Origin: Halalkalirubrum salinum
GTDB lineage: Archaea; Halobacteriota; Halobacteria; Halobacteriales; Haloferacaceae
Assembly: GCF_005543295.1 (NCBI RefSeq)
Contig: NZ_SRSG01000008.1
Span: forward strand, 1 to 64,000
Direction of reading: 5' to 3'
DNA: 64,000 bases
Shown: in pieces, positions 1 through 64,000 of the stretch
Numbering within the stretch: the stretch's first letter is position 1
Layout of the letters: each line of letters starts with the position of its first letter
Position numbers and translations under genes: made by a program
The notes under the pieces: model-generated
Seen by the model: only the letters and a program-made list of their open reading frames with translations
The model's database searches: none
What the model was told of the DNA's origin: nothing

Positions 1-2
1 TA

Positions 3-131
3 TCGGGCCTGTGTGAAGAGGCCGACGCTCACGGAGCGGTTTTCGCTTCGGGTGTTACCGACACGGAGTCGGCACGACCTGAGAAGGGAGTGCGAGTGGA
101 ATTAAAGACTGTTGCGTCTACGGCGGACTAG
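3..131 (+). CDS. C-terminal end of an unrecognised protein (partial)
   Basis: An open frame enters from the left edge and stops at TAG 129-131, giving the last 42 residues of a protein. The tail is acidic and ends in ELKTVASTAD, which fits a haloarchaeal protein, and the frame is open from the first base. I do not recognise the family. A short hairpin (stem 143-149 with 154-160) follows the stop. The fragment could be a chance frame because it is so short. Confidence 0.4.
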   Translation, partial: SGLCEEADAHGAVFASGVTDTESARPEKGVRVELKTVASTAD

Positions 132-541
132 ACACGGACGCTACGGGTCACCCGACCCGTGGTACTTCACTTGTCTCAATCCAGTCATCCAGTAGAGTGC
201 ACATGTCGCCGGAAAGTGCAATGTAACGTCCTCCCCGGGCCTGGTTTTTGATTGGGGTTCCCGCCTCTGGACGATGATTTATTTCCAGCTACTGGTTTGT
301 AGGGTTGTAGTCCCCGAGACCGAGTGTACGGATTGATCCGCGTCGGCACATAGTGTGCCACAAGAGTTTGAACACCACTTGTGGTTGCAAGCAACCTCGC
401 CACGCTCGTCGGTGAGGAAGTAGAAATGGGTTGGGGCAGATTCGAACGCTGGCGGACTCCCTACGATCGTCTGCTGCTTCCCACCTCACTACGCTCGGCG
501 GGAATACCGACCTGCTCATTCAGCAGTACTAAGAGAACTAG
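132..541. other. Gene-free stretch with tRNA-derived relics
   Basis: No convincing coding frame is visible. The stretch holds a small hairpin just after the partial gene, a GGTTGC/GCAACC inverted repeat (383-396) and a second copy of the 3' end of the neighbouring tRNA-Val (427-447). Read from the tRNA, all of this lies downstream of the tRNA 3' end, where integrative elements of archaea usually insert. Confidence 0.5.
383..447 (-). repeat. Degenerate tRNA-Val 3'-end copy plus hairpin motif (att-like relic)
   Basis: Bases 427-447 repeat, without mismatch over 21 bases, the T-arm and acceptor end of the tRNA-Val at 542-562. Bases 383-396 form GGTTGC-AA-GCAACC. The same hairpin and another tRNA 3'-end copy occur beside the second tRNA-Val gene at 31.4 kb, so the pair is a recurring unit. 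Seen directly: the repeats. Inferred: remains of integrase-mediated insertions at tRNA-Val. Confidence 0.55.
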
Positions 542-616
542 TGGGTTGGGGCAGATTCGAACTGCCGACCTGCTCCGTGTGAAGGAGCCGTCATAACCTG
601 GCTAGACCACCAACCC
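542..616 (-). tRNA. tRNA-Val (anticodon CAC)
   Basis: On the minus strand the 7-base acceptor GGGTTGG (610-616) pairs with CCAACCC (543-549). There is a D arm with GG, an anticodon stem GCTCC/GGAGC enclosing loop TTCACAC (anticodon CAC), and a T arm with TTCGAAT. Position 542 supplies the discriminator A. No CCA is encoded, as is usual in haloarchaea. It is the partner of tRNA-Val(GAC) at 31.4 kb. Confidence 0.93.
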
Positions 617-814
617 GATCGCACTCAACCGTTGCCCGACGATCGACTTAACAGTTACCTTGTCGGGTGAAACGAGCGCAAAAATCGATCGATCGGCACA
701 TACTTGTCTAACTGGTCGGTCCTAAACTGTGGTCAGTGATATCATCAAAATATCAATTTAGTAGGAGCGATCGGTTTTGACACTAAGAGACTCTCTTTTG
801 ACTTGTTTAGTTCC

Positions 815-1510
815 TCAAAACTCGATCCAGTCGCTGTCTTTCGCATTCGTCCGTGTCCGATATCCCCGAACTGGGTCTGTGCGGGTTTCAACGACGACAT
901 CAAAGTAATGCTGAAGTGCAGTTGTCTGATTATCATACCCAATGCCCGTATCGACCGTTGCGACTCCAATCGAGTGGGGTGCCTTTGCCAGATCAACATA
1001 CGCCTTCGTGAAGCGATACACGTTCGTTCCCTCTCCGCTCAATAAGAAATGCGAGAGCGAGTCGATCCCAATCCCCAGCCGACTATCGGTGGTCTGTTCT
1101 ATCGCCTCAATCGCATTGGTGATGCTCACGCCGACAGCAGTGGTGTTTCGCCCGGTTTTTGTCACACGAGCACTATCCAGTGATTGCGCTCCAGTCTGTT
1201 GGTAGGTCGTGGATTCAACAATGTGGAGGTGCTCTAGAGTGGTCGCCGCTCGGTTGCTAAAGGCTGTTTCGATCCGCTCGGCACTGGTGTTTGTCGTGGC
1301 GAACACAGCATCATCAGCGTAGTGACCGAGTATATCGATCGCCAACTCGGATTTACCAGATTGTGGCGGCCCAACAACCAGTATCGAATCAATCTGTGGA
1401 CGCTGCTTCGCTGTGAATGAGTCCAGTAGTTGAGCCCGGCCGTCCTGCTTACGCGATGGGCCGCCATCCGCTGTCGGAACGTGCCGACCTAGAGCGTGCA
1501 AACCACTCAT
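815..1510 (-). CDS. RecA/KaiC-like P-loop ATPase
   Basis: This 231-residue protein has a Walker A motif GPPQSGKS at about residues 47-54 and a Walker B-like strand ending at Asp150 (LGIGIDSLSH). That is the layout of the small haloarchaeal RecA/KaiC-like ATPases often found beside HTH_10 (Bat-type) sensors. There is no second ATPase domain and no membrane segment. It lies 112 bases downstream of the response regulator on the same strand, so it is probably the third gene of the operon. A role in signal output or phosphorelay modulation is inferred from context only. Confidence 0.65.
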   Translation of the reverse strand: MSGLHALGRHVPTADGGPSRKQDGRAQLLDSFTAKQRPQIDSILVVGPPQSGKSELAIDILGHYADDAVFATTNTSAERIETAFSNRAATTLEHLHIVESTTYQQTGAQSLDSARVTKTGRNTTAVGVSITNAIEAIEQTTDSRLGIGIDSLSHFLLSGEGTNVYRFTKAYVDLAKAPHSIGVATVDTGIGYDNQTTALQHYFDVVVETRTDPVRGYRTRTNAKDSDWIEF

Positions 1511-1622
1511 TGTTAATTTGCTGCACGGGAATACGTGAATTCCTTTTCACGATACATGTCGAAGTGTGATCTCTGACACCGATATATATCGGGTTTTCCT
1601 GCAGCCGTTAGCTGCAGCGGTG

Positions 1623-4394
1623 TTATTTCCCGCCAAACAAGACGGTGAGTATCTTCTTTTCAGCGCTTCTGAGGTGCTGTTGAAAAGTAGACTGAGCAAT
1701 ACCGATGGTGTCCGCAACTGTCGATGAGTCGGCCTCGCGTGGCCACTCAAAATATCCCGCATAGAACGCGGTTTGTGCTACCTCACGCTGGCGCTTAGTA
1801 AGCGTTTTGTCGACCGCTTGGACAGTATCGATGAATCCACTTGTCGTATCTCCACGCTCGCGGCGCGCGACAAATCTAGTCGTCGGGCTGCTATCGTTGA
1901 TCGCCTCGACATAGCGTCTGATGTCGACGCCTCGATCAACCGTAACAATCACCCGCTGATCGCCCCCAGATCGGTACTCGAGTCGTTCGAGTGCGCCACC
2001 ATACTCGATAAACGGGGTCAACACTGATTCTGCGTCAATAGATACTCTCAGCACTGTTGATGCTGGGTTTGTTTGAACAACCGACACGTCTGTCCGATCG
2101 GCAAGTGCATCACCGAGAATTCCGGTATCGTGGTCATCAGACTCTGTTGGCACAGAAATGAAAGCAGCATATCCGCCGCCCCGGATTGGTGTAACGTTTT
2201 GAATGGTAATGTTGTCACCAAGTGTACTGGCGATGTCGGTGATAGTAGACGACTTGGTCGTCACTTCAAACTCTAATTCGACGCCGCCGCCAGCAAGCAG
2301 CGACTCTCGTTGGTGAACAGAGCTAATGCCGTGACCGATCGTCTGGCCGAGTTCGGCGAATGCGTTGACCTCGTCGTCATCAAATCCCTGTGGACTTGCG
2401 CTGTGGATTTCAAGCGCACCGTGGATCGTTTCTCCGTGGACTAGTGGGACCGCGAGGATTGCGTGGTGACCAAGTGACAGCGCCTCACCTCGCCACCACG
2501 TCTCTGTCGAGACTGACAGAACGTCCTCAATAACGACCGGCGCTGTTTTCTGAATCGATTGCGCTGCGGGGAGCCGCGTATTGGTGTTGATCTCACCCGT
2601 TTCAGCTGGGTCTGGCTGTCCAGTGAGTCCATCAAGATACCCACCGCCGTCTCCGGCGACAGCCTTCGTCTCAAGAGAAGTGCGTTCGACCGGCCAATCA
2701 GCAATCCAGACAAACGGGAAGCGATCGATCCCCGCAATCTGGCGACACACGTCCCGCTCGATTCCTTCGCGGGTCTCAGCGCCGACAACAACCTTGCTTA
2801 TCGACCGAATGAGCCTGTTGATCCGATCGAGCCGCTCCAGTCGGCTGTTTTGCCACTCGAGCCGTCGGTCTCGCTGTCTGAGCGCGTTGTCCTGCTGGAG
2901 CCGAGTGAGCGATCGTTCGGCGTTTGCAGCCCACATCTCCGCAAGGTCAACATCGAACTCATAGCTCGAAGGCTGTTCGTCAAATCCAACAAGCAACACC
3001 CCTCGACGTTCCAGCGGACACAACATCCAGGTCCCGAGTGACGCAAGCCACTCCGGCTGGGGAGTATCACCCGTAGAATATTGTTGTGAGTGTGTCGTCT
3101 GTTGTTCGGTAAATGTCGACCAAAGTGGTCCCGTTCCATCAGTGACTGTTGGGAGTTGTGTTGGGTCGTCGATCGCTCCCGCGGCGGCGACCGGCGAGAG
3201 TTCTCCGGTTGTCTCATCCCACCGAAATAACGCCGCCGTCGAAAACTCAAGATCCTCAGTAGCCGTGTCGACGATTTCTCTCGTTATTGCCGCAGCAGTC
3301 GTGGCGGTTACCAACCAGTGGGTCGCTCGCTGGAGGGTGTGCAATGTTTGTTCCCGTTCGTGCTGGCGCGTAATGTCGTGGAAGTGTTCAATCCGGCCGC
3401 CTGCGTACAACCCTGTCTTGATCGGGGCGCTCCAGTACTCCAACTGACGTAGGGTGCTGTTTCCGTCGGACGGCACAGTCACAGCTGTTGTGTGTTCCAT
3501 GTCAGATGCGAGTACCTGCTGAACTAGGTCGCCGAGCGGACCTTCTGTTGCGGTGATTCCACGGTAAACGTCAGGTGCGGCTTCTGCATACATGTGCCCT
3601 ACGAGCGAAGCAGGAGGCACCCCGAGAAGCGTCTCAACGGCACTGTTTGCCCACACGATTTCTCCATCCGCATCAACGACGACGGTCCCTTCCCGGGAGG
3701 TGTCCATCACGTCGTTTGTCAATGATTCGTTGCGTCGGCGTTCTTCGCGTTCGGTTTTTGTCCGCTGCATTCGCTCAACAGCGGCCCTGAAATCCTCGTC
3801 TGGTAGGCTCGTCAAGAGCATTTCTACGGACTCTTGTACCTGAGCCAACTGCTCCGTGAGCGCCGCGTACTCACTGCTTTCTTCAAGCACCTTCGGATCG
3901 GTCGATGCTTCAAGCGTTGACTGCCGCTCCATCAGCGAAAACAACTCTCGAAGCTGCTCATCGTACGTCGCGCGGGTCTGCATCCGGTCGATCGTCTGTT
4001 TGAGCTCTGTTTCCGTGGTCGGCTTTTGTACGTACGCGTCGAAGCCCATGCGAACAATATCTACCCCGGGTTGCACCGCCGATACCATCACGACTTGGCA
4101 GTCTACGTCAGCGTCTCTGATACGCCTGAGGAGTTCGTCGCCCGACATCCGTGGCATCACGCGATCTAAAAGCACGACATCAACTGCTTCATCGAACTGC
4201 TCCCAGCCGTCATATCCGTCATGTGCAACCCGAGTATTACATATATCACCGAGCCACGCTGCGTAGAGTTCTGCTAAATTTATATCATCTTCGACAATTA
4301 GTACCTCCACCTCGGTCGACCCGTCCGACTCATCCGACTCGTTTTCGGATTCCACGCTCGACGTACTATCAGAGTTGTGTGATACTTCCGTCAT
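1623..4394 (-). CDS. Response regulator: REC-HalX-PAS-GAF-GAF-HTH_10 (Bat-like)
   Basis: A 923-residue cytosolic regulator. Residues 30-140 form a receiver domain with acidic residues Asp36/Asp37, phospho-acceptor Asp77 (LLDRVMP), Ser105 and Lys124. A HalX helical segment (about 145-215) follows, then a PAS domain (222-345), two GAF-like domains (365-500, 530-690) and a bacterio-opsin-activator-type region. The C-terminal HTH_10 begins at LTKRQREV (about 865-915). The family usually activates light- or redox-responsive genes. The start codon overlaps the stop of the kinase gene as ATGA, so the pair is translationally coupled and almost surely cognate. The target genes are unknown. Confidence 0.85.
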   Translation of the reverse strand: MTEVSHNSDSTSSVESENESDESDGSTEVEVLIVEDDINLAELYAAWLGDICNTRVAHDGYDGWEQFDEAVDVVLLDRVMPRMSGDELLRRIRDADVDCQVVMVSAVQPGVDIVRMGFDAYVQKPTTETELKQTIDRMQTRATYDEQLRELFSLMERQSTLEASTDPKVLEESSEYAALTEQLAQVQESVEMLLTSLPDEDFRAAVERMQRTKTEREERRRNESLTNDVMDTSREGTVVVDADGEIVWANSAVETLLGVPPASLVGHMYAEAAPDVYRGITATEGPLGDLVQQVLASDMEHTTAVTVPSDGNSTLRQLEYWSAPIKTGLYAGGRIEHFHDITRQHEREQTLHTLQRATHWLVTATTAAAITREIVDTATEDLEFSTAALFRWDETTGELSPVAAAGAIDDPTQLPTVTDGTGPLWSTFTEQQTTHSQQYSTGDTPQPEWLASLGTWMLCPLERRGVLLVGFDEQPSSYEFDVDLAEMWAANAERSLTRLQQDNALRQRDRRLEWQNSRLERLDRINRLIRSISKVVVGAETREGIERDVCRQIAGIDRFPFVWIADWPVERTSLETKAVAGDGGGYLDGLTGQPDPAETGEINTNTRLPAAQSIQKTAPVVIEDVLSVSTETWWRGEALSLGHHAILAVPLVHGETIHGALEIHSASPQGFDDDEVNAFAELGQTIGHGISSVHQRESLLAGGGVELEFEVTTKSSTITDIASTLGDNITIQNVTPIRGGGYAAFISVPTESDDHDTGILGDALADRTDVSVVQTNPASTVLRVSIDAESVLTPFIEYGGALERLEYRSGGDQRVIVTVDRGVDIRRYVEAINDSSPTTRFVARRERGDTTSGFIDTVQAVDKTLTKRQREVAQTAFYAGYFEWPREADSSTVADTIGIAQSTFQQHLRSAEKKILTVLFGGK

Positions 4395-7300
4395 AGCTCT
4401 CCTTGACTACTCCGAGCTAACTGTGGTGATTGTGCATAGCAGTTTGGAAGTCGCAACTCGATGACCGTTCCACGATCGTTCTCGCGGACGTTCACCTCTC
4501 CTCCTGAGCCAGTCACGACCATCCTTACAAGCCAAAGACCGACGCCCTGGCCATGATTCAGCGGCGTCTCCTCGCCCTCTTCGAGGACACTGGCCTCCAT
4601 CTCTGGAAGACCGGGGCCGTTGTCTGCAACTTCAAAGTCTACCCAGTCATCGTCACTTGAGACGGTCAACGATACCTCGTTTGTTGGTGAGGCTGCTATG
4701 GCGTTGTCGATGAGTTCGATCAACGCTGCGCGGACCGTACTTGAGACAACCGCTTCACTTTGGGTTTCTGTTAGTGCAACGGTCGCTTCTGGATGCAATC
4801 GCGCTACCTCTTCGAGTGTCGACGCCATCAACGGGGTAACCGCTGAGCGGCTGAACGCATCGTCATCAGAGAGTAGCCGTTGAATCTCTCTCGTCTTTTC
4901 GGTCATCGAATCCCACGTGTCGAATACATCTGTTAACACATCGACCGCGGTGGCCGTCTGCTCGTCGTCCACCCGATCGGCGATCATCTCTGCGTACCCA
5001 CGAGCTTTTGTCAAGTCGTTTCGGATGTTGTGGCGCATAATTCGCTGAAGCGCCTGGAGGTACTGCCGTCGCCGATGTTTTTGAGTGATATCTCGCACCT
5101 CAAGTATCAATAGATCGACATTTCCAGTCTCATCGGCGACCGGACTGATAGCCATGTCGACCGTAATCAGCCCCGAAGGTGTAAGAATTGCAGTCTCGTA
5201 GCGAACGAACTCTCCGCCAGCGGCGGTTCGCACTGCTTTTGTGGCCCACTGTTTTGCCTCTTGATCGTGGTCCCACCACGAGAGAGTACTGAATGTCTGC
5301 TCGATTACCTCGTCGATCGACTCTGCGGTGTGCTCTGTGAGTGACTCGTTTACCTCGAGAAACCGACCGTTCGCGTCCAACAGACCGATAAACTGAGACG
5401 CTTGCTGGAATATGCCCTCAAATCGACGCTCTTGACGTTTCTGTTCGGTGACATCACGAAGGTATAACAGCATGCCCCCGATCGCACTATCATCCTCGTA
5501 GTTGAACATCCGCACATCGAGGGTCCGCCACGTCCCATCGCTGGCTCGTGCCCGACACTCGATCTGCGAATGTGCCTCTGGATCTGAGACGGTCGAGAAA
5601 AACGCGTCCATCGCCGCTGTTCTGTCTTCAGTATGGATGAGATCGAACAAATTCTCTCCCAGCAGTTCGTCGCTTCTGTACGCCAATACGCGCTCAATGA
5701 CGGGGCTGACGTACTCTATGGAACCATCTTTTTCGAGTACACTTACAACGTCGATGGATTCTTCGACGAACCGCTGGGTCCGCCGTTCTCGTTCGCGCTG
5801 GTCAGTCAGATCCCGACAGATCATCGCGTATCCGCGGAACGCACCACTATCGTTTTCGATCGGAGCGTAGCGGACGTCTGCGGGGAAGGTCGTGCCGTCG
5901 GCCCGTACCCGTTTTCCGCTGTCAGCGCTTTCACCACTGATGCGTGCTTGCTCAAGCAGTCGGTTTGGTACATCGTTGGCTTGCTCGTCCGCAGGATGAA
6001 GTACCTCCATCGGCATTCCGATCGCAGTCTCGCGATCGTAGCCGAACAGCCGTTCTGCGCTATCGTTCCACGCCGCGATCGCTCCGTCGGTATCGAAGAC
6101 GACAAACGCGTACTCGTCGACCGCGTCAACGAGCATCCGAAACCGCTCTCGCTCTTCGTACAACTGTGCCTCGCGTTGCTTTCGTTCGCTGATATCGGTG
6201 ACTGTCGCAAGTATGCGGTCGGAGTCGTCGACCCCCTCAACAGCAATGGCTCGAATTGCGACCCACCGAGTCGTCTCTGTAGCCGTAATACGGGCTTCCC
6301 CTGACCAGGTGTCGATATCGTTCTTGAGTGAGTCAAATGCGGTTGCTAATTTCGACCGATCGGCCGGATGTAACGACTTCAGTACGTCGTTGAAGCTTTG
6401 TAGTTCCGTATTGAACACATCCTCAAGCGAGTCATCTGTAGTCACTGCGCCCGTTTTCATCTCTATCTCGATAATGCCAGTTCCGGTGCCACTCAATGTG
6501 AGGTCTAATCGGCGTTGTCTGTCTTCGAGTGTCTCAATACGCCGGTAGCGCTCGGTCACATCCTGTTGGATCCCGATATAATTCACCAGCGTACCATTGT
6601 CGAACACCGGTGTGATCGAGAGGCGGTTCCAGTATGCAGTCCCGTCTTTGCGCTTGTTTTGTAGCTCAAGCGTCACGGACCGCTGCGCTTCGATCGCTTT
6701 TCGAATGGCATCCAAGGATGCGTCTTTCGTGTCTGTTCCTTGGAGGAACCGCGGGTTCTTTCCGAGCACTTCAGCCTTTTCATACCCAGTAATCCGTTCA
6801 AACCCGTCGTTGACGTACACAAGCGGGTTGTTCGGCTTTGTTGGGTCTGTAATCTGAATCCCAACACTTGCGGCATCCATCGCCTGTTCTTTGAGCTGTA
6901 ACTCGCGTTCGCGCTCTTTCTTTTCGGACTCATCACGGACAGTACAGACGAGCCGGCCGTCCTCAACAATTGTCAGAGATAACTCTGCGGGGAATGTCGA
7001 CCCATCTGGCCGGGTACCAGTCACGTCACCTCGCCAGTATCCCTCTGAGCTAAGCGCGGGGAAGGCTTCCGCCTCTAGGCGTTCGACCTCGGCTTTGTCG
7101 TAGAGCTTCTTCCACGTCTTTCCAAGCAGTTGCTCGGTACTCTCAAAGCCGTACATGTCAACGTGGGTCTGGTCGATGAAAACATATTCATCCTCTTCAA
7201 GCACTGCAACGCCGTCTTCTGCGGATTCGATCGCTTGTTGGAACGATTCGAGTTCCCGTCGCCTGCGCTCGCGACCTGTCACATCTCTCCCGGAGATTAT

Positions 7301-9715
7301 CAGTGATTCGACAGTGCCATTGTCATCTGTTACCGGTCGAATTGTCCCAGAGAGATGTATTGTTTGTCCGTTTTCGTCCTCAAACGATTGTTCCCAGTCG
7401 ATGTACTCACCAGCGGCCGATCGACGGATACGTGCCTGTGCATCTTTTTGGAATTCGGGTTTGTCTGCGAACCACTCAAGATCCCACAATGCGACACCAG
7501 CAACATCACCGTCTTGGCAGAGATACTCACGTGCAGCTTTGTTCAATTGAATAATCGACCCGTCTGTCTCGACAGACGCCATGAGACTCTGTGGATCATT
7601 AAATACCGACTCGAATCGGCGCTCGTTACGTTGGCGTTCGCGTTCGCGCGCCACACGCTCGGTCTCATCTCGAACGATGCACAGCAGTCGATTGTCTCTC
7701 AACACAGTGAGCGAGAGCCACACCGTCAGTTCAGCTCCGTCGGGCCGTTCGGAGGTAATGCGCCCGCTCCATCGTCCTTCCGCGGCGAGGACCGGGAATA
7801 CCTCTGATTCGAACCACGCGATCTGTTCGTTCGATCGGTAGAGCTTCTGCCACGTGTCGCCGAGAAGATCAGACCGGTCTTCGAACCCGTATATATCCGC
7901 GTGGGTTTGGTCGACATACACGTACGTGTCGCCGTCCAGTATTGCAATACCCTCACTAGCGGTTTCGATGGCCTGTTTAAACGATTTTAGTCGACGGTTC
8001 TGTCTACGTTGTTCGGTCACGTCCCGGAGTATGCCCGCCGAGCCGGTTACTCCGTCATCTCTAATGAGCGCGAGGCTGTTTTCCACGATGCGCTCCTCAC
8101 CGTCAGCGTCTCTGAGAGTGAACTCGGTCGACAGGGTCCGGCGATCGTCGCTTGCTAGTTTATGTATCTCATCGGAGATCTGTGCGACATCCTCCAGATC
8201 CATTCCCACGGAGACGTGTTGTCCGATAATCTCTTGACCGTAGCCGAAGTCCTCTTTTGCCGCTTGGTTTACATATGTAAATCGGCCGTCAGTATCGAGT
8301 GCGTACACTGGATCACCAACAGCTTCCAAAATTGTCTCGTACCGGCGAAGCTCTCTGTATCGGGTTTGTTGTTCGATCTCGTTTCCAATCCATCCTCCGA
8401 TAGCGCTGACAAACTCTGTGTTGATCAGATCGTTTTCTGTCTCGAAAGTCGCTGCGCCACAAAAGCAGACGGCCCCGTAGATCTCCTCCTCGACAATGAG
8501 CGGATACCCAACGTACGTGTTAGCGCCCTCCGCTAGCGCTGCTCGATCGAGACAGTCGATATCCTCGAGATCAGCGATCGCGACCGGTCCCGCAGCGTTC
8601 GCTTCGGTCACCATCGGACACAGCGTCTCCGCGAACTGGTGTACGGCTTCGTCAGTTATCCGATCAGTTTCGGTGACAACTGTTTCGACGCGGTGAGTGT
8701 CTCCATCTCCTTTGATCCGGGAGACGACACCCGTATCCAGTGACAGATGCTCACACCCCAGCGAGAGCAACGCTTCGAGAGTCTCATCGAACCCCATATC
8801 GCTGGTAACGATTTCGTAAAGCCGTTGAGATACGTCGCTTTTTGTCTTGAGGCGCGCGTTGTTAGCGATCCGAGTGACCGCCGTTTCGAATGCCGCTGCG
8901 ACACGTACGATCGTTTCGCGGCTGTTGTCTGTTAACGACTCTTGTCCGGGCGCATCGACGCTCATAACCCCGAATTCATCGATGGGCACGAGCAACTCGC
9001 GCTGTACAGTTGCTTCGGAATCAGGGGTTCGATCCGAATCAGCGGTGTAGTCGATCAGTTTCGGGTCACCTGCCTCGTAGACATCCCCGACGACAGAGTC
9101 AGGCGAGCGATCGGTTGGTCCCGCTGTGCGGTCAACGGTTGCGTCTGATTTTGGATATCTTTCGAAGCGCTCAGTTGCTGGATCGTGGCGCCAAAGTGCG
9201 GCCCCCGGCCGATTACACAGTTCGTCTACTGTCCCAAGAGCCACCTCCGCTGCTTGCTCAACACTGTCCGCCTCGTTCATTGCCGCTGTCATCTCAAGAA
9301 CGGCAGTATTCGGCGTTCTATTTGAGTGTACTGTGGCCGCCTGGGTAGTGCTCTCTATTGATGTTGACGCGTGAGGAGTTGTGACTGTTGACTCCTGGTC
9401 GGACCCGCCTGCCAACAAGAGGTAAACTCTTGTTTCGGTTCCCTCTACGGGTTGATCCGCTGCAGGCGGTGTTACTTCGCACGCCCACACGCGATCGCCA
9501 CCGGCCGTCTGTATCGAGTAGAGGTTGTCAGCATCCATCGCCTCAACAGGCGCAACGACCGACTCCAGCGGCTCGCCGACTAGCTCGGTAGAATCGTATC
9601 CCAACCACTCGACTACTGTCTCATTGTAGTCCTCAATTGGTCCCCATACCGCTTCGGTATGTCTGAGATCAAATCGAAACGCACACGGGTCGTTTTGACT
9701 ATTAGCTACCTGCAT
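4391..9715 (-). CDS. Giant multi-PAS/GAF soluble histidine kinase
   Basis: This 1774-residue protein has no membrane segment. It has an N-terminal PAS-like stretch, two GAF domains (about 140-285 and 295-450) and about nine PAS domains between residues 455 and 1545. A dimerisation/phospho-acceptor helix carries His1562 (IMRHNIRND). The HATPase domain has N box ELIDNA (near 1670), G1 DNGPGLP (near 1700) and G2 GQGVGLW (near 1725). The PAS at about 935-1055 is LOV-like but has Pro where the photoactive Cys would be (GKNPRFLQG). PAS domains at 575-690 and 820-930 are near-duplicates. It should phosphorylate the overlapping downstream regulator. The stimulus is unknown; cofactor-bound redox, oxygen or light sensing is likely. 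Confidence 0.9.
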   Translation of the reverse strand: MQVANSQNDPCAFRFDLRHTEAVWGPIEDYNETVVEWLGYDSTELVGEPLESVVAPVEAMDADNLYSIQTAGGDRVWACEVTPPAADQPVEGTETRVYLLLAGGSDQESTVTTPHASTSIESTTQAATVHSNRTPNTAVLEMTAAMNEADSVEQAAEVALGTVDELCNRPGAALWRHDPATERFERYPKSDATVDRTAGPTDRSPDSVVGDVYEAGDPKLIDYTADSDRTPDSEATVQRELLVPIDEFGVMSVDAPGQESLTDNSRETIVRVAAAFETAVTRIANNARLKTKSDVSQRLYEIVTSDMGFDETLEALLSLGCEHLSLDTGVVSRIKGDGDTHRVETVVTETDRITDEAVHQFAETLCPMVTEANAAGPVAIADLEDIDCLDRAALAEGANTYVGYPLIVEEEIYGAVCFCGAATFETENDLINTEFVSAIGGWIGNEIEQQTRYRELRRYETILEAVGDPVYALDTDGRFTYVNQAAKEDFGYGQEIIGQHVSVGMDLEDVAQISDEIHKLASDDRRTLSTEFTLRDADGEERIVENSLALIRDDGVTGSAGILRDVTEQRRQNRRLKSFKQAIETASEGIAILDGDTYVYVDQTHADIYGFEDRSDLLGDTWQKLYRSNEQIAWFESEVFPVLAAEGRWSGRITSERPDGAELTVWLSLTVLRDNRLLCIVRDETERVARERERQRNERRFESVFNDPQSLMASVETDGSIIQLNKAAREYLCQDGDVAGVALWDLEWFADKPEFQKDAQARIRRSAAGEYIDWEQSFEDENGQTIHLSGTIRPVTDDNGTVESLIISGRDVTGRERRRRELESFQQAIESAEDGVAVLEEDEYVFIDQTHVDMYGFESTEQLLGKTWKKLYDKAEVERLEAEAFPALSSEGYWRGDVTGTRPDGSTFPAELSLTIVEDGRLVCTVRDESEKKERERELQLKEQAMDAASVGIQITDPTKPNNPLVYVNDGFERITGYEKAEVLGKNPRFLQGTDTKDASLDAIRKAIEAQRSVTLELQNKRKDGTAYWNRLSITPVFDNGTLVNYIGIQQDVTERYRRIETLEDRQRRLDLTLSGTGTGIIEIEMKTGAVTTDDSLEDVFNTELQSFNDVLKSLHPADRSKLATAFDSLKNDIDTWSGEARITATETTRWVAIRAIAVEGVDDSDRILATVTDISERKQREAQLYEERERFRMLVDAVDEYAFVVFDTDGAIAAWNDSAERLFGYDRETAIGMPMEVLHPADEQANDVPNRLLEQARISGESADSGKRVRADGTTFPADVRYAPIENDSGAFRGYAMICRDLTDQRERERRTQRFVEESIDVVSVLEKDGSIEYVSPVIERVLAYRSDELLGENLFDLIHTEDRTAAMDAFFSTVSDPEAHSQIECRARASDGTWRTLDVRMFNYEDDSAIGGMLLYLRDVTEQKRQERRFEGIFQQASQFIGLLDANGRFLEVNESLTEHTAESIDEVIEQTFSTLSWWDHDQEAKQWATKAVRTAAGGEFVRYETAILTPSGLITVDMAISPVADETGNVDLLILEVRDITQKHRRRQYLQALQRIMRHNIRNDLTKARGYAEMIADRVDDEQTATAVDVLTDVFDTWDSMTEKTREIQRLLSDDDAFSRSAVTPLMASTLEEVARLHPEATVALTETQSEAVVSSTVRAALIELIDNAIAASPTNEVSLTVSSDDDWVDFEVADNGPGLPEMEASVLEEGEETPLNHGQGVGLWLVRMVVTGSGGEVNVRENDRGTVIELRLPNCYAQSPQLARSSQGEL

Positions 9716-10045
9716 GAATGGTACTCTCGATCGAGAGCGCTGACTTATTGCCCCCTGTTATAAAACACCATACGGGTCGCCGGTGTCACCGTGCGTGCGT
9801 CGCTTTTCATGAAATTCATGTTATGCTAGTTATTAATAATATAAAAATATATGTTTTATAATACGATATGTATTGGATCCTATTATTTGCATACCGATAC
9901 ATATCAAAATACGATCTCAGTCCCTCGACGACTGACAGGGACTGTAGTCATGGCAGGATTGTGGGGTTTCTCTCCGAGGTAGTTCCATCGTTGACGCTGA
10001 CCGATACTTCTCGAAAGAATGGGCCGATCGTCGCCCGCGGCTCGG
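9716..10045. other. AT-rich intergenic region upstream of the kinase operon
   Basis: No coding frame is supported. It contains the minus-strand promoter of the kinase operon (9758-9765), a 14-base perfect palindrome beside it, and a markedly AT-rich block around 9820-9905. The block could bend, carry further TATA elements, or be worn intergenic DNA. Confidence 0.5.
9724..9765 (-). promoter_or_regulatory. Promoter with adjacent palindrome (candidate operator) of the kinase operon
   Basis: On the minus strand TTTTATAA (9758-9765) is a good TATA box, about 46 bases before the kinase start codon. CTCTCGATCGAGAG (9724-9737) is a perfect 14-base palindrome between the box and the start, near the expected transcription start. 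A repressor or the operon's own HTH_10 regulator could bind it; this is inference. Confidence 0.4.
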
Positions 10046-10327
10046 TTACGCCGTAGGTGGCTGTTCGATGTCGTCGGATTGCTCGCCGCGGACCCGGTGG
10101 CGGGCCTCAGCAGTCACCTCACGGGCTTCCCCCGCAACGCGGGACGGCAACTCACGGAGTTCAGCTTTGACCGTCTCCACACGGGAGACCTGTGGCTGCT
10201 CAACCTCCCGGCCCAGCGCCTTTCGCACGCGCGTTTCGATCGGCGAAAGCTGCTCTGAGAGCCCCGCTCGCACGTGGAACACTGTTCGACCGAGGTAATA
10301 CCATGCGTCTTTGAAGTGTCGGTTCAT
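10046..10327 (-). CDS. Small haloarchaeal protein (DUF7553-like)
   Basis: A 93-residue, largely helical, charged protein beginning MNRHFKDAWYYLGRTVF. A hydrophobic or amphipathic N-terminal helix is followed by a long Glu/Arg-rich amphipathic segment. It resembles small haloarchaeal proteins grouped under DUF7553, a tentative match made from memory of the N-terminal pattern. No catalytic motif is visible. It has its own well-placed TATA box, so it is likely monocistronic and expressed. Function unknown. Confidence 0.7.
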   Translation of the reverse strand: MNRHFKDAWYYLGRTVFHVRAGLSEQLSPIETRVRKALGREVEQPQVSRVETVKAELRELPSRVAGEAREVTAEARHRVRGEQSDDIEQPPTA

Positions 10328-10349
10328 ATTCGTCCTTACGCAGCCAACA

Positions 10350-10357
10350 GATATATT
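10350..10357 (-). promoter_or_regulatory. TATA box for the small protein at 10046-10327
   Basis: On the minus strand AATATATC lies about 26 bases before the ATG at 10327, the spacing expected for a leaderless haloarchaeal transcript. Confidence 0.55.
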
Positions 10358-10431
10358 CTTTGTGTTGGATCACAGAACACGAAATACGTCGCTGGTCGAT
10401 CGTCAAACCGGAGTCGAAGTGAGCGATCGGG

Positions 10432-10965
10432 TCAGTACGACGGCGACTCTTCGGGGACGCCGTCGCGTTTGTTGACCAATCGGGCGAGGGTGAAAAGCGC
10501 GTCAGAGAGGCGGTTGAGGTAGACGATCGCCTCCTCGTTGACCGGATCGGTCCCCGCCAGCGAGACCGATCGGCGTTCGGCCCGCCGGACAACCGCCCGA
10601 GCGTGGTGCAAGCGCGCGCCGGCCTCGCTCCCGCCGGGAAGAATAAACGACTGCAGCGGGTCGAGTGCCTCGTCTGCGGTGTCGATCATCGTTTCGAGCG
10701 CGTCGATGTGGGCTTCTTTGATCTGGGGATCGTCAGGATCCGGGTCGGGATTCGCAAAATCGGCCTGGATGATGTGGAGGTGGTTCTGGATCGTCTCCAG
10801 CCACTCGTCGACATCGTCGTAGCCACTCGGGCGGATCGACCCGATAAGGGCATTAGCTTCGTCGACGGTGCCGTAGGCTTCGATCCGTGGGCTCGTCTTC
10901 GAGACCCGCGACATGTCCCGCAGATCTGTCAGTCCCTCGTCGCCGCGGCCGGTGTATATTTTCAT
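10432..10965 (-). CDS. pduO: Cob(I)alamin adenosyltransferase, PduO type
   Basis: A 177-residue protein of the PduO/EutT-like ATP:cob(I)alamin adenosyltransferase family, which makes adenosylcobalamin. It opens with MKIYTGRGDEGLT, the family's phosphate-binding N terminus. It also has EAYGTVDEANA and a helical core with the RRAERR stretch typical of the ATP/cobalamin site. The length is normal. It lies 9 bases after a glutaredoxin gene on the same strand and is probably co-transcribed. The cofactor it makes is needed by the B12-dependent ribonucleotide reductase encoded at 18-25 kb. Confidence 0.92.
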   Translation of the reverse strand: MKIYTGRGDEGLTDLRDMSRVSKTSPRIEAYGTVDEANALIGSIRPSGYDDVDEWLETIQNHLHIIQADFANPDPDPDDPQIKEAHIDALETMIDTADEALDPLQSFILPGGSEAGARLHHARAVVRRAERRSVSLAGTDPVNEEAIVYLNRLSDALFTLARLVNKRDGVPEESPSY

Positions 10966-10974
10966 GATTTGTCC

Positions 10975-11214
10975 TTATGCGAGCGTCTGCTCAATGTATT
11001 CGAGGATGTTGTCGCTTTCACACATCGTCACGCCGCGATCGTCGTCGACGAGAACGGGCACGCCGCGCTGGCCGCTGACGCGTTTGACCTCGTTTCGATC
11101 CGAGTGCATCGCGTCTGTCCAGACGGTTTCATACTCGATTCCGTGCTCCGAGAGGGCATCGTGTACCTTCACACAGAATGGGCAGCCATCGAGCGCGTAC
11201 AGCGTTAGCGACAT
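10975..11214 (-). CDS. Glutaredoxin-like thiol-disulfide protein
   Basis: A 79-residue protein starting MSLTLYALDGCPFC, with the glutaredoxin active site CPFC near residues 11-14, a cis-Pro segment (RGVPVLVDDD) and a C-terminal helix. The ATG at 11212-11214 is preferred because it puts the first beta strand at the N terminus and gives the normal family length; a longer frame upstream has no fold features. It sits 9 bases upstream of pduO on the same strand. Confidence 0.88.
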   Translation of the reverse strand: MSLTLYALDGCPFCVKVHDALSEHGIEYETVWTDAMHSDRNEVKRVSGQRGVPVLVDDDRGVTMCESDNILEYIEQTLA

Positions 11215-11287
11215 ACACAGCGGTTGGTGCTTCGAGGGCAAGTACCTTCGGCTCGTGACGAGAATCACACACGGCGACGACCGCGAT

Positions 11288-11701
11288 TCACTCCTCGATC
11301 GTGTCAGGGACACTGTACTCAGCGATCGCCTCGCGCCACGGCTCTGGAATCCGACGAGACGACCCGGTTTCAGCGTCGATCAACACCAACACGGTCTCCG
11401 CAGTTGCCGCACGGTCACCGTTCGATCGAATCTCGTACGTCATCGGAATACTCGATCGGCCGATGTCGCCGACGCCGATGCCGATCGACACCTCGTCGCC
11501 GAGTTCGATCGGCCGCTCGTAGTCGATCGACAGCGAGGCGATCACCGATCCAGCATCGCGAACGCTGAGGCCCAGCGCCTCCTCGAAAAACACCACTCGC
11601 GCCTGTTCGAGGTACGTGACGTACACCGCGTTGTTGACGTGGCCCATCGCATCGATATCACGAAACCGAACCGGCATCGTCGTCGTGAACGGCAAGTCCA
11701 T
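11288..11701 (-). CDS. Acyl-CoA thioesterase, 4HBT hot-dog family
   Basis: A 137-residue hot-dog-fold protein. The motif RFRDIDAMGHVNNAVY is the 4-hydroxybenzoyl-CoA thioesterase signature, with the catalytic Asp in DxxGHVNN. It probably hydrolyses acyl-CoA in the cytosol; the substrate cannot be told from sequence. I chose the ATG at 11699-11701 because the only longer alternative needs a TTG. It stands between the glutaredoxin and diadenylate cyclase genes on the same strand with modest gaps. Confidence 0.85.
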   Translation of the reverse strand: MDLPFTTTMPVRFRDIDAMGHVNNAVYVTYLEQARVVFFEEALGLSVRDAGSVIASLSIDYERPIELGDEVSIGIGVGDIGRSSIPMTYEIRSNGDRAATAETVLVLIDAETGSSRRIPEPWREAIAEYSVPDTIEE

Positions 11702-11817
11702 GGACGTGATTTTTCGAGCGGACAAATGTAGCCACCGATACCGGCGGCCTCGGCTGGCACCTCGTCGGTTCGCCGACCGCGGTCAGGCGCCGATCGCGTG
11801 TTGAACCCGCTCAGTCA

Positions 11818-12366
11818 CTAAGCCGAGCGCCAGCGCTCGGCAATTCGATCACGCGTGGCCGTGTGCATCGTCCCGTCCTCAAACGTCGACACCCGCCCCG
11901 TCTCCTCGCTGAGTGTCACCGTCGCGACGACCGCCGGCCGCAGCGAGGTTTCGATCGCGCTCATGTGTCTAGCACCCATCCACGGCTCGTAGCCGATCTC
12001 ATCTGGATCGCTATCCTCGCCGGAGTAATCCCGAAACCGAACCATCGATGACTCAATCTGGCCGTCAACGGCGATGATCACAGCCCCGTCACACTCGCGA
12101 GCGACCTGTCGGCAAGTGTCAACGAACGCATCCTCGGTGTAGGCGGACGCACACTGCTTGACAGGCCAGCGGGTATCACCCATGGAGTCGGCGTACATGC
12201 CGTACTCCCGATCGGCGACGATCCCAACGTAGAGGCCGGGGCCGGCGAGCGCCGGTTCCTCCCAGCCGTCGAACCCGAGGCTCACGCACTCGGCAGCGAA
12301 GCGAACCCGGGCAATCAACTCGCGGACTGGCGGGTGGGATCGATAGTCGATCGAAAGTCGAGTCAC
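11818..12366 (-). CDS. dacZ: Diadenylate cyclase (c-di-AMP synthase), DacZ type
   Basis: A 182-residue protein matching the stand-alone DisA_N-type cyclase of haloarchaea. It carries a DG-containing strand (IIAVDGQIES) and the ARHMSAIETS segment corresponding to the family's RHR/S nucleotide-binding motif. It would condense two ATP into c-di-AMP, which in haloarchaea is tied to osmotic homeostasis. No partner domain and no membrane anchor are present. The family assignment rests on motif order and length; the usual DGA is DGQ here. Confidence 0.75.
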   Translation of the reverse strand: MTRLSIDYRSHPPVRELIARVRFAAECVSLGFDGWEEPALAGPGLYVGIVADREYGMYADSMGDTRWPVKQCASAYTEDAFVDTCRQVARECDGAVIIAVDGQIESSMVRFRDYSGEDSDPDEIGYEPWMGARHMSAIETSLRPAVVATVTLSEETGRVSTFEDGTMHTATRDRIAERWRSA

Positions 12367-12481
12367 CGCAGATCACCGCGAATGGACGGACAAATTGAGA
12401 CACCAGCGTGGACCATGCGCGATACACGATCGGCTGTGTGAAGAATCGCCCGATCAATGCAGTGAAGACGGCCTGTAACGG

Positions 12482-12531
12482 CACGCTAGCGGCTTGTCTA
12501 CCAGCCGGAAACATCACGCTAGCGGCTCGTC
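12482..12531. repeat. Two short direct repeats between dacZ and the SDR gene
   Basis: CACGCTAGCGGCTTGT (12482-12497) recurs with one change at 12516-12531, 34 bases apart, just past the 3' end of the SDR gene. Each copy contains the palindrome GCTAGC. Role unknown: a transcript end structure or slippage product are both possible. Confidence 0.45.
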
Positions 12532-12550
12532 CACCTGACCAACGATGGCG

Positions 12551-13237
12551 TCACCGGGTGGCTTTCTTCCATGTTCTGAGATCGACCACCTCGCCGTCGA
12601 TCGTCGCCGGATCGGCGTCCGTCGCCGCCCACAAAAACATTGGCGCGACATCCTCGGGCGATCGGGCCGAGTCGACGCCGGTGAGATCGGTCGCAACAAG
12701 TCCCGGATCGACAACCGCAACCGGCTGGTCAATGTCGGTCGAAAATGCCCGTGCGACTGCCTCCGCGCCGGCTTTCGAGATCGCGTATGTACCCATATTC
12801 GGCTTCGGCTCGCGGGCGATCTTTCCGGAGGGAACGAGCACCCGACCCTCGTCGCTCAGGTGTGGAATCGCCTCGGCGATCGTCGCAAAGACGCCGCGGA
12901 CGTTCGTTCGCATCGTGTCGTCAAAGCGGGCGTACGGCTCCTCGGGTAGCGGCATCTCCCCGGGTGTCCCGTGGTTGACCCCAGCGTTCGCAATCACGAC
13001 ATCGATCGTCCCACCGCCGGCTTTCGCCGCGGTTTCCATCAGCCGCTCGGCATCGAACTCGTCGCGAACGTCGGCGCGAACGCCGGTGAGCTGTTCGTCG
13101 TCGCCGGCGATCGCCGCAACCGCCTCGGCGTCGCGGCCGCAAAAGATCACCTGTGCGCCGTCGTCGACAAAAGCTGCAACGATCGCCCGTCCAATCCCGC
13201 GCGTTCCGCCAGTGACAACAACCGTCCGATCACTCAT
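12551..13237 (-). CDS. Short-chain dehydrogenase/reductase (SDR)
   Basis: A 228-residue classical SDR with the cofactor-binding TGGTRGIG near residues 9-16, the NAG motif (VIANAGVNHG), an upstream catalytic Ser (VLVPSGKI) and the YAISK catalytic Tyr/Lys pair. It is an NAD(P)-dependent oxidoreductase in the cytosol; the substrate is not determinable. It is divergent from the carotenoid operon, sharing about 130 bases of intergenic DNA, so co-regulation is possible but not shown. Confidence 0.9.
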   Translation of the reverse strand: MSDRTVVVTGGTRGIGRAIVAAFVDDGAQVIFCGRDAEAVAAIAGDDEQLTGVRADVRDEFDAERLMETAAKAGGGTIDVVIANAGVNHGTPGEMPLPEEPYARFDDTMRTNVRGVFATIAEAIPHLSDEGRVLVPSGKIAREPKPNMGTYAISKAGAEAVARAFSTDIDQPVAVVDPGLVATDLTGVDSARSPEDVAPMFLWAATDADPATIDGEVVDLRTWKKATR

Positions 13238-13340
13238 AAGTGGGCTACGGGCTCCGGCGTCCTAAATGTGCGCTCGAACCGCGGCATGTCCACCCCTGCA
13301 GCCGAATTGTCGGCCCAAACCGACACCCAAAGTCCGGTAT

Positions 13341-13347
13341 TTTATAC
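13341..13347 (+). promoter_or_regulatory. TATA box of the carotenoid operon
   Basis: TTTATAC is centred 26 bases before the ATG at 13370. This is the expected spacing for a leaderless transcript and supports that start over the much longer open frame. Confidence 0.65.
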
Positions 13348-13369
13348 CCACACACAACGTACCGTCTGT

Positions 13370-14893
13370 ATGGATTTTGCCGCCGAACGGAGCCAGATCA
13401 ACGTCGATCACAAATCCCTCTCGTCGGTCGCCGGCCAGGACGTTGTCGTCATTGGCGGCGGCTTCGGCGGGCTCTCGACTGCCTGCTACCTTGCCGACGC
13501 CGACGCGAACGTGACGCTCATCGAGAAGAATAAACAGCTCGGTGGACGCGCGAGCCGTCTTGAAACGGACGGATTCCGCTTCGACATGGGTCCCTCCTGG
13601 TACCTGATGCCGGACGTCTTCGAGCGATTTTTCGCACACTTCGATCGCGACGTTGAGGACTACTACACGCTCTCGCGGCTCGACCCGCACTACCGGATCT
13701 TCTTCAAAGACGGCGATCAGGTCGATCTCGTTCCGGACGTCGAGCAGAACAAAGAGCTCTTCGAGTCCTACGAGCCGGGCGCCGGCGAGGCGCTTGAGGC
13801 GTACCTCAAGGAGTCGAAACAAAACTACGAGATCGGGATGGAACACTTCGTCTACACCGATCGGCCGCGCTTTCGCGACTACATGGACCTCGACGTGCTT
13901 CGGTACTCGTGGGGGCTGTCGCTTATCGGTTCGATGCAAGGCCACGTCGAGGACTACTTCGATCACCCGAAGCTCCAGCAGATCATGCAGTACACGCTCG
14001 TGTTCCTCGGGGGCTCCCCGTACAACACGCCGGCGCTGTACAACCTGATGAGCCACGTCGATTTCAACATGGGCGTGTACTACCCCGACGGAGGAATTGG
14101 CGCGGTCGTCGACGGGATCGTCGAACTCGGAGCAGAGCTCGGCGTCGAATATGTAACCGACCAGCCGGTGACCGAGATCGCCGGTCGACGCGGCGGCTTT
14201 GCAGTCCGGACGGCGACCGGCGATGAGTACCTCGCTGATCTCGTCGTTTCGGATGCTGACTACGCCCACACAGAACAGGAGTTACTCCCGCCAGAGAAAC
14301 GCCAGTACGACGCGGACTACTGGGAATCTCGGACGTACGCGCCCTCGGCATTCCTGTTGTACCTCGGCGTCGAAGGCGACGTCGAGCCGCTCGCACACCA
14401 CACGCTTGTGTTGCCGACAGAGTGGGACGGACACTTCGAGCAGATTTTCGATCGCCCGGCGTGGCCCGACGACCCTGCCTACTACCTCTGTGTCCCCTCG
14501 AAGACCGACGACACCGTCGCTCCGGAGGGACACAGCAACCTCTTTGCGCTCGTTCCGATCGCCCCTGGACTCGACGACACTGAGTCACTTCGGGCGGAAT
14601 ATCGCGATCAGGTCCTCGAGGATATCGCGGCAAACACCGGCGTCGACCTCCGCGATCGGATCGTCTTCGAGCGGATGTTCTCGGTCAACGATTTCGCCGA
14701 TCGCTACAACAGCATGAAGGGAACGGCACTTGGGATGGCCCACACACTCAGACAGACGGCGCTGTTCCGCCCGCCGCACCACTCGAAGGCCGTTGACGGG
14801 CTCTACTTTACAGGATCGTACACGACTCCTGGGATCGGCGTGCCGATGTGTCTGATTAGCGGCCAACTTACCGCCGAACAGATGGCCGATTGA
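13370..14893 (+). CDS. crtD: Carotenoid 3,4-desaturase (CrtI/CrtD family)
   Basis: A 507-residue FAD-dependent phytoene-desaturase-like enzyme. The N-terminal Rossmann motif is VVVIGGGFGGLSTACYL, with a following ExNxxxGGRA segment (IEKNKQLGGRAS). The C-terminal FAD motif is YFTGSYTTPGIGVPM. It is the first gene of crtD-lyeJ-cruF, the set established in Haloarcula japonica for making bacterioruberin from lycopene, where CrtD introduces the 3,4 double bonds. The start is chosen from the TATA box 26 bases upstream; the open frame reaches back much further antisense to the SDR gene. Only 6 bases separate it from the next gene. Confidence 0.9.
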   Translation: MDFAAERSQINVDHKSLSSVAGQDVVVIGGGFGGLSTACYLADADANVTLIEKNKQLGGRASRLETDGFRFDMGPSWYLMPDVFERFFAHFDRDVEDYYTLSRLDPHYRIFFKDGDQVDLVPDVEQNKELFESYEPGAGEALEAYLKESKQNYEIGMEHFVYTDRPRFRDYMDLDVLRYSWGLSLIGSMQGHVEDYFDHPKLQQIMQYTLVFLGGSPYNTPALYNLMSHVDFNMGVYYPDGGIGAVVDGIVELGAELGVEYVTDQPVTEIAGRRGGFAVRTATGDEYLADLVVSDADYAHTEQELLPPEKRQYDADYWESRTYAPSAFLLYLGVEGDVEPLAHHTLVLPTEWDGHFEQIFDRPAWPDDPAYYLCVPSKTDDTVAPEGHSNLFALVPIAPGLDDTESLRAEYRDQVLEDIAANTGVDLRDRIVFERMFSVNDFADRYNSMKGTALGMAHTLRQTALFRPPHHSKAVDGLYFTGSYTTPGIGVPMCLISGQLTAEQMAD

Positions 14894-14899
14894 GCAGCC

Positions 14900-15790
14900 A
14901 TGGAAAACGTTGAAACGGGCGCCGGACGGACTGACAGATCGATGCGTGATCGGCTCTGGTATCTCTTGACACTCTCACGGCCGCGCTTTTGGCTCTACCT
15001 CGCCGGCCCGATCGTCGTCGCGGTTGCCGCAGCCGCGAGCACCCCCGAAGAGCTGTTTCTGCCCGACGCAGTCTTGCTCTTTGGGTACTTTCTGTTTCCG
15101 GCGAACGTGCTGTTGTACGGCGTCAACGACCTGTACGATCGCGAAATTGACGAAGAGAACCCGAAAAAAGACGACAAAGAGGCGCGATGGCAAGGCGACC
15201 GGCTCGTCCTCGTGACCGTGATCGCAAGCGGACTTGCGGGCGTTTTGTTGTTCGCCGTCATTCCTCCACTCGCGTGGCCGTGGCTTGTGGGCTTCTTTTT
15301 GCTTGCAATCGGTTACAGCGCGCCGCCACGGTTCAAGACGATCCCGATCGCGGACTCGGTCTCCAACGGGCTGTACATTTTGCCCGGCGCTGCCGCCTAC
15401 GCGATCGTGGCCGGGACACAGCCGCCCGTGCTTGCGGTCGCGGGTGCGTGGCTGTGGACGATGGGAATGCACACGTTTTCGGCGATCCCGGATATCGAAC
15501 CCGATCGGCGTGCCGGGATCCAGACGACAGCGACGTGGCTTGGCGAACGTCGGACGTACGCCTACGTCGCCGCCTGCTGGATCACAGCGGCGACCGCCTT
15601 CTTTGTCGTCGATTCACGCCTTGGCGCCCTCATGGCGGTGTATCCGGTGTTCGTCGCCGGCGTTGTCAAAAGCAACATCTCGGTCAGCCGAGCGTACTGG
15701 TGGTTCCCGGCGTTGAACACGGTCGTCGGTACGCTCGTAACGCTAGGTGCACTGTGGCAGATCGTGCCGATCTGGGTGGTGCTGCCGTGA
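14900..15790 (+). CDS. lyeJ: Lycopene elongase/1,2-hydratase (UbiA family)
   Basis: A 296-residue UbiA-type membrane prenyltransferase with about eight hydrophobic segments. The first prenyl-diphosphate/Mg2+ motif is NDLYDREID near residues 76-84; a second aspartate-rich motif is IPDIEPDRRAG. It would add C5 units from dimethylallyl diphosphate to both ends of lycopene, giving the C50 skeleton. It follows crtD by 6 bases and precedes cruF. The family is certain; the exact substrate comes from the conserved cluster. Confidence 0.92.
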   Translation: MENVETGAGRTDRSMRDRLWYLLTLSRPRFWLYLAGPIVVAVAAAASTPEELFLPDAVLLFGYFLFPANVLLYGVNDLYDREIDEENPKKDDKEARWQGDRLVLVTVIASGLAGVLLFAVIPPLAWPWLVGFFLLAIGYSAPPRFKTIPIADSVSNGLYILPGAAAYAIVAGTQPPVLAVAGAWLWTMGMHTFSAIPDIEPDRRAGIQTTATWLGERRTYAYVAACWITAATAFFVVDSRLGALMAVYPVFVAGVVKSNISVSRAYWWFPALNTVVGTLVTLGALWQIVPIWVVLP

Positions 15791-15827
15791 TCGCCGATCG
15801 ATCAGCGAGCACCCCGGAGGTGCTGGT

Positions 15828-16742
15828 GTGAGCGCCGAGACCCGTGAGGGCGCAATCGCGTGGCTGCCCCGGAGCCGATCGGAGGCCGAACCCTGGCTCG
15901 ACGCGTTTGTCAACGGCAACCGGTTCACCATCTCGGTGTTCTTTCCGTTCATCGGCGCGGTCATGCTTCTCGGCTCTGCGGAGGGGTGGGTGCCCGGTCC
16001 GCTTCGGTTCAACGCCCCGCTCATCCTCTTTGGAACTGCCGTCATGGCAGCCCCGCTCATTGTTGGTGTGCTCCCGACGATCGATCGACGAGCAGCCGTG
16101 GGGATCGCAGCCCTGTTGGCATACACCTACGGGATTGAGTATCTCGGCGTCGAGACGGGATGGCCCTACGGCGAGTTCAGCTACGGCGTGACGCTTGGCC
16201 CAATGCTCGACGGCATTCCGGCAGCGCTGCCGCTTTTTTTCCTTCCGATCGTCATGAACGCCTACCTGTTGTGTCTGTTGTTGCTGGGCGATCGCGCCCG
16301 GTCGTGGCTCGTCCGGCTTGCGGTCGTGATCCCGGCCGTCGTCACGATGGACGTCGTGCTCGATCCCGCGGCAGTGTCGCTTGGATTCTGGGCCTATGAA
16401 GGCGGTGGCCTCTTCTACGATGTTCCGCTGTCGAACTACGCCGGGTGGATGCTGAGTGCGGCTGTCGCCGTCGGGGTGATGGACTACGCGTTCGAACAGC
16501 GCGCGCTCCGCGATCGTATTGATCGCTGTGATTTCATGCTCGACGACATGGTCAGCTTCGTCATCCTCTGGGGGGCGATCAACGCGTGGTTCGGCAACGC
16601 CGTGCCCGTCGTCGTCGCAGGGGTCTTCGCCGCGGGGTTGATCCGGGCCGATCGGTTCGATGCCGGCCTGTTGCGCCCGAACACCGGCATCTATCTGCCC
16701 AACGCCGCCGAGTTTCGAGAGCGACCGGCCGCGAGAGAGTAA
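15828..16742 (+). CDS. cruF: Bisanhydrobacterioruberin hydratase (CruF family)
   Basis: A 304-residue multi-membrane-span protein of the CruF/DUF422 carotenoid family, with the conserved stretch LDPAAVSLGFWAYEGGG followed by PLSNYAGW. It completes bacterioruberin by hydrating the terminal double bonds. The GTG at 15828 is chosen because it follows the lyeJ stop (15790) and leaves a sensible N terminus; an in-frame ATG inside lyeJ (15747) would add a basic, non-conserved leader. The same operon order occurs in other haloarchaea. Confidence 0.88.
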   Translation: MSAETREGAIAWLPRSRSEAEPWLDAFVNGNRFTISVFFPFIGAVMLLGSAEGWVPGPLRFNAPLILFGTAVMAAPLIVGVLPTIDRRAAVGIAALLAYTYGIEYLGVETGWPYGEFSYGVTLGPMLDGIPAALPLFFLPIVMNAYLLCLLLLGDRARSWLVRLAVVIPAVVTMDVVLDPAAVSLGFWAYEGGGLFYDVPLSNYAGWMLSAAVAVGVMDYAFEQRALRDRIDRCDFMLDDMVSFVILWGAINAWFGNAVPVVVAGVFAAGLIRADRFDAGLLRPNTGIYLPNAAEFRERPAARE

Positions 16743-16791
16743 TGTTCTGGCGCGGTAGACCTATACGGACTGACGACTGAGTATCGATCGA

Positions 16792-16944
16792 ATGAGCGAG
16801 GACGGGCACGCGAACGAGACTGAGACAGTCGATCGATCCGGGCGGCCCTGTCCGCTGTGTGGATCAGCAATGATACACCGACACTGTAAGTATGTTTGTC
16901 CACAACACGGCGTCGTGTACGACTGTTCAGATACATTCTACTAG
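16792..16944 (+). CDS. Small CPxCG-type zinc-finger protein (50 residues)
   Basis: A 50-residue frame from ATG 16792 to TAG 16944. It is acidic at the N terminus, then has RPCPLCGSAM and, about 13 residues on, YVCPQHGVVYDC. Two CPxCG/CPxHG knuckles can bind one zinc. Haloarchaea encode many such zinc-finger micro-proteins, and one is known to sit beside crtB in relatives. Position between cruF and crtB suggests co-expression with carotenoid genes. Too short for most gene finders. Function unknown; regulatory or protein-protein roles are likely. Confidence 0.75.
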   Translation: MSEDGHANETETVDRSGRPCPLCGSAMIHRHCKYVCPQHGVVYDCSDTFY

Positions 16945-17085
16945 GATTCTCGACCGGAATTTCATCGCCGCTGATATCGCCAACGGAAGAACTGTTATGA
17001 CGCTGGCGAACGTACAAACGGGTACGTATGTGTTGCCGCCTGAAACGCGAGAGGCGACTGACGAGGGAACCCCACACCTCCATCC

Positions 17086-18039
17086 ATGGTTGACGACGAC
17101 GACATCGCTCGAAGCAAAGCGATACAGCAACGAACCGGTAAGACGTTCCACGTAGCGACGCGGCTCCTCCCCGAGCGCGTCAGAGAACCGACGTACGTTA
17201 TGTACGCCTTTTTCCGCGTCGCCGACGAGGTCGTCGACGATCCCGGTGATCGAACGCCCGAAGAACAGCGAGCCGAACTCATCACGCTCAAACGGGCCGC
17301 GCTCGGTGAGATTGAAGCCGAGGATCCGGTCATCGCCGCTTTTTCCGAAATGCGAGCGCGACACGGGATCGCCGACGCCGATGTCGAAATCTTCATCGAC
17401 GCGATGTTGGCTGACATCGAGACATCCCGGTATGAAACCTACGACGAACTCGAGGCGTACATGGACGGCTCCGCGTCGGCAGTCGGGCGGATGATGACCG
17501 CAGTGATGGAGCCCGAACAGCCCGAAACTGCACTCCCACACGCAACTGCGCTGGGAGAAGCCTTTCAGATGACGAACTTTCTGCGGGACGTCCGCGAAGA
17601 TATTGTCGAACGCGATCGGATCTACCTGCCACAGGCGACGCTTGAGAGACACGACGTCTCCGAAAAAGAGCTGTTCAACTTCGAGATGAGCCCGCAATTT
17701 GCGGCAGTCATGAAAGACGAACTTCGCCGGACCGAGCGGCTCTACGAGGAGGGTGTTGCAGGGATCAAATACCTTCCAAAAGACTGCCAGCTGGCAGTGT
17801 TGCTCGCAGCCGTGCTGTACGCCGATCACCACCGCGCGATCAGGACGCTCGAGTACGACGTGCTGTCGACGACACCACAGCTGAGCACCGCGCGGAAGCT
17901 CTACTTGGCGGCGAAGACGCGCTGGCGATGGGCCTGGAACAAAGACCCCGAAGCCGTCTTCAGTGAGGTCAGCTCGATCGGCCAATCCGGCGGTCGCCAC
18001 CACGGCGCAGAGCCGGTCGAACGACTCCCGACGCGCTGA
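17086..18039 (+). CDS. crtB: Phytoene synthase
   Basis: A 317-residue squalene/phytoene synthase family enzyme condensing two geranylgeranyl diphosphates to phytoene, the entry step of the C40/C50 carotenoid pathway. The aspartate-rich motifs are visible: ADEVVDD early (near residue 48) and FLRDVREDI in the second half. The signature YxxxVA-type region YVMYAFFRVADEV is also present. Normal length. Start at ATG 17086 fits the family N terminus. It lies 140 bases after the zinc-finger gene on the same strand. Confidence 0.93.
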   Translation: MVDDDDIARSKAIQQRTGKTFHVATRLLPERVREPTYVMYAFFRVADEVVDDPGDRTPEEQRAELITLKRAALGEIEAEDPVIAAFSEMRARHGIADADVEIFIDAMLADIETSRYETYDELEAYMDGSASAVGRMMTAVMEPEQPETALPHATALGEAFQMTNFLRDVREDIVERDRIYLPQATLERHDVSEKELFNFEMSPQFAAVMKDELRRTERLYEEGVAGIKYLPKDCQLAVLLAAVLYADHHRAIRTLEYDVLSTTPQLSTARKLYLAAKTRWRWAWNKDPEAVFSEVSSIGQSGGRHHGAEPVERLPTR

Positions 18040-18102
18040 CTAACGGACGACGATTCAGCGCAGAGAAATCGAACCGCAAAAGATCCGATCGTTACTGGCC
18101 GA

Positions 18103-21100
18103 TTAACACTCAGACCAGCCGCAGGACTCACACGTCTTACAGCCTTCCGAGAAGTACAGCGTCATATTGCCGCACTCTGGACACTCGGGGCTTTCGCCTG
18201 CAGCGAGCAGGTCCTCGGTTGCATCAGCCGATGGTTCAGCTGTGTTTGACGCTTCCGTTGTAGTCGACTCTGACACCGACGCACCGCCGTCCGTCTCCGG
18301 TGGCACCGCCTCAGTGTCTTCGAGTTCGGTGAGATTCTGCTGTTTCGGGTACGGCTTGTCGATCTCACCGTCGAGATACCGTTGCATTGCGGTTCCGATC
18401 GCATCTGGAATGGAGTTGATCTGTTCGCCTTTGTCCCAGGCGACCTTCGGACTCCGGATGCCCTTGAGTTCGCTTGCAATCTCTGCTGGATCGACGCCCG
18501 ATCGCAGCGCTGTCGAGATTGTCTTCGCGAGCGCCTCGGTGAACGAGGCAGTGAAGCCGCCCGAGTTGCCAATGTTCGCGAACAGTTCGAATGGCCGTCC
18601 CTCGGCGTCCTCGTTGATGTTGACGTAGAGCTTCCCGTAGCCGGTGTCGATGCGCTGAGTCACCCCATAGAGCACGTCTGGACGCGGCTGTTTTGTTCCA
18701 AGGCGCTCTTCAGATCCATCAAAGAGGCTGTCAAGCTCCACGGAGAGCTCCGCACGAACCTCCTCGCTGTCGAGGAAGCCCTCGATGCCGCCGAAGACTG
18801 CCTCGATCTGGGCGACGATCTGTTCGGCCGCCTCAGCGTCGTCAGCGAACTCGGTGTTCTTCGCCCGGGTCGTAAGCACCTGCTTCGATCGCGTCCCGTC
18901 GCGGTAGACGGTCACGCCCTTGCCGCCGTTGTCGTAGATGTAGCGGTACACCTCGTCCATGTCTTCGATCGACGCGGAGTTCGGGAAGTTACAGGTCTTC
19001 GAGATTGCCGAATCGACGCCTTCCTGGGCGGCACACTGCACACCCGCGTGGTCGATCCCGCTGAGGTCGGAGGTGACGACGAACAGCTCACCGATCGCGT
19101 CCGGGACGGTCTCAAGTCCCTCAACGCCGTCGAACTCGTTGTTCGCCATCTGGTCTTGGGCCTCGCGTTTGACCGTCTCGACGTCGATGTCGTTGGCCTC
19201 CAGCACCCGCAGGAAGTAGTCGTCGAACTCGACGAGCATCTCGTCGCCCTGCACGTCGTCGGAGACGTTCTTGTAGTAGGCGACGTTGAAGATCGGCTCA
19301 CAGCCACCCGTGGTATTTCCGACCATCGAGGTGGTGTTGTGCGTCACAAAGCCGTTTGCAACGTACGTGTTGTTCGACGGGACACTGATATCTTTCGTAT
19401 AGGCTTTGCCTTCGCTGACAGATTCGACGGTTGCGGCGTAGAAATCGGTTAGCCGACGCCCCTCAAGCGTTACCGTCGATCCAGTCTCTTGTTCGATATC
19501 ACGGACGAGTTGCCGACTGATCGAGCCGTTGATTGGCGATTGGTTCACTCGGTGTTTTACAGCGCGTGAAACCGATTCGTACCCGGCAACACTTCTGAGC
19601 TCATCGACGATCGCCGGCGGATACGAGTCGTTTTTGTACGACTGTGCGGTGAGGTTGATAGAGGTCGATTTCGTAATAAATCCAATCTCTTCGAGGAATC
19701 GCTTGTCTTCGCGTTTGTTTGCTCCACGAAGTCTGTACCGCGGCCGATCTCCGTAGTGGTCGTCTCGATCTGCCATCTCTAACACATCTGAGACGAACAC
19801 GCATCCGAGCGCTAACAGCAGTGTCTGGACTTGCTCAGCAAGCGTCGACGACACCGTCGAGAGTTCGACCTTTCTGGAAGCCGTGCCATCAGCTTCGAAA
19901 AGCCCACGAAGGAATGCCTTCGCGATCGGCTCGTCACCGCCGAGAACCTCTGTCGGTACGAACGCACTCGCTGCTCCTTCACCCTTGTTGCCGCGATCTT
20001 TTGTCCAGCCGTTGTCCTCGAAGTATCGCGGGAGATGTCGACCACCGAATGTCAGCACGTGGCGCGTGTCGCGATCTTCAACGACGGGTTCGACGCCAAA
20101 CACAGATTCACCGAGTTCACGGAGATATTCATCGAGCGCATCCGCGCTCGAATCGACGACGAGTTTGACTCCGACGCCGTCATGGACGTATCCATCACCC
20201 ATGTAGTACCCGAGGAACTCCGCAAGTTCCGGAGTCATCTTTTCGGGGAGCGAGAGTGCTTCGTTCGTGTTGTGATAGAAGTTGTTCCGCTCGCTCGTGT
20301 CGAGAACCATCCGCCGTCCGCCGTCAAACGTCCCGCGCTGTAACAGTATCGTGTCGTCGGCTTCGAATTCACCGGCCTCCTTCCAGACGTATCCACCATC
20401 ATCGTCGATCGTTCGGAAGCGGTGATTCGGCGTAGACGCGACACTGAATCCTTCGGCAGTCTCGATCTGACGAACCGCAGCGAAGCCGTTGTCATACACC
20501 GCGGTGGCAGTTTTTGTTCCGCCATCGGTCGAAACACCGACTTCGATTTCGTCCCACTGTTCGAACTCCGCATTTGTGTTGTCGAGATCTTTGATCGGCC
20601 GAAGCCCCTCGTCAGTCGACACTAGAGAGTTTTCATCGACACAGCCAGTCGGCGCGATCGTCGTCGTGTTGTGGTTGCGGATCGGGAAGCCGTCTGCCCA
20701 CTCGTCGGCATCGAGGCCGGTGTGGTGTTCGAACCACTCACGGTACTGCACCGGATCGGCGTACTTCGAGTCCGCCCAGTCGGTGAATACGCCACGCTCC
20801 TCAGCGAGGTTGTGCGAGGTCCACTTCGACTCGTGGTTGATGTGAGTCATGAGCTGGCGGGCGACTTCGTTGCCCTCCTCGGAGCCGTAGCGAACCCCGA
20901 GCTGGAGGTACAGCTGTGCCAGCCCCATGACGCCGAGGCCGATCTTTCGCATGTCCCGGACCTTCTGTTCGATCTCCGACACCGGGAAGTCGCTCATCGT
21001 CACCACGTTCTCGAGGAATCGAGTGCCGAGGGCGATCCGCTCGTCGAACTCCTCGTAGTCGATCGCTTCATCCAAGAACGCGGCCATCGCGTCCTCAAGT

Positions 21101-24100
21101 CCGTCGTACGCGTCGCCGTGTTCGTCGTACCACACCCGCCAGTCGGGCGCGTCGAAGTCGGCGACCGTTGAGAGGTTGATGTGCCCGAGATTACAGGCCT
21201 CGTACTCCTCTAACGGCTGTTCGCCACAGTTGTGAACGACAAGCCCGTTGGCGACGAACGAGTGTGTCTCAGGTTCGGTGAGATCGTAGACCGGTTCGTG
21301 CCCGTCGGCTTCGACCGAGTCGACGGTCGCCTCGAACGGTTCGCTGTATGGGCCGCGATCGTAGCTGTCCAGCCGCGCTGCGAGTGCCTCGTTCTTCGAA
21401 TCGAGCAGGAACCCGATCTCGTCGCGGAACCGACAGAGGTTGTCCTTTGCGATAACGAGATCGTGATCGGCCGCCCGCTCGTACATTGCAGTCCCGCCGT
21501 TGCCGTCGGGCATCTCTTGGAGTCCTTCTTCGTGGCGATCCTTGTAGATCTTACTCGCGATACCGAAGTTGAGAAGCAGCCGCTGAACGCCTTTGAGAAG
21601 ATCGACGCTCGTACTCGTCAACCGGACTGAATTGCCCTTTTCAGTCGTTCCTTGGACGCCACCGTCAGCAGTAAACAGCGCACGGAGGAACCCACGTGCC
21701 ATCGTTTCGCTACCGCGAAGAACCGCATCGGGTACCTGGTGTTTTGTTTCGGTAAGTCCCGCCTGTGCGGCGTACTCGTAGAGACGCGTCGATCTAATCC
21801 GCTGTTCGATCGCTTGTGGGCCTCGATAGTCATCGCTACGGGCAATGTCGTTGACGCCGACTTCATAGGTCCGATCGTTCACCGCGTCACGGACAACGCT
21901 ATTTACGTCTGTGGCAAATTCACGGGATATCTCGCTGTCCTCGTCGTAGAAGTTGAGCACCGCCCGCTCTTCGCCGTGTTTGAGGTGTCCGTCACCGACG
22001 AGCCACCCGAGGACACGCCCTTCTGCTGCGGTGCCGTGTTGGCCGAATTCGCCTTTTCGATTCTGGATGTATACCGTGTCGCCTGCATCGAGGTGCTGTG
22101 CTTCGACCCATCCGTCGTCAGTCATGACGCGGTGATCGGCCGTCAGTCGAAGTTCGTATCCTTCCCGCGTTGTGAGTTTGTAGACGTCCTTCTCGCCGGT
22201 TTTGTAGACGCTACTTGCCTCTTTTATTCGATCGTCACTCAGCCGTCCATCGACAACAATATCGCGGGCAACACCCTGTTCGTACAGTTTTTCCGCCGGA
22301 ACGAGTCCGGTTTCGGTGCTGATGAGTGTGTCGCCCGTGACACACGGGTTCGTCGCAAGAATCTCGTGATCCGGATGCGCTTCAACGTCGAACGAGTGCT
22401 CTTTGTTTACCCGTTCGAGGTAGATGACACCAGGCTCACCGTTTTCGTATGCGCCTTGGATGATATGTTCCCAGAGTTCGCTGGCGGGGATCGACAACTC
22501 CTCGCCGACCTCGACGTACTCGCCGAGGTCGAACATGTCGTAGATCTCCTTCGTCTCCGGCGTCGCAATGTGGGGCTCCTCTGTCCGTGGGTTTGTGAAG
22601 GTGAATTCCTCGTCGTTGTACAACGCCTCCATGAAGTCGTCTGTGACGCCGACGGAGATGTTAAAGTTCGAGAGGTGGCCTTCGACGGCGTTGCGGAGGT
22701 GTTTGGGCACTTTTCCGTCCTCGTCGATCAGTTCACGCGCCTCTTCGAGCGCGTCAGCAAAGGAGGTGTGCGTGTAGTCGTCAGGATCGTTCAGCCGAAG
22801 GCTGTGTGCCAGTGAAACGTCTTTGTTCTTCGCGTGGATGAACTGGATGACGTCTGGGTGCGAAACACGCATGACACCCATCTGTGCGCCGCGCCGGGCG
22901 CCGCCCTGTGCGATCGTTTCGCACATACGGTCATACGTTCGCATGAACGTGATCGGCCCCGAGGCGATCCCGCCCGTCGATCCGACCGCGTCGCCGTAGG
23001 GGCGGAGCTTCCAGAAGGCATACCCCATTCCGCCGCCGCTGTTGTGCGAGACGATCGAGTTCGCGACGTACTCGTGGTTGTCCGCGACGGTCACGTCGTA
23101 CACCGTGTCGGGGCCAGCCGTCTCGATCGACTCGATCGCCTGCTCCCAGACGGTGTCGCCGCGAACTGTCCCACAAGTCGTCTCGCCAACGTCGACAGCC
23201 TCAAGCTGTGAACGCATTGTCTCAGATCGGCTGTCGACGAAGCCGATCGACTCAGCGTACCGCGAAAGGCCGAGTTCGTCGGTGACCGCGACCGAGTAGT
23301 AGTCTCGCTCGTCATGTTCCCAATCCCACTTGGTCGCGGGGATCCCGCTGCCGAGAAGCAGCTGTTGGACCGAATCGACAAGTGCTTCAGAGGCGCTGTA
23401 CAGCCGTGGGTACAGGTCTTTCGTAAGCGTCCCGTCTGCTGAAAACAGCCCTTTGAGGAACGCCGCGACGACGGTTCGATCGGCCTGCGTGACGGCATCG
23501 GGAACCCGTGCATCTGCCGACGACGGCTTCGCGTCGCCGAAGTTCGCGAGCCAGAAGCGTTTGACCTCGTGGCTGTGGATGACCACCTCGTAGCAGCCGT
23601 CTTTCCACGTCCAGTCCGCGCCTGTGTCGAACAGCGATCGGGCGAGCCGATCGACTCGCTCAAGCGTCTCCTCTCGGGAGACGTGGAACCGAATGCCGTC
23701 CTCATGGACCGAGCCATCGCCGATCCATAGCCCGACAAGCTCTGCGAGCTCTGCAGACAGCGTCGATGGTTGAGAGACCGTTTTGACTGCGTCACCATTG
23801 GCCGCAAGCGACTGTGCGTGCCGGTACCCGCGGACAGTCTGGTTGTGAACGCCGAGTTCAGCTGCAATTTCAGCGTCAGTGTGGCCCGCCTGGTACAGCG
23901 ACAGGAACTGGTCCTCGTCGAAGCTCCGACCGCGCGGTCGCCCGCCAGATCCGTTCGCGGACAGCCCGAGTTCGTCTGCGCGTCGTCGCTGGACGGTTGA
24001 TGGCGAAGAATCGAGCTCCGCGGCGATCTCGTAGTCGGAAAGTCCGGCCGCATGAAGCGTCTCGATCGCCTCGTTCGAGACGGTTCGTGTCTGGTGCCAC

Positions 24101-25038
24101 TGTGGGCCGGCCTCGACAGTTTCGAGCGAGACGGCCGGGCGATCGGCTGAAAGCCAGCCAAGCCGCACGGAAACGGTGTCGTCGACCGAAGCCTCGTCGA
24201 GACGGGTCCACTCGCCGTTGATCGCGAGGCGGTGGTTCGGCGTGCCGGTAATCTCGACTCCTGCCTCGGTCCGGATTGTCATCGTCGGCGCGTCGCCGTA
24301 GGCGTGGACCTCCTCGACCTGCTTCGTTCGATAGCCATCACCATCTCGCTGGAGGATTGAATCTCCGGGCTTGACATCCGCAATCGAGACGAGTCCCTTG
24401 CCCTCGACGGCGACGGTGGCATCGTCGGTGAGACACTGGAAGACCTCCGCAGCCTCAGTCATCGTCTCGTGGATGTCGGTGATGTCGTCTTCCGGGGAAT
24501 CGACGAAACAGGCCGAAAGCTGCTGGAGTTCGTCGCCAGCGTTCATGAGCGTCGGCGAGTTCGGCATGAACGACAGCATCGTCATCTGCTCTTCGAACCG
24601 ATCGGCGACCGATTCGACGTGCTCGGCGACCGCCTCGGGCAGTTCCGGGACGATCGTCTCGTAGGCGAACTTGTTGACGTTGTATACAGACAGTGTCGTT
24701 TCGGCATCGTCGCCGACAGCGACGCCTTTGCCGAAGACCTCCTCGGCGAGTTCGTCACGCCGTGGGTGGTCGGGTTTGAGCTGGTCGGGCGTGACGGTGA
24801 TCTCGAGATCGTGCTTTTCGGCCTCGAATACCGCCTCCGCGAGGGCGACGTTCTTTGCAACCCGCTCGAAGAGTTCTTCTTGGGTCTCGATGAGTTCCCC
24901 GTCGGCATCCTTTCGGAGGTACCGGGCGGGGAGGATGTTGTGATACGCGTTGCCGGTCAGGCGGTCCTCCAGCGTATCACCGGTTGTTCGTTTGATTGGT
25001 AGTTCCAACTCGTCCGCGGCAAGGTCGGCGTTACTCAC
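18103..25038 (-). CDS. nrdJ: Adenosylcobalamin-dependent ribonucleotide reductase with three inteins
   Basis: A 2311-residue precursor of class II ribonucleotide reductase; removing three inteins leaves 1038 residues, normal for haloarchaea. Exteins: 1-201, 667-898, 1271-1465, 1902-2311. Visible residues include the redox Cys177 (LSACFVD), the thiyl-radical Cys and Glu of NPCGEQ (Cys1271 after intein 2), partner Cys1282 (EACNLG) and the C-terminal Cys-rich tail CPECG...CKTCESCGWSEC. It reduces ribonucleotides to deoxyribonucleotides using B12 made available by PduO. The start is GTG at 25036-25038, overlapping a possible 25-residue leader frame. Confidence 0.95.
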   Translation of the reverse strand: MSNADLAADELELPIKRTTGDTLEDRLTGNAYHNILPARYLRKDADGELIETQEELFERVAKNVALAEAVFEAEKHDLEITVTPDQLKPDHPRRDELAEEVFGKGVAVGDDAETTLSVYNVNKFAYETIVPELPEAVAEHVESVADRFEEQMTMLSFMPNSPTLMNAGDELQQLSACFVDSPEDDITDIHETMTEAAEVFQCLTDDATVAVEGKGLVSIADVKPGDSILQRDGDGYRTKQVEEVHAYGDAPTMTIRTEAGVEITGTPNHRLAINGEWTRLDEASVDDTVSVRLGWLSADRPAVSLETVEAGPQWHQTRTVSNEAIETLHAAGLSDYEIAAELDSSPSTVQRRRADELGLSANGSGGRPRGRSFDEDQFLSLYQAGHTDAEIAAELGVHNQTVRGYRHAQSLAANGDAVKTVSQPSTLSAELAELVGLWIGDGSVHEDGIRFHVSREETLERVDRLARSLFDTGADWTWKDGCYEVVIHSHEVKRFWLANFGDAKPSSADARVPDAVTQADRTVVAAFLKGLFSADGTLTKDLYPRLYSASEALVDSVQQLLLGSGIPATKWDWEHDERDYYSVAVTDELGLSRYAESIGFVDSRSETMRSQLEAVDVGETTCGTVRGDTVWEQAIESIETAGPDTVYDVTVADNHEYVANSIVSHNSGGGMGYAFWKLRPYGDAVGSTGGIASGPITFMRTYDRMCETIAQGGARRGAQMGVMRVSHPDVIQFIHAKNKDVSLAHSLRLNDPDDYTHTSFADALEEARELIDEDGKVPKHLRNAVEGHLSNFNISVGVTDDFMEALYNDEEFTFTNPRTEEPHIATPETKEIYDMFDLGEYVEVGEELSIPASELWEHIIQGAYENGEPGVIYLERVNKEHSFDVEAHPDHEILATNPCVTGDTLISTETGLVPAEKLYEQGVARDIVVDGRLSDDRIKEASSVYKTGEKDVYKLTTREGYELRLTADHRVMTDDGWVEAQHLDAGDTVYIQNRKGEFGQHGTAAEGRVLGWLVGDGHLKHGEERAVLNFYDEDSEISREFATDVNSVVRDAVNDRTYEVGVNDIARSDDYRGPQAIEQRIRSTRLYEYAAQAGLTETKHQVPDAVLRGSETMARGFLRALFTADGGVQGTTEKGNSVRLTSTSVDLLKGVQRLLLNFGIASKIYKDRHEEGLQEMPDGNGGTAMYERAADHDLVIAKDNLCRFRDEIGFLLDSKNEALAARLDSYDRGPYSEPFEATVDSVEADGHEPVYDLTEPETHSFVANGLVVHNCGEQPLEEYEACNLGHINLSTVADFDAPDWRVWYDEHGDAYDGLEDAMAAFLDEAIDYEEFDERIALGTRFLENVVTMSDFPVSEIEQKVRDMRKIGLGVMGLAQLYLQLGVRYGSEEGNEVARQLMTHINHESKWTSHNLAEERGVFTDWADSKYADPVQYREWFEHHTGLDADEWADGFPIRNHNTTTIAPTGCVDENSLVSTDEGLRPIKDLDNTNAEFEQWDEIEVGVSTDGGTKTATAVYDNGFAAVRQIETAEGFSVASTPNHRFRTIDDDGGYVWKEAGEFEADDTILLQRGTFDGGRRMVLDTSERNNFYHNTNEALSLPEKMTPELAEFLGYYMGDGYVHDGVGVKLVVDSSADALDEYLRELGESVFGVEPVVEDRDTRHVLTFGGRHLPRYFEDNGWTKDRGNKGEGAASAFVPTEVLGGDEPIAKAFLRGLFEADGTASRKVELSTVSSTLAEQVQTLLLALGCVFVSDVLEMADRDDHYGDRPRYRLRGANKREDKRFLEEIGFITKSTSINLTAQSYKNDSYPPAIVDELRSVAGYESVSRAVKHRVNQSPINGSISRQLVRDIEQETGSTVTLEGRRLTDFYAATVESVSEGKAYTKDISVPSNNTYVANGFVTHNTTSMVGNTTGGCEPIFNVAYYKNVSDDVQGDEMLVEFDDYFLRVLEANDIDVETVKREAQDQMANNEFDGVEGLETVPDAIGELFVVTSDLSGIDHAGVQCAAQEGVDSAISKTCNFPNSASIEDMDEVYRYIYDNGGKGVTVYRDGTRSKQVLTTRAKNTEFADDAEAAEQIVAQIEAVFGGIEGFLDSEEVRAELSVELDSLFDGSEERLGTKQPRPDVLYGVTQRIDTGYGKLYVNINEDAEGRPFELFANIGNSGGFTASFTEALAKTISTALRSGVDPAEIASELKGIRSPKVAWDKGEQINSIPDAIGTAMQRYLDGEIDKPYPKQQNLTELEDTEAVPPETDGGASVSESTTTEASNTAEPSADATEDLLAAGESPECPECGNMTLYFSEGCKTCESCGWSEC
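19336..20643 (-). mobile_element. Intein 3 in nrdJ (436 residues)
   Basis: Covers residues 1466-1901. It starts CVDENSLVST and ends VTHN, with +1 Thr, at the junction APTG/TTSM of the substrate-binding core. Hint motif STPNHRF and endonuclease blocks FLGYYMGDGY and LRGLFEADGT are visible. All expected terminal residues are present. Confidence 0.92.
21229..22344 (-). mobile_element. Intein 2 in nrdJ, inserted just before the radical cysteine (372 residues)
   Basis: Covers residues 899-1270. It starts CVTGDTLIST and ends VVHN, with +1 Cys. The extein junction is NP/CGEQ, so the +1 residue is itself the catalytic thiyl-radical cysteine. Hint block B is TADHRV. The endonuclease blocks are VLGWLVGDGH and LRALFTADGG. 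All splice residues are intact, so it should splice. Confidence 0.93.
23041..24435 (-). mobile_element. Intein 1 in nrdJ (465 residues, LAGLIDADG type)
   Basis: Covers precursor residues 202-666. It starts with Cys202 (CLTDDATVAV), ends in VSHN and is followed by Ser as the +1 residue. Hint motifs include GTPNHRL. Two endonuclease blocks are visible, LVGLWIGDGS and LKGLFSADGT, both retaining the Asp. Between the splicing N part and the endonuclease lie two helix-turn-helix-like segments, SDYEIAAELDSSPSTVQ and TDAEIAAELGVHNQTVR. The insertion point is FQ/SGGGMGY in the conserved reductase core. Confidence 0.93.
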
Positions 25039-25112
25039 GCGTCGGCCCCCTCGCCAGTACGGCGGATCTGTGGCGAAATTCGTCCATATCGGGTGGTCAT
25101 CTGTGATGTCAT
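25035..25112 (-). CDS. Possible 25-residue leader frame overlapping nrdJ
   Basis: ATG at 25110-25112 opens a basic 25-codon frame (MTSQMTTRYGRISPQ...) whose TGA overlaps the GTG start of nrdJ as GTGA. Such overlap is the pattern of translational coupling. It could be a regulatory leader peptide or chance. No recognisable motif. Confidence 0.25.
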   Translation of the reverse strand: MTSQMTTRYGRISPQIRRTGEGADA

Positions 25113-25527
25113 ATTGAACGGAAGTAGTGTATCGGTGGCAGCCTCATAAGTGTTCAGCTTTGCTTGGAGTAGTCCAATTGGAATTGATGAGGATGGCTCT
25201 CGTGTGTTTCCTGCGAACGGTGCGATCGTCCCCCCATCGATGGCGATCGCGTAGCACTACGACATCTAGTTGTGTACCCTCATAAACGTACTCAGTGCGG
25301 AGTGAAAGTGGTCGTGCCGCTGGCGTGAAACGATCGATTCACGTCAACGGATTCCAGACGATAACTGCAATATTTGCTGGTGATAGTTATCGGCGCTGTT
25401 GGTGACAAACGTGGTTTCAACTGACCAGTCCGCTAGTGTGTGGGCGATCAAATCGACGTTCAATGGTGACTGTTTCGTCCGTGGATGTGTCATAGATTTA
25501 TGTCTCTGGTGGGTGAAACCTTTGTAT
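25113..25527. other. Intergenic region upstream of nrdJ
   Basis: No coding frame is supported. It should contain the nrdJ promoter (a weak TTAT-rich element lies near 25145 on the minus strand) and the promoter of the small membrane protein on the plus strand. I see no repeat or riboswitch-like fold that I can support. Confidence 0.4.
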
Positions 25528-25722
25528 ATGATCCCAACATCTCTCGTTCCGCTACAGCCGATCGTCCCGGGCGATCCCGCACAACTACTTATCGTGCTCG
25601 TCGGCGTGTTGCTCGTCATCCTGATCGGCCGACTCGTTCTGAAGATCGCCTGGCGGCTGGTGACGATCGCGGTCGTCGTCGTCGCGGTGTTGTTGCTCGT
25701 GACGACGCTCGGATTGTTATAG
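25528..25722 (+). CDS. Small membrane protein (64 residues)
   Basis: ATG 25528 gives a 64-residue protein that is almost all hydrophobic. A short polar N terminus is followed by two potential membrane helices (around 18-38 and 45-63) separated by the basic turn LKIAWR. This resembles haloarchaeal two-helix micro-proteins. A longer in-frame extension upstream (to 25399) lacks hydrophobic pattern and is not preferred. Function unknown. Confidence 0.6.
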   Translation: MIPTSLVPLQPIVPGDPAQLLIVLVGVLLVILIGRLVLKIAWRLVTIAVVVVAVLLLVTTLGLL

Positions 25723-25764
25723 TCAAGTCAAATCAAGTAATTGATCTGTTGTGGTTGCACTGGC

Positions 25765-26370
25765 TCACTGAGCGGCGACCATCGAAAGGAAATTCCCGAT
25801 GAGGTCGTGGCCCGCGCCGGTCAACACGCTTTCTGGGTGAAACTGCACGCACTCGATGGGGTATTCGCGGTGTCTGATTCCCATTACCAGCGTTTCGCCC
25901 TCGTGGTCAGTCGTCGCTGAGATCTCGAAGCACTCGGGAACCTCAGTCGCAATTAGTGAGTGATACCGCCCGGCGTGGAACCCCAATTCAAGCCCATCGA
26001 AGACGCCCCGACCGTCGTGATCCATCGGAAACGCTTTGCCGTGGATCGGCTCGGGCGCGTGGCCGATCGCTCCGCCGTACTCGTACACGGCGGCTTCGAG
26101 CCCTAAACAGACACCGAGTGTCGGCACCGTTGGACTCAACTCCGTGAGCACGTCGGCGGTGACGCCCACGTCGCGGTCGTTCTTTGGATGCCCCGGTCCC
26201 GGGCTGATGACGATCGCGTCAGGGTCGAACGTCTGAATCTCCTCGATCGAGGCGGTGTTTTTCAGGACTGACGTCTCGATCGGCTCGTCGTCCGGAAGAA
26301 CCTGTTCGGAGACGTACTCAACGAGGTTGTACGTGAACGAATCGAAGTTATCAACGAACTGGATTCTCAT
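25765..26370 (-). CDS. trpG: Anthranilate synthase component II (glutamine amidotransferase)
   Basis: A 201-residue class I glutamine amidotransferase. It has the oxyanion/PGP region ISPGPGHP, the catalytic Cys in LGVCLGLE and the His/Glu pair in VQFHPES. It delivers ammonia to TrpE for anthranilate formation from chorismate. The start codon overlaps the trpE stop by ATGA, so translation is coupled. It is the last gene of trpDFEG. GLE replaces the common GHQ after the nucleophile; I recall the same in other haloarchaeal TrpG proteins. Confidence 0.93.
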   Translation of the reverse strand: MRIQFVDNFDSFTYNLVEYVSEQVLPDDEPIETSVLKNTASIEEIQTFDPDAIVISPGPGHPKNDRDVGVTADVLTELSPTVPTLGVCLGLEAAVYEYGGAIGHAPEPIHGKAFPMDHDGRGVFDGLELGFHAGRYHSLIATEVPECFEISATTDHEGETLVMGIRHREYPIECVQFHPESVLTGAGHDLIGNFLSMVAAQ

Positions 26371-28079
26371 CGGTCAGCCTCCACAGATTTGGTGGCTTCG
26401 GGTTCGCTGTCAGCGTCGATCGCCTCTATCGCCGCGAGAACGCCGTTCATTTTTTGTTCGGTTTCTTCGTACTCGCTGGTCGGATCGCTGTCGGCGACGA
26501 TCCCCGCGCCGGCTTGAACGGTTATTCGATCGGCGGCGGCCGTGTCCTCAGCGTCTCGGCCGTGATCGATCGTTGCAGTCCGGATGACGATCGCGAAATC
26601 CGCATCGCCGCTCCACGAGAAGTAGCCGACACCGCCACCGTAGACGCCGCGTTGACGCGCTTCGAGATCGTCGATGATCTCCATCGCCCTGATTTTGGGT
26701 GCCCCCGTGAGTGTTCCCGCGGGGAACGTCACCCGGGCCGCATCGAACGCGTCGACATCGCCAGCGAGCGTCCCCGTTACTGTTGATTCGATGTGTTGGA
26801 CGTGGCTGTATTTTAAGACGTTCATGAACTCCTCGACCTCGACGGAACCGGGTTTCGAGACCCGTCGGACGTCGTTTCTGGCCAGGTCGACGAGCATCGT
26901 GTGTTCGGCGCGCTCTTTGTCATCTGCAAGCATTTCGCCGGCGAGCCGCCGATCCTCGACGGGGCTTCCCCCTCGGGGGCACGTCCCTGCGATCGGATTC
27001 GAAACGATCCGATCGCCCTGCACAGAGACGAGTGTCTCGGGGCTCGCACCAACGATCGAGAGGTCGTCGTGCGCAATCAGATACATATACGGAGAGGGGT
27101 TGATCTCTCGCAACGCGTCGTAGAGTCCGATCGGATCGATCTCGCCGGTGAGCTCGCGGGTCCGCGAAATAACACCCTGATAGATATCCCCATCACGAAC
27201 GTGTGCTTTGGCTGTTCGAACGGCATCCTCGTAGACTGACTGCTCGCCTGCTACCTCGTCCGTCCGGGTGAAGCCACCTGGCACAGGTTCGCGCGCAGCT
27301 GCGAGGCGCTCAGCGACGCGGTCCAGTTCCGCCTCGATCGAGTCGTACACCGCGTCCGGGTCGTCGTCGGGACGGACAATCGGGGTAAAGACGAGTTCAA
27401 CGGTGTCGGCGACGTCGTCGAAAACGAGCGTTTTGGTGGTGAGTGCGAACTCCGCATCCGGAAGCGGGCTGTCAGGGCGCGATCGACCAACCTCCTCGAG
27501 ATAGAGGTCGTACACTGCTTCGTACGCGAGATAGCCGACGAGTCCCCCCGAAAGCTGTTGGCGGTCGGTGGCTGGGAAGCCACGGCGTTCGAGTGCTGGA
27601 AGCGTCTTGCGGAGCCGATCGAGTATGTCAGGATCGTCGCTGCTGTTGCTTGTGTCGCTGGTGTCGCTAGTGTCGCTGGTGTCGCTATCGTTGCTGGTCT
27701 CACTTCGATCGGCCCCGGAGAGTCGCTCAGCTACAAATTCGCCAGCCGGCCCCAGTGGCTCAAACGAGGTCTCCTCGGGCCGGACAGACACGATCGCATC
27801 CGGATCGTACCCAACGAACGAGTATCGGGCGTGTTTGCCCGGATCGCTTCCGGAGCCGAACGCGCCGTCTGGATCGCTGGAGGCGACCTTCTCGGCGCTT
27901 TCGAGCAGGAAACTGTAGGGCTGATTCTCTGAGAGCGCTGCGTACGCCGCAAGCGGCGAAACGTCGGAGTCGATCGTCGCGGCGACTCGAGCCACGATCG
28001 GCTCAGCGCGGTCTGCCAGTAGCGACCGAAACGCCGCGCGATCGCGATCAAGCCGCACGGACGGAACAGCGTTACTCAT
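26367..28079 (-). CDS. trpE: Anthranilate synthase component I
   Basis: A 570-residue chorismate-binding enzyme making anthranilate with TrpG. The C-terminal half holds the conserved GVISRTREL, NPSPYMYL, PIAGTCPRGG and GTLTGAPKIRAMEIID segments. The N-terminal half carries a low-complexity linker at residues 125-150 of Ser/Asp/Thr repeats (TSDTSDTSD), encoded by short DNA repeats, not typical of the fold core. Start ATG 28077-28079 overlaps trpF by 8 bases; upstream in-frame codons are antisense-like and basic. Confidence 0.94.
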   Translation of the reverse strand: MSNAVPSVRLDRDRAAFRSLLADRAEPIVARVAATIDSDVSPLAAYAALSENQPYSFLLESAEKVASSDPDGAFGSGSDPGKHARYSFVGYDPDAIVSVRPEETSFEPLGPAGEFVAERLSGADRSETSNDSDTSDTSDTSDTSNSSDDPDILDRLRKTLPALERRGFPATDRQQLSGGLVGYLAYEAVYDLYLEEVGRSRPDSPLPDAEFALTTKTLVFDDVADTVELVFTPIVRPDDDPDAVYDSIEAELDRVAERLAAAREPVPGGFTRTDEVAGEQSVYEDAVRTAKAHVRDGDIYQGVISRTRELTGEIDPIGLYDALREINPSPYMYLIAHDDLSIVGASPETLVSVQGDRIVSNPIAGTCPRGGSPVEDRRLAGEMLADDKERAEHTMLVDLARNDVRRVSKPGSVEVEEFMNVLKYSHVQHIESTVTGTLAGDVDAFDAARVTFPAGTLTGAPKIRAMEIIDDLEARQRGVYGGGVGYFSWSGDADFAIVIRTATIDHGRDAEDTAAADRITVQAGAGIVADSDPTSEYEETEQKMNGVLAAIEAIDADSEPEATKSVEADR

Positions 28080-28725
28080 GAATCGGCACCTCAAGCTCGC
28101 GGCCCGCGTTTCGGACGAACGTCGCGACCGCCGTGTGGTCTTTTTCTCCACCCGAGGATTCGACCCCGGAGGCAACGTCAACCCCGAACGGCGCGGCGAC
28201 GCCGACGGCCTCTGCAACGTTCTCGGGGGTGAGGCCGCCCGCGAGGACGACCGGTGTGGTGAGCGTTTCGGCGAGTTCGCCTGTCGCCTCCCAGTCGTGT
28301 GTCTCGCCGGTGCCACCCGCACCGCTTTCATCTGTCGAATCGATCAACAGCGCGTCGACGACGCCATCGAGTTCGTGGGCCCGATCGACCTCGGTGTGAT
28401 CGATCGCCTGGATCAACTTGACGCCGGTTTCTGCGCGAATGAATCCCAGTTCGTCGGCGTCGAATGAGCCGTGTACCTGCAGCGCGTCCGGTTGGACAGT
28501 TCGAACGAGATCGACCGCCGACTCAAGATCTTCCGGCATCGTTACGAGCGTCGCGGTGACGAACGGCGGGACGGCTGCGACGAGTTCTGCGGCGGTTCCG
28601 CGGTCGACCTCGCGGGGCGTGGCGACAGATACCTCGCTGATGATGCCGATCGCATCGGAACCGGCCTCGATCGCGGCCTGTAGGTCTGCGGCATTCGTGA
28701 GCCCACAGATCTTCACGCGCGCCAT
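28072..28725 (-). CDS. trpF: Phosphoribosylanthranilate isomerase
   Basis: A 217-residue TIM-barrel isomerase opening with VKICGLTNAADL, the family signature with the catalytic Cys, and retaining a late catalytic Asp in FGVDVASGVE. It catalyses the Amadori rearrangement of the tryptophan pathway. It starts directly after the trpD stop and overlaps trpE by 8 bases, so it is part of one transcript. Confidence 0.94.
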   Translation of the reverse strand: MARVKICGLTNAADLQAAIEAGSDAIGIISEVSVATPREVDRGTAAELVAAVPPFVTATLVTMPEDLESAVDLVRTVQPDALQVHGSFDADELGFIRAETGVKLIQAIDHTEVDRAHELDGVVDALLIDSTDESGAGGTGETHDWEATGELAETLTTPVVLAGGLTPENVAEAVGVAAPFGVDVASGVESSGGEKDHTAVATFVRNAGRELEVPIHE

Positions 28726-29733
28726 CTACGCCTCCGCCGTCGCACCGCGAAGTGCGTCGAGCTTTTCGGCGGCCGCACCGGAGTCGATCGCCGCCGCGGC
28801 CTGCTCGACACCGGCTTCGATCGAATCGGCAAGCCCCGCAACGTAGATCGCCGCACCCGCGTTCGCGAGGATAACGTCGCGCTTCGGTCCGGTCACCTCC
28901 CCCGAGACGATTCCGGTAAGATCAGCAGCGTTCTCATCGGGGCTGCCGCCCTGAATCGCCGCGATCGGTGCGGTTGACAGGCCAAGATCCTCGGGCGTGA
29001 GCGTGAATGTCGACACCGTCTCTCCCTTGACTTCCGCAACGGTTGTTGGTCCGTGAATAGCGATCTCGTCCGTACCGTCGCCGTGGACGACGAGCGCGTG
29101 TTCGACCGGCATGCGGGCAAGCGCATCCGCGATGAGCGGAACGAGATCGGCGTCGTAGACACCGAGTACCTGTGCCTGTGCGCCTGCAGGGTTTGTGAGC
29201 GGACCGAGGACGTTGAAGATCGTCCGCATTCCAAGTTCCTTTCGGGGGCCGATCACCGCCTTCATTGCAGGGTGAAACACCGGTGCAAGCATGAAGCCGA
29301 TTCCATCCGCTTCGATCGCCGCCTCGACATCTCCGGGTTCGGCGTCGACGGTGACGCCCGCAGTTTCGAGGACGTCTGCGCTGCCAGACGACGACGACAC
29401 AGAGTAGTTGCCGTGTTTGGCAACCGTCACGCCTGCGCCCGCGGCGACGATCGCACTCGTCGTCGAGACGTTGATCGTATCGTAGTCGTCCCCACCCGTC
29501 CCACAGGTGTCGACGAGCGGTGCTCTGTCGGGAGTGATCGTCCGTGCCGCCGCGCGCATCCCCTGTGCGAAGCCGGCGATCTCGTCTTCGGTCTCTCCCT
29601 TCGATCGAAGCGCCGCTAACAGCGCGCCGATCTGGGCCTCCGTGGCGTCTTCGAATACGGCGGTCGCCGCGTCGCGAGCCTGCTCAAGTGTCAGATCCTG
29701 TCCGTCGGTCACGAGTTCGATGTATGTTTGCAT
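28726..29733 (-). CDS. trpD: Anthranilate phosphoribosyltransferase
   Basis: A 335-residue enzyme transferring phosphoribose from PRPP to anthranilate. The PRPP-binding motif DTCGTGGDDYDTINVST and the KHGNYSVSS motif are both visible, and residues FLAPVFHPAMK-like (FMLAPVFHPAMK) mark the anthranilate site. First gene of trpDFEG; the other trp genes (A, B, C) are not in the window. ATG 29733 gives the normal length. Confidence 0.94.
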   Translation of the reverse strand: MQTYIELVTDGQDLTLEQARDAATAVFEDATEAQIGALLAALRSKGETEDEIAGFAQGMRAAARTITPDRAPLVDTCGTGGDDYDTINVSTTSAIVAAGAGVTVAKHGNYSVSSSSGSADVLETAGVTVDAEPGDVEAAIEADGIGFMLAPVFHPAMKAVIGPRKELGMRTIFNVLGPLTNPAGAQAQVLGVYDADLVPLIADALARMPVEHALVVHGDGTDEIAIHGPTTVAEVKGETVSTFTLTPEDLGLSTAPIAAIQGGSPDENAADLTGIVSGEVTGPKRDVILANAGAAIYVAGLADSIEAGVEQAAAAIDSGAAAEKLDALRGATAEA

Positions 29734-29924
29734 TGTCGGTTACCAATGTATGAGTTCGTCTTGTGATGTACAAATATGTTCATCAGTAAAAGCCTGTCGG
29801 GCTGCGCATACGGGCTCGATCAGCTCGATCGCAAACAAAAAACGATTTGAGCAGCTCGATCACACCCGGGAACCGAACTCGCCGCGTGGGGAACCGTCAA
29901 ATCCCTCGACGGTGACGATCACGT

Positions 29925-31235
29925 ATGCGCACAGACGCGCCGCTCGCCGCGGCGATCGCCAATCTCCGAGATGGCGAAACGACGCCCGAGCAGTACACAG
30001 ACCGCTGTTTTGATCGATTTTCGGATATCGAGTCAGACGTCCACGCGTTCGTCTCCGAAGCCGACCGAACCGGGTGGCTCAAACGACAGCTTCGGGCGAT
30101 CGAATCCAGCGGAAGTGATGGTCGGCCGTGGGACGATCGACCGGCGTTGTACGGTGTGCCGGTTGGCGTAAAGGATATTTTTCACGTCGACGGACTGGAG
30201 ACACACGCCGGTTCGTCACTTCCACCCGAGGTACTAGCAGGGCCACAGGGGTGCGCGATCGACGCACTGGTCGACGCAGGCGCGATCGTCTTTGGCAAAA
30301 CCGTCACGGCCGAGTTCGCCCACTTCTCGCCCGGGCCGACGCGGAACCCTCACGATCTCGATCGGACGCCCGGTGGCTCCTCCAGCGGATCGGCTGCAGC
30401 GGTCGCCGCAGGAGTCGTGCCGCTCGCACTCGGGACGCAGACGATCGGCTCGGTGAACCGCCCGGCAGCGTTTTGCGGCGTTGTCGGGTTCAAACCCTCC
30501 TATGGTCGAATTCCCACAGATGGGGTGATCCCAGCGGCACCGTCGGTCGACCACGTTGGGACGTTCACGCAGGATATTGCTGGCGCGCGGGCCGCGGCTG
30601 CGGTGCTCTGTTCGGGGTGGCGATCGGAATCTGTCCCGCGGCGCGAACGGCCGACGATTGGGGTTCCGGCGGGCCCGTACGTCGAACAGGCCGAAGCTGT
30701 CGGACAAACGGCGTTCACGGAGCACGTCGATCGGCTCGAGGCGGCGGGCTTTGACGTGACCCGACTCGAGGTCTTTCCAGATATCGAGGCCGTCAATCGG
30801 CGGCACGAACGCCTGGTCGCCGCGGAGATGGCGATGGGCCACGAGCGCTGGTACCGCACGTACGGCGATCGGTACGCCGAAAAAACCGCTGCCGTGATCG
30901 AGAAGGGCCGGTCGATCGACGCCGGCGAACTGGCACAAGCCCGCGTGAGTCGAGTTGAGCTCCGCGAGCGGGTGTGCGATCAGATGGCCGAGGCAGACAT
31001 CGACGTAATTGTGTCGCCTGCTGCGCCCGGACCGGCCCCAGACGGGATCGAGACGACCGGCGATCCGATCATGAGCCTCCCGTGGACCCACAGCGGCCTG
31101 CCAACGGTATCGATTCCGGCCTCCCGGACCGACGAGGGACTGCCGATCGGGCTCGCGTGCTCGGCGCGGTTTGGAGACGACGAGCGATTGTTGCGGTGGT
31201 GTGAGCCGATCGCGGCGGCGCTCGACGGCGTCTGA
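29925..31235 (+). CDS. Amidase signature family enzyme
   Basis: A 436-residue amidase. The Ser-cisSer-Lys triad is recognisable: Lys in GVPVGVKDIFHV (near residue 84), the glycine/serine-rich GGSSSGSAAA (cis-Ser near 150) and the nucleophile region LGTQTIGSVNRPAAFCG. The last substitutes SVNRP for the GSIRxPA usual in GatA. It hydrolyses amide bonds; the substrate is unknown, and GatA of the amidotransferase is less likely because no gatB or gatC is near. It stands alone between trpD (divergent) and tRNA-Val(GAC). Confidence 0.85.
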   Translation: MRTDAPLAAAIANLRDGETTPEQYTDRCFDRFSDIESDVHAFVSEADRTGWLKRQLRAIESSGSDGRPWDDRPALYGVPVGVKDIFHVDGLETHAGSSLPPEVLAGPQGCAIDALVDAGAIVFGKTVTAEFAHFSPGPTRNPHDLDRTPGGSSSGSAAAVAAGVVPLALGTQTIGSVNRPAAFCGVVGFKPSYGRIPTDGVIPAAPSVDHVGTFTQDIAGARAAAAVLCSGWRSESVPRRERPTIGVPAGPYVEQAEAVGQTAFTEHVDRLEAAGFDVTRLEVFPDIEAVNRRHERLVAAEMAMGHERWYRTYGDRYAEKTAAVIEKGRSIDAGELAQARVSRVELRERVCDQMAEADIDVIVSPAAPGPAPDGIETTGDPIMSLPWTHSGLPTVSIPASRTDEGLPIGLACSARFGDDERLLRWCEPIAAALDGV

Positions 31236-31382
31236 TCGGCCGCTCCGGGCAGTTTCGAGAGCGATCGACGTGGGCGGCTCGATCGGTCTTGGCGGGCGAA
31301 AAATCCACATGCGGCAGCACGATCGAAAGCTTCAATTACCTCCCCCGGATACGAGAAAACGCGACAGAACGCGAAACCGGAC

Positions 31383-31457
31383 GGGTTTGTGGTCTAGTCT
31401 GGTTATGACACCTCCTTGACATGGAGGAGGCCGGCAGTTCAAATCTGCCCAAACCCA
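31383..31457 (+). tRNA. tRNA-Val (anticodon GAC)
   Basis: Acceptor GGGTTTG (31383-31389) pairs with CAAACCC (31450-31456). The anticodon stem CCTCC/GGAGG surrounds TTGACAT (anticodon GAC). The T arm has GTTCAAAT; discriminator A at 31457; no encoded CCA. It is flanked downstream by tRNA-derived relics. Confidence 0.94.
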
Positions 31458-31489
31458 CTCTCTGAATTCTCCAACGACGAGTGATGCGA

Positions 31490-31625
31490 GGTTGCTTGCA
31501 ACCTTGAAAGCGATCGGCAAAGCCGCGAGCGAAGCGAGGAGTCCGTGAAATCGAGATGGGTGCTGGCAGATTTGAACCAGGGAGCGAACACAGTGAGCGA
31601 CCGTGGTTCAAATCTGCCCAATCGC
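31490..31625 (+). repeat. Hairpin motif and partial tRNA-Val 3'-end copies (att-like relic)
   Basis: Downstream of the tRNA come GGTTGC-TT-GCAACC (31490-31503), an inverted T-arm-like copy (near 31560-31590) and a direct copy GTTCAAATCTGCCCAA (near 31607-31622). The layout echoes the relic beside tRNA-Val(CAC) at 383-447, including the GAGCG-AGCGAGG/GAGTCC spacer words. Probably the remains of repeated site-specific insertions. Confidence 0.5.
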
Positions 31626-31687
31626 GTTGATCCGCGAGAATAGAAACAAAGTTCAAGACACTACGCGGAGTAGCATCAACTTGGATT

Positions 31688-32827
31688 ATGGATATCACTG
31701 ATATCGTCGTCGAGGAATTTATTGAGGTTGATGTCGACGAGCGGATCGGCAAGGTCCGGTCGATCTTCGAATCGGAGAACCCCCGGGGCGTCATCGTGAC
31801 CGACGACGGCGAGTACGCGGGCGTGATCGGCGAGAGCGAGCTGGTCAAATCGAGAATCGAACACGATACCAAAGCAAGCGTGCTGATGAAGCCCGCACCG
31901 CGGATCGAAGAACACGAAGACGTTCGCGAGACAGCACGGCTGTTGATCGAAGGGGACGTTCGCATCGCCCCCGTCTACGCCGGCGAGAAGCTCATCGGGA
32001 TCGTCACCACGGATACGATCCTCAAAGCAGTGCTCGATAACCTGGATGTACTCACCGTCGAGCAGGTCTACACCCGCGATCCGCTCACGGTGACGGATCA
32101 GTCCCATATCGGCCAGGCGATCAACCGCCTCCGTGAGAATGGCGTCTCTCGGCTGCCTGTGACCAACGACGCCGGCAAGCTGACCGGCATCCTCACCACC
32201 CACGACATCGTTGAGTTTGTCGTTCGTGACAACGAGCGCCAGGAGAAAGGCGATCGCAGCGGCGACGCCGATCGGATGCTTGATCTGCCTGTGTACAACC
32301 TCTCGACCTCACCTGTGCTCACTGTAACGCCAGAGACGAGCGTCAAAACAGCGGTCGAGAAGATGCTCGACAACGACATCTCGGGGCTCGTTGTCACCCC
32401 CGAAGGCGAGGACGTCGTCGACGGCGTGATTACGAAAACCGACGTCCTTCGGGCGCTCACGTTCACCGAAGAGTCCCAGATGGATGTTCAGATTACGAAC
32501 GTGGACCTGTTGGACACGATCGATCGCGGGGAGATCACCGACTCGATCGCCCGCGTCGTCGACAAGTACCAGCAGATGGATGTCCACCACGCGCACGTTC
32601 GCTTCCACGAACACAAAGAGAAGCTCCGCGGCACACCGTTGATCCAGTCGCAGATCCGCCTGCGGACCAGCCACGGCCAGGTTGCCGGCTCCGGAGAGGG
32701 CTATGGCGCAGATCACGCCTTCCACGTCGCGCTGGATAAACTCGAGCGGAATGTCCTCGAAATGAAAGGCGTCAACGCCGATGAAAAGTACCGCGGCCAG
32801 CTGCTGCGAAAGCTCGGCGAGTTGTAG
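31688..32827 (+). CDS. Four-CBS-domain protein with HPF/S30AE-like C terminus
   Basis: A 379-residue protein with two Bateman modules: CBS motifs at about 5-60, 65-120, 130-190 and 215-265, each with a (G/S)xxxxTxxD-type turn such as GIVTTDTIL and GILTTHDIV. The last ~95 residues (MDVHHAHVRFHEH to KLERNVLEMK) look like a ribosome hibernation factor domain of the HPF/S30AE fold. The protein may bind adenine nucleotides and the small ribosomal subunit, coupling energy state to translation. The second half of that statement is inference. Monocistronic. Confidence 0.75.
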   Translation: MDITDIVVEEFIEVDVDERIGKVRSIFESENPRGVIVTDDGEYAGVIGESELVKSRIEHDTKASVLMKPAPRIEEHEDVRETARLLIEGDVRIAPVYAGEKLIGIVTTDTILKAVLDNLDVLTVEQVYTRDPLTVTDQSHIGQAINRLRENGVSRLPVTNDAGKLTGILTTHDIVEFVVRDNERQEKGDRSGDADRMLDLPVYNLSTSPVLTVTPETSVKTAVEKMLDNDISGLVVTPEGEDVVDGVITKTDVLRALTFTEESQMDVQITNVDLLDTIDRGEITDSIARVVDKYQQMDVHHAHVRFHEHKEKLRGTPLIQSQIRLRTSHGQVAGSGEGYGADHAFHVALDKLERNVLEMKGVNADEKYRGQLLRKLGEL

Positions 32828-32840
32828 CTGCGGCCATTCT

Positions 32841-32900
32841 CACTCGTCTGGAGCAGCACACCCCACTCGTCTGGAGCAGCACACTCTCACTCGTCCGGAT
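32841..32900. repeat. Three short tandem repeats between convergent genes
   Basis: CACTCGTCTGGAGCAGCACA recurs at 32841 and 32864, with a worn third copy from 32888 (period 23-24 bases), filling the gap between the CBS gene and radB, which are tail to tail. Likely replication slippage; a transcript-end role is possible. Confidence 0.55.
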
Positions 32901-33598
32901 CAGAACGGCTCAGTCGCAGACAGTCCTGCATCAGTAATTTCGAACGTCACAGAGTCACCAACCGCCTTCGATCGGTGTTTTTCGAGCGTCGCTCGACGAT
33001 TGCCCCCGCGGAACCGATCGAGCCGGAGGACGACACCAGTCCAGTGTTCGAGCGTGTGTCCGCCGAGGCCGCGGGTTCTGTCAGTGTCGGGATCAGAAAA
33101 GACCTGATTTGTGATGACGACCGCGATATTGTGTTTACGGGCGATCGACAGTAGGTGAGTGATTTGTCTGGCAACCGCGCGGAGTGCCTCGCCGCCGGTG
33201 GTCTCTTCGGTCCGTTTGAGTCGATAAAAACCGGTCGCGCTATCGAGGACGATGAGTTCGATCGACTCAGCGAACTCCGAGGCATCTTGGACGGCTTCGG
33301 CCTGCTCGTCGAAGTCCATGGCTTCAGTAATCACGAGCCGCGAGGCGACGTCTTCGACTGGTTCGTCGGTTTGAGCTGTGATGAGCTGGCTGAAGCGATC
33401 GATCGACAGCCCTTCGGTATCAATGTAGAGCGCGCGGCCACCAGCCAAAGCGACAGTGACGGCTGCCGAGAGCGCGACGTTGGTTTTCCCGGCCGCGGGC
33501 GGACCGTATATTTGCGAGACGGTGCCGCGCTCGAAGCCGCCACCTAACAGCTCATTGAGCGCTGCACACCCGGTCGACACTGACGAGTCGGAAGTCAC
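32900..33598 (-). CDS. radB: RadB, RecA/RadA paralogue
   Basis: A 232-residue RecA-core protein without the N-terminal domain of RadA, as usual for RadB. Walker A is GPPAAGKT (residues 32-39), Walker B is in IELIVLDSATGFY, and the C-terminal part has VVITNQVFSD. RadB is a recombination mediator assisting RadA in haloarchaea. I use GTG 33596-33598 because the preceding in-frame stretch of about 60 residues is not conserved-looking and the family begins with TGCAALNELLGGG-like sequence. Divergent from the RuvC-like gene. Confidence 0.9.
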   Translation of the reverse strand: MTSDSSVSTGCAALNELLGGGFERGTVSQIYGPPAAGKTNVALSAAVTVALAGGRALYIDTEGLSIDRFSQLITAQTDEPVEDVASRLVITEAMDFDEQAEAVQDASEFAESIELIVLDSATGFYRLKRTEETTGGEALRAVARQITHLLSIARKHNIAVVITNQVFSDPDTDRTRGLGGHTLEHWTGVVLRLDRFRGGNRRATLEKHRSKAVGDSVTFEITDAGLSATEPF

Positions 33599-33765
33599 GA
33601 TCGATCGTTCGATCGGCCCGCGCAAAAACACCGCGATCCAACCGCCCGTGATTGGTCCACATGCGATCGACACACCTGTGATCGACCCGTACGATCGGTC
33701 CAGCGTCGCAATCAATTGGGCGGCTCGATCGGTGTGGTTTTCACTTCCCGATCCAACCGAAGAGC

Positions 33766-34629
33766 GTGATCGTCGTCGCAACGTCGGATTTCAAGCTCTA
33801 TCACGAGGCGGTGACCGCCCTCCGCGAGCGGGGTGTGGCCTTCACGACAGTCGCCCCGGCCAAGATTGATACAGGAGACGAGCTGCCCGAACGGACGACC
33901 GTCGTGCTCACGACCCGTGAGGACCGGATCGATCTGGGTGGCCATCACGACATCGAACTCGTCTACGGCGATGCTGAGCGAATCCGTCCCGCGATCGAAG
34001 AGGCGCTGTCGATCCTCCGTGGCGGGGACGACCGACTCATTATTGGCGTCGACCCGGGGACGCGACCGGGTATCGTCGTCACGCTCGGCGGAACCGTGAC
34101 CGCCGCGTTTCAGGTACCGCTGGCCGCAGCGGTCGATCGCATCCGCGAGGAGGTCGAAGACGCCGCGGATCCCCTCGTTCGGATCGGCGACGGTGCGCGA
34201 CTCCAGGGTGCGCAAATCGTCAACGACCTGCCCGACGTAGCGGTCGAACTCGTCGACGAAACCGGAACGACGCCGTATCTCGGCGCAGGAGCGCGGGGAA
34301 TGGGCGATGTGCTTGCAGCGACGAATATCGCGCGGCTCGAGGGCGAGCGGATCGATTCGATCGAGATCGATCCCACAGACGGCGAACTCCAGCGGATCAA
34401 AAACGAATCCAGACGACGATCGGCCGGCGGGCGAACCATCTCAGAGCCGCTCGCCAGACGGGTGGCTCACGGGGAGTTGACTGTCGACGAAGCGCTCTCT
34501 GCGCACGAAAGTGAGAGTGACTCTGAAAGCCACGAGGGTGAGTCAAGAGACGTATCCGCGGGAGCGGAGGGTGACCGCGACGACCGAGCCGATCGTGGCT
34601 CGGATAGAAACGCAGACGAAACCCAGTAA
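33766..34629 (+). CDS. RuvC/YqgF-like RNase H-fold protein with acidic tail
   Basis: A 287-residue protein. Residues 1-85 form an N-terminal Rossmann-like region. From residue 91, LIIGVDPGTRPG matches the first strand of the RuvC/YqgF RNase H fold with Asp96; VELVDETGTTPYLG holds Asp164/Glu165, resembling the DE-TT motif of YqgF; and MGDVLAATNIA holds Asp181. These three places match the acidic active site. The last ~45 residues are a Glu/Asp/Ser-rich disordered tail. Start GTG 33766, 167 bases from divergent radB. A nuclease acting in recombination or RNA processing is inferred from fold and neighbour. Confidence 0.65.
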   Translation: MIVVATSDFKLYHEAVTALRERGVAFTTVAPAKIDTGDELPERTTVVLTTREDRIDLGGHHDIELVYGDAERIRPAIEEALSILRGGDDRLIIGVDPGTRPGIVVTLGGTVTAAFQVPLAAAVDRIREEVEDAADPLVRIGDGARLQGAQIVNDLPDVAVELVDETGTTPYLGAGARGMGDVLAATNIARLEGERIDSIEIDPTDGELQRIKNESRRRSAGGRTISEPLARRVAHGELTVDEALSAHESESDSESHEGESRDVSAGAEGDRDDRADRGSDRNADETQ

Positions 34630-34646
34630 CCATTGATCGGTGTCGA

Positions 34647-35900
34647 TCAGTCTTCGACGGCGTCTGCGAGCCGATCGTGAACGATCGCCTCAGCCCGGCG
34701 GGCGACCTCGCGAACGGCGAGGCCAGTTTCGGCGGCGACCGCAGCTACGTCATCGTGTTCGGCACTGACGTCGTACACCGCGCCGTCCGTTGTCGACGCG
34801 ACCTTGACCGACACATCGAACGCCTCGCCGTCGATCTCGATTCGCGCAGTCTCGAAGGAGCGATCGGCCGTCCAGCGGTGGCCTGCGCCGTGTTCTCGAA
34901 TCCCGAGTGTGCCAGTCTCGACGGCGAGTCGGTGGGCGACGCGTTCGGCGTCCGCCGGGTGGACGATCACCTTTACCAGATGCCCCGGCCGAGATTTTTT
35001 CATCGTCGTCGGGACGATCGACACGTCTCGTGCGCCAGCATCTGTCAGCGTCTCTTGGAGCGATCCGAGCGTCTCCGGCGTTGCGTCGTCGAGATTCGTT
35101 TCGAGAACCGTGATCGGCTCCGTCGAAAGCCCGCCATCAGCGTGCCCGGAGATGGCTCTGAGGACGTTTGGATGGCGATCGAACGTCCGTGCTCCGGCCC
35201 CGTAGCCGCTCGTGTCGACGTCGATCGCCGGGAGCGCGTCGACGCCATCGGCGATCTCTGCGAGGATTGCCGCCCCGGTTGGGGTCAGAAGCTCTGCGTC
35301 GACCGGCCCGCCGACGATCGACCAGTCGGCGTCGGCGGCGATCTCGACGACCGCAGGAGCCGGGATCGGATACGTCCCGTGGCTCATCTCGACGCTCCCG
35401 CCACCGACGGCGATCGGTGTGGTGACGACTCGATCGGGATCGAGATCTGCTAAGAGCGCCATGACTCCGGTCACGTCGGCGATCGCGTCGTCCGCACCGA
35501 CCTCGTGAAAGTGGATCGCCGAGAGCGACTCGCCGTGGATGGTCGCCTCGGCTTCGCCGAGCCGGCGGAACGCCCCAATCGCCGAGTCGGTCACGGCCGC
35601 CGGCAGGTCGATCGATTCGACAATCTCGATCACCTCCTCGTAGTGGCGGTGTGGCCCGTGGCCTTCTGCGGTCGCTGAGTCGCGCTCATCAGCAGCGTGT
35701 GTTCCGTGATCGTCTGTGAGGACCACCGAAACCGCTGTCGAGTCGATGCCGTTTTTCACTGTTGAATCAATGCGAAACTCGACGTCAAGCGCCGCTTCGA
35801 TCGGATCGAGCGCGGACCGATCCGCACCGATCGAAACCAGCGCACCGAGCAGCATATCCCCGCTGGCCCCACTTCGGCCGTCAAACGCAAGCGTGTGCAT
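34647..35900 (-). CDS. larC: Nickel-pincer cofactor chelatase LarC
   Basis: A 417-residue member of the LarC/DUF111 family that inserts nickel into the pyridinium-bis-thiocarboxylate cofactor of lactate racemase-type enzymes. The N terminus is HTLAFDGRSGASGDMLLGAL, with the family's SGASGDM signature. HFHEVGADDAIADV-like (IHFHEVGADDAIAD) and ETNLDDATPE segments follow. No larA, larB or larE is in the window. ATG 35898-35900 is chosen because it starts exactly at the conserved strand; 20 extra upstream residues are possible. Confidence 0.9.
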   Translation of the reverse strand: MHTLAFDGRSGASGDMLLGALVSIGADRSALDPIEAALDVEFRIDSTVKNGIDSTAVSVVLTDDHGTHAADERDSATAEGHGPHRHYEEVIEIVESIDLPAAVTDSAIGAFRRLGEAEATIHGESLSAIHFHEVGADDAIADVTGVMALLADLDPDRVVTTPIAVGGGSVEMSHGTYPIPAPAVVEIAADADWSIVGGPVDAELLTPTGAAILAEIADGVDALPAIDVDTSGYGAGARTFDRHPNVLRAISGHADGGLSTEPITVLETNLDDATPETLGSLQETLTDAGARDVSIVPTTMKKSRPGHLVKVIVHPADAERVAHRLAVETGTLGIREHGAGHRWTADRSFETARIEIDGEAFDVSVKVASTTDGAVYDVSAEHDDVAAVAAETGLAVREVARRAEAIVHDRLADAVED

Positions 35901-36006
35901 GAACAGGGGTTTGCTATCCGACGGCAAAACGGTCCCCATCGGGGATCCTATCGCAGCCAATCAGTGGTGACGTGAGATCGAGTGACTGGACACTGAGTCG
36001 ATGGAG

Positions 36007-36022
36007 TATATACAATTATATG
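36007..36022 (+). promoter_or_regulatory. Promoter of the HTH regulator; decides its start
   Basis: TATATAC (36007-36013) and TTATATG (36016-36022) lie 30-45 bases before ATG 36052. An earlier in-frame ATG at 36001 would put the TATA elements inside the gene, so the later start is favoured. Confidence 0.55.
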
Positions 36023-36051
36023 TATCCCTCCACGATCCCGAATACATTGAC

Positions 36052-36825
36052 ATGAAAGAGGCAGTATCGGCGATCGAGTACGTCACGCGATCGATCCATC
36101 GAGTCCGCGTACTGGAGCACCTCCGAAGTGGCGAACGGACGCGAGGAGAGCTTGAAGCCTCAATTGATGCGTCCAGCCGGACAATCCGCCGCGTCACCGA
36201 CGGGCTCATTGAAGCCGGTTGGGTCGAACAGACCACAGCGGGGTTTAGGTTGACGCCGACCGGAGCCGTGTTTGCCGAAGAATTCGCAGAGACGCTGTCG
36301 AAGACAGCGACGCTGTTGAAGCTCCAACCGTTCTTTCGGTGGTTCCCCAGAGACGTCTGCTCGCTGTCCCCAGAGGCGTTCGAGGACGCAACCGTTACGA
36401 TTCGGAAGCCACACTCGCCGTACGAGCCGGAAGATCGGGCACTGAATCGAGTCTCTGGGACGGATACGATCCGAACGATCGCACCGATCAACGCCCCGTT
36501 CTACAACGAGACGTACTACAAGGCGATCATGGAGCAAAGCGCCTCCGCGGTGACGGTGTTGTCCAAGGACGTGCTGTCGATGCTCCAACGCGACGGCGAC
36601 GCGCTCGAAGATGTCATCCAGACTGGTCGCGTGGAGCTCTACGTGTATCCCGACCCGATATCGTTCGGGCTGCTCATCACCGACACGGTCGTTGCGATCG
36701 GTGCCTACGGCGACGACGGGACCATGCAGGCGCTCGTTGAGTCTACGGACGAGACCGTCAGACAATGGGCGATCGAAACGTTCGAACAGTACCGCAAGGC
36801 AGCGACCGAAATCGAGGCGACCTAA
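36052..36825 (+). CDS. Winged-helix transcriptional regulator (haloarchaeal MarR/ArsR-like)
   Basis: A 257-residue regulator. Residues 1-80 form a winged helix: IHRVRVLEHLRSGERTR, a recognition helix ASSRTIRRVTDGL, then a wing GWVEQTTAGFRLTPTG. The C-terminal ~160 residues form a ligand- or signal-binding domain with APINAPFYNETYY and ELYVYPDPISFGLLI, a combination common in haloarchaeal regulators of unknown ligand. No metal-binding cysteine cluster. Monocistronic; target genes unknown. Confidence 0.8.
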   Translation: MKEAVSAIEYVTRSIHRVRVLEHLRSGERTRGELEASIDASSRTIRRVTDGLIEAGWVEQTTAGFRLTPTGAVFAEEFAETLSKTATLLKLQPFFRWFPRDVCSLSPEAFEDATVTIRKPHSPYEPEDRALNRVSGTDTIRTIAPINAPFYNETYYKAIMEQSASAVTVLSKDVLSMLQRDGDALEDVIQTGRVELYVYPDPISFGLLITDTVVAIGAYGDDGTMQALVESTDETVRQWAIETFEQYRKAATEIEAT

Positions 36826-37179
36826 TCGAACCCGGTGCGTGGACAACGGTGACAGAGTGTGTCGAAACGACAGGCGCTGTCACAACGACGGAAAATGACT
36901 TTAATAGCTAACGTGTTCTGGTTGTGAACGCCGCGAACGGCGATCACGGCGACCAGATCCCCACTGGCGTTTCCTCCCTTCGATCACGCCACGCCGCCCC
37001 CGTGATCTGCCGTCGTGTTGCAAACCACAGGTGCGCTTTCGCCAACCATTAGTATCGCCGCCTCTCACAGTATGGTATATGATGACAACCCGTGCTGATC
37101 GCTTTCGTTGGCGATCCCTGCGAACAAAGGACTTATCGCCAGACCGGCCGGAACCTCGGCTACGAACGAGGAGGTCCCA
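36826..37179. other. Intergenic region upstream of cdc48
   Basis: No supported gene. A TATA-like GGTATATG near 37070 on the plus strand probably starts the cdc48 transcript, giving a leader of about 80 bases with a Shine-Dalgarno sequence at its end. The sequence before that is CG-rich and shows no repeat. Confidence 0.45.
37168..37175 (+). promoter_or_regulatory. Shine-Dalgarno sequence of cdc48
   Basis: GAGGAGGT ends 4 bases before ATG 37180. Strong Shine-Dalgarno sequences are uncommon in haloarchaea, and this one fixes the start against an upstream TTG at 37108. Confidence 0.7.
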
Positions 37180-39405
37180 ATGAACGAAGTACAACTTGAG
37201 GTGGCGAAAGCGTACCCGAACGACTCGGGGCGGGGTATCGCCCGCCTGGATCCGGACACGCTGTTGCACCTGAAGCTCTCGCCGGGCGACATTATCGAAA
37301 TCGACGGTGCAGAGCTGACGGCCGCGAAGGTGTGGCGTGCAGACAGACAAGACTGGAACACTGACACGGTTCGAATCGACGGGTTCACCCGCCAAAACGC
37401 CGATGTGGGCATCGGCGAGCGGGTGACGATTCGGAAAGCCGACGCCGAAAAGGCTGAAACGCTCGTGTTGGCTCCGCCTGAAGAGGCGAGCGTCCAGTTC
37501 GGCTCTGACGCCGCCGGCATGGTCAAACGCCAGATTCTCAAGCGGCCGGTCGTCGAACGCGACATCGTCCCTGTAATGTCGAGTACGAACCATCCGTTCA
37601 TGCGATCGCCCGGCCAAGCGATTCCGCTCATTGCCGTCGAAACCGAGCCAGAGGGCGTCTGTCTCGTGACCGAGGACACCGAGGTGGAACTGCGGGAGGA
37701 GCCGATCAGCGGCTTCGAAAAGACTGGCGGTGGGATCACCTACGAGGACATCGGTGGGCTGCAAAGCGAAATCCAGCGGGTTCGTGAGATGGTCGAGCTG
37801 CCGATGAAACACCCCCAGATTTTCCAGAAACTGGGGATCGAACCGCCACAGGGTGTCCTGTTGCACGGTCCACCCGGCACCGGAAAGACGCTCCTCGCGA
37901 AGGCCGTCGCCAACGAGACCTCCGCGAGTTTCTTCTCGATCGCGGGTCCCGAGATCATCTCAAAGTACTACGGCGAGAGCGAACAACAGCTCAGAGAGAT
38001 CTTCGAGGACGCAAAGGACGATTCGCCCTCAATCATCTTCATCGACGAGCTCGACTCGATCGCGCCCAAACGCGAGGACGTGACCGGCGAGGTCGAACGT
38101 CGCGTCGTCGCTCAGTTGCTGACGATGATGGACGGCCTCGAAGCCCGTGGGCAGGTCATTGTCATTGCTGCGACCAACCGAGTCGATTCGGTTGACCCAG
38201 CCCTCCGTCGGCCCGGCCGGTTCGATCGCGAGATCGATATCGGTGTGCCAGACGAGGTCGGTCGCAAAGAGATCCTCCAGATTCACACCCGCGGCATGCC
38301 GCTGTCGGACGACGTCTCCTTGGATCATCTTGCCGACGAGACCCACGGCTTCGTGGGTGCGGACATCGAGAGTCTCACGAAAGAGGCTGCCATGAAGGCG
38401 CTGCGGCGGTACCTCCCAGAGATCGACCTTGACGAGGAAGACATCCCACCGAGCCTGATCGATCGGATGATCGTCAAACGTCAAGACTTCCACGGCGCGC
38501 TCTCGGAAGTCGAACCTTCCGCGATGCGCGAGGTGCTCGTCGAACTCCCGAAAATCACGTGGGACGATGTCGGTGGGCTCTCGGAGCCGAAACAGCAGGT
38601 CAAAGAGAGCGTCGAGTGGCCGCTGACGAACCCCGAGAAGTTCGATCGAATGGGCATCGAAGCGCCGAAAGGCGTGCTCTTGTACGGCCCGCCGGGGACT
38701 GGCAAGACGCTCATGGCGAAGGCAGTCGCCAGCGAGACGAACGCCAATTTCATTTCGGTGCGTGGCCCGCAGCTACTCTCGAAGTGGGTCGGTGAGTCCG
38801 AGAAGGCGATCAGACAGACCTTCCGGAAGGCCAGACAGGTCAGCCCGACGATCATCTTCTTCGACGAGCTCGACAGCCTCGCACCCTCGCGGGGCCAAGA
38901 GATGGGCAACAACGTCTCCGAGCGGGTTGTCAACCAGCTGCTCACTGAGTTGGACGGCCTCGAAGATATGGGCGACGTGATGGTTATTGGGGCGACGAAC
39001 CGCCCAGACATGATCGATCCGGCGCTCATCCGCTCGGGACGGTTCGATCGGCTCGTGATGATCGGCCAGCCCGACGAGGAAGGTAGAGAGCAAATCCTGA
39101 AGATCCACACCGCCAACGTGCCGCTGGCGGCGGACGTGAGTCTCAGAGAGATCGCCGAGATTACCGACGGCTACGTCGGCTCAGATCTCGAATCGATCGC
39201 CAGAGAGGCCGCGATTGAGGCACTGCGCGAACAAGACGACGCCGAGGAAGTCGAAATGCGGCACTTCCGCAAGGCCTTAGAGTCCGTGCGGCCGACGATC
39301 AACGAGGAGATCATGTCCTACTACGAGGAGATCGAACAGCAGTTCAAAGGCGGCGGCCGCGACGCCTTTGGCGAGCCGCGCAGCGGCCGAATTGGGTTCC
39401 AGTAA
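37180..39405 (+). CDS. cdc48: AAA+ ATPase Cdc48/p97 (VAT)
   Basis: A 741-residue Cdc48 with the double-psi-barrel N domain (about 1-180) and two AAA modules. D1 has Walker A GPPGTGKT and Walker [14 protein letters not shown]2 has Walker A GPPGTGKT and Walker [13 protein letters not shown]. Arginine-finger stretches [14 protein letters not shown] and [13 protein letters not shown] are also present. It unfolds proteins, in archaea probably feeding the proteasome. The C terminus is Gly/Arg-rich ([16 protein letters not shown]). Normal length and intact. It is convergent with the CinA-like gene 16 bases away. Confidence 0.96.
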
Positions 39406-39420
39406 CGCCCGTTTGCCTCC

Positions 39421-40164
39421 TCAGTCTTCTGTGGGATCGACAGTCTCAATTCGATCGTCGAGCCACTCAGTCGCGGCGTTGACGGCTGTTTGATCCGTGC
39501 CGCTTATTTTTATCCGATTCGGCTTGGGTCGGCGAGCGGGATAGCTGCCCGCGATTACGTCGAAGCGCTCGTGTAACTCGGTGAATGTTTCGCCCATTGC
39601 ACCCTCCGGAACCGGGGTATACAGCGTCCGCGTCACTCGATCGCCCCCAAACGTTTCTGCAACCTGGCCGAACATCGCCCGCATCTCGTCTGGAATTCCT
39701 GGCAGTACGTAGCTATTTTCGAGTACACACCCCGGCGAGAGGCCAACCTCGTTGAGCAGTGGCCGCGCACCCGCAGGAATCGATGCCTGTGCGTCTGGAT
39801 CAACTCGCAGGTCGTAGCGTTCGACCAACTCGGGATGTTCCTCGCGGTAGGCGGCCATCGTTTCGAGGACGTCCTCGCGGGCAGCGTCGTTAACTTCGAC
39901 TGTCCGATCGAACGCCGCCGCGACCGCGTCCATTGTCACATCGTCGTGGGTGCCGCCAAGTCCACCAGTGGTGATGACCGCATCGAACAGCTGCGTCCAC
40001 TCTCGGACCGTCTCAGCGATGAGCGATCGATCGTCGGGAACCACGAGGATTCGCTCAACGGACGCCCCACGTCCTGAGAGTTGTCTGGCGAGCCAACTCG
40101 CATTCGTGTTCTCGGTATCGCCCGACAGGAGTTCATCGCCGATCGTGAGCAGCCCAACCTTCAT
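39421..40164 (-). CDS. CinA/MoaB-like molybdopterin-binding-domain protein
   Basis: A 247-residue protein of the competence/damage-inducible CinA N-terminal family (MoCF fold). It has TIGDELLSGDTENTNASWLA near the N terminus and TTGGLGGTHDDVTMDAVA, the family's GGxGxTxDD motif. Archaeal members may act on nucleotide or cofactor derivatives; the reaction is uncertain. The C-terminal deamidase domain of bacterial CinA is missing, as usual in archaea. ATG 40164 is preferred for its conserved MKVGLLTIGDELL opening. Confidence 0.85.
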   Translation of the reverse strand: MKVGLLTIGDELLSGDTENTNASWLARQLSGRGASVERILVVPDDRSLIAETVREWTQLFDAVITTGGLGGTHDDVTMDAVAAAFDRTVEVNDAAREDVLETMAAYREEHPELVERYDLRVDPDAQASIPAGARPLLNEVGLSPGCVLENSYVLPGIPDEMRAMFGQVAETFGGDRVTRTLYTPVPEGAMGETFTELHERFDVIAGSYPARRPKPNRIKISGTDQTAVNAATEWLDDRIETVDPTED

Positions 40165-40246
40165 ACTCGACACACGAAGAGCGTCAAAAAGAACGTTTGC
40201 CAATCAGTCAATTGTTCGACTGCCGAGGAGACAAAAACCCTGTATC

Positions 40247-40918
40247 TCAGTAGATCAACTCGTCGTTGTTTTCGATCATATACAGCGTTCGGGCAGCGAT
40301 ATTGACTGTGTGATCGCCGACCCGTTCGAGATCCCGAATCGTCAACGACAGCCGCGAGACATCCGCCATCAGTGTGGTGATGTCCTCGCTCTCGGCGCGC
40401 TCGGTGTCGATCAGGTCACGAACGACGATTTCGCTTGCAGCCTCACACAGTTCGTCGAGTTCATCGTCTGTCTTTGCGACCTCATAGCAGATCTGTGGGC
40501 GATCGCCCGCGTAGGCAGTCATCGCGCGATCGAGCATGTCGAGGGTCTTCTCGCCGATCAGCTGGATGTCAACATCGGGGAACACATCCTGCTCGGCTTC
40601 CGTTGCGTACTCGCCAAGATTTGTCGCCAGATCGCCGATTCGTTCGAGATCGGTGATGATGTTGAACGAGGCTGCGATGAACCGAAGATCGCTCGCAACT
40701 GGCTGCTGGAGCGCAATGAGATTCGTACAGTCCTGTTCGAGTTCGAGGTACATATCGTTCACCTCGGTGTCGCCTTCGATAACCTGTCGGGCGAGCGCCT
40801 CGTCTTTCCGCTCGAGCGCATCGAGGCCGTCTCGCAGGCGCTCGGCGACCACCTCACTCATATATAATACGTCGTCACGGAGAGCCTCTAGATCAGCCTG
40901 ATACTCGTTTCGTGGCAT
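40247..40918 (-). CDS. phoU: PhoU phosphate-signalling protein, copy 1
   Basis: A 223-residue PhoU with two three-helix repeats, each containing the metal-binding pattern: ERIGDLATNLGEY in the first repeat and ERVGDHTVNIAART in the second. It dampens the Pst transporter when phosphate is plentiful. It is the distal gene of the truncated pst set (ΔpstC-pstA-pstB-phoU). It is clearly related along its length to phoU copy 2 at 44.4 kb, but uses fewer G/C-ending codons. ATG 40918 starts MPRNEYQADLEALRDD, aligned with copy 2. Confidence 0.92.
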   Translation of the reverse strand: MPRNEYQADLEALRDDVLYMSEVVAERLRDGLDALERKDEALARQVIEGDTEVNDMYLELEQDCTNLIALQQPVASDLRFIAASFNIITDLERIGDLATNLGEYATEAEQDVFPDVDIQLIGEKTLDMLDRAMTAYAGDRPQICYEVAKTDDELDELCEAASEIVVRDLIDTERAESEDITTLMADVSRLSLTIRDLERVGDHTVNIAARTLYMIENNDELIY

Positions 40919-41014
40919 ACTTATCCTACGTCGATCGAGCCGACGCAAAAGCGTTGTCCTCAGAGTCGAACTGTGAGAGATATAGACGTCTGTTCAGACC
41001 AATAACCCGGCCGA

Positions 41015-41890
41015 TCAGCCAAACTTCCCAGTAATATAGTCTTCGACTTCCTGATTCTCGGGGTTTTCGAAGATCTTCGCCGTATCGTCGAACTCTGCGA
41101 GGTTCCCGCCGGTGAGGAATACCGCAGTCTTGTCGGAAATCCGTGCGGCCTGCTGCATGTTGTGGGTGACAATAACGACGGTGTACTCTTCTGCGAGATC
41201 GGCGATCAGATCCTCGATCTTCGAGGTTGCGACCGGATCGAGCGCGGAGGCCGGCTCGTCCATCAAAATGACGTCCGGGTCAACTGCGATCGCTCGGGCG
41301 ATACATAGCCGCTGTTGTTGACCGCCCGAGAGGTCCAATCCCGAGCTGTCGAGTTGGTCTTTGACCTCGTCCCACAGCGCTGCGCCCTTGAGCGCCCGCT
41401 CGACGCGCTCGTCGAGGTTTCGGGTATCACCCTGGATTTTCGGTCCGTAGGCGACGTTGTCGTAGATCGACTTCGGGAATGGATTTGGAGCCTGAAACAC
41501 CATCCCGATTCGACGCCGGAGGACGACCGGATCGACATCATCGTCGTAGACGTTCTTACCCTCAAAGAGCAGCTCTCCTTCGACGCGGGCTGCGTCGATG
41601 AGGTCGTTCATGCGGTTGATACACCGCAAGAATGTGGACTTCCCACAGCCGGACGGGCCAACCATGGCCGTCACCCGGTTTTTTGGGATGTCCATTGTGA
41701 CGCTGTTGAGCGCGCGATCGTCGTTGTAGTAAACGCTGACGTCTCGCGCCTGGATGACCGGTTCGGTCGTTCCGGCGTCTGTCGCGAGCCGGCCGGCGTC
41801 GAGCGCCTCGCTGCCGGGGCTCGGTGAGATAAGCGTCTCTGTCGCGCTGTCCGTGTCGGATTCGGATGGCTCCATTGGTTCGTGTGCCAT
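41015..41890 (-). CDS. pstB: Phosphate ABC transporter ATPase PstB, copy 1
   Basis: A 291-residue ABC ATPase. An acidic/serine-rich N-terminal leader is followed by Walker A GPSGCGKS, signature LSGGQQQR, Walker [13 protein letters not shown] and the H-loop VTHNMQQ. It energises phosphate import with PstA/PstC. It lies 2 bases after pstA copy 1 and ahead of phoU copy 1. The protein appears fully functional although its own pstC is truncated. It differs from copy 2 mainly in the leader. Confidence 0.95.
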
Positions 41891-41892
41891 GA

Positions 41893-43581
41893 TTACTGGT
41901 TCCGCTGATATTTATTTCGAATGATGATCGCTGCGGCGTTCATGCCCAAGAGCACGACCAACAGCGTCACCACGCCTGCGGCCATTACGCCGTATCTGAA
42001 GTCTGCTTGCGGGTAGTTGACGACCCACGAGTGGATCTGCTTCGGCATCGCGCTGAACTTCGAGAAGATCCCACCAGGCGGCCGGTAGATCGTCGTCGCC
42101 GCGCCGATCAGAATGAGCGGCGCGGTCTCGCCAATCGCCCGACCCAACGCCAAGATCGTTCCGGTGAGGATACCGGGCATCGCCTGGGGCAACACCACGT
42201 TTCGCGTCGTCTGCCACCGCGTCGCACCCATCCCGTAGGACGCTTGCCGCATCGAGTCCGGCACCGCGCGGATCGCCTCCTGTGCGGAGATGATGACGAT
42301 CGGGAGGATCAACAACCCGATCGTGAAGCCGCCGACGATCACCGTCCCCAACGGCAGCCCGATAAACCGAATAATAAGGGCCAGTCCGAGCATGCCGTAG
42401 ACGACAGACGGCACGCCCGCGAGGTTCCCGATGTTGATCTTGATGAGCCGAACAAGCTGGCCGAGCCAGCCGGAGTTCGGCGCGTACTCCTCGAGATAGA
42501 TCGCCGCACCGACCCCCACGGGGAACGCCGAGGCGGCGATCACGAGAATCATCAACACCGAGCCAACGAGCGCCGGGTAGATCCCCGCATCCTCGGCGGT
42601 TCGCGAGTGGACCGACGTGAGAAAGCCCCAATCGAGCCACGCGTCGGGGCGAGCGAATCCGAGCGTCTCGGTCGTCACGATCGCAGCGACGAGTCCACCG
42701 ATGACGACCGCCGGAAAGACGAGCCCGACGATCGCCGACGGATCGTGCGTGCGCACACCGTCGAGATAGATGCCGATCGGCACCGCGATGGTCACGAATA
42801 TCACAACTGCGGCCTCGGCGTTCCAGCCAAGCGTCGCCGCGATCGCGCCGGCAGCGAGCGACCCCGCGACCACCGCCCCGAGCACCACTGTCCAGGGCGT
42901 CTCAATTTCGCGATCACTGCCAACTCGTCTGGCAGCGATCGCGCCGGCCAAGGGACCGAGCGTTACCGCAAGTGCGGTCCACTCGAGTGGGATAAACGGC
43001 GCGACGAGAATGAACGCCCAGATCGGCGAGAGCAGTTCCGGCGTCCCAAGCGGCTCGATCGCCGGGATCCCGGTCACAGTGAGGATTGCCAGCGCGACAA
43101 ACACCGCTGCCTGCTCGATGATGTTCATTCGCGGCCGTTTTTGCAAATAGCCATAGAACGCGGCCGCCCCGATCGCCACCGAAATCGACACCGCAAACCA
43201 AGCGATCGATCCGTATGTTTTGACGATCACGATAACGAGTCCGGCCGCAACAAAGAGTCCACCGAGGATCATCCCGAATGTGTTACTGCCAACCGTCCGA
43301 GCGGTCGGGTTCACCCGTCCGAGTACCACCCACGTTGTGACCGAGGGCACAACGAACAGCCCGAAGAACGTCAGATGCCAGACTGGGTCGGCGGTAAACG
43401 GCTCGATCGCGTCGACCGACACGTAGATCAGCAGTATCGCGACCATCAAGATACCGAACAGCGTCGCAAACAGCGTCGTGTACTCGAAGGCGACGCCGCG
43501 GATCCGGCTGACGCTTGATTCGCCACCCCACCAGGCTTGTTCCTCAGAATCGGCCGGTACGTCAGGGGTTTCTGTCGCCAT
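41893..43581 (-). CDS. pstA: Phosphate ABC transporter permease PstA, copy 1
   Basis: A 562-residue permease. The C-terminal ~280 residues are the standard PstA core with the EAA-type loop ([23 protein letters not shown]) and [12 protein letters not shown]. The N-terminal half adds about seven extra hydrophobic helices, also seen in copy 2, so this is a haloarchaeal long form. It forms the channel with PstC. Its partner pstC copy 1 has lost the N terminus, so it may have to pair with PstC copy 2. Confidence 0.93.
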
Positions 43582-43617
43582 GTTAGATCACCTCCGAAGG
43601 AACACGGACGAGCCTGC

Positions 43618-44235
43618 TCATTGGTACTCCTCCCGGAATCGGTTGGCGACGATGTCGCTTGCGAGGTTCATTAAAAAGGTCATTGTAAACAGGAGCAATC
43701 CGATCGCAAACAGCGAGTAAAAGGCGGTCGTCCCGCCGGCGAGGTCGCTCAGTCCGAGATTGATGATCGCTGCGGTCATTGTTGACCCGGAGTTTGTCGC
43801 GATGTACGCAAGTTCGGCGGGAACGTCGGCAATACTCTCTGGAGCAAACATTCGTGCGCGCATCCCCATTGCGACCGTGACGATCATCGTCTCGCCGATC
43901 GCCCGCGAGAGTGCGAGGATGAACGAGGCGAAGATTCCAGACACCGCCGCGGGAATGACGACGCCGGTCGACACCTCGAACTTGGTGGCGCCCATCCCGT
44001 AGCCGGCCTGCCGCAGCGAATCGGGAACCGCGCTCATCGCGTCTTCTGAAAGGCTCGATACCATCGGGATAATCATGATACCGACCATGAGCGACGCGCT
44101 GAGGACGTTGAACGTGCTGAGTTCGATCCCGATAAACTCGACTGCGGGCGTGATGTACACGAGCGCGAAGTAGCCGTACACGACCGTTGGGATCCCCGCA
44201 AGAACCTCGAGGGCCGGTTTGAGGATCGATCTACC
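43618..44235 (-). pseudogene. pstC: Truncated pstC, copy 1 (first ~130 codons missing)
   Basis: The frame reads like PstC from RSILKPALEVLAGIPTVVYGYF through the EAA loop (AGYGMGATKFEVSTGVVIP) to the stop at 43618, matching PstC copy 2 from about its residue 131. Upstream of 44235 the homology stops and an in-frame TAG occurs at 44266-44268. The missing part carries the first two membrane helices and the large extracytoplasmic loop. An internal ATG at 44179-44181 could still give a 187-residue fragment. The junction is abrupt, as expected of a recombination break rather than decay. Confidence 0.85.
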
Positions 44236-44419
44236 CGATCTTGTCCTCGGTCGCTTGAACAGCGGCTACCCTGCCACGTCGTGCGAACTGATTTTGAAGA
44301 TGCAACAGGCTACACGTGAGGACGGTCGGGATCCGTCGGCTCTCGACGGTGGAAGCTCCGCTCGACCTCGATACCGAGCAAAACGAGGCGTCGAGACGCG
44401 ACTCGGCGACTGCCGAGGA

Positions 44420-45091
44420 TCAGTAGATGAGTTCGTCGTCGTTCTCGACCATGTACAGGGTCCGAGCGGCGATGTTGACCGCGTGGTCGCCCACGCGCTC
44501 GAGGTCGCGGATCGTGAGCAACAGCCGGGAGACGTCCTGGAGGAGCATCTCGACCTCGTCGGTCGAATCGAGTTCGCGCTCGATGAGGTCCCGGACGACG
44601 ATTTCGCTCGCGCGCTCGGCGAAGTGGTCGAGCTCGTCGTCACGCGTTGCGAGTCCGCGACAGGCGTCGACGTCCTCGGTGTCGTAGGCCTGGATCGCGT
44701 CGTCGACCATCTCGACCGTGAGTTCGCCCATCGCCTGGACGTCGACGTCGGGGAAGAGCTCGCGTTCGGCGTCTTTGGTGTAGTCGCCGAGGTTCACCGC
44801 GAGGTCGCCGATCCGTTCCAGGTCGGTGATGATCTTGAACGACGAGGCGATAAAGCGCAGGTCGCTCGCGACCGGCTGCTGGAGGGCCAGCAGGTCGATA
44901 CACTCCTGTTCCAGGTCGAGGTACATCCGGTTTACCTCGGCGTCGCCCTCGATCACCTCCTGGGCGAGGGTTTCGTCCTTTCGGTCGAGGGCGTCCAGCC
45001 CCATCCGGAGGCGCTCCATCACGACTTCGCCCATGTAGCAGACGTCCTCGCGGAGTTCCGCGAGCTGTTCCTGATACGATTTCCTTGCCAT
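44420..45091 (-). CDS. phoU: PhoU phosphate-signalling protein, copy 2
   Basis: A 223-residue PhoU with both metal-binding helices (ERIGDLAVNLGDY and ERVGDHAVNIAART) and an end ENDDELIY nearly identical to that of copy 1. Its third codon positions are more G/C-rich than those of copy 1. It belongs to the complete pst set but is separated from pstB copy 2 by an unusual 892-base gap. Its 3' side abuts the broken pstC copy 1. Confidence 0.93.
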   Translation of the reverse strand: MARKSYQEQLAELREDVCYMGEVVMERLRMGLDALDRKDETLAQEVIEGDAEVNRMYLDLEQECIDLLALQQPVASDLRFIASSFKIITDLERIGDLAVNLGDYTKDAERELFPDVDVQAMGELTVEMVDDAIQAYDTEDVDACRGLATRDDELDHFAERASEIVVRDLIERELDSTDEVEMLLQDVSRLLLTIRDLERVGDHAVNIAARTLYMVENDDELIY

Positions 45092-45983
45092 GAATGGGAA
45101 AGCTCCCTCGGGCGTGATGTACCTTGCGCTCGTTCTCGTCTCTCGCGCGCGCGGCCAGTCGACAGGGTTCGAGGGTCGGTGAGCCGTCTCGCGAGATCAC
45201 CACCGGCAGTCGAGGTCGGGCTCGCCACACAGCGCCGGTCCGCCTGGAGCGGGTAACTCCGTTCGAAGCCGCGGGGGTGCGAGTAGCGGACGGTGGCACG
45301 AATCGTCGCCTACGAGCCATCGTCGCCGGTTCTCGCCGGTTCGTTCCGATCGGAGGTGACGGCTCTACGCCCGGATAAACCACATGACACAATACGAAAT
45401 CGTCCAGCGACGGTACGGCACGTCCGACTCCGATCCGCGCCGCCCATGCCCGACAGCCACCGTCCACGTCGGCGAATCACGGTGACGGCGCTCCACGTCG
45501 GTCGACTGGCCAGCACCGGTCCGACGCGGAGACGAACTGGAGCGAACTCCAGCGCGTGCGATAGCGAGACGAGAAGCGGAGACCGCAGATTCTAACCGAT
45601 GCGACGGTATACCCCCCGGTTACCGCCGGCGGATCGACGACGATCGTCACTGGATCACCGTCGAGAACCCGCCTCCTCGAGGACTCGCCCGGGGGGTCGG
45701 GTGGGACCGTCGGCCGTTTCCGAGCACGGAGGCCTGCCACGGCGTCGCGTCCGGAACGGTCGGTGCTCGACCGTCGACGTGATCGACTCCTGGTTGCGGG
45801 AACGAGGCTGGCGAAACGGCTCGTGTCGAGTCCGCCGGTCGGCGCGTGTGGATGGAGTCGAGAAAAGCGCGTGTGTCCGGTCGGCGCGTGTGGATGGAGT
45901 CGAGAAAAGTGCGTGTGTCCGGTCGGCGTGTCGCGTCGGTGGGGGTTCGGTGCCCCTTGAACGGTCGACGTGACCGGCCGGTT
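45092..45983. other. Long gene-free gap inside the complete pst set
   Basis: 892 G+C-rich bases between pstB copy 2 and phoU copy 2. All open frames here look like shadows: Arg/Ser/Pro-rich with no domain. It holds a 42-base tandem repeat near the pstB end. A minus-strand GGTTTATCC near 45377 could be a separate promoter for phoU. It may be a decayed gene, an insertion remnant, or a long 5' leader. Confidence 0.5.
45835..45930. repeat. 42-base tandem repeat downstream of pstB copy 2
   Basis: A unit beginning CCGGTCGGCGCGTGTGGATG starts at 45835 and again at 45877, with a third partial start at 45919. The two full copies differ by one or two bases. It lies 50-150 bases past the pstB stop. Recent slippage is the simplest origin. 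Confidence 0.75.
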
Positions 45984-46877
45984 TCAGCCGAACTTGCCGG
46001 TGATGTAGTCCTCGACGCGCTGGTGTTCGGGGTTCTCGAAGATCTTGTCGGTGTCGTCGAACTCGACGAGTTCGCCCCCGGTGAGGAAGACGGCCGTCTT
46101 GTCGGAGATGCGCGCGGCCTGTTGCATGTTGTGCGTGACGATCACGACCGTGTACTCCTCGGAGAGCTCGTCGATGAGGTCCTCGATCCGCGAGGTGGCG
46201 ATCGGGTCGAGCGCGCTCGCCGGCTCGTCCATCAGGATGACGTCGGGATCGGTCGCGATCGCCCGCGCGATGCACAGTCGCTGTTGCTGGCCGCCCGAGA
46301 GCTCCAGCCCCGACTCGTCGAGGCGTCCCTCGATCTCCTCGAGCAAGGCCGCGCGCTCGAGGGCGCGGTGGACCCGCTCGTCGACCTCGTCGTCGAGCCC
46401 CTGAACCCGGAGGCCGAAGGCGACGTTGTCGTAGATCGACTTCGGGAACGGGTTGGGCTGCTGGAACACTATCCCGATCTCCCGCCGCAGGGCGACGGGA
46501 TCGACGTCCTCGTCGTAGACGTTCTTGCCGTCGAATTCGACCTGCCCCTCGACGCGGCAGACGTCGATGCGGTCGTTCATCCGGTTGATACAGCGCAGGA
46601 ACGTCGACTTGCCACAGCCCGAGGGGCCGATCAGCGCCGTCACCTGCCGTTCGGGGATCTCGACGTCGACGCTGCTAATGGCCCGTTCGTCGCCGTAGTA
46701 GACGTCGAGATCTCTCGTCTCGATGAGCGTTCGATCCGACCTCGAGGTCGTCCTCGTCGTCGCCTCCTTCGAGAGGTCCTCGAGGCTCCGCGAAACGTTC
46801 ACGATCGGGTCCGAGTCGTCCCCGGTCGGTGTCTGTGCGTCGGTCGTGGTCTGGTGGTTGTCGGACATCGTACTCAC
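45984..46877 (-). CDS. pstB: Phosphate ABC transporter ATPase PstB, copy 2
   Basis: A 297-residue ABC ATPase with Walker [29 protein letters not shown] and VTHNMQQ, highly similar to copy 1 throughout the core. Its start overlaps the pstA copy 2 stop as ATGA (46874-46877), so translation is coupled. Codon use is strongly G/C-ending compared with copy 1. The N-terminal leader is Thr/Asp-rich and unrelated to that of copy 1. Confidence 0.95.
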
Positions 46878-48469
46878 CGTTTTTCGAGCCGGTTACGCAG
46901 GATGATCGCGGCCGCGTTCATTCCCAGCAAGATCACGAGAAGGGTGATGACTCCGGCAGCGACGACCCCGTACCGGAAGTCCGGCTGGACCCTACTTTGC
47001 CAGGAGAAGATCTGCAGCGGCATCGCCGTGGCGTTTCCGAACAGCTCTGTCGGCGCGCTCGAAACCGACGTCGAGGCCCCGATCATGATCAGCGGTGCGG
47101 TCTCACCGATCGCTCGCCCGAGCGCGAGGATCGTCCCGGTCAAGATGCCGGGGAACGCCTCCGGAAGAACGACCTCCCGGGTCGTCTGCCACCGACTCGC
47201 GCCCATTCCGTAGGAAGCCTCTCGGACCGAGTCTGGAACCGATCGAATCGCTTCCTGCGAAGCGATGATGACGATCGGCAGGACGAGTAAACCGACGGTC
47301 AGTCCCGCCGTAATGACGGTTCCTCGTCCCAGGCCGAAGTGGCGTGCGATGATCGCCAGGCCGAGCAGGCCGTAGACCACGGAGGGAACGCCAGCCAGAT
47401 TGGTGAGGTTGATCCGGATGAGTCGAGTGAGCCTGTTGTTCGGTGCGTACTCCTCCAGGTAGATCGCGGCCCCGACGCCGAGCGGGAACACGGCGACGAC
47501 CATCACGATCAGCATGAAGACCGAGCCGACGATCGGCGGGTACAGCCCGGCGTTTTCCGGGGTTCTGGACGGTCCCTCCAGGTAGAACTCCGGGCGGATC
47601 CAGGAGTTCGGCATCGGAACGCCCTGCGCCCAGGCGACGGCGACGAGCGCGACCACACCGCCGACGAGGGTCGGGAGCGCGAGCAGTCCGGCTCGGGCTT
47701 CCGGTCCTCGCCGATAGCCGTGGGCGAGCACGATAGTCGCCGGAAGGACGAACCCGATTAGGAAGACGATCGGTGCTCCCCCGGTTTCGAGGACGCCGAC
47801 CTCGACGAGCAGTCCGAGCGCGATCGTACCGCCGACCGTAGCGGCTGCCGCGATGGTCGCCGCGCGATCCTCGCGCGTCCGCGACCACCAGATTAGCGCG
47901 GTGGCGGTCGGAATCGCCAGCGTGAGCAGGTAGAGAAGCCACGGCTTGGCCATGGCGAAGATGGCGGTGATCGGCTCCAGGAAGACGGTCGCGACGATCG
48001 CTCCGAGCGTGACCGTGGCCATCACGGCCGGGCCCGAGCCGTCGATCGCTGGCAGTCGGTCGCCGTAGCGCACCGCCGCAATCGCAGGGAAGACTGCGAA
48101 CACGACGTACGCCGCCCACACGTGGGGTGTGATGATCGTGAACGCGACGATGAAGAAGCCCCCGAGTCCGGCTGCGAGCAACACCCCGCCGACGCTCGTC
48201 TTCGCGACGTCGGCTGCCGGCGTGCCCCATACGTACCAGCCGAACAGCGCAACCGGGAGGACGAACGTCACTCCGAGGATCGCGAACCAAATCGGTTCAG
48301 CCTCTTGCAGTTCGATCGCGTCGAGCGTCACGTACGCGAGTAAGACCAGGAGTGTGACGATGCCGAACAGCGCCGTACCGAGGCAGGCGTATTTGAACGC
48401 GCCGCCGCGAAGCTTCGTCAGGGCGTTCGAACGACCGACCCACTCGTGTTCTTGCGTTTTCGTCCCCAT
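46874..48469 (-). CDS. pstA: Phosphate ABC transporter permease PstA, copy 2
   Basis: A 531-residue long-form PstA. Extra N-terminal helices are followed by the permease core with [21 protein letters not shown]-type sequence and the EAA loop [19 protein letters not shown]. It begins directly after the pstC copy 2 stop and overlaps pstB copy 2 by 4 bases. The core is similar to copy 1, while the N-terminal halves have diverged much more. Confidence 0.94.
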
Positions 48470-49438
48470 TCAGTACGCCTCCCTGTAGCGCCGCTGGATG
48501 ACGTCCGCGATCACGTTCATCACGAACGTCACGACGAACAACGCCAGGCCGAGCGCGAACATCGACCAGAAGACCGGCGTTCCGCCGGCCGTGTCGGACC
48601 CCGCGGCCTGAACCATCGCCGAGGTAATCGTCTGAACGGAGTCGTACAGGTTCTCGTCGAGCCTGGTCGGATCGAGGATCAACATCTTGGGGTTCTGTCC
48701 GGCGGCGACGGTGACGATCATGGTCTCGCCGATCGCCCGCGAGAACGCGAGGATGAACGACGAGACGATGCCCGAGAACGCGGCGGGAACGACGACTCGC
48801 GTCGAGACGTCGAACTTCGTCGCGCCCAGACCGTAGCCGGCGGCGCGCAGTGAGTCGGGAACGGCGCTCATCGCGTCCTCGCTGATCGAAGACACCATCG
48901 GGATGATCATGATCCCCATCATAATCGACGCCGACAGCGCGTTGAACGTCGACAGGTCGAGAAACCGGTCCAGAAACGGCGTGACGTACGCCAGTGCAAA
49001 GTAGCCGTAGACGATCGTCGGCACGCCCGCCAGCACCTCGAGTGCCGGTTTCAGGTACGCCCTCGTCGTCGGGCGGGCGTACTCACTCAGGTAGATCGCC
49101 GCGCCGAGTCCACACGGCAGCGCGACCGCCGCGGCGGCCACCGTGATGACGATCGTGCCGCTCAGCAGCGGCAACAGCCCGTATGAGTACGGCTCGATCG
49201 TTGGCACCCATTCCTTCCCGGCGACGAACTCCCTGACGGCGTCCGCGGTCGACCCCTCGAGCAACCCTGCGTACTCCTGGAAGAAGTACACCGCGTCCGA
49301 AAAGAGGGTAAAGATGATCCCGATCGTAATCGCGACGGTCAGCGTCGCACAGCCGAGGAGCACGTACTCGTAGATGCGCTCCTTGCGAACCTTCGCTTCC
49401 GGGCGTTGCCACTCGCGTTGCGAAACGTCCCCGCTCAT
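48470..49438 (-). CDS. pstC: Phosphate ABC transporter permease PstC, copy 2 (complete)
   Basis: A full-length permease of 322 residues from ATG 49438. The first membrane helix is near residues 25-50, then an extracytoplasmic loop, the core helices and the EAA loop AAGYGLGATKFDVSTRVVVP. GGAGGG lies 7 bases upstream of this ATG and supports it; an in-frame ATG 5 codons earlier (49453) is the alternative. It is the intact counterpart of the truncated copy 1 and the first permease after pstS. Confidence 0.93.
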   Translation of the reverse strand: MSGDVSQREWQRPEAKVRKERIYEYVLLGCATLTVAITIGIIFTLFSDAVYFFQEYAGLLEGSTADAVREFVAGKEWVPTIEPYSYGLLPLLSGTIVITVAAAAVALPCGLGAAIYLSEYARPTTRAYLKPALEVLAGVPTIVYGYFALAYVTPFLDRFLDLSTFNALSASIMMGIMIIPMVSSISEDAMSAVPDSLRAAGYGLGATKFDVSTRVVVPAAFSGIVSSFILAFSRAIGETMIVTVAAGQNPKMLILDPTRLDENLYDSVQTITSAMVQAAGSDTAGGTPVFWSMFALGLALFVVTFVMNVIADVIQRRYREAY

Positions 49439-49501
49439 CGGGATTCCCTCCATCGATTCTGTGTCATTTTTATTGATGCGTTAATAGAAAATTCGCAGGG
49501 A

Positions 49502-50599
49502 TTAGTTCGCCGACGGAATCGCGTCTTCCTCGCTGAGATCACCGTCGATGGCAGCTTGGAGGCGTTCGAGATTCCCCTCCACCTCTTCGTCATTCATAGC
49601 GACGTAGCCGATGTCGTCGGAGATGATCCCTTGATCGCCCGACATCTCGATGGCGAACTCCATAAACGCCTGAATGGCCTCGTCCTCCTGGAGCTTCTCC
49701 TGATTCACGTACCAGAAGATCGGTCGCGCGAGCGGGTAGTCGCCCGCGCTCGCGGCCTCGAGGCTCGGTTCCGTACACCCGTTGCCGCCATCGAAGTCGA
49801 GGGCCTTGATGCCATCTGGGTTGTTGTCGTAATAGGCGAACGGGATGTAGCCGTGTGCGTATTCGTTCCCGCGGACGCCCTCCGCGATGAGGTCGTCCTC
49901 TTCGGTGCCGTCGAAGTCGGATCGAATGCTTCGGAAGTCATCGAGCACCTCGCCCGTCCAGTAATCGTACGTCCCCGATGTCGTCGCCGGGCCGAAGAGT
50001 TCGATCTCCTCGTCGGGCCAGTTGGAGTCGATGTCGGCCCACGTCTCGGGTGCGTCGTCGGGGAGCCAGATGGCCTGCATCAGTTCGTTATCGGCGCAGT
50101 CGTCGGGAATCCAGTCGTTCTCCGGGTTGACGATCACCGTCAGCGCGTCGCCGGCACACTGGAACTCGACCGGCTGGAAGCCGGTCTCCTGACAGGCCTC
50201 GATCTCCTCCTCGAGGATCGGGCGGCTCGCACCGCTGATACCGCTCTCGCCGGGGATGAAGTAGTTCTCCATCCCGCCCGTGCTGCCGTCGCTCGAGAGG
50301 TTGAAGTCGAACCCGTCGTGCATGTTCGCGAACTCTTCGCCTGCCGCTTCCGAGACCGGGAAGACGGTACTGCTCCCGGAGATGCGGATCGAGCCGGAGA
50401 CGTCGCCGCCGTCTCCACCATTGCCGCCGTCTCCACCATTGCCGCCGTCTCCACCATTGCCGCCGTCCCCGCCGTTTCCACCGTTGCCGTTACCACCATC
50501 GTTCGCCGTACACCCGGCGATCCCGATCGCGGTCGCTGCCCCTGTGGTTGCAATAAAATTACGACGCGAGACGATGGACCGATCGTTCTGGTTTGCCAT
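49502..50599 (-). CDS. pstS: Phosphate-binding lipoprotein PstS
   Basis: A 365-residue secreted binding protein. The Tat signal SRRNFIATTG (Arg12-Arg13) leads to a lipobox ending at Cys30 (IGIAGC), so it is lipid-anchored outside the membrane. A Gly/Asp/Asn-rich linker (about 35-65) precedes the binding domain, which has the phosphate-contact motif ISGSSTVFPVSE and SGISGASRP. It is the only pstS in the window and must serve either permease set. ATG 50599 is chosen over GTG 50602 because a TATA box sits 27 bases away. Confidence 0.95.
   Translation of the reverse strand: MANQNDRSIVSRRNFIATTGAATAIGIAGCTANDGGNGNGGNGGDGGNGGDGGNGGDGGNGGDGGDVSGSIRISGSSTVFPVSEAAGEEFANMHDGFDFNLSSDGSTGGMENYFIPGESGISGASRPILEEEIEACQETGFQPVEFQCAGDALTVIVNPENDWIPDDCADNELMQAIWLPDDAPETWADIDSNWPDEEIELFGPATTSGTYDYWTGEVLDDFRSIRSDFDGTEEDDLIAEGVRGNEYAHGYIPFAYYDNNPDGIKALDFDGGNGCTEPSLEAASAGDYPLARPIFWYVNQEKLQEDEAIQAFMEFAIEMSGDQGIISDDIGYVAMNDEEVEGNLERLQAAIDGDLSEEDAIPSAN
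50404..50490 (-). repeat. pstS: 18-base tandem repeats coding the PstS glycine linker
   Basis: A unit CCGCCGTCTCCACCATTG repeats about four times, encoding GGDGGN on the minus strand. Such an array can change copy number and so linker length. It lies between the lipidated cysteine and the binding domain. Confidence 0.7.
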
Positions 50600-50622
50600 C
50601 ACCGTTTGGTGGAATCCTGAGG

Positions 50623-50629
50623 GATAAAT
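50623..50629 (-). promoter_or_regulatory. TATA box of the pst operon
   Basis: On the minus strand TATTTAT is centred 27 bases before pstS ATG 50599, fitting a leaderless transcript. Phosphate-responsive elements would lie just upstream (50635-50700), but I cannot assign one. Confidence 0.6.
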
Positions 50630-50897
50630 ACGATGCTATTACTTCTATATAGATCTACGTTTTGCTCCGTAATTTTCTCGAACAGAAACCAGTTGTCTGT
50701 AGATACATGCGCAACTCTATCTTTTCCAGGGCAATAGACACATACCTACTGCCCGAACAAACTCATTCGCATATATTTTTAATCAATCCAACGTATGCCA
50801 TTTTCATATCTAGCTATCCAAAGAATAATTATCAGTAATTATCACGCATGCTGGTAGATTGTTTTGATCATGAGGATATTGTTCCAAAGGACAACGT

Positions 50898-50906
50898 TAT
50901 AAATAT
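50898..50906 (+). promoter_or_regulatory. TATA box of the AbrB-PhoU gene
   Basis: TTATAAATA is centred 25 bases before ATG 50927, typical of a leaderless haloarchaeal transcript. Confidence 0.65.
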
Positions 50907-50926
50907 CTTGAGCCAAATATATAGAT

Positions 50927-51925
50927 ATGGAGACCCGGAAGGTGCAAGTCACCGGCGGATCGACGTATACGGTCTCGATTCCAAAGAGCTGGGCGACAGA
51001 AAATGGGGTCAACGCGGGCAGCGTGGTCGAGTTCTATCCAGAAAGCGACTCGCTATTTATGACACCAAAGACCGAGGAGGATCGGACCGAAGGCACACTC
51101 GATATTACTGACCTCCACGAACAAGAGCTCATGCGCGCGGTAATGACGATGTACGTCAGCGGCTTCGATATCATCGCGCTCGAGAGCACCGAGATCACGA
51201 CCGATCAGCGGCGAACAATTCGGCAGGCGACACAGAGCCTCGTCGGTCTCGAGGTCTTAGAGGAGACCGCCGATCGTATCGTCATCCGCGATCTGCTCGA
51301 CTCCTCGGAGCTGTCGATTCACAACGCCGTCACCCGGATGCGGCTCATCTCACTGTCGATGCTTGACGACTCACTGACCGCGCTCGCAGACCTCGACACC
51401 GAACTCGCCGACGACGTAATCCAGCGTGACGAGGACGTTGATCGGCTCTGGATGGTCGTCTCGCGCATCTTCCGATCGACCCTCCGAACGCCGAAAGCGG
51501 CCGAAGAGCTTGGACTCCCACGAGAGATCTGTTTCGACTACCACTCGAGCGCCCGCCAGCTCGAACGGATCGGCGATCACGCGACCAAGATCGCCCACCT
51601 CACAAAAAACATCGAGCAACCGGTCCCCGAAGAAGTTATCGACGCCCTCGAAGAACTGCACGCCGACACCGTCGACGTGATCGACAAGGGGATGGACGCC
51701 CTCTTTACCGATGAGAGCAGCGAGGCAACCCAGCTCGCAAACGAAGCCCGCGAGGCCGTCCGAGCGATCGACGCCCACGCCCGCACGATCGACGAGCTAC
51801 TCCGTGATCTCGATCCGGCTCGCGCGCAGTTGCTCGGACTCATCGTCGACTCAGTCTCTCGGAGCGCCGACTACGGCGGCAACATCGCCGAAACCGCGCT
51901 CCAAAAGGCCGCGCCAACGCCCTGA
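50927..51925 (+). CDS. AbrB-PhoU phosphate regulator
   Basis: A 332-residue fusion. The N-terminal SpoVT/AbrB swapped-hairpin DNA-binding domain (METRKVQVTGGSTYTVSIPK, residues 1-50) is followed from about 110 by two PhoU repeats with RQLERIGDHATKIAHL and SRSADYGGNIAETAL. The architecture suggests a transcription factor whose DNA binding is set by a PhoU-type sensor. It is divergent from pstS, so the pst operon is its probable target; this is inference from position. It is intact and normal in length. Confidence 0.9.
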   Translation: METRKVQVTGGSTYTVSIPKSWATENGVNAGSVVEFYPESDSLFMTPKTEEDRTEGTLDITDLHEQELMRAVMTMYVSGFDIIALESTEITTDQRRTIRQATQSLVGLEVLEETADRIVIRDLLDSSELSIHNAVTRMRLISLSMLDDSLTALADLDTELADDVIQRDEDVDRLWMVVSRIFRSTLRTPKAAEELGLPREICFDYHSSARQLERIGDHATKIAHLTKNIEQPVPEEVIDALEELHADTVDVIDKGMDALFTDESSEATQLANEAREAVRAIDAHARTIDELLRDLDPARAQLLGLIVDSVSRSADYGGNIAETALQKAAPTP

Positions 51926-51937
51926 TCGCCCGCGATC

Positions 51938-52771
51938 TCACACCGCATCTTCCTCGGCTGCTCGACCAGCCGCGTGTCGATAGACGAACTCCCGCAACAG
52001 CTTGCCGCCGAGCGCCGCGGCCTGGCCGTCGTCGCGATCGTTGACCTCCACGACGTCGAATCCGTCACAGGCAGGTGCGACGACACGAACGACATCACGC
52101 ATCTCTCGTGCGGACAGCCCGAACGGCTCCATCGTGCCCGTCCCGGGCGCAACTGCTGGATCTGCGCCGTCAATATCGACCGAGAGGTAGACAGATTGCC
52201 CCTCGAAGCGTGGGGGATTCTCGAGCCACGATCGCACGTCCTCGGGAGCAACAACTGTCACGTCGTCTTCGGCGGCGCGATCCCACTCATCGGGAGTGCC
52301 GGTTCGTGCGCCAAGGATGATCGCTTCGTCGGCAGTGTCGAGCACGTGTCGTGTCACGCACGCGTGACTCCACTCGTTGCCGTCGTACTCGGTTCGGAGG
52401 TCGAGGTGGGCGTCGAGACAGACAAAGACATCCGGCTCGACCGCCTCGACGCCAGCAGCAGTGACGGTGTGTTCGCCGCCGATCGTCAGCGGAATCGCGT
52501 CGTCCCACACCGCAGCACGGAGCTCACTGGCGAGGTGATCGAGGTACTCGCGAGCGTCGTCCCACGCGTGGACGTCGCCGGCGTCGTGGACGGCGAGGTC
52601 CGAAAAAAACGAGTCGGTGAATCGGTCGTAATCGTCGTACGTTGCCGCGAAGCGGCGGACCCGATCGGGTCCAAACCGCGTCCCGGGTTGGAACGTTGTC
52701 GAGATGTCCAACGGTGCGCCGACGATTACGTAGATGGCCACGTCCCGATCGGCGGTCGCACCGGGGAACAT
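51938..52771 (-). CDS. speB: Agmatinase-like ureohydrolase
   Basis: A 277-residue ureohydrolase with the binuclear-metal ligands in place: His101 (IGGEHT), Asp120/His122/Asp124 (DAHLDLR) and Asp199/Asp201 (SVDIDGADP), followed by PGTGTMEPFGLS. It starts directly after the aIF5A stop. Work in Haloferax volcanii links an agmatinase-like enzyme at this place to the (deoxy)hypusine modification of aIF5A, which makes that a more specific role here than plain agmatine breakdown. Confidence 0.9.
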   Translation of the reverse strand: MFPGATADRDVAIYVIVGAPLDISTTFQPGTRFGPDRVRRFAATYDDYDRFTDSFFSDLAVHDAGDVHAWDDAREYLDHLASELRAAVWDDAIPLTIGGEHTVTAAGVEAVEPDVFVCLDAHLDLRTEYDGNEWSHACVTRHVLDTADEAIILGARTGTPDEWDRAAEDDVTVVAPEDVRSWLENPPRFEGQSVYLSVDIDGADPAVAPGTGTMEPFGLSAREMRDVVRVVAPACDGFDVVEVNDRDDGQAAALGGKLLREFVYRHAAGRAAEEDAV

Positions 52772-53146
52772 CTACACAACCTTGCGCTGGCCCTCGTACT
52801 CGAGGTATTCGATCTCATCGCCGTTCGAGAAGTCCTCGCCCTCGGGGATCCGCATCGTGAACGTCTCGTAGGTGTCGAGGTCCATAACCTGCGCGTCGTC
52901 ACCGGTGACGGAGACGACCTGCCCGCCCTTCCGCTCGATGATCGGGACCCATACCTTCGCGTCGACCGGCTGGCTCAGGCTGCGTTTTTTGTCGTCGAAG
53001 ACTCCCTTGCCTTCGACACGAGCCTTCGCGCTGCCGTGTTTGCCCGGCTTTGCGGTGCTGTAGTGGTTGATTTTACACGGCGAGTCGTCCATCATCACGT
53101 AGCTTCCCTCCTGCAGTTCGCGAACCTGCTTTTGTTCTCGTGGCAT
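52772..53146 (-). CDS. eif5A: Translation factor aIF5A
   Basis: A 124-residue aIF5A with the hypusination loop [10 protein letters not shown] (target Lys36) in the N-terminal SH3-like domain and an OB-fold C terminus. It rescues ribosomes stalled at difficult sequences, including poly-proline. ATG 53146 is supported by a TATA box 27 bases upstream; the long in-frame extension beyond it is not coding. It abuts the agmatinase-like gene with no gap, implying one transcript. Confidence 0.96.
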
Positions 53147-53168
53147 ATCCACAGATTCCGCTGCAGGT

Positions 53169-53177
53169 GGTATAAAT
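53169..53177 (-). promoter_or_regulatory. TATA box of aIF5A-agmatinase operon
   Basis: On the minus strand ATTTATACC is centred 27 bases before ATG 53146, giving a leaderless transcript. Confidence 0.65.
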
Positions 53178-53272
53178 GGATTGATACCGTCCGGTTCTCT
53201 CGTACCGCAGGAACGTATCCACCACGGAGATTCGCCGAAACAACAATGTAGACTATCGTTCAACACGACGAC

Positions 53273-53569
53273 ATGACGATCGTACTGGGCGGATTCATCG
53301 GGCTCGCGATCGTGTTCACGGCGGCCATGTTCTGGCTGCTCGTACAGGCGATGGATGATGCGTGCGAGCAGACGGCGGACGCAAACGAGGCGCTGTCGGC
53401 GTCGTTCGACGCCGCGGCACTCCAGGCGGCGGTCGAACCGGCCGACAACGGCGACAACGGCGACAACGAGATCCCGCCGGTCGCGTGGGGCGAGCCGCTC
53501 CGCGACAATGAGGGCGGACAATCGACGGTCGTTGCCGGATCGACGGCGGCGACAACCATCACGAACTAA
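53273..53569 (+). CDS. Small single-span membrane protein
   Basis: A 98-residue protein with one N-terminal membrane helix (about residues 3-25, [19 protein letters not shown]). An acidic, low-complexity tail follows, containing NGDNGDNE and an Ala-rich stretch. No known domain. The acidic tail and clean TM suggest a real haloarchaeal membrane micro-protein. T-rich tracts follow the stop and could end its transcript. Confidence 0.6.
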
Positions 53570-53585
53570 TATTCTAATTGCCCCG

Positions 53586-53628
53586 TTTTTGGGTGATTTG
53601 AGGGCTCTAGCGAGGGTTTTTGACTTTT
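53586..53628 (+). terminator. T-rich terminator candidate
   Basis: Three T tracts (53586-53590, 53617-53621, 53625-53628) follow the stop at 53569 and precede the next gene. Archaeal intrinsic terminators are often plain T tracts of this kind. Confidence 0.4.
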
Positions 53629-53651
53629 CAGCCCGTATCAATAGATGAGTA

Positions 53652-54152
53652 ATGAGCCTCTCAAAAACGACCGAGCGGGACGGCCCCGCTGGCGGCACCG
53701 ATCGGCTGGAATCAGCGAAAGAACAGTTCGATCAGATCGATCGCCAGATCGCCGACACCATGGATCGGCTCGGGATTCCAACGCTGCGTGTCGCGCTCGG
53801 GATCGTATTCATCTGGTTCGGCGGACTGAAGGTCATCGGCGGCAGCCCGGCGGCAGATCTCGTTGCGGCCACCGTCTACGTCGTCCCCCCGGAGCTGTTC
53901 GTCCCGATACTCGGCGTCTGGGAGGTAGCAATCGGGCTTTGTCTGTTGTACCGGCCGTTGATTCGCGTCGGGATTTTGTTGTTGTTCCTGCAGATGCCAG
54001 GGACGTTCCTCCCGATCGTGTTGCTGCCCGAGGTCGTCTTCGTGACGTTTCCACACGAACTCACCGTCGAGGGCCAGTACATCATCAAGAACCTCGTTAT
54101 TATCGGCGCGGCGCTGGTGGTTGGTGGAACCGTTCGGGCTGACGAAGAGTAG
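53652..54152 (+). CDS. DoxX-like membrane protein
   Basis: A 166-residue protein with a hydrophilic N-terminal 45 residues and four membrane helices. The early [20 protein letters not shown] and later [16 protein letters not shown] and [12 protein letters not shown] match the DoxX/DUF417-like family, whose members are linked to quinone or thiosulfate oxidation or are uncharacterised. No cofactor-binding residue can be assigned. It is followed by a 29-base tandem repeat. Confidence 0.8.
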
Positions 54153-54156
54153 TGTC

Positions 54157-54264
54157 GATCGCTGCTACGATCGTGGATCCGGGGAGATCGCTGCTACGAT
54201 CGTGGATCCGGGGAGATCGCTGCTACGATCGTGGATCCGGGGAGATCGCTGCTACGATCGTTGA
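54157..54264. repeat. 29-base tandem repeat, about 3.7 copies
   Basis: A unit beginning GATCGCTGCTACGATCGTGG starts at 54157, 54186, 54215 and 54244. The first three are identical; the fourth diverges after its first ~18 bases. Each unit contains CGATCG and GGATCC palindromes. It fills the gap between a stop at 54152 and the promoter at 54313. It is not CRISPR: there are no variable spacers. Confidence 0.9.
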
Positions 54265-54312
54265 TTCTGGTCGATCGCACCTGTTCCCGGCGATCGCCGT
54301 GCGATAGCAGAC

Positions 54313-54320
54313 GATATATG
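54313..54320 (+). promoter_or_regulatory. TATA box of the DCC protein gene
   Basis: GATATATG is centred 27 bases before ATG 54344, consistent with leaderless transcription. Confidence 0.6.
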
Positions 54321-54343
54321 TCTGTTCAGCCCGTAGTAATTCC

Positions 54344-54778
54344 ATGACTGTATACGACTCTGTGCTTATCTTTGACGGCGAGTGCCCCTACTGCTCTGTT
54401 GCGGCCCGGGCGCTCAACCAGATTGACGACATTGGTGCGATCTCGTGGTACGACGACGCTGCCCAGGCGTTCCTCGAGGCACAGTTCGGTGCGACGCCCT
54501 TCGCGATGGTGCTCGTCGACGTGACCAAACGACGGGTGTACGGCGGCCGCGCAGCCGCAAAAGAACTGGCCGAGCGAGCCGGCATGCCATCGCTCGTCGG
54601 CTCGTTAGTGAGAGACAACTACGACACGATCGCTCACGTCGTCGGTGTCGCCAGCAACCGCGGGCGCGACCCAGACGACCTCCACGAGGAGTACCGCCTG
54701 AGCGAGGACGGCAAGGCGGTGTTCGATCGGCTTGCCGCAGCTGCCGAAGATCGAACGGCCCCACCAGTGGAGACGTGA
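54344..54778 (+). CDS. DCC-family thiol-disulfide oxidoreductase (DUF393)
   Basis: A 144-residue protein. The N-terminal IFDGECPYC (residues 9-17) matches the family motif DGxCxxC, with Cys14 and Cys17 as the redox pair. A thioredoxin-like core follows, including the cis-Pro region TPFAMVLVDV. It is probably a cytosolic thiol-disulfide exchanger with unknown partner. Intact, monocistronic, with its own promoter. Confidence 0.88.
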   Translation: MTVYDSVLIFDGECPYCSVAARALNQIDDIGAISWYDDAAQAFLEAQFGATPFAMVLVDVTKRRVYGGRAAAKELAERAGMPSLVGSLVRDNYDTIAHVVGVASNRGRDPDDLHEEYRLSEDGKAVFDRLAAAAEDRTAPPVET

Positions 54779-54836
54779 AACAGCCAGCAGTCACGGTACA
54801 GTAACGCTCAATCCAGACGTGCCGATCGGTCGATCG

Positions 54837-55271
54837 CTACGGAACGAGAACGACAGGGACCGATTCTTCCTCCAGCAGCTTTCGGGCCGTGCTGTCGGCA
54901 AAAGAGGCGTCTGCGAACGTGTTCTCGGCGTATCCCATCACGACAGTATCGATACCTTCGGCCTGAACCGTTTCGCGGATCCGCTCTTTCACTTGGCTCA
55001 TCGACGTGATGTCGGTTACAGACTCGATCGAGACCTCGACAGACACCCCAAGCTCGTCCGCAAGGCTTCGGATCTCTACTGCCCCCATGTTCTCTTCGAT
55101 GTTGATCGTATCCGCTGAGAGGTGGATCGCCGTCACCTGCAGGTTCTCGTCACCCCCGAACGTCTCAAGCGCGTACCTGACGACCCGCTCGCTCGCCGGC
55201 GAAAACCCAAACGCCGCTTGCGGAACGAGACTCTCGACAGGGACGATGTCGAATGAGACCAGCACGTGCAT
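54837..55271 (-). CDS. Universal stress protein (UspA family)
   Basis: A 144-residue UspA-fold protein. It starts MHVLVSFDIVPVES and ends with DSTARKLLEEESVPVVLVP. The ATP-binding Gly pattern G-x2-G-x9-G(S/T) is reduced here to VMGYAENTFADASFADSTARK, so nucleotide binding is doubtful. ATG 55271 is supported by a TATA box 26 bases away and by the family N terminus; a longer frame upstream is basic and not conserved-looking. Confidence 0.88.
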   Translation of the reverse strand: MHVLVSFDIVPVESLVPQAAFGFSPASERVVRYALETFGGDENLQVTAIHLSADTINIEENMGAVEIRSLADELGVSVEVSIESVTDITSMSQVKERIRETVQAEGIDTVVMGYAENTFADASFADSTARKLLEEESVPVVLVP

Positions 55272-55293
55272 ACCGCTCGGTAGCTCCTCAGGG

Positions 55294-55299
55294 CATAAA
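55294..55299 (-). promoter_or_regulatory. TATA box of the UspA gene
   Basis: On the minus strand TTTATG is centred about 26 bases before ATG 55271. Confidence 0.5.
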
Positions 55300-55369
55300 C
55301 GTCTGACGGCTGTCATGATTTTGTGAGCGATCGTCCACCGACGCCTGTGGAGACACATATATCTATTAT

Positions 55370-56386
55370 ATGTATAAGCCCCGCGGCGAAACCGATCGCG
55401 CCCAAAGCACGTGTGTGCACGATCGAACGATCGGCCTCGTGCTTGTGGTCGCCGCAGCGGCGTGTTTTGGCACGCTCGGTATCTTTGGCAAGCTCGCGAT
55501 CGGCGTTGGGCTGTCGACGGGAACGCTGCTTGTGTGGCGCTTCGCGTTTGCGACGGCGTGCCTGTGGGCGCTGCTCTGGGCTGGTCGCCGGTCAATACGG
55601 CTACCGAGGCGAACCGCGGCGATCGAAATCGGGCTTGGCGTCGTCTACGCCGGGATGTCGGTCACGTACTTCGAGAGTCTCGCGTGGCTGTCGGCCGGGA
55701 TCGCCGCGATCGTCCTGTTCACGTACCCGGTACAGGTGACGGTCGCAGCGGCGATCGCCCGGACAGAACCGTTCACCGCGGCCAAGGCGGTTGGTCTCTG
55801 CTGTTCGCTGGTTGGGGTCTGGCTCGTCGTCACCGACGGACCCATCGCGGTCGCCACGATCGGCCTCGTGCTCGTCGCCGCCGCTTCGATTTGTTATACC
55901 GCGTATACGATGGGAACCCGCGCCATGGTCGCAACAGTCGACCCACTGGTGCACAGCGGGTACGTATTCGTCGGGGTCACGGGGACACTGTTCGCGTACG
56001 CGACTGCGACGGGATCGATCGACGTTCCTACCACCGTCGATTCGTGGGCAGTAATCCTGGGGATCACGGCGATCGGGACCGTCGTTCCGATCGTGTTGTT
56101 CACCGAAGGGCTCGTCCGAATTGACGCAGGATCGGCCAGCATCGCGAGTACGAGCGAGCCGCTAACGACGGTGCTTCTCGGGATCGCCGTACTCGGCGAA
56201 CGCGTGACCGGCCAGATTGCCCTGGGAGCAATCCTCATTTGTGTGGCGGTCGCGGTGACTGCACCGCCGGTCGAAGCCGCGGTCCGTTGGCGATTCGATC
56301 GTGCCGGCCAGTTCGTCCGCCGTCGGATGGGCTGGACCGAAGCACCGATACCCGACGGAGGCGAACCGACAGAGCAGGACCGATGA
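55370..56386 (+). CDS. DMT-superfamily exporter (EamA family)
   Basis: A 338-residue permease with ten hydrophobic helices arranged as two EamA repeats; the first begins GLVLVVAAAACFGTLGIFGKL. It probably exports metabolites. The AT-rich stretch 55357-55372 overlaps the first ATG (55370), so the GTG at 55415 (VHDRTIGLVL) is a serious alternative start. Its stop overlaps the next gene as ATGA, coupling the exporter with an HTH_10 regulator. Confidence 0.88.
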   Translation: MYKPRGETDRAQSTCVHDRTIGLVLVVAAAACFGTLGIFGKLAIGVGLSTGTLLVWRFAFATACLWALLWAGRRSIRLPRRTAAIEIGLGVVYAGMSVTYFESLAWLSAGIAAIVLFTYPVQVTVAAAIARTEPFTAAKAVGLCCSLVGVWLVVTDGPIAVATIGLVLVAAASICYTAYTMGTRAMVATVDPLVHSGYVFVGVTGTLFAYATATGSIDVPTTVDSWAVILGITAIGTVVPIVLFTEGLVRIDAGSASIASTSEPLTTVLLGIAVLGERVTGQIALGAILICVAVAVTAPPVEAAVRWRFDRAGQFVRRRMGWTEAPIPDGGEPTEQDR

Positions 56387-57048
56387 GCGATATCACCGCC
56401 ACCCTCCGGCTCGAATCACCGACCCTCGCGCTCACAGAGACCGTCGCACACGACCGGAGCGCAACGGTTCGCCCGCTGACGGGCTCGGGGACGGTCCCAG
56501 CGCGTGAGGGATACCTGTTTGCGGTGGAGTCGGCGGATTTCGATCGCTTCGAGGCCGGACTTGAGCGCGACCCGACGATTGAGGCGTTCGAACGTGTGAC
56601 CGCCACCGACGACGGGGCCGTGTACCGGTTCACATACGAGCCGTCGGCGACGATCGTCTCCCCGATCATCTCGGCGGTCGACGGGATCTCAATCGAGTGG
56701 AGAAACGACGGGACCGCCTGGGTGGTGCGGCTCTGGCTGCCCGATCGGGCGGCGCTGTCGGCCCTCTGGGAGTACGCCCGAGCGCAGGGGATCGAGTGTA
56801 CGATTCGGCGGGTGACAGACCGGACCGAGCCGTCAGGACCCGCGCTGGGACTGACAGACGCCCAGCGTGAGGCACTCACGACTGCGCTGGCAATGGGATA
56901 CTTCGAGGAGCCGCGAGCGGCCTCGCTCACCGAGGTTGCCGACGAACTGGGGATTTCACAGCCAGCAGCCGGCGGGCGGCTCCGGCGCGGAGTCAAACGG
57001 ATTCTCACATCGACGATCGGCGACGATCTTACAGAAGAATCAGCCTGA
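56383..57048 (+). CDS. HTH_10 (Bat-type) transcriptional regulator
   Basis: A 221-residue regulator with an N-terminal effector domain of the haloarchaeal bacterio-opsin-activator type (about 1-150). A C-terminal HTH_10 begins LTDAQREALTTALAMGYFEEP and carries the recognition helix SLTEVADELGISQPAAGGRL. It starts inside the exporter stop codon, so it probably controls that exporter and itself. No sensor domain beyond the effector core. Confidence 0.88.
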   Translation: MSDITATLRLESPTLALTETVAHDRSATVRPLTGSGTVPAREGYLFAVESADFDRFEAGLERDPTIEAFERVTATDDGAVYRFTYEPSATIVSPIISAVDGISIEWRNDGTAWVVRLWLPDRAALSALWEYARAQGIECTIRRVTDRTEPSGPALGLTDAQREALTTALAMGYFEEPRAASLTEVADELGISQPAAGGRLRRGVKRILTSTIGDDLTEESA

Positions 57049-57065
57049 GCCTGCGTGCAGAGCAG

Positions 57066-58739
57066 CTACCGGTTACTGTCCTCTTCGCGGCGCTGTCGCA
57101 TGCCCTGTCTGGTAAACTGTGGACGCGCTCGGAGCCCACGGGGCTCGCGGAACGACTGCCAGAGGAAGAACACCATTGGCACCGTGAGTCCGAGGATGGC
57201 GATCGAGATCCGCCACTCGTTGGTGAACGCGTAGATGATCGACGCCGACAACAGCCCAACTGCGACGAGAATCGAGTACGAGATCCGTTTGGCAAGCTTG
57301 TCAAGGACGTGGTTTTCATCGTCCAGCTGGACGTTGACCGTGAGGTTCTCACGTTGGACCGTGTCGAGCACGTCGTCGAGTTTCGGCGGCACAGTAAACA
57401 GCGCCTGCGTCGTCTTTTGGACCTGCTGGCCGGCCTCTTTGGCTAGCCGCTTTGCAGTGTCCTCGCGGTAGCCCTGTTCGGTGAGGTAGTCCGTCGCAAC
57501 CGAGATGAAATCGAACTCTGGATCGAGTGTGACGCACACCCCTTCGACGACTGTTGCCACCCGCAAGACGAGCGCGAGATTGCGCGGCAGCCGCAGCGGG
57601 AACTCGTAAATGGTCGACTCCACCTGATCGATAATCTGGTTCACGCGGTACTGTTCGATGTCCTCGCCGCGGGCATCGGCGATCGCCAGCTCCATCACGT
57701 TGGCCATGACCTGGCGATCGGCTTCGGGGCTGAGTGTGCCCATCTCGATGAGGGTATCCAGGATCGCTTCAATGTCCTGGTTGGCGACCGCGATGTAGAA
57801 CTCGATAATTTTGTCCTGAATAAACGGGGTGACCGTGCCGCTCATCCCGAAGTCATAGAAGATGATCCGCCCCTCGTCGTCGACTGCGAGATTCCCCGGG
57901 TGGGGATCGGCGTGAAACACGCCGTCTTCGATCATCATCTGCAGGTAGACTCGCTGCAGTTCCGTTGCGAGTACAGTTCGATCGATCCCTTTCTCGTCGA
58001 GCGTATCGAGATCGTTGATTTTGGTTCCCGGAAGGTACTCCATCGTGAGTACGCGGGCGCTTGAAGCGTCGTCGATCGGTGAGGGGATCCGCATGCGATT
58101 GTTGTCAGCAAAGTTCCCCTGGATCTCGACGAGAATGCGGCGCTCACGGCCGTAGTCCATCTCCTCGCGGATCGTCTTTGCGAACTCGTCGGCGAGGCTG
58201 TCCAACGAGAACGCCTGCCCCTGGCCCATGAACCGCACGAGAATCGGAATTGACCAGCGTAGTACCTTCAGATCTGCCTCGACGAGATCCTCGATACCCG
58301 GACGGCGGACCTTGATCGCGACTTGCTCGTCCTCGTATGTTCCGAGGTACACCTGCCCGAGGCTCGCACCACTTATCGGTTCGGTATCAAACTCGTCAAA
58401 AGTCTCTTCGACGGGGCCGAGATCTTCCTCGAGTACCTGTTTCGACTCCGCCCACGGGGCGGGCGGCACGTCGTCTTGGAGGCTCGACAGCACCTCGATG
58501 TACTGTTTTGGGAGGATGTCTGGGCGCGTCGAAAGCAACTGGCCGAGCTTTATGAACGTTGGCCCGAGCGTCAAGAGCGTGTCTAGGAGGACCTCTGCGC
58601 GGTGTTGCTGCATCTCGGCGGTAACCCGCCGGCTCTGCCCCACGACGAGGAACCGGTTGCGATCGCGGATGTACGCGAAGATGAGCGGGAAGAACCCGTA
58701 GAAGACGACGATAAAGCGCCAGTAGGCACGTAGATTCAC
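57066..58739 (-). CDS. ubiB: UbiB/ABC1/AarF-family atypical kinase
   Basis: A 557-residue protein. The KxGQ signature FIKLGQLLSTRPD is near residue 63. ATP-site Lys is in VAIKVRRPG; catalytic loop is VFHADPHPGNLAV; metal-binding DFG is in IFYDFGMSG. Two C-terminal hydrophobic helices (around 495-535) anchor it. Family members are ATPases/kinases that support quinone biosynthesis. Convergent with the HTH_10 gene. Confidence 0.92.
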   Translation of the reverse strand: MNLRAYWRFIVVFYGFFPLIFAYIRDRNRFLVVGQSRRVTAEMQQHRAEVLLDTLLTLGPTFIKLGQLLSTRPDILPKQYIEVLSSLQDDVPPAPWAESKQVLEEDLGPVEETFDEFDTEPISGASLGQVYLGTYEDEQVAIKVRRPGIEDLVEADLKVLRWSIPILVRFMGQGQAFSLDSLADEFAKTIREEMDYGRERRILVEIQGNFADNNRMRIPSPIDDASSARVLTMEYLPGTKINDLDTLDEKGIDRTVLATELQRVYLQMMIEDGVFHADPHPGNLAVDDEGRIIFYDFGMSGTVTPFIQDKIIEFYIAVANQDIEAILDTLIEMGTLSPEADRQVMANVMELAIADARGEDIEQYRVNQIIDQVESTIYEFPLRLPRNLALVLRVATVVEGVCVTLDPEFDFISVATDYLTEQGYREDTAKRLAKEAGQQVQKTTQALFTVPPKLDDVLDTVQRENLTVNVQLDDENHVLDKLAKRISYSILVAVGLLSASIIYAFTNEWRISIAILGLTVPMVFFLWQSFREPRGLRARPQFTRQGMRQRREEDSNR

Positions 58740-58757
58740 CAGAGCAACCCTCCGGCG

Positions 58758-59111
58758 TTAGTCGTCGATCGGGATCGGTTGCCCATCCTCATCGAGCCGC
58801 TTTGGAATGCGGATCTCAAGGACGCCACGCTCCATCGAGGCCGTGGCAGCTTCGCCGTCGGCGTCGTGTGGCAAGGGTAACTCGGCGTCGACGAACAGCG
58901 GCCGGTTCTCTTCGACGTACTGAAACTCCATCGGCACGGCTTTCTCTCGGCGTGCGTCGATCCTGATTCGGCCGCTTTCGGCGATCAGATCGGCAGTTTC
59001 GGCAGTTACTCCGGGGAGGTCAAGGACAACTAGGTACGACTCGTCGGACTCCAACAGATCCGCGAACACCGCATCGGGAAGGTCGCGAAGCGCGTCGCGC
59101 AGTACAGACAT
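58758..59111 (-). CDS. hsp20: Small heat-shock protein (Hsp20-like)
   Basis: A 117-residue alpha-crystallin-domain protein: VLDLPGVTAETADLI, a central strand region, and LEIRIPKR near the end with the IxI-like C-terminal motif IPI. Shorter than many Hsp20s because the N-terminal arm is brief. A holdase preventing aggregation. ATG 59109-59111 is chosen; an upstream extension of 33 residues has no family features. It lies 18 bases from ubiB on the same strand. Confidence 0.85.
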   Translation of the reverse strand: MSVLRDALRDLPDAVFADLLESDESYLVVLDLPGVTAETADLIAESGRIRIDARREKAVPMEFQYVEENRPLFVDAELPLPHDADGEAATASMERGVLEIRIPKRLDEDGQPIPIDD

Positions 59112-59247
59112 ACAGCAATATACGGCTGCTGGGTCGAAAAAGGCCGCGATCGTGTGATGACCCCACACATCAACGCACGGACGGCTCACCTCAACGCACA
59201 GACGGCTCATATCCCAAGTCGTGTCTCACGCGACGCCGCCGGAGACT

Positions 59248-59253
59248 TATATC
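59248..59253 (+). promoter_or_regulatory. TATA box of the moeA operon
   Basis: TTATAT is centred 25 bases before ATG 59275 and so supports that start for the first moeA. Confidence 0.6.
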
Positions 59254-59274
59254 CGCAGTGGCCAAAGAGTATAC

Positions 59275-60495
59275 ATGACCACATCAGATCGACGCGAGTC
59301 GGGATTCAAATCCCGAACGCCAGTCGCGATCGCGCGTGAGCGGCTGCTTGAGGCCGTCACCCCCCACGAACGGTCCGAAACGGTTCGCCTCCAAGCGGCT
59401 GACGGCCGCGTGCTCGCCGAATCGGTGACGGCCCCAAACCCAGTGCCAGGCTACGACCGCGCCGCAATGGACGGCTACGCCGTCCGCGCCGAGGATACCT
59501 TCGGGGCGTCCGATCGATCGCCGACTGTCCTCACCGAGACCGAAGGCTCAGTTGGTCCCCGAGAGGCCCGTCGGGTCCACACCGGCAGCGCGGTCCCAGA
59601 CGGCGCAGACGCGGTTGTGATGATCGAAGAGACCGAATCTATTGGAGCCGACGTGGAGGTCTTCGACGGGGTTGCCCGCGGCGAAAACGTCGGTGATGCC
59701 GGCGAAGACGTCGAGGCAGGCCAGACGCTGTATCAACCCGGTCACCGGCTCCGGCCGTCGGATCTCGGGTTGCTCAAATCCGTCGGGATCTTCGAAGTCG
59801 AGGTCTACGAGCCACCGAGCGTCGGCGTGGTTCCGACCGGTGAGGAGCTCGTCCAGACCGATCCCGCGCCCGGCGAGGTGATCGAAACGAATGGCTTGAC
59901 AATCTCGCGGTTCGCCGATCGCTGGGGTGCAACCGCGACCTATCGAAATATCGTCACCGACGATCGCGCAGCGCTCCGAGCGGCGATTCAGCGCGATCTC
60001 ACCAAAGACGTGATTGTCACGACCGGCGGCTCCTCAGTCGGCGAACGAGACCTCATTCCGGATGTCGTCGACGATCTCGGTGAGGTCCTCGTCCACGGTG
60101 TGGCATTGAAACCCGGCCACCCGGTCGCACTCGGCGTCGTCGAGGAGACACCCGTGATCATGCTGCCGGGGTATCCGGTCGCGTGTATCGTCAACGCCGT
60201 GCAGTTCCTTCGGCCGGCGCTCAAGCGGGCAGGATCGCTGCCGATCGAGCCGCTGCCGACGCGCGAGGCGACCCTCAATAAAAAGATCCCGAGCGAGCCG
60301 GGGACGCGAACCTTCGCGCGGGTTCGAACCGAATCGACCGCTGACGGAATAGTTGCAACGCCAACGCGCGCCAGCGGCTCGGGTGTCCTTTCCAGCGTCG
60401 CGCTCGCAGACGGCTGGGTCGTCGTTCCCGAGGACAGGGAGGGATACGGCGCAGGCGAGACTGTTGCGGTCGAAGATTGGGAGGAATTACCATGA
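59275..60495 (+). CDS. moeA: Molybdopterin molybdenumtransferase MoeA, copy 1
   Basis: A 406-residue MoeA that inserts molybdate (or tungstate) into adenylylated molybdopterin. It has domain motifs PGYDRAAMDGYAVRA, the MoCF-fold TTGGSSVGERDL, and MLPGYPVACIVN. Its stop overlaps the start of the second moeA as ATGA. The Mo/W-dependent partner enzyme is not in the window. Confidence 0.94.
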   Translation: MTTSDRRESGFKSRTPVAIARERLLEAVTPHERSETVRLQAADGRVLAESVTAPNPVPGYDRAAMDGYAVRAEDTFGASDRSPTVLTETEGSVGPREARRVHTGSAVPDGADAVVMIEETESIGADVEVFDGVARGENVGDAGEDVEAGQTLYQPGHRLRPSDLGLLKSVGIFEVEVYEPPSVGVVPTGEELVQTDPAPGEVIETNGLTISRFADRWGATATYRNIVTDDRAALRAAIQRDLTKDVIVTTGGSSVGERDLIPDVVDDLGEVLVHGVALKPGHPVALGVVEETPVIMLPGYPVACIVNAVQFLRPALKRAGSLPIEPLPTREATLNKKIPSEPGTRTFARVRTESTADGIVATPTRASGSGVLSSVALADGWVVVPEDREGYGAGETVAVEDWEELP

Positions 60496-62393
60496 CAGAG
60501 CGTCGTGAGTTCAAAAATCTCATCTCGCCCGAGCGTGCCCACGAGACGATCGCCTCGCTCGATATCGATCCGGGAACAGAGACAGTGCCACTGCGGGCGG
60601 CCCGTGGCCGCGTGCTTGCCGAACGGATCGACGCGACGCTCGACGTGCCCGGCTTCGATCGGGCCTCGATGGACGGCTATGCGGTCCGAGCGCGTGATAC
60701 CTTCGGCGCAGATGAGGCCGACCCGGTCACACTCTCGCTTGCGGGTGCGGTCCACGCCGGCGAATCGCCGTCAGTAACTGTCGAGTCCGGTACGTGCGCG
60801 GAGATTTCGACCGGCGCAGTCATGCCGCCCGGCGCGGACGCAGTCGTGATTGTCGAACGGACCGAAATGACCGACGACGAGGATATCGAGGTCGGAACCT
60901 CGGTCGCACCGGGCGACAGCGTCATGGCCGCCGGCGCGGATATCGCGGCCGGGGCGCGGGCGATCGGCCCCGGAACCACCATCACGCCGCGTGAGATTGG
61001 CCTACTCGCGGCGGTCGGCTGTGAGTCGATCCCCGTTCAGGAGCGCCCGCACGTCGGAATCGTCTCCACGGGCGATGAACTCGTTCGACCAGGAGAGGAA
61101 CTCGACAGCGGTCGCGGACAAATATACGACGTCAACAGCGACACGATCGCTGCGGGGGTCGAAGAGGCCGGCGGCAAGCCTGTGTTGTATCCCCACGCCG
61201 GAGATGACTACGCGGAGATGGAGCGGCTGCTCAGGCAAGCTGCCGACGAGTGCGATTTAGTGCTGTCGTCCGGCTCAACGTCCGCCAGCGCGGTGGATGT
61301 GATCTACCAAGTGATCGAAGATCGCGGCGAGCTGCTCGTTCACGGCGTGTCGGTCAAGCCGGGGAAGCCGATGCTCATCGGCCGCATGGATCGAAGCGAC
61401 GGCGGCACCGCCGCGTACATCGGGCTGCCAGGCTACCCGGTGTCGGCGCTATCGATCTTTCGGACGTTCGTCGCGCCGGCAATCCGCGAGGCTGCCGGGT
61501 TGGCGGCCGCAGCTGCCCCGACAACGACCGCGACGATGGCGACCGTCGAACGCTACACCGAAGGGCGAACCCGCCTGTTGCCAGTTGGACTTGTCGAGGA
61601 CGCTACTGGAGCGCTCCTTGCGTACCCCGTCGACAAGGGATCGGGCGCGACAACGAGCCTCGTGGAGGCCGATGGAATCGTCACGGTCGACGCCTCAACG
61701 AGCTACCTCGACAGCGGCGAGCGCGTCACCGTCGAGCTGTTCTCCGCAGCGGTGCGCCCGCCCTCGCTGTTCGGTGTCGGCGAGGACGATCCAGCGCTCA
61801 ACCGTTTGCTCGATCGCCTCGACCATCCCCGATATCTGCCGGTTGGGAGCCGCGAAGGATCCCGACGGCTCAGAAACGGTGTCCCAGACGTGGCGGTCGT
61901 TGCAGGTCCCACCCAACACGATCTTGCTGCGGAGCCGATCGGCGAGTGGTCCCGCGAGTGGGGCCTCCTCGTCCCCGAGGGCAACCCTGACGACGTGACT
62001 GGGATCGACTCGCTCGTCAAAAACGAGCTCCGGTTTGTCAACCGCGAACAGAACTCCGGGCTCCGCACGAGTCTCGCGAATGCGATCGCCGAGTACGCCG
62101 ATGAGAATGAAACCGAACGCCACACTGTCGTCGAGTCGATCGACGGCTTCGACTTCGGGGTCAAGGCGTTCGAAAGCCCTGCTCGCCGGGTGCTGGCTGG
62201 AACCGCCGACGTGGGTGTTGGGCTGCGTGAAACCGCTGAACGACTTGGACTTGGATTCGTCAGCCTCGGCACACAGCCGGTTGTGGTGCTCGCGAACCCC
62301 GATCGGCTGTCGAAACCCGGCGTGGAGTCGTTCGAAACGGCGATCGCAAACGCTGGGGAGCTGTTTGATTCGCTCGCCGGATACGAGAAGTAG
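60492..62393 (+). CDS. moeA: MoeA with C-terminal binding-protein-like domain, copy 2
   Basis: A 633-residue protein. Residues 1-405 are a MoeA (FDRASMDGYAVRA, LSSGSTSASAVD, GLPGYPVSAL). Residues about 415-633 form a periplasmic-binding-protein-like (LysR-substrate/PBP) domain, a known archaeal and bacterial MoeA-PBP architecture, probably binding molybdate or tungstate. It has no signal peptide, so the domain is cytosolic. In the MoCF motif SSGSTSASAVD replaces the GG-S/T-S-xG-xxD of copy 1, suggesting a different activity. Coupled to copy 1. Confidence 0.92.
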   Translation: MTERREFKNLISPERAHETIASLDIDPGTETVPLRAARGRVLAERIDATLDVPGFDRASMDGYAVRARDTFGADEADPVTLSLAGAVHAGESPSVTVESGTCAEISTGAVMPPGADAVVIVERTEMTDDEDIEVGTSVAPGDSVMAAGADIAAGARAIGPGTTITPREIGLLAAVGCESIPVQERPHVGIVSTGDELVRPGEELDSGRGQIYDVNSDTIAAGVEEAGGKPVLYPHAGDDYAEMERLLRQAADECDLVLSSGSTSASAVDVIYQVIEDRGELLVHGVSVKPGKPMLIGRMDRSDGGTAAYIGLPGYPVSALSIFRTFVAPAIREAAGLAAAAAPTTTATMATVERYTEGRTRLLPVGLVEDATGALLAYPVDKGSGATTSLVEADGIVTVDASTSYLDSGERVTVELFSAAVRPPSLFGVGEDDPALNRLLDRLDHPRYLPVGSREGSRRLRNGVPDVAVVAGPTQHDLAAEPIGEWSREWGLLVPEGNPDDVTGIDSLVKNELRFVNREQNSGLRTSLANAIAEYADENETERHTVVESIDGFDFGVKAFESPARRVLAGTADVGVGLRETAERLGLGFVSLGTQPVVVLANPDRLSKPGVESFETAIANAGELFDSLAGYEK

Positions 62394-62407
62394 TGTCCAG
62401 TCCGAGG

Positions 62408-62719
62408 TCACTCCTCGTCGATTGCGTCCATCCCCCCCGGAGAGAGGTCTTCGAGCCGGGCGGCCAGTGTCGCCGCGTCGCCGGCGACCGTCGAGGGTTC
62501 GACACCAGCCTGATTCGCGACGATTCGGACGTGGGCGGCCAACAGCGACAGCGCCTGGAGTCCTTCGTCTTCGGGATCATCAGCCGTCTGTGCGAACGTG
62601 GTGTCGATCGACTCACCGTCACGAACAATGCCAAGGTAGAACGCGGAGACATCGTCGTCAGCCAGTGCCTCGCGAGCGGCGGCGCGATCGGCCGCAAACG
62701 AATCGTCGGTGTTAGTCAT
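62408..62719 (-). CDS. Conserved-looking haloarchaeal protein, unknown function
   Basis: A 103-residue acidic, helical protein beginning MTNTDDSFAADRAAAREAL, with a central segment SLLAAHVRIVANQAGVEPSTVAGDAATLAARLED. No motif known to me. It is convergent with moeA copy 2, with a gap of 14 bases. The codon pattern (strong G/C at third positions, Asp/Glu surplus) fits a genuine haloarchaeal gene. Confidence 0.7.
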   Translation of the reverse strand: MTNTDDSFAADRAAAREALADDDVSAFYLGIVRDGESIDTTFAQTADDPEDEGLQALSLLAAHVRIVANQAGVEPSTVAGDAATLAARLEDLSPGGMDAIDEE

Positions 62720-62798
62720 ACGATTAGTACGGGGTGGAAGCGTGAAAAAGCCCCGGCGACGAAACCGTCACCGCCGATTGACGGAGGGCGCGCAGGTG

Positions 62799-63635
62799 TT
62801 AGTCCGGTCGTGGCAGCGAAATGTACAGCGCGTCGACGATGCTGAAGGGGTCGTAGACCGACTGGTGACACTGGCAGTAGACACCGTCTTCAGCGTCGTA
62901 CCGAAGCGACTCCTCGGTCTGTTTGTAGCCTGGAACACAACAGAAGTGCGTACACTTGTTGATGTATGCCATCACGCCCTGGTCAGTGCTCGCCTCAAGC
63001 CACTCATTGTCTTGGGCGGCCTCTTCGATCAGCGGCGATCGAAGGATCGCGATCGGGATGACGCTCTCTGCGCCCTCCGAACGCCAAGTCCCGGTCGCCG
63101 GCTTGCCGACGCCGTCTGAGCCGATGCCGTTGCCCCACTCTTCGTAGTCGTCGAAATCGCTGACGTTGAATCGATCGCCCTCGTCTTTCATCTGGCTCTG
63201 CCACTCGTAGGCTGAGCCGGAATCAGCCTTGAAGTAGTTGTCCGAATCGAAGTTCGGATCCAGGCCCTCGTAGGACTGTTGCCCACAGTACTGAAACCAC
63301 TCTTGAGAGTAGGCCACGCCGCCGATTTCCTCTCGTGCGACTTCGACCTCAACACCTTCGACCGTCTCGGTCTGGACTTCTGGCCAGACACCCTTAATAT
63401 ATCCCTCGTCGTCGATCTCGATCGGGATCTGGGGCATCCCGCGCGGGGCAGGCCCATCGAGCAGTTCGATCACTTTGGCCGTGACCGGGCCACCACCGGC
63501 ACCAGCCGGCGTCGTGAGCGACTGGACGCTGAGCGTGCCGGTAACGCCGAGCCCGGCTAGCGTCGCACCGCCGACGACACCTTTGACGAACCGCCGCCGT
63601 CCTGATTCTGCGGGATACTTGTCCTCTGCGCTCAT
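62799..63635 (-). CDS. Tat-exported Rieske iron-sulfur protein
   Basis: A 278-residue protein. A twin-arginine signal/anchor (GRRRFVKG near residues 12-19, then a hydrophobic helix) puts it outside the membrane. Rieske ligands are Cys228/His230 in CTHFCC and Cys254/His257 in CQCH, with Cys233 and Cys256 for the disulfide. It fits the Rieske subunit of a haloarchaeal cytochrome bc-like complex, but no cytochrome b gene is in the window. ATG 63635 is chosen because the Tat motif follows at once. Confidence 0.9.
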   Translation of the reverse strand: MSAEDKYPAESGRRRFVKGVVGGATLAGLGVTGTLSVQSLTTPAGAGGGPVTAKVIELLDGPAPRGMPQIPIEIDDEGYIKGVWPEVQTETVEGVEVEVAREEIGGVAYSQEWFQYCGQQSYEGLDPNFDSDNYFKADSGSAYEWQSQMKDEGDRFNVSDFDDYEEWGNGIGSDGVGKPATGTWRSEGAESVIPIAILRSPLIEEAAQDNEWLEASTDQGVMAYINKCTHFCCVPGYKQTEESLRYDAEDGVYCQCHQSVYDPFSIVDALYISLPRPD

Positions 63636-63742
63636 ACGAGAATCTTGTCCCGACTGCTCAAAAGCGTGACGAAGTGCGGAACTGACGCACAGCCTCGGGA
63701 ATTTACTCTCATGCGAGGCAATTATGTGGACGAATGAGCGGC

Positions 63743-63748
63743 CTTTTA
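63743..63748 (+). promoter_or_regulatory. TATA-like element of ppc
   Basis: CTTTTAC is centred about 28 bases before ATG 63774. A second TATA-like GTATAC at 63762 is too close to the start. Confidence 0.45.
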
Positions 63749-63773
63749 CGATCGGGTGATAGTATACCATGAT

Positions 63774-64000
63774 ATGCCACTGCACAATCGAAGCGTACGC
63801 CAGGATGTACGCGAACTCGGTGCGCTCGTGGGGGAGGTGTTGGCCGATCAAGCGTCGACGGAGTCGTTTGAAACTGTCGAGGCGCTCAGGGAGGCCGCGA
63901 TCGACTACCGAAACGGTGAATTGGACTCTCGAAAGCGGCTCCACTCGACGTTCGAGCGGATCCCGCCTGAAGAAGAAAGCGTGGTTGCCCGGGCGTTTGC
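63774..64000 (+). CDS. ppc: Phosphoenolpyruvate carboxylase, N-terminal part (runs off the window)
   Basis: The first 75 codons of a gene cut by the window edge. The opening MPLHNRSVRQDVRELGALVG and the later ESVVARAF match the N terminus of haloarchaeal PEP carboxylase, which makes oxaloacetate from PEP and bicarbonate. The catalytic part lies outside the window. Promoter spacing supports ATG 63774. Confidence 0.8.
   Translation, partial: MPLHNRSVRQDVRELGALVGEVLADQASTESFETVEALREAAIDYRNGELDSRKRLHSTFERIPPEEESVVARAF

Follow-up and report, generated by a model that had tools for sequence, protein, structure and literature searches.

A mobile haloarchaeal kinase-regulator cassette with an unusual KaiC-superfamily third gene

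In the 64,000-nucleotide stretch of Halalkalirubrum salinum DNA analyzed here (the window), a giant sensor kinase and a response regulator lie beside a small KaiC-related P-loop protein, which raises the question of whether the third gene takes part in the relay formed by the first two. A canonical P-loop KaiC relative travelling with one kinase and one regulator makes a small, testable system. Regulators of the HTH_10/HalX kind have been linked to motility. We find that the cassette is a known type of two-component partnership that moves between species and that its third gene is an unusual, single case with a putative role in the kinase-regulator relay.

Gene layout and the empty site in a congener

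All three genes are encoded on the minus strand, as intact open reading frames for a kinase of 1774 aa (4391-9715), a regulator of 923 aa (1623-4394), and a P-loop protein of 231 aa (815-1510). These positions are as given in an earlier note on this DNA, as is the ATGA by which the kinase stop overlaps the regulator start (4391-4394), and the same 4-nt overlap occurs in two orthologous loci. The regulator is separated from the ATPase gene by a gap of 112 bp (1511-1622) with three hairpins, including the palindromic CCGATATATATCGG.

The three-gene block as a whole (704-10014, with limits good to approximately 20 bp) is missing from the only available congener, where blastn alignments place window positions 542-703 and 10015-14910 next to each other with a 24-bp overlap. 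Identity on the right flank is 95%, and the empty site is bordered by tRNA-Val and a 93-aa ORF. The composition of the block is similarly distinctive, with a GC content of 54.3% compared with 61.4% elsewhere in the window, and GC3 values for the ATPase (0.556), regulator (0.578), and kinase (0.581) that fall below those of every one of the window's 42 other genes (mean 0.745, sd 0.062). Since the site is empty in the congener and the atypical composition is common to all three genes, the simplest and most likely reading is that they were gained together as one block. A block ancestral to the genus and deleted in the congener would be compatible with a comparison to one congener and with a junction that carries a short imperfect repeat only, but we consider it very unlikely in view of the GC3 of the three genes relative to each of their 42 neighbors, the mobile and plasmid-borne orthologs described below, and the restriction of full-length orthologs to 20 of 171 family genomes.

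Several other features surround the block. At 427-447, 115 bp away from the tRNA-Val(CAC) gene (541-616), the 3' end of this tRNA is repeated exactly over 21 bp; positions 1-541 do not align with the congener, and a second element at this tRNA, cut by the contig end, may be present. A protein with a match to the DAC (DisA-like nucleotide-binding) domain is encoded close to the right side of the block (11818-12366, minus strand), and a ribonucleotide reductase of 2311 aa with several intein/LAGLIDADG stretches is encoded further along (18103-25038, minus strand).

A multi-sensor kinase and its regulator

The kinase carries a long array of input domains. A local PAS model recognizes nine clear PAS domains and one weak N-terminal PAS, and Pfam reports many PAS domains, two GAF stretches (one GAF domain at 8378-8791, aa 309-446), a HATPase_c domain (59.5 bits), and a weak HisKA (20.5 bits, under the curated cut-off of 26.9). 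The earlier description of a soluble kinase with about a dozen input domains thus holds on both points, with approximately ten PAS and two GAF domains and a maximum 19-residue hydropathy mean of 1.4, which is too low for a membrane span. The HisKA-like dimerization/phosphoacceptor region and HATPase_c occupy 4445-5074 (aa 1548-1757), where the H-box MRHNIRNDL starts at aa 1560 and its histidine, His1562 (5030-5032), is conserved in orthologs, such that both the H-box histidine and the HATPase_c domain of a HisKA-type kinase are present.

One of the PAS domains (6536-6889, aa 943-1060) is LOV-like and matches YtvA LOV structures with an E-value of ~1e-32 (phmmer). This match and the retention of the neighboring motif residues would fit a blue-light receptor, with the cassette acting as a light switch, but the adduct cysteine of the GXNCRFLQ motif is absent: where photoreceptors read GKNCRFLQ the kinase reads GKNPRFLQ, with proline (aa 988) at the adduct position, as in every ortholog where the motif was found. 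We regard a light switch as distinctly unlikely, and redox sensing is as likely a use of the domain given that Cys-less LOV domains are still able to signal via flavin photoreduction (PMC4682037), which makes flavin redox sensing a fair guess by analogy.

The regulator combines a receiver, sensory domains, and a DNA-binding output, arranged as REC (3990-4304, aa 31-135), HalX (3780-3977, aa 140-205), PAS (3360-3704, aa 231-345), two GAF stretches (a GAF domain at 2325-2774), BAT (1845-2282, aa 705-850), and HTH_10 (1647-1802, aa 865-916), all assigned with Pfam. The receiver possesses the expected phosphoacceptor aspartate, Ser/Thr, and lysine in the form of Asp77, Ser105, and Lys124 (D53, S81, and K100 in A1 numbering), which are invariant in the 11 aligned sequences. 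At the C-terminal end, BAT (73.2 bits) is followed by HTH_10 (71.0 bits) in the Bat-type order, both above the Pfam cut-offs. Among the 27 HTH_10 and 7 HalX matches in this genome, only this regulator carries both domains.

Orthologs place the pair in a wider context. Eleven full-length relatives of the regulator (41-44% identity) were recovered from 119 family genomes, and a profile search detected the full-length form in 20 of 171 family genomes, one of them the present genome, with no more full-length matches past those at an E-value of 1e-55. A scan of named genomes added Halorubrum, Haloglomus, Halobellus, Halobaculum, Halonotius, Natronomonas, Halorientalis, Halosegnis, and others, leaving 26 distinct loci after duplicate removal. 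A large PAS kinase is encoded immediately upstream of the regulator at every locus with an intact contig of sufficient length, the exceptions being one locus that shows a PAS fragment only and two in which the kinase or regulator is read in pieces, and both the H-box residues of the kinase and the REC residues of the regulator are conserved. Judged from these sequences, the pair is a conserved two-gene haloarchaeal module in which the kinase nearly always immediately precedes the regulator. Between genera, the DNA identity of the regulator genes is often 94-99%, several cassettes are plasmid-borne, and some lie close to a transposase or integrase, all of which indicates a cassette that is mobile among haloarchaeal genera; the regulator profile had zero matches in viral contigs. 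The block shows giant sensor kinases moving as cassettes between genera.

This architecture suggests how the relay may operate. The cytosolic kinase would integrate many internal cues, such as flavin/redox state and small ligands, through its PAS/GAF array, autophosphorylate at His1562, and transfer the phosphate to Asp77 of the regulator with which it is co-translated. The regulator would probably dimerize via REC-HalX, be tuned a second time by its own PAS and GAF domains, and bind DNA by HTH_10, leading to altered transcription, possibly of motility or other behavior genes. Both the domains present and the conservation of the pair across haloarchaea support the earlier proposal that a single relay contains two sensing layers.

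The P-loop protein and its link to the pair

The third gene encodes a DUF7504 protein (PF24336; 66.3 bits against a gathering cut-off of 27). Its score to the KaiC family (PF06745) is 12.8 bits, under the gathering cut-off of 26.6, and the hhalign probability of 96% to that family reflects a remote relation only, so that the initial label of RecA/KaiC-like is apt at the superfamily level. The Walker A motif GPPQSGKS (1349-1372) is the only canonical GxxxxGK[ST] in the 115 DUF7504 proteins sampled, the window copy counted, and the Walker B aspartate is Asp150 of GIDS (1061-1063). In the two nearest subfamilies the GK is followed by another residue and the Walker B aspartate is mostly histidine, and a third subfamily is devoid of a P-loop. 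Because the protein lacks the glutamate found after strand 2 in KaiC-type proteins, it may plausibly bind nucleotide without turning it over quickly.

Among 119 family genomes, no relative of the ATPase exceeds 33% identity. Placement by the tree alone was rejected, as the ATPase fell on the che/cirA-linked side with a long branch of 1.79, no firm sister, and no starred set, and subfamily profiles were used instead. Of the three, the che/cirA-linked profile scores best (114.8 bits, against 70.2 and 40.8 bits for the others). The block contains no che gene, so the ATPase is not in the kaiC/che-adjacent position, which is occupied by a paralog at C8. Searches of genome contigs together with viral contigs revealed no relative, phages had none, plasmids gave two weak matches only, and no credible match was found in the PDB. 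A structure predicted from the single sequence was unusable (mean pLDDT 29.6).

The wider family shows recurrent neighborhoods of its own. At seven loci a cirA-like kaiC gene, an unknown gene of 130-155 aa, and a DUF7504 gene with a degenerate P-loop form a conserved trio, which adjoins a che cluster where the fetched flank extends far enough. At nine others a canonical DUF7504 adjoins a protein of ~700 aa, without a Pfam match in those tested; at two of these DUF7504 forms the C-terminal portion of a long fusion protein, and at four DUF7504, the unknown protein of 700 aa, and a free-standing REC-HalX regulator form a conserved run.

Is the ATPase then a regular partner of the pair? The earlier note proposed it as a third member and possible novel modulator; a conserved tie to HTH_10 regulators is not supported, since DUF7504 is absent from all 26 distinct regulator loci. 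In most of these the next gene encodes a small HalOD1 protein, followed at many loci by a REC-HalX protein and then a DUF5658 protein. Known in haloarchaea as an output domain in signalling, HalOD1 also occurs in fusions to KaiC-like ATPases (PMC5847659). With HalOD1 as the next gene in most related loci, the KaiC relative occupies HalOD1's usual place in this block, a single case that could be chance. General linkage across haloarchaea, the check that had been suggested, is likewise unsupported, as HTH_10 occurs in none of 20 DUF7504 neighborhoods, each 15 kb, and in 3 of the 20 control stretches. For REC-HalX the counts are 4 of 20 neighborhoods and 0 of 20 controls, with all four apparently representing one syntenic arrangement. 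Family co-occurrence was rejected as a test of linkage; with DUF7504 in 288 of the 293 genomes of the order and 27 HTH_10 matches in this genome alone, both families are near-universal and their co-occurrence is uninformative.

The 112-bp gap bears on whether the ATPase gene belongs to one operon with the pair, as the earlier note proposed, or is expressed independently. It folds much better than shuffled sequences (z -4.6), and one hairpin surrounds a TATATA-containing palindrome, but the TATA-like site is no better than chance, being matched in 11% of shuffles. An intrinsic terminator behind the regulator was rejected, as no T run follows the hairpin. A promoter of the ATPase's own within the gap is possible.

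The ATPase could accordingly be a passenger. In this view, an orphan DUF7504 gene chanced to sit behind the pair at the time of transfer, is transcribed from its own promoter, and acts elsewhere, for instance with the chemotaxis/CirA machinery. The lack of linkage in all 26 related loci, the kaiC/che neighbors of the nearest subfamily, and the TATA-like palindrome in the gap make this a serious possibility, though one to which we give somewhat less than even weight, as the ATPase has the strand and composition of the pair, lies with it in the acquired block, where no further gene is intact, and keeps intact Walker motifs for which a useless passenger would have no need. Because it seems to have arrived with the pair as one acquired block, a local functional link seems possible. 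This much survives of the suggestion that the ATPase is a novel modulator; the idea itself is not new, as a role as hubs of signalling in archaea has been put forward for KaiC-like ATPases (Makarova 2017, as cited in PMC5847659).

We favor, with moderate confidence, a horizontally acquired two-component cassette with which the DUF7504 protein came along, most likely as an accessory nucleotide-binding switch on the relay and maybe as a passenger. A bolder version, which we think unlikely, is a mobile cassette whose third slot is exchangeable. Here a KaiC-like switch would have taken the place of HalOD1, having retained or recovered ATP binding as the only one in the sampled family, and would gate the relay from kinase to regulator.

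Comparison with known systems

Among the closest counterparts are the plasmid cassettes of Halorientalis marina (CP095490) and Haloplanus rallus (CP034344), in which an orthologous regulator, 40% identical over its full length, likewise has a large PAS kinase directly upstream. Their third and fourth genes, however, encode HalOD1 and a second response regulator and not DUF7504 (the HalOD1 gene is not listed in the Haloplanus record). Halobacterium Bat (REC-PAS-GAF-BAT-HTH_10; PMC5847659) shares PAS, GAF, BAT, and HTH_10 with the window regulator, which differs in its intact REC followed by HalX and in its dedicated kinase partner.

For the ATPase, the relevant comparison is with CirA, a KaiC homolog that controls motility and shape in Haloferax volcanii (PMC13286277), and with the inactivated iKaiC (PMC5847659, PMC13286277). 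These too are P-loop KaiC-like proteins, and the DUF7504 subfamily nearest to the ATPase adjoins a cirA-like kaiC gene, whereas the ATPase itself belongs to DUF7504 rather than PF06745 and is without the KaiC-type glutamate after strand 2.

The gene order of the block resembles that of Haloferax volcanii HVO_1356-1357-1358, encoding in a row a kinase, a REC-HalX-GAF-BAT-HTH_10 regulator, and a receiver protein (PMC7824242), a parallel drawn from the published domain description. In both cases a PAS/GAF kinase sits beside a regulator with N-terminal REC and HalX and a further signalling gene follows, but HVO_1356 is described with one GAF and one PAS against approximately ten PAS and two GAF domains in the window kinase, HVO_1357 without the PAS of the window regulator, and HVO_1358 as a receiver protein rather than an ATPase. 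HVO_1356 drops in abundance in conditioned medium (PMC12240190), and disruption of HVO_1357 by insertions leads to hypermotility (PMC7824242). The HVO_1357 and CirA parallels, and only those, suggest that the window cassette may also have a role in motility.
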